Shown here: positions 1 to 32,572 of the stretch, piece after piece
Position numbering within the stretch: the stretch's first letter is position 1
How the letters are laid out: each line of letters starts with the position of its first letter
From: Roseicyclus sp.
Lineage (GTDB): Bacteria; Pseudomonadota; Alphaproteobacteria; Rhodobacterales; Rhodobacteraceae
DNA length: 32,572 nt
Direction of reading: 5' to 3'
Assembly (NCBI GenBank): GCA_018401385.1
Contig: JAGYKZ010000017.1
Location: 1 to 32,572 of the forward strand
The notes under the pieces: model-generated
What the model was told of the DNA's origin: nothing
Databases searched by the model: none
Seen by the model: the letters and a program-made list of their open reading frames with translations, nothing else
Position numbers and translations under genes: made by a program

Positions 1-2
1 AT

Positions 3-863
3 GGCCTCGCGCGTTACCTTGGCGCTTCTGAACCGATTGATGCCCTGCCTGAGAAGATCAAAAAGCAGAACCCCGAACCGCTCTCGCAAAAGGTCGTCAA
101 TTATGACGAGATGGTGCGCGCCTTGGCAGAGATGGACCTATTTGGCCTATCCGACATCCCGATCTTTGAGCCCAGTCGCCATGCCGCAGTGCCGTCTTTT
201 GTGGCCGCGCCCACAACAGGACTGTTGTTTCAACCCATGCGCGGCAGCTTGTCGGAGGCGGTGATTGATTGGATGGCTGCAATTGATGGGGTTGGGCGTG
301 ATGGTCTCCATCGGCGGATGAGCCAAAACCAATTGCGCCAATGGATGCGCGCGCATGAGGGCTTTCGCAGTTTTGCGGTGATCCAACACCCGCTGGCCCG
401 CGCCTATGATGTGTTTACCCGCTATATCATCCCCACCGATCGCCCCCATTTTGCAACCGCACGGCGGGTATTGATGAAAACCTATGGCTTGGTCCTGCCT
501 GATACCTCGGATGATCCAAACTGGACGCTCGAGGCGCAAAGACACGCATTCAACCAATTTTTGAAATTCTTGCGAGGGAATTTATCGGGTCAAACGGGGC
601 TGCCCGTGGATCAGGCTTGGGCCACACAATCGGCCATTCTACAGGGTATGGCACAGGTGAAACTGCCTGATCTTTTGCTCAGAACCGAGGAACTTCCAAC
701 CGCGCTTCCTGCATTGGCTGGGGTAGATTATCCCTTTGTCTATCCTGTGCCAGCTGCGCGTGTCCCGCTTGCAAAAATATATGATGACGAAATGGAAGCG
801 CTCTGCGCAGAGGCTTATTGCCGCGATTACATCGCCTTTGGTTTTGGCGGGTGGCAGGCCTAA
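3..863 (+). CDS. NodH-like sulfotransferase family protein, 5' end outside window
   Basis: The reading frame is open from base 3 to a TAA at 861-863 with no stop upstream, so the gene begins left of the window; the ATG at 111 is internal. About 287 C-terminal residues are visible. A segment reading SFAVIQHPLARAYDVFTRYI resembles the phosphosulfate-binding helix region of sulfotransferases annotated as NodH-like in Rhodobacterales (family knowledge). The PAPS P-loop expected near the N-terminus would lie outside the window and cannot be checked. If the call is right, the protein transfers sulfate from PAPS to a carbohydrate or lipid acceptor; the acceptor cannot be told. The gene is convergent with ptsN and their stop codons overlap (CTAA at 860-863). 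An unrelated conserved protein remains possible. Confidence 0.6.
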   Translation, partial: GLARYLGASEPIDALPEKIKKQNPEPLSQKVVNYDEMVRALAEMDLFGLSDIPIFEPSRHAAVPSFVAAPTTGLLFQPMRGSLSEAVIDWMAAIDGVGRDGLHRRMSQNQLRQWMRAHEGFRSFAVIQHPLARAYDVFTRYIIPTDRPHFATARRVLMKTYGLVLPDTSDDPNWTLEAQRHAFNQFLKFLRGNLSGQTGLPVDQAWATQSAILQGMAQVKLPDLLLRTEELPTALPALAGVDYPFVYPVPAARVPLAKIYDDEMEALCAEAYCRDYIAFGFGGWQA

Positions 864-1291
864 GCGGCTTGGCTTTCAGCACCACCCGTCAACAAAGTGT
901 GCAGGGTCATTGGATCGCTGTTGGCGCGCAATTTTTCGCAAAGCTCCGCATCTCTGAGTGTGCGGGAGACCCGCGCCAGGGCCTTCAAGTGATCTACGCC
1001 CGTATCGGCGGGCGCGAAAAGTGCAAAAACCAGATCAACAGGTTGGCGATCTGCGGATTCGAAATTGACAGGACGCTCGAGTCGGAAAAATACACCTGTG
1101 ATCTGGGTCAGGGCCGAAAGACGCGCATGGGGCAAGGCCACGCCATGCCCCACGCCAGTCGGACCAAGGCTTTCGCGTTCCTGCAAGGCTTCAAAAATTT
1201 CAGAGGCGCTGACATCAATCAGCGTTTCTGCAACATCGGCTAGAGATTGCAGGAGACGCTTTTTGCTTGTGATGTCGGACACCACCTTCAC
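860..1291 (-). CDS. ptsN: PTS IIA-like nitrogen-regulatory protein PtsN (EIIA-Ntr)
   Basis: The 143-residue product is a PTS EIIA type-2 domain protein that accepts phosphate from NPr in the nitrogen PTS and acts as a cytoplasmic regulator of nitrogen and potassium balance. The phosphorylated histidine is visible in GVALPHARL (His55 counted from the GTG at 1291). The family is usually about 150 residues, and about ten N-terminal residues seem absent. The frame upstream of the GTG is open to a stop at 1340-1342 and encodes LLKPQ, which looks like the missing start of the domain. An ATG at 1320-1322 lies one base out of phase, just before a run of four T on the coding strand. Removing one T would give a normal N-terminus (MVSTLLKPQ...), so the true start is probably 1322 with a one-base error. 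It is downstream of hpf on the same strand, the usual alphaproteobacterial order. Confidence 0.88.
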   Translation of the reverse strand: MKVVSDITSKKRLLQSLADVAETLIDVSASEIFEALQERESLGPTGVGHGVALPHARLSALTQITGVFFRLERPVNFESADRQPVDLVFALFAPADTGVDHLKALARVSRTLRDAELCEKLRANSDPMTLHTLLTGGAESQAA

Positions 1292-1360
1292 GCCTTGCGG
1301 CTTGAGGAGCGTAGAAAACCATTGATCCGTATCCCCACCCTACACGGGCCATAAGTCGAT

Positions 1361-1917
1361 TTAACGCGGGTCAATCCAGCCTATATTTCCAGTCTTCGCG
1401 GGCGATAGACGATATTTAAGACCGTCACTCGCATCATTGCGAAACACCAACACAGGCGCGCCCGCCAGCTCCATCTGCATCACCGCCTCACCCACCGAGA
1501 GAGAGGGGATCTTGGTTTCTGTTTCCGCGATGATGATGGGCTGCAATGTGTCGTCCGCATCATCTTCATCTTTATCCGTTGACGCCAAGATATACGAGGC
1601 GGCGGCGAAATGTTCAACGAAACGGTTCCGCACGGTCGCGAGATGATCTTTCAGCCTGCGTTTGTAACGGCGCAGCTGCTTTTCCATTTTTTCGCAGCAT
1701 TTATCGAAAGCTGCGTAGATTTCTGGATCACTGCCTTTGGCAGCGGCGCTGAGGCCAGTGAGGTATTGGATTCGGCCATCACCACGGCCACTTTTTTGAA
1801 AACCACCTGTAGTTGACGCTCCGCATATTTCGCGACTGCGGCACCGAGCGTGTCCTTCACATATGTCTGGAGTGCTTCGCCAATATCGATTTGTTTTCCA
1901 CTGATTTGATAGCGCAT
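1361..1917 (-). pseudogene. hpf: Ribosome hibernation promoting factor, long form, frame-broken
   Basis: This is a long-form HPF/RaiA protein, which binds the 30S subunit and drives 100S ribosome dimerisation in starved cells. The N-terminal piece starts with an ATG at 1917 and reads MRYQISGKQIDIGEALQTYV, a typical HPF start, and stays in register to about AVAKYAERQ. It then goes out of frame. A second piece, open in another frame from 1687 to the TAA at 1361, carries MEKQLRRYKRRLKDHL and the C-terminal dimerisation domain (SLSVGEAVMQMELAGAPVLVF). The span of 557 bases is not a multiple of three. At least two or three indels lie between about 1690 and 1830. Both ends are well conserved, which argues for sequence errors over decay. 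The gene lies between lptB and ptsN; the rpoN often found there in other alphaproteobacteria is absent. Confidence 0.85.
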
Positions 1918-2033
1918 ATAACCTCCATTACGTAAAGATGGCGTTAAAGCGGGGCCTTAACGCATTGTAACAATCAAGGATGTCGGGAAAACGGCTGACC
2001 CAACAGCTTTTACATCTGCAAGTCGCAGCGACA

Positions 2034-2063
2034 CATAAAAAGTGAGGGTGTTGGCTCTGTCAA
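2034..2063 (-). promoter_or_regulatory. Candidate sigma-70-like promoter for hpf
   Basis: On the minus strand the 204-bp gap upstream of hpf holds a perfect TTGACA (2063-2058) followed after 18 bases by TTTATG (2039-2034), a weak -10 match. It would place a start site about 110 bases upstream of the hpf ATG. It is the only good -35 hexamer seen in this gap. It lies in a stretch of doubtful base accuracy. Confidence 0.3.
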
Positions 2064-2121
2064 ACATCAGCACTATTTGGCGACGAATCCCTGCCATCTG
2101 TCAACGCCCCGCAGAGACAGG

Positions 2122-2869
2122 TCAGCCGATTTTGAAGTTTTGGCCCAAATAAACGCGGCGCACATTCTCATCCTTGACGACATCTTGCGATGTGCCGCTC
2201 ATCAAGATTTTTCCATCATGCAAAATATAGGCGCGATCCACTTACTTCCAAAGGGCTTCATGCATTGTGATCCAATCAAGACCCTGATCTCGTGTTTTCA
2301 GATCCGCCACGAGGCTACGAATGTCATTGACCGCAATCGGGTCCACGCCCGCAAAAGGCTCGTCCAACAGGACATAGCGTGGATTGGAGGCCAGACAGCG
2401 CGCGATTTCTACTTGCCGCCGCTCCCTGCCTGACAGGATAGGCGGTGCACGGCGCAGATGCTCGATGGAAAAATCACTCAGCAAGTCTTCCAAGCGCTTG
2501 CGGCGCTGCGCGGTGTTTGGTTCGGATATTTCGAGAATAGACAGGATATTTGCCTCGACCGAAAGACCGCGAAAAATTGACATTTCTTGGGGCAGATACC
2601 CGATGCCTGCACGTGCGCGGCGATACATGGGCAGGCGCGTCACGTCTTGACCATCCAGACAACCTTGCCGCCATCTGCGTCACAAGGCTCCGTAATGGCA
2701 TAAAACTTGTGGTTTTTCCCGATCCGTTCGGGCCAAGCAGCCACAACCTGGCCACGGTGCAATTCAATCGACACATGCGGATCACAGCGGCGGGCGATAG
2801 CTTTGCGCAGATTGGTGACCACCAACCCCGCCAAACCCTTGCGACCTTCCACTTCGCCCGTTGTGTCAT
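2122..2869 (-). pseudogene. lptB: LPS export ABC ATPase LptB, frame-broken
   Basis: LptB is the cytoplasmic ATPase of the LptB2FG complex that pulls LPS from the inner membrane and pushes it through LptC and LptA. The ATG at 2869 lies 4 bp after the lptA stop, and the TGA is at 2122-2124. Fragments in three frames together cover the whole family: VVTNLRKAIARR, a damaged Walker A (nucleotides read GPNGSGKTT after one-base corrections near 2720-2740), GIGYLPQEMSIFRGLSVEAN, the signature region before ERRQVEIARCLASNP, Walker B YVLLDEPFAGVDP, and a C-terminus reading SGTSQDVVKDENVRRVYLGQ. The region near 2240-2270 that should encode the ITDHNVHEA H-loop is garbled. At least four indels are needed. 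As LptB is essential in nearly all Gram-negatives, sequence error is more likely than a real pseudogene. Confidence 0.88.
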
Positions 2870-2873
2870 CTCG

Positions 2874-3375
2874 TTAGTTCCCCTGTCCTTGCAGCGTGGT
2901 GCGCACACGCCCTCTGAACGGTGCCTTTGCCCTGTGGCAATATCCAAAACCATACGTTCGCCCGCAATGGCACCCCTTGTTGCGTGACCAACACATTGCC
3001 CAGCATTTCATTTCATTGCGCGCAACGAAATAGGTGGCTGATCTCCTTTCTCCAGCGGCCTCAAAGCCGCAAGTGTGATCAGAACGCCGCCCATCGCCCG
3101 TAATTCTGATCAATTTCCTGCGCTGGCTATCCGCGTTGGGGTTGTCCCGATAGACCACCTGAATTCGCAGCGGAGATGCGTAAATCGCCTTGCACAGCCA
3201 GCGCGACATTGCCCAAGAAAATCGTATTTCCGGTGGCTTCATCTATTTCGCTGTCTGAGAGAACTTCGATTAAGAGCGTCATGCGCGTGCCGCCGAAGCC
3301 GCCGATGGCGGTTTGTGCCCATCCAGCCGCGCTTGGCCCAAGCGCCAGAATCAATGCCAAATATATGTGCTTCAC
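2874..3375 (-). pseudogene. lptA: LPS transport periplasmic bridge protein LptA, frame-broken
   Basis: LptA forms the periplasmic OstA-fold bridge that carries LPS to the outer membrane. A signal peptide is visible (VKHIYLALILALGPSAAGWA), followed by SEIDEATGNTIFLGNVALAV and DLRISAA, typical of the OstA/LptA fold. The middle and end run in other frames (VVYRDNPNADSQR, RVRTTLQGQGN before the TAA at 2874). The GTG at 3375 is preferred as the start because a GGGGAGGAG stretch sits just before it and because it overlaps the TGA of lptC as GTGA (3375-3372); an in-frame ATG at 3387 is the alternative. The 502-base span is not a multiple of three, and at least three indels are needed. It is followed by lptB with a 4-bp gap. 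Confidence 0.82.
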
Positions 3376-3978
3376 TCTCCTCCCCATCGTCTTGATATAG
3401 CACCCGAACGCCCCCCGAAATGCAATAAACCTGCCGTGCAGGTGGCCCCAGGATATCCATGCGCCCCGCCTCAAGCTTGAGGTCAGGCCCGGGTGATCAC
3501 GATAGGGTGTGGCGCGGCGATGGTGCCACTGGCTGCGTCAATCGCCAATTCTCGGTCTCGATCCGGTATCCCTGTGGCGTGTACAACAACATTGCTCCCG
3601 CAAATAGGTGTCGCTGGTGCGGTTGTCCCATTCGCCAGATCGGCGAGATCTGGTCAGCGGGTTTGATCAAGATGGGGAAACAGTTTCAAACTCGATATCC
3701 TGCGCGATGATCTGATCGGGACTCATCCGCCCTGCGCCGCTGAAGCTGGGTGGTCAGTTCAACCGGGCGTCCTGTCCCCGTCACCATCGCAAAACGCGGC
3801 GCGGTCATGCCTTCTGGACCCAATTGACCATCCAAGCTGCGCGTGGCCGCGGTAGGCCTGATCTGGGTCGGGACGGCCTGAAAACAGAAACATCAAAGGA
3901 AAACATCACCTGTGCCGCAAGCGGCAGCACCAGTTTGCTCAATACATGACATGGGAATAGGTGTTTTCTAAGGACCAT
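3372..3978 (-). pseudogene. lptC: LPS export inner-membrane-anchored protein LptC, frame-broken
   Basis: LptC is a small bitopic protein linking LptB2FG to LptA. Reading the minus strand and allowing for indels gives an N-terminal anchor resembling LVLPLAA plus a hydrophobic run, then GLTAPRF-like residues (seen as EGMTAPRFAMVTGTGRPVEL), YTPQGYRIETENW, and the end KLEAGRMDILGPPARQV followed by VRVLYQ. These are typical of alphaproteobacterial LptC. The ATG at 3978-3976 overlaps the rnd stop as TGATG, and the TGA at 3374-3372 overlaps the lptA GTG. No single frame spans the gene, and several indels are required. Identification rests on position and scattered motifs, so it is less certain than lptA or lptB. 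Confidence 0.7.
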
Positions 3979-4604
3979 CAGCGGCCGTCATTTCGTGAGA
4001 AAATATCAATCTCTGGCCATCCGGCGAAAGACTGCTTCGGCGCGCATTGGTATATAACTGAAACAGGCCTGCGCGATGTCTTGGGCGGTTTCCTCGCGCG
4101 GATCAGCACGCGTCCAATCCTTATTTGATATCGCAAATAAAGCACGTCTGAGGCGGCATAATCCTGTTGCGCTTCGCTTAATTCGGCCGCACCTCTAATC
4201 GGAACTTTGTTGATATTTCTGACATATCAACACCCAGCAATTCTTGGGCAAGGTCCAGCCCGTGACGATCCGTATAGGTGCGCACCAGTTTGGAGGCGAT
4301 TTTTGTGCAATAGAGGCTGGACGCCGCGCCGAAGTTGATGAGGCGGTCGCGGCAATGTCAAAGCGCCCGAAATGGAACAGTTTCAGCGTGTTCGATCCGT
4401 CAAAAGCGCGCAGAGATTTGGCGCTGCGGTTTGATCTTGGCTGATCTGCACCAGATGTGCATTTCACTATCTGACAGCTGCACCAGACACAAAGGGTCGC
4501 GATGTGGGTTCAATCCCATTGTCTCGCAATCAATCGCCACAATCGCCAGATTCAGGACCATCTGGCAGGTGGTCATTGTGATAGGTATGGATGGTCACGC
4601 GCAT
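3978..4604 (-). pseudogene. rnd: Ribonuclease D-type 3'-5' exonuclease, frame-broken
   Basis: The family is the short DEDD exonuclease (about 200 residues, no HRDC domain) that trims tRNA 3' ends. The ATG at 4604 gives MRVTIHTYHND, a typical start. Other frames then show AIDCETMGLNPHRDPLCLVQLSD, which carries the first catalytic Asp and Glu (exo I, DxE), LKLFHFGRFDIA (exo II Asp), and further on ELSEAQQDYAASDVLYL (exo III, YxxxD) and the end GWPEIDIFS, finishing at TGA 3980-3978. The total of 627 bases is 209 codons, matching the family, but at least five compensating indels break the frame. It lies about 100 bp downstream of tRNA-Leu on the same strand and overlaps lptC by one base. Confidence 0.83.
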
Positions 4605-4706
4605 TCGCCTCAAAATATCCACAAAAGGATCAAAAACGGCGTACAGGGGCGCGGTAGCAATATGGGCTAGTTATCTAGGACAGCCCCTTATTTTATAATC
4701 GTTTTT

Positions 4707-4793
4707 TGGTGCCCAGGAGAGGACTCGAACCTCCACGTCCATACAGACACTAGCACCTGAAGCTAGCGCGTCTACCAATTCCGCCACCTGGGC
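4707..4793 (-). tRNA. tRNA-Leu (anticodon CAG), CCA encoded
   Basis: The minus strand folds as a type II tRNA. The acceptor stem pairs GCCCAGG (4793-4787) with CCTGGGC (4717-4711), followed by discriminator A and an encoded CCA (4709-4707). The D arm has GGTAGACGC, the anticodon stem is CTAGC/GCTAG with loop TTCAGGT (anticodon CAG, reading CUG), a long variable arm follows, and the T loop is GTTCGAGTC. The length is 87 nt including CCA. All stems pair, so this stretch is accurate although the next genes downstream are not. Confidence 0.97.
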
Positions 4794-4812
4794 CAGTGTC
4801 GTGGATGCGTGC

Positions 4813-4839
4813 ATTATATACCGCCTTGCCAACTGTCAA
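4813..4839 (-). promoter_or_regulatory. Promoter of tRNA-Leu
   Basis: The minus strand carries TTGACA (4839-4834) and TATAAT (4818-4813), both perfect sigma-70 hexamers, separated by 15 bases rather than 17. The -10 element ends about 20 bases before the mature tRNA 5' end, so a 10-15 base leader would be removed by RNase P. Placement and hexamer quality make this a good candidate; the short spacer is unusual. Confidence 0.7.
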
Positions 4840-4992
4840 CGGCTGTTGAACGGTTTGGGCGGATTTCGGGCGCGATGGGCGCGGGATGGGCGTGGGCGCT
4901 GAGGGTATTGCGTCATTTGCGCCTTGTTTCGCGGGGGCTTGGCGCGTATCACTCGCACAATATCCAGACCTATACGACCGAAAGGCAGACCA

Positions 4993-5973
4993 ATGTCCAA
5001 GCTTGTGACCATTTTTGGCGGTTCAGGATTTGTGGGGCGCTATATTGCCAGACGCATGGCCAAAGAAGGTTGGCGTGTGCGTGTCGCCGTGCGCCGCCCC
5101 AATGAGGCGGGTTTTGTGCGCCCCTATGGTGTGGTCGGTCAGGTCGAGCCTGTTTTGGCGAATATCCGTGATGATGCCTCGGTGCGGGCCGCGATAAAAG
5201 GGGCCGATGCGGTTGTGAATTGCGTGGGTATATTGGTGGAGACAGGCAAAAACAAATTTGACGCGGTGCAGGCCGAAGGGGCCGCGCGCATTGCGCGGAT
5301 TGCCAAAGAGGCGCGCGTGGCGCGGCTTGTGCATATTTCGGCCATCGGTGCGGATGCCGCGAGTGACAGTTTCTATGCGCAATCCAAAGCCCAAGGTGAG
5401 GCCGCTGTGAAGGCCGCTTTCCCCAAGGCTGTCATCCTGCGGCCTTCGATTGTCTTTGGCCCTGAGGATCAATTCTTCAATCGCTTTGCAGGCATGGCGC
5501 GACTGTCGCCTTTCGTGCCCTTGATGGGCGCGGGCAGCACCTTTCAGCCTGTTTATGTGGATGACGTGGCACAGGCGGCTGTGCAATCCATTCTCGACCC
5601 GTCTTTTTCAGGCGTGTATGAGCTTGGCGGACCCGAGCAATTGAGCTTCCGTGCCTTGATTGAGAAAATGTTGACGGTCATCGGGCGCCGCCGTGTGATC
5701 CTGTCGATCCCTCGGATTGCTGCCCTGCCCATGGCCTTTGGTTTCGATATGCTTCAGGCGGTGACCTTCGGGCTGTTCACCAATGGGATTTTGACCCGTG
5801 ATCAACTGCGTCAGCTGAAGCGCGACAATGTGGTGTCTCCGAAGGCCAAGGGGTTTGCGGATTTCGGGATTGAGCCAACCGCGCTGGACACGGTTCTGCC
5901 CGAATATCTGTGGCCCTATCGCGATGGTGGGCAATATGCAGCGATCCGCGATAGCGCCTCGAAGCTGCGGTAA
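4993..5973 (+). CDS. NAD(P)-binding protein, complex I NDUFA9-like subunit family
   Basis: The 326-residue protein is an atypical short-chain dehydrogenase/reductase of the NDUFA9-like family, whose mitochondrial member is an accessory subunit of complex I. The Rossmann glycine motif GGSGFVGR lies at residues 9-16. VVNCVGIL follows, then a YAQSK segment matching the YxxxK active-site pattern, and ILRPSIVFGPEDQFFNRF, the family hallmark. The C-terminal half (VYELGGPEQLSFRALIEKML) is normal for the family. The ATG at 4993 is chosen because it starts directly before the Rossmann strand and follows GAAAGG; the frame is open further upstream to 4924. It stands alone between tRNA-Leu and uppP, with no nuo genes in view. 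The role is membrane-associated redox or quinone metabolism by family inference only. Confidence 0.88.
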   Translation: MSKLVTIFGGSGFVGRYIARRMAKEGWRVRVAVRRPNEAGFVRPYGVVGQVEPVLANIRDDASVRAAIKGADAVVNCVGILVETGKNKFDAVQAEGAARIARIAKEARVARLVHISAIGADAASDSFYAQSKAQGEAAVKAAFPKAVILRPSIVFGPEDQFFNRFAGMARLSPFVPLMGAGSTFQPVYVDDVAQAAVQSILDPSFSGVYELGGPEQLSFRALIEKMLTVIGRRRVILSIPRIAALPMAFGFDMLQAVTFGLFTNGILTRDQLRQLKRDNVVSPKAKGFADFGIEPTALDTVLPEYLWPYRDGGQYAAIRDSASKLR

Positions 5974-5976
5974 AAC

Positions 5977-6780
5977 TCAGGAATAGGCGATCACCAACAG
6001 GATCATGCCCAAGATCACGCGATAGATCACATAGGGTGTGTAACTGACGGTTTTCAAAAGCCGCATCATCACCGACAGCGCCAAAAGCGCGGCGATAAAG
6101 GCAAAAGCGGCGGCAATCGCCCCGTCACGGGCGGCGGCCAGATTGGCCGTGCCCACAACCTCCAGACCCAGCAAGGTGCCTGAGGCAAGGATCACGGGCA
6201 CAGACATCAACATCGACAGCCGTGCCGCATCCTCGCGGCCATATCCCAATTTGCGTGCGGCGGTGATGGTAATGCCTGAGCGCGATGTGCCGGGGATCAA
6301 CGCAAGGATTTGTGCAAACCCCATCACGAGCGCATCTTTCAACGTCCAAGCGGTTGCGGGCTTGTCTTCTGTGCCCGTGCGATCCGCCCAAAAGAGCAGC
6401 AGGCCAAAACCCAACATCGTCCATCCAATGACGGCGGTTGAGCGCAACAGATCAGACAGCCCCGTGAGTTTGAAGATCAACCCCGCGATGATGACGGGCA
6501 CGGTGGCAATGATGAGGCAGAGCGCCAAAAATGCCCCGCGGGTGTCAATCTTGCCTTGAAGCAGGCGGAGAAAACCAAAAAGTGCTTCTTTAAAATCCGC
6601 CCAGAAATAGAGCAGCACGGCACCCAATGTGCCGAGGTGAACGGCCACATCAATCAATTGACCTTGGTCCGCGTGATTCAAGAGATTCGGCAGCAGAATC
6701 AGGTGACCAGAGGATGAAATCGGCAAAAATTCCGTGATGCCTTGGATCGTGGCCAGAATGAAAAGATAGAGAAGGCTCAT
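5977..6780 (-). CDS. uppP: Undecaprenyl-diphosphatase UppP (BacA family)
   Basis: This integral membrane enzyme dephosphorylates undecaprenyl diphosphate to recycle the lipid carrier for peptidoglycan and other envelope polymers; its overexpression gives bacitracin resistance. Both signature motifs are visible: EFLPISSSGH near the N-terminus (residues 17-26 from the start used here) and PGTSRSG at about 163-169. Multiple hydrophobic segments cover the rest, and the length of 267 residues is normal. The ATG at 6780 (MSLLYLF) is chosen by comparison with the family; an in-frame ATG at 6795 adds MDFAK, and neither has a clear ribosome binding site. It is convergent with the NDUFA9-like gene, 3 bp away, and divergent from gltD. 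Confidence 0.95.
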   Translation of the reverse strand: MSLLYLFILATIQGITEFLPISSSGHLILLPNLLNHADQGQLIDVAVHLGTLGAVLLYFWADFKEALFGFLRLLQGKIDTRGAFLALCLIIATVPVIIAGLIFKLTGLSDLLRSTAVIGWTMLGFGLLLFWADRTGTEDKPATAWTLKDALVMGFAQILALIPGTSRSGITITAARKLGYGREDAARLSMLMSVPVILASGTLLGLEVVGTANLAAARDGAIAAAFAFIAALLALSVMMRLLKTVSYTPYVIYRVILGMILLVIAYS

Positions 6781-6994
6781 TTTTGCGAAGTCCATCTGTG
6801 GCTAAGAGAAGAACAAGATATTGAAATCATTTGAGGTTTATCCAGGTAGGTCACGCTTCAATACCTATTTTTGAGCGAATTAGTGTTCTTGGAGAGCGGC
6901 GCAAAAGAATCTTACACATATAGGTCAGCACTTCTGTCTTTTCTGTTCTGATATTTCGGAATATGACAGGCGCGTTGAGGATGGGAGAAGGTCC

Positions 6995-8428
6995 GTGGCC
7001 AAACAACCAATGTTAAAATTTGTCTCCGTGGCAAAAGAAACACCCGTGAAGCGATCCGCAGACGAACGCCGCGCGGATTTTCACGAGATTTACGCGGAGT
7101 ATGCCGAGCAAAAAGCGGCAGAGCAAGCAGGCCGTTGCAGCCAATGCGGTGTGCCTTATTGCCAATCGCATTGCCCGCTTCACAACAACATCCCCGATTG
7201 GCTGCGCCTCACAGCCGAAGGTCGCCTTCAGGAGGCCTATGAGATCAGCCAAGCCACCAATACGTTTCCCGAAATCTGTGGCCGTATTTGTCCACAAGAT
7301 CGCTTGTGCGAAGGCAATTGCGTGATCGAGCAATCGGGCCATGGCACCGTCACCATCGGGTCGGTCGAGAAATACATCACCGACACCGCATGGGATCAGG
7401 GTTGGGTCATGCCCATTTCACCAAAGACAGAGCGTGCGGAATCTGTTGGCATTATTGGAGCAGGCCCTGGTGGTTTGGCGGCTGCGGATCGTTTGCGTCG
7501 CGCGGGCCTGCAAGTGACGGTTTATGATCGCTATGACCGCGCAGGCGGGCTTCTGACCTATGGAATCCCTGGGTTTAAATTGGAAAAGCCTGTGGTCATG
7601 CGCCGCAATGATCTTTTGGAAAAGGGTGGCGTCAACTTTGAGCTGAACACGGATATTGGCCGCGACATCACCTTTGAGGCGCTGCGCGAAAAGCACGAGT
7701 ATATCGTGATCGCTACTGGCGTTTATAAATCCCGCGATTTGGACGTGGCTGGCAAGGACGCCACGGGCATTGTGAACGCGCTGGATTATCTGACCGCCTC
7801 CAACCGCAAAAGCTTTGGTGATGCGGTGCCAGAGTTTGACAGCGGTGCGTTGAACGCCCAAGGCAAAAAAGTGGTGGTCATTGGCGGCGGTGACACTGCC
7901 ATGGATTGCGTGCGCAGCGCCATTCGGCAGGGGGCAACATCGGTGAAATGCCTCTATCGCCGCGACCGCGCCAATATGCCGGGCAGCCAGCGCGAAGTGC
8001 AAAACGCTGAAGAGGAGGGCGTTGAATTTGTCTGGCTCTCCGCGCCAAAGGGATTTGTGGGAAATCCCGTGACAGGTGTCGAGGTTCAGAAAATGCGCCT
8101 TGGCGCACCTGATGCGACTGGCCGTCAAAGTCCCGAAGTGATTGAGGGCGCTGATTATGTCGAAGAGGCGGATTTGGTCATCATGGCGCTTGGCTTTGAG
8201 CCAGAAGATCTGCCCACGCTTTGGAATTGTGCCGATCTGCCCGTGACCCGTTGGGGCACCGTGAAAACCGATTTCCGCAGTCACGAGACGGCATTGGAAA
8301 ATGTCTATGCAGTGGGGGATATCGCGCGCGGGGCCAGCCTTGTTGTGTGGGCCATCCGCGATGGGCGTGAAGCGGCAGATGCGATCCTCGCAAAGATTGC
8401 GGGCCATTCTGTGATTGCGGCTGAGTGA
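6995..8428 (+). CDS. gltD: Glutamate synthase [NADPH] small subunit
   Basis: GltD carries electrons from NADPH through FAD and Fe-S centres to the large subunit, which makes glutamate from glutamine and 2-oxoglutarate. The 477-residue product has the N-terminal cysteine sets for two [4Fe-4S] clusters (Cys48, 51, 56, 60 and Cys95, 99, 105, 109), the FAD loop GAGPGG at 155-160 and the NADPH loop GGGDTA at 297-302, followed by a C-terminal FAD segment ending YAVGDIARGASLVVWAI. The GTG at 6995 follows GGAGAAGG at 6984-6991, which supports it; an in-frame ATG at 7010 is the alternative. Its partner gltB follows after one intervening gene on the same strand. Confidence 0.97.
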   Translation: MAKQPMLKFVSVAKETPVKRSADERRADFHEIYAEYAEQKAAEQAGRCSQCGVPYCQSHCPLHNNIPDWLRLTAEGRLQEAYEISQATNTFPEICGRICPQDRLCEGNCVIEQSGHGTVTIGSVEKYITDTAWDQGWVMPISPKTERAESVGIIGAGPGGLAAADRLRRAGLQVTVYDRYDRAGGLLTYGIPGFKLEKPVVMRRNDLLEKGGVNFELNTDIGRDITFEALREKHEYIVIATGVYKSRDLDVAGKDATGIVNALDYLTASNRKSFGDAVPEFDSGALNAQGKKVVVIGGGDTAMDCVRSAIRQGATSVKCLYRRDRANMPGSQREVQNAEEEGVEFVWLSAPKGFVGNPVTGVEVQKMRLGAPDATGRQSPEVIEGADYVEEADLVIMALGFEPEDLPTLWNCADLPVTRWGTVKTDFRSHETALENVYAVGDIARGASLVVWAIRDGREAADAILAKIAGHSVIAAE

Positions 8429-8433
8429 TCCAG

Positions 8434-9141
8434 ATGAGCCGTCTTGCCTCCCATATCGCACGGCCAATGTTCAGCTTCGCTGTCTTGGGTGGGGCTTTTG
8501 CGTTTGTGCCGATGGTGCAGGCCGCGCAAATCACACCGCCATCTGGCTGTGAGGCTTTTTTGACGGTGCAAAGTCGCGGCTGCATGGTGTCGCATTACTG
8601 GGCGTGCACGGCAGATCCTGCGGGCACGCATTGGCGTTTAAGCATGGACAGCGATGGTCCAATCTCACTGTCTTTCACAGATGAAGAATTTCGCTGGTTG
8701 CAATCGGTGGATTTGCGCAGTGGTGTCACAGCGCGGCTTGTGGAGCCTGAATCGGATCCTGCAAGCTTGACCGAGTTGATGGAAACCGGCCGCGACAGTT
8801 TTACCTTTGATCTGCGCGTGGAGGATGCCGAAGGCGTCTTCACCCGCAGCTATAGCGGATTTGATGCGCTGACAGGCGAAATGGTGACAATTGATGGCGA
8901 GCCACTGGCCCGCACGGAATTTTCCTATAGCCAAAGCGGACCTGATGGCACGCGCAGCACCTCTGGCAATCAATATGTTAGTCCCGATTTACGGATGTTT
9001 TTTGGCGGAAAAGAAACCCTGACCATGCCCGATGGTGCAGAGATTCCTTATGATGCCAGTCCCGTTGATTTTGCCCGCCCCGGTGAGGCGGGATATCTGA
9101 ATGCCTTGCCGCTTTATGATTGCGGCGATGTTTTATCCTAG
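8434..9141 (+). CDS. Secreted protein of unknown function within the glt locus
   Basis: I do not recognise this 235-residue protein. It has an Arg-containing N-terminus, a hydrophobic run FSFAVLGGAFAFVPMV and an AQAAQ-like cleavage site near residue 30, so it is probably exported to the periplasm. After cleavage come three cysteines close together (Cys39, 50 and 57 approximately) plus one near the C-terminus (YDCGD), which could form disulfides. The rest is rich in Asp, Ser, Thr and Gly, with little hydrophobic sequence, like a beta-rich soluble domain. The ATG at 8434 is used; a GTG at 8425 overlapping the gltD stop would add three residues. It lies between gltD and gltB, so it is very likely co-transcribed with them. 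A direct role in glutamate synthase is not implied, as the enzyme is cytoplasmic. Confidence 0.85.
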   Translation: MSRLASHIARPMFSFAVLGGAFAFVPMVQAAQITPPSGCEAFLTVQSRGCMVSHYWACTADPAGTHWRLSMDSDGPISLSFTDEEFRWLQSVDLRSGVTARLVEPESDPASLTELMETGRDSFTFDLRVEDAEGVFTRSYSGFDALTGEMVTIDGEPLARTEFSYSQSGPDGTRSTSGNQYVSPDLRMFFGGKETLTMPDGAEIPYDASPVDFARPGEAGYLNALPLYDCGDVLS

Positions 9142-9199
9142 GGCTTTGGCCCGTTTTGCGCATCCCGAAGATGCCCCTTCCGAAAGAAAGGTATGAGTG

Positions 9200-12100
9200 A
9201 TGACCAAGTTTGATGCCGAATGGGTGGCCGCAGAAGAGGCCAAGCGCGCATTTATGGCCGAGCATGGTATGTATTCCCTTGAAGAAGAACATTCCTCTTG
9301 CGGCGTGGGTCTGGTCGTGGCGGTGAACGGCAAGCCCTCGCGCCGTGTGGTGGAAAACGGGATCAATGCGCTGAAGGCCGTGTGGCATCGCGGGGCCGTA
9401 GATGCAGATGGAAAAACGGGCGATGGCGCAGGCATCCATGTGCAAATCCCTGTCCAGTTCTTCTACGACCAAATTCGCCGCACAGGTCATGAACCTGCAT
9501 CTGACAAGATGATCGCGGTCGGTCAGGTGTTTCTGCCCCGCACCGATTTTGGCGCACAGGAACGCTGCCGCACGATTGTCGAATCCGAAGTCCTGCGCAT
9601 GGGTCATTATATCTATGGCTGGCGCCATGTCCCCGTGAATACCGAAGTTCTGGGCGACAAGGCCAATGCCACACGGCCAGAGATCGAACAGATCCTGATC
9701 CGCTGCGAAAAGGACATGACCGAGGAAGAATTCGAGCGCGAGCTGTACATCATCCGCCGCCGCATCGAAAAAGCTGCGGCCGCAGCGGGCGTGGGCCAGC
9801 TGTATCTATGCTCCTTGTCCTGCCGTTCGATTATTTACAAAGGTATGATGTTGGCCGAGCAGGTGGCGGAGTTCTATCCTGATCTGCAAGATGAACGCTT
9901 TGAGAGCGCCTTTGCCATTTATCACCAGCGTTATTCGACCAATACTTTCCCGCAATGGTGGTTGGCACAGCCGTTTCGGATGTTGGCCCATAATGGTGAG
10001 ATCAACACCCTAAAGGGCAATGTGAATTGGATGAAAAGCCATGAGATTCGCATGGCGTCCACCTATTTTGGGGACATGGCCGAAGACATTAAGCCGATTA
10101 TTGCGCAAGGATCTTCTGACTCGGCGGCTTTGGACGCGGTGTTTGAGGTCTTGGTGCGTGCTGGGCGCAATGCGCCAATGGCGAAAACCATGTTGGTGCC
10201 CGAAGCATGGAGCCAAACCGCCAGTGAATTGCCACAGGCATGGCAGGATATGTATTCCTATTGTAACAGCGTGATGGAGCCTTGGGACGGTCCCGCCGCC
10301 CTTGCCATGACCGATGGTCGCTGGGTTTGCGCGGGTCTGGATCGCAACGGTCTGCGTCCCATGCGCTATGTCGTGACGGGCGATGGGATTCTGATCGCAG
10401 GGTCCGAGGCGGGTATGGTGCCTTTTGACGAGGCACGCGTGATCGAAAAAGGCGCGCTTGGCCCGGGCCAGATGATTGCGGTCGATATGGAAACGCAAAA
10501 GCTGTTCCACGATACCGAGATCAAGGATGCCTTGGCCGCCGCGCGTCCCTTTGGCGATTGGGTGGGGAAGATCACTGATCTGGCCAAAGAGACCGAAGGT
10601 TTGACGGAAACGGCAATTTTCTCGGGCGAAGACCTGCGCCGCCGTCAGGTGGCTGCGGGCTATACGATTGAGGAATTGGAACATATTCTCGCGCCCATGG
10701 CCGAGGATGGAAAGGAGGCCTTGGCCTCCATGGGGGACGACACGCCCAGCGCGGTTTTGTCGAAGAAATACCGCCCCCTTAGCCATTTCTTCCGCCAAAA
10801 CTTCAGCCAAGTCACCAACCCACCTATCGACAGTTTGCGTGAATATCGGGTGATGAGCCTCAAGACGCGCTTCGGCAACCTCAAGAACGTTTTGGACGAG
10901 GACAGCAGCCAGACCGAGATATTGGTTCTCGACAGCCCTTTTGTGGGGAACGCGCAATTTGACGCGATGGTAAAGCATTTCGGCGATGCCGTGGTGACCA
11001 TTGACGCGACCTTTGCGGCGGGTTCGGACAAAAACGGTCTGCGGGATGGGTTGGCGCGACTGCGCCAAGAGGCCGAAGATGCGGTGCGCTCAGGTGCGGC
11101 GCATATCGTGCTGACGGACCGTTTCCAAAGCACCGAAAAAGTAGCGATGCCCATGATATTGGCGACAAGCGCGGTGCATTCATGGTTGACGCGCAAGGGG
11201 CTGCGGACCTTCTGTTCGCTCAACATTCGCTCGGCCGAATGTATCGACCCGCATTATTTTGCGGTTTTGGTGGGCTGTGGCGCAACAACGGTGAATGCCT
11301 ATTTGGCGGAAGATTCGCTTGCGGATCGTATTGATCGCGGATTGTTGGATGGCACATTGACCGAGGCGGTGGCGCGCTATCGCAACGCGATTGATCAGGG
11401 CCTGTTGAAGATCATGGCCAAGATGGGGATATCTGTGATCTCCTCCTATCGTGGTGGCTTGAACTTCGAGGCCGTGGGCCTGAGCCGTGCGATGGTCGCG
11501 GAATATTTCCCGGGCATGACCAGCCGCATTTCGGGCATTGGCGTCTCAGGCCTGCAAAAGAAATGCGAGGAAGTGCACGCGCTTGGCTGGTTGCAAGGCG
11601 ATGGTGTCTTGCCGATTGGCGGCTTCTACAAGGCGCGCCGCTCTGGTGAAACCCACGCGTGGGAAGCGCAATCGATGCATATGATGCAGATGGCGTGCAA
11701 CAAAGCGTCCTTTGAATTGTGGAAGCAATATTCTGCCAAGATGCGCGCCAACCCGCCCATTCATCTGCGCGATTTGTTGGACATCAAGCCCTTGGGCCAG
11801 CCCGTTCCGATTGAGGAGGTGGAATCGATCACCTCGATCCGCAAGCGCTTTGTCACACCAGGCATGAGCCTTGGTGCCCTCAGCCCTGAGGCGCATAAAA
11901 CCCTCAACGTGGCGATGAACCGTATTGGTGCGAAATCCGACAGCGGTGAAGGTGGTGAGGATCCCGCGCATTTCACGCCTGAACCCAATGGCGACAATCC
12001 AAGCGCCAAGATCAAGCAGGTCGCATCGGGCCGCTTTGGTGTTACGGCTGAATATCTGAACGCTTGCGAGGAACTGGAAATCAAGGTCGCCCAAGGGGCC

Positions 12101-13738
12101 AAACCCGGTGAAGGCGGGCAATTGCCCGGCATGAAAGTGACCGAGCTGATCGCGCGCCTGCGCCATTCGACCAAAGGCGTGACGCTGATTTCACCGCCAC
12201 CGCATCACGATATCTATTCCATCGAGGATCTGGCGCAGCTGATCTATGACCTCAAGCAGATCAACCCGCGTGCAAAAGTGACCGTGAAATTGGTGGCCTC
12301 CTCGGGCGTTGGCACGATTGCGGCAGGTGTGGCTGGCGCAAAGGCGATGTGATCCTGATCCGGGCCATAATGGCGGCACGGGTGCAAGCCCTGCAACTTC
12401 TATCAAATATGCGGGTCTGCCATGGGAAATGGGTCTGACTGGAGGCGCATCAGGGTCTTGTCACCGAACAACCCAGCGACCGTATCACCTTGCGCACAGA
12501 TGGTGGTCTGCGACAGGCGCGATATCGTCATGGCCGCGATGATGGGGCCGAAGAATATGGTATTGGCAATCAGTTGCGTTGATTGCCATGGCTGTATCAT
12601 GGTGCGTCAGTGCCAGTCCAACACCTGCCCTAAAGCCGGTGTCTGCACGCAAGATGAATCTTTGCGCGCAAAATTTACAGGGAATGCGGATAAGGTTGTC
12701 AATCTCATCACCTTCTATGCTCAAGAAGTGCGCGAGATTCTGGCTGAGATTGGGGCACATAGCCTTGATGATGTCATTGGGCGTGCAGATTTGTTGACAC
12801 AGGTCAGCCGTGGTTCGGCGCATCTGGATGATCTTGATCTCAACCCGATGCTGATCACGGTCGATGGTGCGGATAAGATCGTCTATGACCGCAACAAGCC
12901 ACGCAATGCGGTGCCCGACACATTGGACGCGCAGATTGTCAAAGATGCCGCCCGCTTCCTTGAGGATGGCGAAAAGATGCAATTGTCTTATGCCGTGCAA
13001 AACACGTTGCGCACCATCGGCACCCGCGTCTCCAGCCATATCGTCAAGAATTTTGGGATGCGCAACGCGCTGCAACCAGACCATCTGACGGTGAAGCTGG
13101 AAGGATCGGCGGGTCAATCCTTGGGTGCATTCGCCGCGCCAGGGTTGAAGCTGGAGGTTTCAGGCGATGCCAATGACTACGTTGGCAAGGGCCTGTCGGG
13201 CGGCACAATTGTCGTCAAGCCCGCTCAGGTTAGCCCACTGACGGCATCGGAAAACGTCATCATTGGCAATACGGTGCTTTATGGTGCGACCGATGGCTAT
13301 CTCTTTGCGGCAGGACGTTCTGGGGAACGGTTCGCGGTGCGCAATTCAGGCGCCAAAGTCGTGATTGAAGGCTGCGGGTCGAATGGCTGCGAGTATATGA
13401 CGGGTGGCGTTGCGGTCATATTGGGGTCGATAGGGGCTAATTTTGGCGCGGGTATGACAGGCGGGATGGCCTATCTCTATGACCCAAGCGGCGAGGCGCT
13501 GACGAATATGAACCTTGAGACGCTTGTGACCTGCCCCGTGACCGTGGCCCATTGGGAGGCGCAGCTTCTTGATCTTTTGCAGCGCCATTTGGCCGAAACA
13601 GGCTCACGCAAGGCGAATATGATCCTTCAGAATTGGGATGTCGAGAAGGGCCACTTCCTTCAGGTTTGCCCGAAGGAGATGCTGAACAAACTGACGCATC
13701 CGATCAGCCTCGAAGCCACGGCTGTCCCAGCAGAGTAA
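9200..13738 (+). CDS. gltB: Glutamate synthase [NADPH] large subunit, with internal frame damage
   Basis: GltB hydrolyses glutamine and transfers the ammonia to 2-oxoglutarate on FMN. The ATG at 9200 follows a GAAAGG site; after a 33-residue propeptide the catalytic Cys34 lies in [10 protein letters not shown]. The Ntn amidotransferase domain, central domain and start of the FMN domain run intact to a premature TGA at about 12350. The frame resumes by about 12500-12600, with [13 protein letters not shown] (the 3Fe-4S cysteines) and the C-terminal beta-helix domain to the TAA at 13736-13738. Between 12345 and 12600 the expected residues (for example [20 protein letters not shown]) appear in shifting frames, needing at least four single-base indels. 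Start and end are in the same frame, and the total of 1513 codons matches the family's roughly 1510, so the errors compensate. This is most likely one intact gene with sequence errors. Confidence 0.93.
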
Positions 13739-13742
13739 GCGC

Positions 13743-13787
13743 AAACGCTCTGGGCGTTTTACGGGGTGACGAAATCCGTCACCCCGT
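13743..13787. terminator. Candidate bidirectional terminator between gltB and serB
   Basis: Two inverted repeats fill the gltB-serB junction. The first, AAACGC (13743-13748) pairing with GCGTTT (13754-13759), has a 5-base loop and is followed by a fourth T. The second is a perfect 10-bp stem, ACGGGGTGAC (13761-13770) with GTCACCCCGT (13778-13787) and a 7-base loop; it contains the last codons and stop of serB. T-tracts are short on both sides, so intrinsic termination is plausible but not certain. Confidence 0.5.
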
Positions 13788-14634
13788 AGCCTTGCAGATA
13801 CAAAAGCGCGGTCAGATCACCATGATTGATGCGGTGTTTTGCTTGGGCTTGCACGGTGGGTTTGGCGTGCAACGCGACACCTGTGCCCGCCAATTGGAGC
13901 ATCCCCAAGTCATTGGCGCCATCCCCCACGGCAAGAACATCCTCAGGGCCAATGCCCAGCCGTGCGGTGATCTGCTTTAAGGCATCGACTTTGGCCGCGC
14001 GCCCCAAGATTGGGTCGGTGACGTGACCCGTCAGCGTGCCGTTTTCGGCGCACAGCGTGTTGGCGCGATGTTCGTCAAATCCAAGTTTTGCGGCAATTGC
14101 CGTGGTAAAGGCAGTGAACCCGCCTGACACAAGCGCAGCATAGGCCCCGTTTGCCTTCATCGTGGTCAAAAGCACAGGGCCGCCTGGCATCAGATGGATG
14201 CGTTTGTCCAAAACATGGGCGATTACGGAGACATCCAATCCTTTGAGCAGGGCCACGCGTTCGCGCAATGCAGCTTCGAAATCCAGCTCGCCATTCATCG
14301 CGCGCGCGGTGATCTCGGCTACGTGGGGGCCAACACCTGCTTCGGCGGCCAGCTCATCGATGCATTCTTGTCGGATCATGGTGGAATCCATATCCGCCAG
14401 AAGCATTTTCTTGCGCCGCCCCTCCATGGGTTGCAGCACCATATCCACCCCTTCGGATTGCAGGTCCGCCCAGATATCAGCGGCGTGATCGGGTGCTTTG
14501 GGGATGACAAACTCCGCCGCTTGATTGGGGTGCAGCCATATCGCATCCCCCCCACCCATCGCATTACGCAGACTGCTCACCAATTCAGGCTCCAGATGCA
14601 TCGCGGGGTTGGTGATCAAGGTGACGACATACAT
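13759..14634 (-). CDS. serB: Phosphoserine phosphatase SerB
   Basis: SerB makes L-serine from phosphoserine, the last step of serine synthesis. The 291-residue product has an N-terminal regulatory region of about 75 residues and then a HAD phosphatase domain: DMDST with the nucleophile Asp81 and acid Asp83, the conserved Thr/Ser region LVSGGFTAFT, and the metal site VGDGANDLGML near the C-terminus. The ATG at 14634 (MYVVTLITNP) is chosen because family members begin this way; the frame is open to an ATG at 14670, which would add 12 uncharacteristic residues. It is convergent with gltB and shares a hairpin with its 3' end. Confidence 0.94.
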   Translation of the reverse strand: MYVVTLITNPAMHLEPELVSSLRNAMGGGDAIWLHPNQAAEFVIPKAPDHAADIWADLQSEGVDMVLQPMEGRRKKMLLADMDSTMIRQECIDELAAEAGVGPHVAEITARAMNGELDFEAALRERVALLKGLDVSVIAHVLDKRIHLMPGGPVLLTTMKANGAYAALVSGGFTAFTTAIAAKLGFDEHRANTLCAENGTLTGHVTDPILGRAAKVDALKQITARLGIGPEDVLAVGDGANDLGMLQLAGTGVALHAKPTVQAQAKHRINHGDLTALLYLQGYGVTDFVTP

Positions 14635-14781
14635 GGGGGGCCTATCGAAATGGGACGGAACGCATTGCACCTATAGGTAATGCGGAGGGGCATTTCCAGA
14701 ACTTCAATAAGGACGGGTGCGTTTGCCGCGATTATCGGGTAGTTTGCGCAGGACCGCGCCAAAACGAGGGGCCATCGCGCC

Positions 14782-16287
14782 ATGATACGCGCCGCAATCG
14801 GCTTGATTTTGGGACTGATCCTTTTGACCACTGCCATCGTGTTGCTTGAGCGGGGTCGTGCGGATGTGGTGCAGCGCGATATGGTTTGGGGCAATACCCC
14901 CGTCACATGGATGGAGCGGCCAGGGGCTGATGGCCCTTTGGTGGTGATTGCACATGGTTTTGCGGGATCGCGGCCGTTGATGCAGGCGTATCAAATCGCC
15001 TTGGCAAAGGCAGGTTACCTGACGGTGAGTTTCGATTTCGAGGGACATGGTCGCAACCCGCAGCCGATGCGGGGCGATGTCACCGCGATCGATGGGACCA
15101 CGACCTTCTTGATGGATGAATTGGCCCGTGTCACGGATCGTGCGATCGATATGGCGGGGATGGATCGTGGCTTGGCCTATCTGGGTCACTCTATGGCCAG
15201 CGACATCATCATTCGGCAATCCCTGCGCGATCCGCGGGTCGATACAGTCGTGGGTTTGTCGGTGTTCTCTTTGGCGATATCAGCAGATGCGCCGCGGTCC
15301 CTGCTGATGATCAATGGCCAATGGGAGCCGGGATTGCGCGCGGCGGCCCGCGCCGTCATGGGCGAGATTGGCGCAAGCGAGGGGCAAGTGATCCGCGATG
15401 CGGGCGGCTTTGCCCGTGCGGCACAGGTGGCCCCATGGGTGGAGCACGTGGGTATTCTCTATTCCCGCAATGCGATTTCACAGACGATATCATGGCTGGA
15501 CGAACAGTTTGACGTGACGCGCCAAAGCGCCCCACCTATTGCGCTCATGGGGCAAGTGATCTTGCTTGGGTTTGCGGGTTTGGTCATCGCTTTGGCCAGT
15601 CTCGCCACCATGCTGTTCAAAGGGCGGGCGCGGCGGGTTCTGCCGATTACACCGCGTGCCTTTTGGCTGGCCACATTTGCGCCGGCGGTGGTGACGCCGC
15701 TTGTCTTGCAAGGCGCGGGTCTGGCGTTCGTTCCAGTGGTTTTGGCGGATTACCTTGCGCTGCATCTGGCCCTTTACGGGCTATTGGCTATTGCGATCCT
15801 GCTATTGACGGGGCACGCGAGCGTGATCTTTCCTTCCGTTTCGCGGATGTGGCGCAGTGTCATTATTGGCCTTGGGTTTGGCGCATTCAGTCTTGCCGTT
15901 CTGGGCCTGTATCTCGACCGCTATGTCGGGAGCTTCTGGGCGGGCGATGCGCGCATTTTACCATTTCTGGTGATCCTGATTGGTGCGGTGCCCGCGATGA
16001 TCGCGGATGCGGCACTGCAATCTGGCACGCGCCCCGATCTGGCAGCGGGTTCTGGTCCGTCTGACATTCCTCGCTCTCTCTCGGGGGGGGGTGGCATTGG
16101 ATTTTGAGCGAATAAGTTGTTCTTTGATCCTGATCTCGCCCGTGATTGTGCTGTTCTATGGCAGCTTTGGTTTTGTTTATGCCCGCATTGGGCGGGGCAA
16201 GGCGCTGTCCTCGGCATGGCGTTGGCGATGGCTCTGGCCTTGGCTTGGGCCTTGGCCGTAAGCTTTCCATTGCTTGAGGCGCTCTAG
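14782..16287 (+). CDS. Membrane alpha/beta hydrolase, 3' end frame-damaged
   Basis: An N-terminal membrane segment (residues 3-22) is followed by an alpha/beta hydrolase domain: the oxyanion loop IAHGFAG at 56-62, SFDFEGHGRN, and the nucleophile elbow YLGHSMAS with Ser137. From about residue 250 the protein is a chain of hydrophobic helices (around five), so the hydrolase is anchored by a polytopic C-terminal half. Substrate unknown. The first frame stops at TGA 16105-16107, straight after a run of nine G at 16083-16091, in the middle of what should be a membrane segment. Another frame continues with LDFERIS and VIVLFYGSFGFVYARIG, and the original frame returns with a hydrophobic end to TAG at 16285-16287. 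That stop shares a CTAG palindrome with the stop of the convergent gene, which supports the longer gene. Indels at the poly-G and near 16130-16200 are the likely cause. Confidence 0.8.
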
Positions 16288-17375
16288 TAACCGGTCATTT
16301 CAAGATAGCCTTCGGCGCGGTGGCTTCCCGTGGCGTGGATCGGACCTTCCCAATAGGGAATACTGCCGGCCATCCACGCATCTGGGTTGAGCGCCGTGAT
16401 GGTGATGTCCAAGTCGCGTGCGGGCAATTGGAGGTTCCACTCCACCGGCACGTTGCGACCCGCCACCTCATGGGTATCAATGGGTGTCATATGCAATGCG
16501 CCATTTCCAAAGGCCGTGGGCGTGCCATCCGCCGCAATCCATGTGGCCGAGGTGAAGCGACTGCCATTGGTGCTGCGCAGCGCGAAACCCATCAGTTTCT
16601 CGCCCGTGTCGAAATGCAGCGAGACCCAATCCCACCCTTCTTGATCTGCCGCCAAAGGTTGGGATGACCATTCACGGTCCAGCCAAGCGCGTCCCCTCAC
16701 CTGATGCGCGCCATCGGGTAGGGTGATCGTGCCCTCCACCGCGAAAAAGGGTTGCGAGAAATAATAGCTGGTCTGGTCGTCCTCAGATTTGACTGAAAAC
16801 CCCGCATCCCCATGCAGCACCAGTGGCCCTTTTGCGGCCAGTGTCAGATCATAGGCAAAATCCGTGCCCCGCGCTGTCAGGGAAATCTGCGCAAGGGAGT
16901 CCGCCTCTGGTCCGATATCTAGGGACTGCAACTGCCAATCATCCATCCAAACGCGCAAGCGGTTGTCCTCTAGATCAGCGCCCGCTTGCCCGGTGCCACC
17001 GCGTGCATAGCGCTCGGCGTGCATATGACGATCTGCCCATGTCACGGCCGCATGGCCAAGCCAAATTTGCCCATCATCCCATGTTTCCTCGGGGCCATTG
17101 ACGGGCCGCGTTGCATTGGGCCGTGTTGCATTGCGAAACACCGTCCATTGCACACCCAGATCGCGCCCGCTCTCATCACGTAAATTCGCAGTCAAATACC
17201 ACCATTCAATGCGATATTCTGGATGGGCTGAATGATCTTGGGGAAACACCAACGCCCGGCTGCGGTCGACTTCGGCGAAACCATCAACCGCTTGCCCCAT
17301 ACCCGCAAAACCCTGCGCAAATGCGGGTTGAACGAATAAGGTCAGGCACAGCAGAAATGCAAGTTTAGCGTTCAT
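16284..17375 (-). CDS. Secreted CrtC/AttH lipocalin-like protein
   Basis: The 363-residue product has a signal peptide (MNAKLAFLLCLTLFVQPAFA) and belongs to the hydroxyneurosporene synthase (CrtC)/AttH lipocalin-like group. Seen features are PEYRIEWWYLTANL near the N-terminus, GRAWLDREWSSQPL (a hallmark of the family) and a C-terminal IPYWEGPIHATGSHRAEGYL. CrtC hydrates carotenoids, whereas AttH-type members are exported proteins encoded with an ABC transporter. The neighbours here are an ABC ATPase and an FtsX-type permease, so AttH-like is the better match. The ATG at 17375 overlaps the permease end by 11 bp; an upstream in-frame ATG at 17471 would lie inside the permease gene and is rejected. 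Exact function is unknown. Confidence 0.85.
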   Translation of the reverse strand: MNAKLAFLLCLTLFVQPAFAQGFAGMGQAVDGFAEVDRSRALVFPQDHSAHPEYRIEWWYLTANLRDESGRDLGVQWTVFRNATRPNATRPVNGPEETWDDGQIWLGHAAVTWADRHMHAERYARGGTGQAGADLEDNRLRVWMDDWQLQSLDIGPEADSLAQISLTARGTDFAYDLTLAAKGPLVLHGDAGFSVKSEDDQTSYYFSQPFFAVEGTITLPDGAHQVRGRAWLDREWSSQPLAADQEGWDWVSLHFDTGEKLMGFALRSTNGSRFTSATWIAADGTPTAFGNGALHMTPIDTHEVAGRNVPVEWNLQLPARDLDITITALNPDAWMAGSIPYWEGPIHATGSHRAEGYLEMTGY

Positions 17376-19827
17376 GGGCAAACAATCCCAGCAGGCGGTG
17401 AGGTGAGAGCCGCGCCAATCTCCATGCGGGCCATAATGCAGACATTCCTGCCGCACAGAGGGCCAATCCACCCAGTTTCAGCAGGTCGGCGGGGAAGACA
17501 GACATCGGCAAGCGCCAGCCGAAGGCCTCAACGTTGATGATTGCCAACAGGAAATACGCGAGGGCCATTCCAACAGGCAGGGCCAAAATACAGCAAAACA
17601 GCGCGAAGATCAGGATGCGGACCATCTCGGTTCCTGCCAAAATCCGCCGCCGCTGCCCTGCGGCCCAAATCGGTGCAATCTGCACCAGACGCATATCAGA
17701 AAGGGTCAGCAGGCTTGTGAAAATGGCAAATCCCGCCACGCCCAAGGTCAACGCATTCAGCGCATATGTCACCTGAAAGGTTTGCTCGAATACCCGCAGC
17801 GAGATATCCTTGACTGCGGTTTGATTGATCATCGATTGCGGTGATAGCCCTGTCGCGCGGGTGATCTCCGCCGCCAATTCGGTCACATGAGACGGATCTG
17901 TGCGCAAGCCAAAGCGCAAAATCGGTGTCTCGGGAAACAGACCTTGAAACAGGGACAGCCCGATGATGGCTTGCCCCTCTGGATTTCCGTAATCGGAATA
18001 GATGCCCAAGATGGGCAAGGTCACATATGGGGCCACCGCGAAGACATCGCCCAAGCGATACCCATCCCTTCGTGCAAGTTGTTCGTTGATCACCACGCCC
18101 TCACCGGCGGCCATCCGCGACCATGCCTGATCGGCGGCTTCCAAAAACGGCCAATGATCGCGATAGGTTGCGTGATCCATCAGACCATGAAGCTGCGCTG
18201 GCAATTCGCCATAGCGCGTTTCGATCAGCGCGAAGGGCAGGATGGCCGCCACCCGCGGCTCCAGAAATTCGGTGACCGCTGCCGCCTGCTCGGGCGTTGC
18301 AGTGGTCAGATACATTTCCGCGGCCAATCTTTGATCCAACCACCCTGTGAAGGTTTCGCGGAAGGAGCCGACCATCGTGGATACCCCGATATTGGTTGAT
18401 AAGGCCAATAACAGTGCCATAAGCGACAGGGACAATGCGGGTAAAGACAGGCGCATATCCGCGAAGACCCAGTGCAGATAGGCGCCATTGATGCGGTTTT
18501 GGATGTGCTTTGCGATCAGTCCCAAAAGCGCGGCAAGAAAGCGCGGTAAGATCAGTGCAGACCCAAGCAGCAGGGCCGCCAATCCAACGAAGCCCAGGAT
18601 CAAGCCTTGACCAAATAGCGCCACCCCAAGCGCGATGCACAAAAGTGCCGCGCCGCTCCCGCCTTGTAGGCGGCGCAGCTCTGCGCTTGCGCGACCCCAA
18701 GCATTGGGTGTGGCTGATTGCAATATGGGGAGATGTGCCACGCGCCACAGCGCAGATGCCCCTGCAATCAGCGCTCCGCCAAAAGACATCGCCAATGCGG
18801 TGACGGCCCAGACTGGATCAAAGCCCAAACGGCTGTCGATATCAGCCCCATAAAGCCCGCGCAAACTTGCCGACACTTCGGGGAGCAAACTGGCCGCCAG
18901 ACCATACCCGAAAACAAGCCCCAGACCGCCCGCAAGCAGCGCGAGCAGGCCAAGCTCGACAGCAAGCAGAAGCATCAGGGGCCGCAGCGGCACACCCAAG
19001 GCGCGCAGGGTTCTGACTGTGGCGCGGCGTTGTTCAAACGCCAGTCCGATGGTGGCATGGGTGATGAATAATCCAACGGCAAAGGCCAAAAACCCGAAAG
19101 CGGTCAGGTTGAGGTGAAAGCTGTCAGTCAATCGTGCCAGATCACCGCTTGCCTCGGCGTGCTGTAAAATCACATCTTCGCGCTGTTTGGTCCAATCCGC
19201 AATCGGGGGCAGGCCAAAGGGCTGTTGCTCCGCCACGATGAATGCGGTTGCGCCATCATGATTTAAAAATCCAGCAATCGTGGCGACATCCCCGATCACA
19301 AGACCTGTGGCAAGATTGGGATCAAGGGCTGCGGCCGTCAGTTTGTTTGCCACGATGGGGGTCAAATCGGGTGGCAAACCGCGTGCAAGGGTCGCCTCGG
19401 AGATCAGAACCCGCCCCTCCAGCAAAAAATCGTTCACGTTTAACGTGCCGTTCTGCAAGGTTTTGGGAAGGGCGGGCACAGGCAAGGTCAGTGGGTCGAT
19501 GCCAAGCAGGCGCAGCGCATTCGGACCAGAGCCAAGCCGCCCCTCGATCACGGGCGAGACCAGATAGCCTGATTGACGCAGCGCGCGAAACACCGCGCTG
19601 TCCATAGGGCGGCCATCTGCCCGAAGGATTCGGTCAAATTGATCTTGCCCCAAGAGACCAGCCGCGCGCGCATAGCTGCTGCGGGCTTCGGCGTTCAGCG
19701 CCTGAACCCCTGACCAAAGCGCCGTGGCCAGTGCAAGCCCAGCGATGAGGGCAAAGATTTGCATCGGGTGCCGGCGCCAATGTCCCAAAACGGCAGTAAG
19801 CGTGGCTGAAAGGGCATCCCGCCTCAT
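17365..19827 (-). CDS. FtsX-type ABC transporter permease, double-domain (AttFG-like)
   Basis: The 820-residue protein is a MacB/FtsX superfamily permease carrying two halves in one chain. There is an N-terminal membrane helix (about 22-44), a periplasmic region, a first FtsX domain with three helices (about 245-375), two or more central helices (about 395-435), a further helix near 468-485, a second periplasmic region, and a second FtsX domain (about 695-815). Such ten-helix permeases work with a LolD-like ATPase to move lipids or proteins out of the inner membrane or to drive periplasmic work mechanically. It overlaps the upstream ATPase gene by 4 bp (ATGA) and the downstream lipocalin-like gene by 11 bp. 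The trio resembles attEFGH, with AttF and AttG fused. Confidence 0.9.
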   Translation of the reverse strand: MRRDALSATLTAVLGHWRRHPMQIFALIAGLALATALWSGVQALNAEARSSYARAAGLLGQDQFDRILRADGRPMDSAVFRALRQSGYLVSPVIEGRLGSGPNALRLLGIDPLTLPVPALPKTLQNGTLNVNDFLLEGRVLISEATLARGLPPDLTPIVANKLTAAALDPNLATGLVIGDVATIAGFLNHDGATAFIVAEQQPFGLPPIADWTKQREDVILQHAEASGDLARLTDSFHLNLTAFGFLAFAVGLFITHATIGLAFEQRRATVRTLRALGVPLRPLMLLLAVELGLLALLAGGLGLVFGYGLAASLLPEVSASLRGLYGADIDSRLGFDPVWAVTALAMSFGGALIAGASALWRVAHLPILQSATPNAWGRASAELRRLQGGSGAALLCIALGVALFGQGLILGFVGLAALLLGSALILPRFLAALLGLIAKHIQNRINGAYLHWVFADMRLSLPALSLSLMALLLALSTNIGVSTMVGSFRETFTGWLDQRLAAEMYLTTATPEQAAAVTEFLEPRVAAILPFALIETRYGELPAQLHGLMDHATYRDHWPFLEAADQAWSRMAAGEGVVINEQLARRDGYRLGDVFAVAPYVTLPILGIYSDYGNPEGQAIIGLSLFQGLFPETPILRFGLRTDPSHVTELAAEITRATGLSPQSMINQTAVKDISLRVFEQTFQVTYALNALTLGVAGFAIFTSLLTLSDMRLVQIAPIWAAGQRRRILAGTEMVRILIFALFCCILALPVGMALAYFLLAIINVEAFGWRLPMSVFPADLLKLGGLALCAAGMSALWPAWRLARLSPHRLLGLFAHER

Positions 19828-20486
19828 GGGGCAAGCGTGCCGCGCTGCAAATGTTGCTGCGCGCCCAACTGTGCCGCGATACGCGCGGAATGTGTGACCA
19901 TCAAAAGACCCGCCCCGCTTTCGGCGAGCAGATCCAAAAACAGCGCGAGCACAATTTGCGCGTTTTCCTCGTCAAGATTGCCGGTTGGCTCATCCGCAAG
20001 GATCAGGTCGGGCTTCAAGGCCAAAGCCCGCCCAACGGCCACGCGTTGTTGCTGACCGCCGGAAATCTCCTCGGGATATCGGGCCAAAAGAGGCTCTAAC
20101 CCCAATGTTTGTGACAGATGCGCGATCCAGTCTGGATCATGGCGGCCCGCAAGCCGCGCCTGAAAGGCAAGGTTTTCAGCGATGGTGAGGGCAGGGATCA
20201 AATTGAATTGCTGAAACACAAGGCCAATGGATGTGCGCCTGATCCGCGCAAGCCCTGCATCGTCAAGCTGTGTCACGTCTTGGCCATTGATCAAGATATG
20301 ACCTGCATCTGCGCGTTCAAGTCCTGCAACCAGATGCAAAAGCGTGGATTTTCCCGCGCCGCTTTCCCCGGTCAACGCCAAAGACTGACCCGCCGCGAGC
20401 GTCAGGGACACATCATTGAGCACGCGCACCGGCCCTTCGGCTGTGTCGAAAGATTTTGAAAGATGTCGCAGGTCTAACAGCATCAC
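19824..20486 (-). CDS. LolD-like ABC transporter ATP-binding protein (AttE-like)
   Basis: The 220-residue ATPase has all ABC motifs: Walker A GESGAGKST (40-48), Q-loop in FQQFNLIP, signature ISGGQQQR (141-148), Walker B LILADEPTGN (161-170) and H-loop MVTHS. The sequence is of the LolD/MacB/FtsE type that pairs with FtsX-like permeases, which matches the next gene. The first ATG is at 20486 and a second at 20483 differs by one residue; GGGTGGGTG precedes them. It starts 57 bp after the tonB stop, so it could be the tail of the B12 operon or have its own weak promoter; no clear promoter was seen in the gap. Confidence 0.93.
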   Translation of the reverse strand: MMLLDLRHLSKSFDTAEGPVRVLNDVSLTLAAGQSLALTGESGAGKSTLLHLVAGLERADAGHILINGQDVTQLDDAGLARIRRTSIGLVFQQFNLIPALTIAENLAFQARLAGRHDPDWIAHLSQTLGLEPLLARYPEEISGGQQQRVAVGRALALKPDLILADEPTGNLDEENAQIVLALFLDLLAESGAGLLMVTHSARIAAQLGAQQHLQRGTLAP

Positions 20487-20543
20487 CCACCCGATTGTGA
20501 TCTACCCCGAAACATAGCCCGCGTGGACGCTTTGCACAGTGGC

Positions 20544-21289
20544 CTAGCGCAGACGGATCGGCAGATCGAAATTATACACAGGGCGCGTGAGGCCATCTGG
20601 CGCAGGTGGATAGGGGCTGGCGCTTTCCACAAAGGCCAGGATTGCATGATCAAGATCGCTCTGCCCCGTGCCCATCAGAATCCGCGCATTCTGTAAATGT
20701 CCGTTTGCATCAATCACAAGACGCAAGGTCGCAGTCCCTTGGCCACGGGGGCGGCTGCGGTTGCGTTCAAGCTGTGTCAATATTCCCCGCCCCCATAAGG
20801 ACATCAATTGATGAATGGCGCCGTCAGAGTTTTGGCTTTCGGCTGCATTGTTTATGCGCGCCTCTGTCGCGGCACCGTTTTGTCCCAACTGACCTTGGCC
20901 ACGGGCAACCTGTGCAGCTGTGGATGGCGCGATATCTGGCAGACGGTCCGCTGCGGTGACAGCGCGGGTGGGGTATAAGCGCGATCTGCTGCTGCGGCGC
21001 CCATCATCCCCTCTTGCACACGCGGGCTAGGGATTTGGGGTGCCGCGAAGGGCTGCGGTAAGGGTGTTGCCGCAAGGTTTACCTCGGGCGGGCGGGTCCA
21101 GTCTTCGACCAAGATAGCCAATTCTTGTGGCGCGGCCGCAAGGCTGACACGATGAAGCCCTGCATCACCTGCGCCTTCTGCGCCTGTCATCTTTGGGTTG
21201 TGACCATATCCAACCCATGCGGCGACCCCAATGTGAAGGCCCAGTGAAACGCCCAGAAAGCTCAAAGCCTGAACAACGGTCTTAATCAT
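20544..21289 (-). CDS. tonB: TonB family protein, one frameshift
   Basis: TonB transmits proton-motive energy from ExbB/ExbD to outer-membrane receptors. The ATG at 21289 overlaps the upstream exbD by 4 bp. An N-terminal membrane anchor (about residues 8-28) is followed by a short proline-containing linker, then a C-terminal TonB domain (TATLRLVIDANGHLQNARIL, followed by a YPPAP motif) ending at TAG 20544. The two parts are in different frames. At about 20950-20970 the first frame leaves the protein after YTPPALSP, and the other frame gives TAADRLPDIAPSTAAQVARG without interruption. One base change in length restores a protein of about 248 residues. The linker is short for TonB. Its position after exbB-exbD-exbD and btuB suggests it serves the B12 receptor. 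Confidence 0.85.
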
Positions 21290-21705
21290 TCGCCGCGCCC
21301 CCCAAGCCGTGTCAGCAGATCGACCTCCGCGATGCCGCGCGCCCCCAAATCAGACAGGGTGCGGGCCAGTTCATGCGCGGGATACTGCGCGTCTACTGCC
21401 AAGGAAACAGTCTCTAAACGGCCTGTTCGAGCCGTATTAAGGCCGTTCAAGACCGCCGCTTTTCCGCGCAGATCGCCATAGGCCCAAACCCCATCCCCAC
21501 CAATATAGATTACGTTTTGTGGTGCTGCGCTGGGGTGTTCTGTCATCTGGGACACGGGCAGGCGTAGATCCACAGGGGCGCTTGGGCGCAGGGTCGCACT
21601 GGTCAAAAAAAAGATCAACAGCAAGAAAACCACATTGATCATCGGCACCATGTCGAGATCAGCCAATTTGCGCCTGGATCGTATGGGTGCCGCTGTAAAT
21701 CTCAT
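21286..21705 (-). CDS. exbD: ExbD/TolR family biopolymer transport protein (second copy)
   Basis: The 139-residue protein has a basic start, then LADLDMVPMINVVFLLLIFFL, the single membrane helix of ExbD/TolR with the conserved Asp in the form MINVV rather than MIDVV, followed by a periplasmic domain of about 95 residues. It overlaps both neighbours by 4 bp (ATGA). The replacement of the membrane Asp by Asn at the usual proton-carrying position, visible when compared with the first copy (MIDVVFLLLIFF), makes it possible that this copy is a structural rather than proton-conducting partner. Confidence 0.93.
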   Translation of the reverse strand: MRFTAAPIRSRRKLADLDMVPMINVVFLLLIFFLTSATLRPSAPVDLRLPVSQMTEHPSAAPQNVIYIGGDGVWAYGDLRGKAAVLNGLNTARTGRLETVSLAVDAQYPAHELARTLSDLGARGIAEVDLLTRLGGRGE

Positions 21706-22115
21706 TCGATCACCGCAAGATTGTTCAAGCCTGCTGCGCGCAAAGCCCCCATGAGTTCAAGCATATGTTCCACTGTGGCCGCGTCTTTGGGTTGCAGAAT
21801 AATTTTATTCTGTGGGCCGTTTTCACCAAGGTCACCAGAGATTAAGGCGCGCAAAGCGGGGATCAACGCTGCAAGAGAGATCTCGCGCCCGTTCAGCGCG
21901 AGGCTATCTTGGGAAAATGTCACCAAACGCGGCGGGCCTTCATACAGGCTTACACCGCCGCTTGCAGTGCCATCTGCGCGCATGGGCACAACCGCATCCC
22001 GGCCCAATTCCGTGACCAACATAAAGAAAATCAGCAACAAAAACACAACATCAATCATCGGCGCAAGGCTGGCGCGCCGCCGCACAGATCGCGTGTTTTC
22101 AAATTCGAGCCTCAT
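21702..22115 (-). CDS. exbD: ExbD/TolR family biopolymer transport protein (first copy)
   Basis: The 137-residue protein has LAPMIDVVFLLLIFFMLVTEL, the membrane helix with the conserved Asp that takes part in proton flow through the ExbB pore, and a periplasmic domain of about 95 residues ending HMLELMGALRAAGLNNLAVIE, typical of the family. It overlaps exbB and the second exbD by 4 bp each. ExbB and ExbD form the inner-membrane motor that energises TonB. Confidence 0.95.
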   Translation of the reverse strand: MRLEFENTRSVRRRASLAPMIDVVFLLLIFFMLVTELGRDAVVPMRADGTASGGVSLYEGPPRLVTFSQDSLALNGREISLAALIPALRALISGDLGENGPQNKIILQPKDAATVEHMLELMGALRAAGLNNLAVIE

Positions 22116-22726
22116 CCGCGCGGCCCTTTGTGAGCAAAGATGCGGGTGGCGATATCTTCGAAATCATGGCGGAGCCGATCGTGAATGCCATCAAACCACG
22201 TCAGGTACATGGCTACGGGAATTGCCACGCCCATACCCGCTGCGGTGGTCAAAAGCGCCGCCCAAATTCCGCCTGCTAATGTTGCGGGGTCAGCATTTCT
22301 GCCCTCCATCTGAAGCGCTTGAAACGCGTCAATCATGCCCAACACAGTGCCCAGAAGGCCCATCAAAGGCGCGATGGTCACGATCAGTTCCAAGGCGCGC
22401 AAACCCGTGGCGATCTCTTGCAAGGTGTTGCGTGCCACACGCGCGATTTCTTCTTTGCGGCCTAAGTCGTCCCAATCGGGGCTTTGATGCAGCGCAATCG
22501 CGGTGCGGGCGAAATTCGCACGCAGACCTTGGCCCTGTCGCAAGGCGGCCTCCACATCCGCCCCCGCCAACCATTGCGCCAGCGCCGCTTGCGTGGCGCG
22601 CCCAGATCGAAATGCACCAAGCCGTGCAAATTGGCCTATTTTCCACAAGATCACCGCAAGGCTGATCACGGACAGCGCGGCGATCAAGCTGAGGATCGGC
22701 CCCCCCTTAAGAAGTAACTCCATCAT
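22112..22726 (-). CDS. exbB: MotA/TolQ/ExbB proton channel family protein
   Basis: The 204-residue protein has three membrane segments: about residues 10-30 (PILSLIAALSVISLAVIL), 108-130 (ALELIVTIAPLMGLLGTVLG, the family hallmark) and 155-175 (ALLTTAAGMGVAIPVAMYLT). The spacing is that of ExbB/TolQ. It forms the pentameric core of the motor with ExbD. It overlaps cbiZ upstream and exbD downstream by 4 bp, so the energiser is built into the cobalamin operon. Confidence 0.95.
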   Translation of the reverse strand: MMELLLKGGPILSLIAALSVISLAVILWKIGQFARLGAFRSGRATQAALAQWLAGADVEAALRQGQGLRANFARTAIALHQSPDWDDLGRKEEIARVARNTLQEIATGLRALELIVTIAPLMGLLGTVLGMIDAFQALQMEGRNADPATLAGGIWAALLTTAAGMGVAIPVAMYLTWFDGIHDRLRHDFEDIATRIFAHKGPRG

Positions 22727-23394
22727 TGCGTGCCCTCGCCACTGAGATAGGTATGACAGCCTGCGCGCATGGCTTCATAGACGGCGAGACCCAAGGCATG
22801 GCCGATTTCCGTATGGAGCCCCGCGAAGGTTTCCAGTCGATCTGTATCTGCCGTGCAGGCCAAGGTGATGCAATCCGTACCCGTGCCCGTGGCCCTCATC
22901 GCCGTGCCATCAACCATGATTTTATAACCCGATTCGAGCACGGCTGTGGTGCGCGCTTGGGTGATAATGGTCATGGCCTCAAGCATGGCGCTGCGGTCCA
23001 AATGACGATTGAGGCGCGCCGCGATATTGATGGTGCCATATTCCTCTGGTGCAGCAAGGCGGCGTGTGCCGATCCGCTCCGCATTGGAGAGACCCAAAGT
23101 GACCAATGCCTCCGCTTCGGTGTCGCCAATCACCACATGATGGTGGTGGTGAAAATGAATATCGCGCGATGTGAGCATGGCGATGGTTTCCGCGGGATGG
23201 GGCATATGCGTGGCAACTTCCCCCTCGAGCCAGCCGATCACATCAAATTCAAGCGGCAGGTCCGCATTGCGCACCTCGCGCCACACGATATGACGCGCCG
23301 CCACGAAGCCAGAACGATAGGGCGCGAAGCTGAGGCAATCATGGACATCGCCCAAGTCCCAGTTCAGCCACGGATGCGTGAGGGTCACGCTCAT
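22723..23394 (-). CDS. cbiZ: Adenosylcobinamide amidohydrolase CbiZ family
   Basis: CbiZ removes the aminopropanol side chain from adenosylcobinamide and related corrinoids to give adenosylcobyric acid, which can be rebuilt into the cell's own cobalamin. The 223-residue protein shows the family pattern VTLGLSNAERIG, then YGTINIAARLNRHLDRSAML and QARTTAVLE, and the motif ATGTGTDCITLACT, followed by HTEIGHALGLAVYEAM. This type is known from Rhodobacter sphaeroides as an archaeal-type salvage enzyme (established knowledge). The unusual part is a histidine run at residues 80-86 (HFHHHHH, at 23137-23157). It lies between btuD and exbB with 4-bp overlaps on both sides. Confidence 0.88.
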   Translation of the reverse strand: MSVTLTHPWLNWDLGDVHDCLSFAPYRSGFVAARHIVWREVRNADLPLEFDVIGWLEGEVATHMPHPAETIAMLTSRDIHFHHHHHVVIGDTEAEALVTLGLSNAERIGTRRLAAPEEYGTINIAARLNRHLDRSAMLEAMTIITQARTTAVLESGYKIMVDGTAMRATGTGTDCITLACTADTDRLETFAGLHTEIGHALGLAVYEAMRAGCHTYLSGEGTQ

Positions 23395-24167
23395 GTCACC
23401 ACCTCAAGTGCTTGAAAGATCAATCCTTGATCTGATGTCGTGATATGGGCGGTGATGCCAAAGACCTCCCGCAAATGGGCTTCGGTCAATGCGGTTTCAG
23501 GTTTGCCATCGGCCTTTTTTTGCCCATGATCCAAGAGGATCAACCTGTCACAAAACCGTGCTGCCAAGCCGAGATCATGCAAGGAGACAAGGGCCGCCTT
23601 ACCTTGTCGGGTCAGGTCGCGCAGATAGGATAGCGTGGCAATCTGGTGGCGTGGGTCGAGGCCCGCTACCGGCTCATCTGCCATGATCAAAGGGCAATCC
23701 TGCGCCAATGCGCGCGCCATGAGCACCCGTGCCTGCTCGCCGCCTGAAAGCGCGGTCGCGGGGCGGATCTCGAAGCCCGTCAAATCCATTGCGGCCAAGG
23801 CACGGGCCACAGCCATGCGATCATGCGGTTGTGGCGTTTGGCCCGCGGTCAGATGCGGCACGCGTCCCAGCATCACCAGGGTTTCCACCGATACGGGCCA
23901 GGCGATTTCGCGATTTTGCGGCAACCATGCAACTGCTTTGGCGCGCGGACCAGCGCGCAATGCGGTCAGTGAGGAGTGGCCCAGATGTGGCAAAAGCCCC
24001 AATGCGCCCCGCATCAATGTTGTTTTTCCAGCCCCATTTGGGCCAATCAAACCAACCAATTCGCCCGCGTGAATGGTGGTTGATACACGATCCACCACAG
24101 GACAATCACCGCGATAGACCGACAGGTCTGATAAGGACAGACATGGGTGTGTGGATGGGCTTTTCAT
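23391..24167 (-). CDS. btuD: Cobalamin ABC importer ATP-binding protein
   Basis: The 258-residue ATPase has Walker A GPNGAGKTT (42-50), Q-loop WLPQNREI, signature LSGGEQAR (140-147), Walker B LIMADEP (160-166) and H-loop VSLHDLG (194-200). It is of the FepC/BtuD type that pairs with BtuC-like permeases. It overlaps btuC and cbiZ by 4 bp. The substrate, cobalamin or related corrinoid, is inferred from the riboswitch, btuB and cbiZ in the same operon; sequence alone would allow a siderophore. Confidence 0.92.
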   Translation of the reverse strand: MKSPSTHPCLSLSDLSVYRGDCPVVDRVSTTIHAGELVGLIGPNGAGKTTLMRGALGLLPHLGHSSLTALRAGPRAKAVAWLPQNREIAWPVSVETLVMLGRVPHLTAGQTPQPHDRMAVARALAAMDLTGFEIRPATALSGGEQARVLMARALAQDCPLIMADEPVAGLDPRHQIATLSYLRDLTRQGKAALVSLHDLGLAARFCDRLILLDHGQKKADGKPETALTEAHLREVFGITAHITTSDQGLIFQALEVVT

Positions 24168-25162
24168 AGCTCTGCCCGCCTTGTGCGATAGATCAGATGT
24201 AGGAAAATCGGTGCGCCGATGATTGCCATCACAACACCCAGTTTCAAATCGCGATCAGGCAGGATCAGCCGTGCGGCAATATCCGCGGCCAAGACCAATG
24301 CCGCACCTCCAAGGGCAGAGGCGGGCAAGAGCCGCGAAGGTCGCGCACCCACAAAAGGGCGCAGAATATGCGGCACGACCAATCCCACAAATCCAATCGC
24401 ACCCACCACTGATGTGGCGGCACCCGTGCAGGCCGCGACGCCTGCCACCAAAACCCACCGCAAAACGCCAAGGTTGATCCCAAGCGAGGCGGCTGCATCC
24501 TCGCCCAAGATCAGCGCATCCAGACCCCGCGCCGTGGAGAGGATCAACACCCATCCAAGCGCCATGAACGGCAGTGCGATCCAAATATGCGCAAAGCTGC
24601 GATCGGCTAGTGATCCGAGCATCCAAAATACGATCTCGGAGGTGGCAAACGGATTGGGTGACAGGTTCAGCACCAGCGATGTCAACGCGCCTGCCAGCGC
24701 GCTGATTGCAATACCTGCAAGAATCAGGGTCAGCGACCCGCCCCGCGGCCCTGCCAAAAGCAGCAGAAGCACAACCGCGATGGCCGCCCCCAAAAGGCCA
24801 AAGAAGGGCAAGATGATCATCATCTGCGCCGCGATCCCCGTTTGCAGTGTGATGACCGCGCCGAGCGCCGCCGATGAGGACACCCCGATCAATCCAGGTT
24901 CGGCCAAAGGATTGCGCAGATAGCCCTGCAATGCCGCCCCTGACAGACCCAAGCTGATCCCAACCATGATGGCCAATAGCGCGCGTGGGAGGCGGATTTC
25001 TTGCATCACGAGGCTGATCGCATCGCCCGTGCCGCTGAACAGGGCCGTTAGGCTATCCGCGATGGAAAACCCCGCCGGCCCGATCAATAGAGATATCGAA
25101 CAGAGCAGTATCACAAGAAGCGACAATCCCCCAAGGAGACGGGTTTGAGAAACGGCGCTCAT
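24164..25162 (-). CDS. btuC: Cobalamin ABC importer permease
   Basis: The 332-residue protein is a FecCD/BtuC family permease with about ten hydrophobic helices. Family segments are visible: RLPRALLAIMVGISLGLSGA and LQGYLRNPLAEPGLIGVSS, GLVVPHILRPFVGA near residue 270, and a C-terminal VVMAIIGAPIFLHLIYR. The pattern R-P-R followed by QGYLRNPLAEP is the BtuC/FepD hallmark. It overlaps btuF and btuD by 4 bp. Confidence 0.94.
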   Translation of the reverse strand: MSAVSQTRLLGGLSLLVILLCSISLLIGPAGFSIADSLTALFSGTGDAISLVMQEIRLPRALLAIMVGISLGLSGAALQGYLRNPLAEPGLIGVSSSAALGAVITLQTGIAAQMMIILPFFGLLGAAIAVVLLLLLAGPRGGSLTLILAGIAISALAGALTSLVLNLSPNPFATSEIVFWMLGSLADRSFAHIWIALPFMALGWVLILSTARGLDALILGEDAAASLGINLGVLRWVLVAGVAACTGAATSVVGAIGFVGLVVPHILRPFVGARPSRLLPASALGGAALVLAADIAARLILPDRDLKLGVVMAIIGAPIFLHLIYRTRRAEL

Positions 25163-25980
25163 CCACCCATCCTTTCGCGCAGATCACGCAAATCGCGGAT
25201 CGCCCGCAGAACGACAGGCGTGCCGCAGACCCATTGCGCATTCGATTGCGTGCGCGCCGCGCCAAGCACGGCCAAGGCAGGATGCGACATGACCTCTTCG
25301 GAACGGGAGGCCCCGCCATAAAGCTCCGCATGGATCAGCAGGTCGGGCTGCGCGAGGGCCAAAAGCTCCAAGTCCAACCGCCCTGAACGGCTGCGTCCCA
25401 TTTCCTCGGCAATGTGACGAAACCCAGCTGTCGTGACGATTTCATGGCTCAATGTCCCTGTGCCAAGGCTGTAACTGTTGGGATAATAAAAGGCGGCACG
25501 CGGGCCTTCTGCGGTGCTGTTCAAATCGGCCAAATCGGCCTCGAATGCACGCGCCACGGCCTCCGCGCGGGCAGATTGATGGAGCAATGCGCCCATCTCG
25601 CGGATACGGTCACCGACCTGATCGAGGCTAGAGACGATATCAAATTGCGCGGTGGCAATGCCAAGGCGGCGCAACATATCCAAAACCACCGGATCAGAAT
25701 ACCGCCCCGCCACAACCAGATCGGGGCGCATTAGGAAAATCTCCTCGGCCTGCCCGTGATTGATCTGATAGGCGCGCGCGTGTTCCGCCATGGGCGACAT
25801 ATTTGGATCGGTCGCAATATCGGAAACCGAGATCAGCTGCCCCTCATCGGCCAACATCATTGCCAATTGATCGGTGCATAGATTCATCGACACCACGCGC
25901 ATGGGCGCGGTGTCCGCATCGGCGGCACTGAGCTGCATCAGCGCCGCCATGCACAGCGATATGAGCCTAAAACGTGCCAC
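25159..25980 (-). CDS. btuF: Cobalamin ABC importer periplasmic binding protein
   Basis: The 273-residue product has a signal peptide (MARFRLISLCMAALMQLSAA) and a class III binding-protein fold: MRVVSMNLCTDQLAMMLAD, RPDLVVAGRYSDPVVLDML, a long linking helix, and a C-terminal lobe with QPDLLIHAELYGGASRSEE. It captures corrinoid in the periplasm and hands it to BtuCD. The start is the GTG at 25980, which overlaps the btuB end by 14 bp; the ATG at 25950 would cut into the signal peptide. The substrate is inferred from the operon. Confidence 0.9.
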   Translation of the reverse strand: MARFRLISLCMAALMQLSAADADTAPMRVVSMNLCTDQLAMMLADEGQLISVSDIATDPNMSPMAEHARAYQINHGQAEEIFLMRPDLVVAGRYSDPVVLDMLRRLGIATAQFDIVSSLDQVGDRIREMGALLHQSARAEAVARAFEADLADLNSTAEGPRAAFYYPNSYSLGTGTLSHEIVTTAGFRHIAEEMGRSRSGRLDLELLALAQPDLLIHAELYGGASRSEEVMSHPALAVLGAARTQSNAQWVCGTPVVLRAIRDLRDLRERMGG

Positions 25981-27877
25981 GGACCCCGATATACACTGCG
26001 CGGTCAGATGTGCCGAAGCCGCGGGTGGTTTGGTATTGGTGATCGGTCAGGTTTTCGACCCGAAAATAAAGTTCTGTGTTCTCGTGGATTTGGCGGGACA
26101 GTGTTGTGTCGAACACGGTGTAGTTGTCGCCAATGACTGTCGCGCTGTCTAACAGGTTATCAACATGGCGCATCGTGCCAGTAAATTGCCAATCTGCGGC
26201 AACCTCAGCATCTAAGCCTAATGTAAACGTGTTATAAGGCACGCGGACAACACGAATTCCGCTTTGTTCACGGGCGTCCGTGTAAATGTAGGTGGCCGAT
26301 AGCATGGCGCGATCCGTGATCGGTGCGCTTGCGGCCAGTTCTAAGCCCTTGAAAGTGGTTGTGCCAGTGGCGTTGATTGAGGTGGCTTGTGATCCCCCGG
26401 CACACACGCCGCCAACACGTGTACAATCCTGATAGCGGATGAAATCTTCGACCTTCAGTTGGAACACAGTCGCTTCGATCATCGACCCTGACTGGAATTC
26501 ATAGGCGAGGCCCAGTTCGGCGCTTTCACTGCTTTCGGGTCGCAAGTTACTATTGCCAACATATGGAGTGCCGAAGCTATTAAATTGCCAAACACTTTCA
26601 CTCAAAGAAGGTGCACGGAACCCGTCTGCGTAGCTTGCGCGTAAGGTCAATCGATCTGTCGGGCGGAAGGCCGCTGCGATCCGAGCCGATGTTTGGTCGC
26701 CAAAGGTTGAGTATTCCTCATAGCGCAGACCCAAGGACAGATCGAAATCTTCGCGGGGCGACCAAATCCCCTCGGTGAACCCCGCATGGGTTGTCACAGG
26801 GATAATGGCGCCTGAGGTGCTGTTGGATTGGGCTGACTCCTCTCGGATTTCAGCGCCCAATGTGAGGTTGAGATTGCGGATGCGATCAGATGTAGCTTGG
26901 TAGCTCGCGGTTTGGCGCGTTCCTTTGAAGGAAGACGCAAAGTTACCCACTGACTCAAGGCTGCGGTCAACATTCATCTCGGTCAAGCTGAACTCGTGAT
27001 CCCAAGATTGGGTTTGCCAACGGGCGAAACCGCGCAGACCCGTTTGGCGATATTGGTTGGTTTCATCCCCAACCGTGCCATCCACAGGTGCGCCATTCGC
27101 GAATTCATCAAACTCCCCTCGCGAAGCTTCACGGAAACCATTTATGCCGATCGTCACGTTCGGCGACAGATCATAGCTGATCGTGAAGTTCTGGCCGTTG
27201 CTGCGGAAAGAGTCCGCCTCTGTGTTGCCGTTATTTTCCTCAGCGGCGGAAAAGCCATCGCTTCGCGCGGCGTTTACGCCAAAGCTTAGGCTGAGATCAC
27301 CGAACCGTTCTGCATAATGATAGCTTCCGATTACAGTTCCATAGCTGCCCGCCTCAAGCTGGTAGCTTTGCTGCGCGCCAGTGGTGTTTTCATTGAACCT
27401 GTTTTGCGTTGTGATCGAAATGACCCCTGCCACCGCGCTGCCCCCATAGAGCGCAGATTGCGAACCACGGATAATTTCCACACGCTTAACGGAACTGGTG
27501 GATAAGCTGCTGAATCCGTTGAACTGGGCATTGGTTGCAGTTGGATCATTGACCAAGATGCCGTCAATATACACAGCTGTGAACTGTGGCCCTGCACCCC
27601 GAAGGCGCACAGTTGTCGTTCCGCCAATGCCACCATTTTGCGTTACTGAGATGCCAGTTTGGCGTGCCAGAAAATTGGATAATTGAATGTTGCCTGCATC
27701 GCGCAGCTGTTCTTCAGTGATAACTTGGGTCGTCACCCCCGTCCGATTTCGTGCCACATCGGTGAGGCTTGCTGAAAAGACCAGCTCGTCCAATGTGAAC
27801 ACATTCTGTGCGGCGGCAGGTGCAGCGGCGAGGCCCGCGCAGAGCGCGGCAAGGCTTAAGGTGGAATAAGGGCGCAT
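25967..27877 (-). CDS. btuB: TonB-dependent cobalamin receptor
   Basis: The 636-residue protein has a signal peptide ending APAAAQ near residue 24, then a plug domain starting LDELVFSASLTDVARNRTGV and containing ITEEQLRDAGNIQLSNFLAR and RLRGAGPQFTAVYIDGILVN, and a 22-strand-type barrel ending in aromatic TSDRAYIGVRGTF-like residues with terminal Phe (sequence ends YIGVRGTF). The organisation is that of BtuB. The ATG at 27877 follows a GGAG at about 27887 and is chosen for the signal peptide; an ATG at 27937 upstream would add 20 residues lying in the riboswitch leader. It is the first gene behind the cobalamin riboswitch and is followed by btuFCD, so corrinoid uptake is well supported. Confidence 0.93.
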   Translation of the reverse strand: MRPYSTLSLAALCAGLAAAPAAAQNVFTLDELVFSASLTDVARNRTGVTTQVITEEQLRDAGNIQLSNFLARQTGISVTQNGGIGGTTTVRLRGAGPQFTAVYIDGILVNDPTATNAQFNGFSSLSTSSVKRVEIIRGSQSALYGGSAVAGVISITTQNRFNENTTGAQQSYQLEAGSYGTVIGSYHYAERFGDLSLSFGVNAARSDGFSAAEENNGNTEADSFRSNGQNFTISYDLSPNVTIGINGFREASRGEFDEFANGAPVDGTVGDETNQYRQTGLRGFARWQTQSWDHEFSLTEMNVDRSLESVGNFASSFKGTRQTASYQATSDRIRNLNLTLGAEIREESAQSNSTSGAIIPVTTHAGFTEGIWSPREDFDLSLGLRYEEYSTFGDQTSARIAAAFRPTDRLTLRASYADGFRAPSLSESVWQFNSFGTPYVGNSNLRPESSESAELGLAYEFQSGSMIEATVFQLKVEDFIRYQDCTRVGGVCAGGSQATSINATGTTTFKGLELAASAPITDRAMLSATYIYTDAREQSGIRVVRVPYNTFTLGLDAEVAADWQFTGTMRHVDNLLDSATVIGDNYTVFDTTLSRQIHENTELYFRVENLTDHQYQTTRGFGTSDRAVYIGVRGTF

Positions 27878-27950
27878 TTCGGCTCCAATAAACTGGCGGC
27901 GGCAGGTCAGTGACCCGTGCCAATCGGTTATGGTCATTGGAGGGATTGCC

Positions 27951-27989
27951 CCTTCCGCAGACGGCGAATTTTGCCACCACGACGGAAGG
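27951..27989 (-). promoter_or_regulatory. Leader hairpin between riboswitch and btuB
   Basis: On the minus strand CCTTCCG (27989-27983) pairs with CGGAAGG (27957-27951), enclosing a smaller GGC...GCC stem. It lies between the aptamer and the btuB start, where an expression platform is expected. No T-run follows, so a transcription terminator is unlikely; a role in translation control or leader folding is possible. Confidence 0.35.
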
Positions 27990-28028
27990 TCCGTTGCCCG
28001 CTGCGCCCACCGCGCTTGGACAGGGTGA

Positions 28029-28213
28029 TCACTTCGGCAGGTCTCCTGACTTGCGGGTCACTGTTTGATCGGGCCTTCCCGCAACCCATATGGGGTCGCA
28101 GTGGCATATGCCGATCTCACTCGCCGCTTACAGTTGCGGGGGCAGTCGCGGAGTTTCACCGCGTTCCCTTTTCACTCAATGCTGTGTCCAACACTGAGAC
28201 CGAAGCGTGATCT
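28029..28213 (-). promoter_or_regulatory. Cobalamin (AdoCbl) riboswitch aptamer
   Basis: The minus strand carries the conserved parts of a cobalamin riboswitch in order. A P1 strand ATCACGCTTCGG lies at the 5' end (about 28213-28202). GGGAACGCGGTGAAACTCCG, the CGACTGCCCCCGCAACTGTA core and a GGTTGCGGGAAGG arm follow, then the B12 box AGTCAGGAGACCTGCC, and finally CCGAAGTGAT (about 28038-28029), which closes P1. It lies directly upstream of btuB and presumably shuts down the whole btuB-F-C-D-cbiZ-exbB-exbD-exbD-tonB unit when adenosylcobalamin is plentiful. Identification rests on the B12 box and core, which are near-consensus. Confidence 0.96.
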
Positions 28214-28237
28214 GTGTAACGCTGGGATGTGCTCAAC

Positions 28238-29206
28238 TCAAGGGTGAAAGCGACTGTCTGGTCGAAGAAAGCGGCGATGGGCGCTTGGGTCTATCCATGC
28301 GGGCCTGCCTTTTGGGTCCAAAACGGCGCAAGCGCCCAAGATCAAGCCAGAGACCGTGGCGATCATACCCGCCGCGCTGACCGCGTGGTCAAAGCCAATC
28401 CAGAGCGGCCCATATCCCGCCAAAACATAGCCTAGGACGGCGGAAAGGCTTGCAAAAACAACACTCCACCAGATTTGCGCCGAAAGCCTGTCGGTCATCA
28501 GCCGTGCGGCGGCGGCCGGACATATGAACATGGCAATCACGATGATTGACCCTACGGCGTCAAAGGCGGTCACAGCGGCCAGCGCCGCCACCATCACCAG
28601 TCCCAAACTGATGGCACGCACCGGCAAGCCAAGACTTTCGGCATAGCCTTCGTCAAAGGTTGAGATTTTCAGAGGCCGCCAAAACACAAGCATAAGCCCA
28701 AGAATCAGCACCGAACTGACGGCAAGTCGCGGCAATTCGGGCGGCAACTGTGCCAGTGCCACGGGGTCAAGCAGGGAGGACCAGCCGCGCGCCTCGAGCC
28801 AGATCAAACTTTCAAGATTGCCCATCAAAGCGTGTTCCACATCCAAATGCACAGAGGATGCATCGCTTTGCTCCAGCAGTAAGACTCCAAGCGCAAATAA
28901 GGTGGTAAAGACCACCCCCATGATCGCGCCTGTTTCGATGCGTGAAATCCGTCTGATCACATCAATTGCAACCACTGAGAATAAGGCCGCCGCCGCCGCC
29001 CCCAAAAGCATGGCCCACGCGTCCAGACTGCGGGTGATCAAGAAGCCCATCACGATCCCGGGCAGCACAACATGGCTGATAGCATCCCCGACCAGTGCCT
29101 GTTTGCGCAGCACCAGAAAATTGCCTGGCAAAGCACAGGAAATCGCGGCGAAAACCCCGATCAGGATGGGTGTGAGAGACAGGGCGACAAATTCGGCTCC
29201 GCTCAT
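28238..29206 (-). CDS. sitD: Metal ABC transporter permease (SitD-like)
   Basis: The 322-residue protein is an ABC-3 family permease of the ZnuB/TroCD/SitCD type, with about nine hydrophobic helices. Family segments include FLVLRKQALVGDAISHVVLPGIV near the N-terminus and AFDAVGSIIVIAMFICPAAAARLMTDR in the C-terminal half. It overlaps sitC by 4 bp. Together with sitC it forms the heterodimeric channel of a Mn(II)/Fe(II)-type importer. The last 25 residues (after LDPKGRP) are polar and less family-like. The stop lies only 25 bp from the 5' end of the B12 riboswitch. Confidence 0.92.
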   Translation of the reverse strand: MSGAEFVALSLTPILIGVFAAISCALPGNFLVLRKQALVGDAISHVVLPGIVMGFLITRSLDAWAMLLGAAAAALFSVVAIDVIRRISRIETGAIMGVVFTTLFALGVLLLEQSDASSVHLDVEHALMGNLESLIWLEARGWSSLLDPVALAQLPPELPRLAVSSVLILGLMLVFWRPLKISTFDEGYAESLGLPVRAISLGLVMVAALAAVTAFDAVGSIIVIAMFICPAAAARLMTDRLSAQIWWSVVFASLSAVLGYVLAGYGPLWIGFDHAVSAAGMIATVSGLILGACAVLDPKGRPAWIDPSAHRRFLRPDSRFHP

Positions 29207-30377
29207 GACGCCGTCTCCATGGCCTGGTCGATATGGTGCAATTCATCGCGGGTGAAACTGCGTGAGAGGTCACTCAAACCATCGTGACGGGATAGAAATT
29301 CGGAATAATCTGGATTGCGGCGCAAGTAGGCCAGCCGCATTTCATCGCGCAAGGCCGCCTTTGCCGCGTCTTCTCCGCGCGCGGTCAAGACGCCGTCCGC
29401 CCGCAAGTGGCCATCATGCTGAAGCAGTTTGCGGGTATAGGGTTCATGCACGTGATAGCCTTGGGCAAGGGCCAACAAGCCTTGCCTGCGATGCACGCGG
29501 CGTTGGAATGTGCGCGCGCGCGCGGCGGATGCCAAGATCCCGCGTGCGGGCGCAAAAAACAGGGCAAGCAGAAAAAACCCACCCGATACAAGTACGATAA
29601 TCGCCCCCGTGGGCAGGTCGGGTGCAAGGCTTGAAATCCCTGCGCCCACAACGCCCGACACCCCCCCGATCACGCCTGCAAGCGGCGTGATATGGTTGGC
29701 ACGATTGCTGATCAGCCGCGCGGTCACCGAAGGGATGATCAACAGCGCGACAATCAGGATCAGACCCACGATTTTCAATCCGATCACGGTCACGGCAAGG
29801 ATCAGCGCCATCGCCGCCCCATCTATGAACCGAAGGTTCACGCCAAGGCTTTGGGCGAAATTCTCGTCAAAAGCGGTGATCATCATCGGCCTGTGCAGAA
29901 GCAGAGCCACGCAGAGGACCAAAGCCCCGCCCATCGCGATGATCTGTGCATCTTCGCGCAGCATCGCGGCGGTCGACCCCAGAAGCAGGTGATCCAACCC
30001 CGCTTGTTGTCCCGCGCTCATGTTCTGGATCAGGGTCAGCATGACCACGCCCAAGCCAAAGAAACTCGATAGCACTGCACCGATTGCGGCGTCTTCGGTC
30101 AATCGCGTGCGGGTTTTGAAAGTGCACCACCCACAGCCCCAAAGCGGCACTGATAGCCGAGCCGATCAACAGCCCCTCCAACGCACGGCCCGTGCCGCAA
30201 GGCAACCATAATCATGAATCCGCCGCACAGGCCCAGGCAGGGTTGCGTGGCTGACGGCATCGATAGCAATGCCCGTTTGCGCAGAAACATGAATGTGCCG
30301 GTTACCCCCGCGGCAATGCCCAAAAGGCCCGCGCCAACCATCACCAAGGCAACATTATAGGACAGCACAAAGCTCAA
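29203..30377 (-). CDS. sitC: Metal ABC transporter permease with C-terminal winged-helix-like tail (SitC-like), frame-damaged 5' end
   Basis: This is the second ABC-3 permease of the set. The start is probably the TTG at 30377, which overlaps the sitB stop as TTGA. The first segment reads VTGTFMFLRKRALLS and should continue DAVSHATLPG, but the frame shifts there (about 30255) and again near 30100-30130. From about 30100 one frame runs clean through the permease core (FDENFAQSLGVNLRFIDGAA, LILIVALLIIPSVTARLI) to TGA 29203. After the last helix (FFLLALFFAPARG) come about 105 extra soluble residues: RRQGLLALAQ, LRADGVLTARGEDAAKAALR, then an acidic-basic tail with YLRRNPDY and DELHHIDQAME. Such tails resemble winged-helix/DtxR-like parts known in some TroC/YtgC-type permeases. 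The 5' indels are probably sequence errors. Confidence 0.85.
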
Positions 30378-31165
30378 TGCAGGCCCGCCTCCCGCAAACG
30401 GTCGATCTGTGCGGTCATAAGCCGCCCACCGTAGGTGTCTTCCAGATTTTTTGGGGTGAAGGTGGTGCTGATATCCCCTTGGGCAATCAGCCGCGTGTTG
30501 ATCATGGCGACATGATCAAAATAATCGGCCACTGTGGAGAGGTCGTGATGCACGGCGACAACCGTTTTGCCTGCCTCTTTGAGGTTTTTCAGCACAGCGA
30601 TGATTGCTGTTTCGGTGGCGGCATCCACACCTGCAAACGGTTCGTCCAAAAGATAGAGATCCGCGTTTTGTGCGAGGGCGCGTGCCAAAAAGACGCGCTG
30701 TTGTTGCCCGCCTGAAAGCTGGCCGATTTGGCGATGGCGGAAATCCTGCATACCGACACGGGCAAGCGCGTCTTCGGCCAAAGCTTCATCGGCGCGGGTA
30801 ATCCGCCGCAACAGGCCTGACTGGCGATACAGCCCCATCAGAACCACATCGCGCACATCGGCGGGAAAATCCCAATCGACACTGGCGCGCTGTGGCACAT
30901 AGGCGATGCGGTGACGTTCGGAGGCCAAAGCGCGGCCAAAGATCGACACCTGCCCAGAAAGCCGCGGCACTGTTCCCAGTGCGGCCTTGAGGAGGGTCGA
31001 TTTTCCTGCTCCGTTTGGCCCGATGATCGCGGTCATAGATTGTGGCAAAATGGTTAAATCCACCGAAAAAAGCGCGGGTTTTTCACCATAGCTGACACTC
31101 AGGCCGCGAATGGCCAAAGGGCTGCTTGGGTCGAGTTGGTCCGTGTGCCGATAAAGCTTTAGCAT
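30374..31165 (-). CDS. sitB: Metal ABC transporter ATP-binding protein (SitB-like)
   Basis: The 263-residue ATPase has Walker A GPNGAGKST (49-57), Q-loop YVPQRASVDWDFP (typical of Mn/Zn importers), signature LSGGQQQR (150-157), Walker B LYLLDEPFAGVD (170-181) and H-loop VAVHHDLS. It drives the import of a divalent metal, most likely Mn(II) or Fe(II). It starts 13 bp after the sitA stop and overlaps sitC by 4 bp. Confidence 0.94.
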   Translation of the reverse strand: MLKLYRHTDQLDPSSPLAIRGLSVSYGEKPALFSVDLTILPQSMTAIIGPNGAGKSTLLKAALGTVPRLSGQVSIFGRALASERHRIAYVPQRASVDWDFPADVRDVVLMGLYRQSGLLRRITRADEALAEDALARVGMQDFRHRQIGQLSGGQQQRVFLARALAQNADLYLLDEPFAGVDAATETAIIAVLKNLKEAGKTVVAVHHDLSTVADYFDHVAMINTRLIAQGDISTTFTPKNLEDTYGGRLMTAQIDRLREAGLH

Positions 31166-31178
31166 TCTCGATCCTGTG

Positions 31179-32129
31179 TCATTTCCCCCCCAAATTCCCG
31201 CTCATACCTGTTTGCGGTGCAGTGCCGCCAAGGGCGCGCGTGATCATGGTGATGTTGTGATCAATCATCCCGATATAGGTGCCTTCATATGTGCTTTCTG
31301 GTCCCATCGCGTCAGAAAATAATTCACCCCCAATGGCCACGTCATGGCCTTGCGCGGCCGCGCCTTCTTGCAAGGCACGAATGTTGCGATCCGATACGGA
31401 GCTTTCAACAAAGATGGCGCGAATGTCGCGATTGACCAACAGGTCAACCAATTCGGTGATCCGCTGCAACCCCGCCTCGGAGGCTGTGGAGATGCCTTGA
31501 ATGCCCAAAACTTCAAAATCATAGGCGCGACCAAAATAACCAAAGGCATCATGCGCCGTAACCAGAACCCGCGCGGTTTCGGGGATTGTTGCGAGACGGG
31601 TCTGGGCGTAATCATCGAGTGCGGCAAGACGTGCCAAATATGCCTCCGCATTGGCGGTAAAGATCACCGCTGCATCGGGCCTCGTTTCGATCATTTTATC
31701 GCGCAAAGCCTCAACGGCCATGCGCCACAGCTTTGGGTCCATCCAGATATGGGGGTCAAAGCGACCTTCGTAATCGGCATGGCTGAGGCGCTGATCCTCG
31801 GGGATGGCCTCGCCCAAAGCGATCACATTGCGGCTTTCGCTTAGGTCCAGCAGGAGCGGCTCAAGTTGCGCTTCGAGAAAGAGACCGTTCCAAACAATCA
31901 AATCCGCATTCATCAGCGCCAAAATATCCGTGCGTGTTTGGCGAAAGGCGTGCGGATCAACGCCTGCGCCCATCAGCGCGGTAACATCAACCTGATCGCG
32001 CCCAATTTCGCGGACCGCATCGGCGATCATGCCTGTTGTGGCCACCACATTAAGCGGTTCCGATTGCGCATGGGCGGGCATAGCCCCCAAAGGCAGAAGC
32101 ATCACAATAAAAGCGCGCAGAATACGCAT
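31179..32129 (-). CDS. sitA: Periplasmic metal-binding protein (SitA/TroA-like)
   Basis: The 316-residue cluster A-I binding protein has a signal peptide (MRILRAFIVMLLPLGAMPAHA) and the expected metal ligands: His60 in GVDPHAF, His127 in DPHIWMD, His193 in VTAHDAFGYF and Asp273 in LFSDAMGP. This His-His-His-Asp set is of the TroA type; the His-rich loop of zinc-specific ZnuA is absent. With two permeases and a Fur/Mur-like box upstream, a Mn(II)/Fe(II) importer is more likely than a zinc importer, but zinc cannot be excluded. The ATG at 32129 follows GGAGAGG; the upstream in-frame ATG at 32177 lacks a signal-peptide context. It is the first gene of sitABCD. Confidence 0.93.
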   Translation of the reverse strand: MRILRAFIVMLLPLGAMPAHAQSEPLNVVATTGMIADAVREIGRDQVDVTALMGAGVDPHAFRQTRTDILALMNADLIVWNGLFLEAQLEPLLLDLSESRNVIALGEAIPEDQRLSHADYEGRFDPHIWMDPKLWRMAVEALRDKMIETRPDAAVIFTANAEAYLARLAALDDYAQTRLATIPETARVLVTAHDAFGYFGRAYDFEVLGIQGISTASEAGLQRITELVDLLVNRDIRAIFVESSVSDRNIRALQEGAAAQGHDVAIGGELFSDAMGPESTYEGTYIGMIDHNITMITRALGGTAPQTGMSGNLGGK

Positions 32130-32194
32130 TTGATCCTCTCCAATCTTGCATGAATTAAGGCGGCCAGATGCGCCCATATGATGCCGTCAACGGT

Positions 32195-32223
32195 GATATT
32201 GATAATCATTCGCAAAAAGTCAA
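32195..32223 (-). promoter_or_regulatory. Promoter of sitA with Fur/Mur-like operator
   Basis: A 19-bp sequence at 32195-32213 (plus strand GATATTGATAATCATTCGC) matches the classical Fur box at 16 of 19 positions. On the minus strand a TTGACT (32223-32218) and a weak AATATC (32200-32195) with a 17-base spacer form a promoter, and the box fills the spacer and -10. A repressor bound here would block sitABCD. In alphaproteobacteria the Fur homologue Mur controls sitABCD in response to manganese (established knowledge), so Mur is the likely regulator. Confidence 0.75.
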
Positions 32224-32316
32224 GAAGTTGCGAGCCGTTCTCAAATCTGTGATCGCAAGCTTGTCAAACGGTCTGAACCTGTCACTGTGAGGCGAAAGGC
32301 GAGCGGAGGACCATCC

Positions 32317-32572
32317 ATGGCGCAAATCACTGATTTCGAGGATGCCTATCAGAATGGCGCATATATTCCCAACGCAGAGGGATTCATCACCCGTTGGGCG
32401 GCAGATGCGGGGGCCTTCCGCGCGGCCTGTCCGCCATCTGAGCATAATTATGGTCCTGATGCGCGCCAATTTCTTGATCTTTTCATGCCCAAAGGCCCGC
32501 CCGCTGGGTTGTCGGTTTTCATACACGGTGGATACTGGCGGCGCTTTTCACCACGGGATTTTAGCCATTTGG
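32317..32572 (+). CDS. Alpha/beta hydrolase, 3' end outside window
   Basis: The ATG at 32317 follows GCGGAGGACC and opens a frame that runs off the right edge (85 residues visible). The sequence has an N-terminal cap-like segment (EDAYQNGAYIPNAEGFITRW), then LFMPKGPPAG and SVFIHGGYWRRF. The HGGYW motif is the oxyanion-hole motif of hormone-sensitive-lipase-like esterases and kynurenine formamidase-like enzymes. The catalytic Ser, Asp and His lie outside the window, so the substrate is unknown. It is divergent from sitA and may share its promoter region. Confidence 0.82.
   Translation, partial: MAQITDFEDAYQNGAYIPNAEGFITRWAADAGAFRAACPPSEHNYGPDARQFLDLFMPKGPPAGLSVFIHGGYWRRFSPRDFSHL

Follow-up and report, generated by a model that had tools for sequence, protein, structure and literature searches.

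Gene breakage by the indel errors of long-read assembly is already well known. In the portion of the Kastor report drawn on here, indel errors in long-read and hybrid assemblies are described as fragmenting genes (PMC12007338), and gene-breaking indel errors are likewise covered in the corresponding portion of a study comparing metagenome assemblies, where Watson and Warr (2019) are cited (PMC8575027). The locus presented here resembles the cases in those accounts in that small indels split genes that are open in relatives, and in that the assembly is a draft. It differs from them, as far as those portions go, in that the putative errors are packed in bursts instead of being thinly spread, and in that no homopolymer enrichment was observed.

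The window, that is, the whole stretch of DNA that was analysed (32,572 nt), is the entire contig 79 of a fragmented assembly that totals 2.10 Mb over 197 contigs, with a completeness of 69 %. Comparisons were made with three other genomes of the genus, designated G001, G002 and G003. The match between G003 and the window was 84.7 % over positions 1–26,076 and 83.1 % over 27,212–32,572 (84 % over 800–6000), and the two are collinear across the whole of the damaged patch. Since G003 aligned across the window, it provided a clean yardstick for indels. The relevant features of the window are listed below.

1298–4605, no strand: main patch, putatively of low sequence quality, where private indels number about 20 per kb
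860–1347, minus strand: ptsN (PF00359 match; tblastn alignment from codon 13); the 3′ part, 860–1291, is open and clean, and the 5′ end is broken from 1318
1364–1917, minus strand: hpf, frame-broken, in two out-of-phase tblastn pieces, with PF02482 and PF16321 in separate frames
2122–2869 (approximate, from the alignment), minus strand: lptB, frame-broken (alignment, tblastn)
2874–3375 (approximate), minus strand: lptA, frame-broken (alignment, tblastn)
3375–3978 (approximate), minus strand: lptC, frame-broken (alignment, tblastn)
3988–4598 (approximate), minus strand: RNase D-like gene (rnd), frame-broken (alignment, tblastn)
4707–4793, minus strand: tRNA-Leu (CAG), the intact right-hand neighbour (ARAGORN), identical to G003 in the alignment
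9197–13738, plus strand: gltB (glutamate synthase large subunit), in two ORFs, split by a burst at 12345–12590

The first indel of the patch lies at 1318–1319 in the alignments. The right edge can be placed only approximately, because 4600–4706 is intergenic and diverged. Names were checked on the G003 copies, of which hpf (TIGR00741), lptB (TIGR04406) and lptC (TIGR04409) scored above the NCBIfam cut-offs. The lptA copy reached 67.3 bits with TIGR03002, slightly below the cut-off of 71.7, and the rnd copy fell far below that of TIGR01388, the full model being longer than this RNase D-like gene.

In G003, ptsN, hpf, lptB, lptA, lptC and rnd are each a single open frame, and the stretch also contains an epimerase gene and a gene that we take to encode an undecaprenyl-diphosphatase-like protein, both open as well. 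All six genes from ptsN to rnd are full length, or nearly so, in G001 and G002, in the same order. The window has this same gene content and order and differs from the block of the three relatives only by its broken frames: hpf, lptB, lptA, lptC and rnd were recovered by tblastn solely as out-of-phase pieces. The first-pass annotation had described these five genes and, probably, the start of ptsN as frame-broken, and its description is borne out by the tblastn pieces and by the 66 private indels detailed below. It had called the flanking tRNA and sulfotransferase frame clean; the tRNA and the flanking genes are indeed undamaged. It had also held that each broken gene retains its start, stop and overlaps (TGATG, GTGA). 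This stands in part, in that recognisable starts are seen for several genes in the alignment; the lptC/lptA junction reads GTGA in the window, whereas in G003 it is TGATG with an ATG start.

The junction between rnd and the tRNA-Leu and epimerase genes (window 3988–4793) is not conserved in the genus, its two sides being approximately 21 kb apart in G002 and 6 kb apart in G001. For the flanking epimerase gene, the best 80 of 579 relatives showed 66–72 % identity and carried mostly Rhodobacterales names.

A four-way alignment over window positions 860–4625 revealed 66 indels private to the window (one of them at the alignment edge, 4626), 56 of which are not multiples of three. In the same alignment, private indels numbered one in G003, one in G001 and none in G002, and both of those were multiples of three. 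The window indels comprised 38 deletions and 28 insertions, and 50 of the 66 involved one or two bases. A pairwise comparison with G003, under stricter gap costs, gave 84 gaps that are not multiples of three in the 3,037 aligned bases of the patch genes (27.7 per kb), as against 45 in the 25,240 bases of the remaining coding sequence of the window (1.8 per kb); the Poisson P value for this difference is about 6e–68 if the gaps are treated as independent. By a tally of the gap list, nine of the 45 outside gaps make up a second burst at 12,345–12,589. As to the other 36, 29 belong to tight clusters whose lengths add up to a multiple of three, and seven lie within approximately 100 bases of a gene end.

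The main patch is not the sole damage in the window, although the first-pass annotation mentions no other. The nine gaps of the second burst, again identified pairwise against G003, break the frame of gltB. The ORFs at 9197–12352 and 12422–13738 correspond to positions 3–1021 and 1080–1469 of NF008730 and are two parts of one gltB; the G003 gene is one frame of 1,513 codons, with which tblastn runs through window positions 9197–13735. The two ORFs could pass for two genes, and automatic gene calling would report two gltB genes.

Damage of the same kind was found elsewhere in the assembly. A total of 35 stretches of the genome, approximately 488 kb, were scanned for same-strand frame switches, and seven of them showed at least four switches per kb; none of three stretches of G003 and none of two from G001 and G002 did so. 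Three of the flagged stretches (L111, L130 and L131) were compared with G003, and bursts were present in all three. The scan is a weak one, as the window itself was not flagged at this threshold, the main patch having been called largely non-coding; a scan for stop-free frames saw only 3538–4902 of that patch. In an unflagged stretch, L140, five gaps against G003 were observed, of which three would shift the frame, all adjoining a region of poor alignment. Stretches L109, L132, L138 and L146 also have at least four same-strand frame switches per kb and may hold further bursts.

In all, five bursts are recognized besides the main patch, one being that in gltB and four lying at other loci on three contigs, as follows.

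L130, 7070–8180, contig 1: burst in bchX and the next gene (comparison with G003)
L131, 12617–13208, contig 1: burst in a PUCC-family gene (comparison with G003)
L111, 1313–2120, contig 20: burst in prmC, adjoining a clean prfA-like gene (comparison with G003)
L162, 1645–2244, contig 158: burst running from the last part of lpxC into the first part of the bamD frame, with 28 indels against G003 and clean neighbours

Per-gene counts were made on stop-to-stop frames, so that some positions may lie before the start codon. Counted in this way, bchX has 13 indels and the nitrogenase-component-1-like gene after it eight, all in the first 205 of its 1,590 bases; the PUCC-family gene has nine against G003; and prmC has 14, with three in the adjoining DUF4167 gene. 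The lpxC frame has 17, of which 16 are in its last 400 bases, and a search for LpxC found the domain divided between two frames; the 12 indels of the bamD frame all lie in its first 175 bases. The gene upstream of lpxC, presumably ftsZ, contains a single gap, which keeps the frame, and no gap lies in the gene after bamD. No frame-shifting indels were found in the ftsZ-like, prfA-like, ADH_N and NifH-family genes or in other neighbours of the bursts.

The bursts range from approximately 0.25 to 3.3 kb, and their edges ignore gene boundaries: ptsN is clean up to 1318, and lpxC and the gene after bchX are damaged in part, while in hpf to rnd, bchX and prmC the damage runs through most of each gene. 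LPS genes are affected in two of the six bursts. The damaged genes have no common function, being concerned with LPS export and synthesis, ribosome hibernation, glutamate synthesis, bacteriochlorophyll synthesis, release-factor methylation and outer-membrane assembly. Most of them are held to be indispensable.

Taken together, these comparisons of sequence argue that the frame-broken block is an assembly artefact and not a real biological feature, a reading to which a probability of about 0.96 is assigned. An artefact is preferred to gene loss because similar damage occurs at unrelated loci of the assembly and because the close relatives are open. The first-pass annotation likewise had favoured a low-quality patch over true decay, and the five further bursts, the intact relatives and the mostly mid-gene edges lend that preference strong, though indirect, support. 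The bursts would represent short stretches of contig written from poor read evidence, such as a thin or unpolished consensus. The most natural source would be a single error-prone long read, or a few of them, spanning a site with little other coverage, and the 3.3 kb extent of the main patch suggests reads of this type rather than short reads. The outcome would be a consensus left with about 20 small indels per kilobase. Most likely, the living genome carries intact ptsN, hpf, lptB, lptA, lptC and rnd genes at this locus. Claims of loss drawn from this assembly for lptABC, hpf, rnd, lpxC, bamD, gltB, bchX or prmC are very likely to be false.

The character of the indels bears on the kind of error involved. 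Single-base indels lay in homopolymer runs in 16 of 34 cases, against a baseline of 47 %, so there is no enrichment. This is unlike the error pattern that is usual for nanopore, 454 or Ion Torrent, although read error in general is not contradicted; no one technology can therefore be named. The ratio of indels to excess substitutions, by arithmetic from the divergence counts, is roughly 0.3–0.6. Ratios of 0.10–0.36 are given for seven bacterial species in the portion of Sung et al. (2016) drawn on here (PMC4978911), and the patch also exceeds the 106 indels to 779 substitutions given for Teredinibacter turnerae in the cited part of PMC5833318. This ratio was dropped as a decisive test because its range overlaps the upper end of real bacterial values; it leans towards error.

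Of the alternatives to an artefact, true decay survives best, though it is judged highly improbable. The lineage would have lost LPS export, and perhaps LPS itself, along with hpf and rnd, and a pseudogene cluster would stand in place of the block. In keeping with this, lpxC is broken as well and no LptD was found in the assembly; that absence says little, because 31 % of the genome is missing and LptD may lie there. No match to the LptD_N/OstA-type family PF03968 was found in the genome, as a broken lptA and an absent lptD would predict. In addition, LptC can be dispensed with in Escherichia coli, where LptF mutations bypass its absence, according to the portion of PMC4986956 used here. Against decay, lptF and lptG, the partners of the broken lpt genes, are open, and equal damage is seen in gltB, in bchX and its neighbour, in the PUCC-family gene and in prmC. 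Furthermore, neutral decay should cover the whole of a broken gene, yet several bursts stop mid-gene beside clean sequence, as in ptsN, lpxC and the gene after bchX (hpf to rnd are themselves hit throughout).

Substitutions speak on both sides of the question of decay. Away from indels, and measured against the consensus of G001 and G002 where these agree, the window has diverged at 201/468 third positions (43 %) and G003 at 347/842 (41 %), so that third positions are not accelerated, which counts against decay; at positions 1 and 2 divergence in the window is slightly raised, at 140/1093 (12.8 %) compared with 178/1955 (9.1 %) in G003, which counts in its favour. At codon positions 1 and 2, private mismatches are concentrated around the indels (96/773 as against 60/1004, P=2.7e–6), and part of this clustering may be misalignment. 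Outside the patch, mismatches stand at 7.0, 3.7 and 31.1 % at codon positions 1, 2 and 3. The excess at positions 1 and 2 would fit substitution errors, and relaxed constraint would fit it too.

Even less probable is a multi-strain consensus, or a chimera of binning or assembly, in which a real variable region became scrambled. Strains can be mixed in draft assemblies of this sort, and the genome is in 197 contigs; however, strains whose genes work would be expected to differ through substitutions and through indels that keep the frame, whereas 56 of the 66 private indels break it, and collinearity between the window and G003 persists across the patch. An equally scant likelihood attaches to the broader proposition that the indels are real, in which case an apparently phototrophic lineage of the Rhodobacteraceae would combine block-wise indel hypermutation with the loss of LPS export and several core functions. 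Such biology would challenge the indispensability of the damaged genes, but the evidence points the opposite way. Real local indel hypermutation acting on scattered blocks of the genome would account for bursts that are discrete, dense and composed of both insertions and deletions, but it is barely credible, given that the bursts fall in genes mostly regarded as indispensable, that the lpt block is without a second copy, and that no common motif or element was noticed in an unsystematic inspection of the bursts.

The matter of a second copy bears equally on the preferred reading of an assembly artefact. The first-pass annotation had proposed a check for intact copies elsewhere, and none was found in the assembled 69 % of the genome. 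With the G003 DNA of the block as query, the best of 41 matches (E≤10) beyond the window was 46 bases long, with an E value of 0.011.

The presence of bchX and of the PUCC-family gene indicates that the lineage carries bacteriochlorophyll genes and is probably phototrophic. Two further features of the window were observed. At 16284–19827, a CrtC-like lipocalin-domain protein is encoded beside an FtsX-type permease, forming an ABC-exporter-like pair. At 21286–27937, ExbD, ExbB, an ABC ATPase, a FecCD permease and a TonB-dependent receptor are encoded in a row, which by their domains make up an iron or haem uptake locus.
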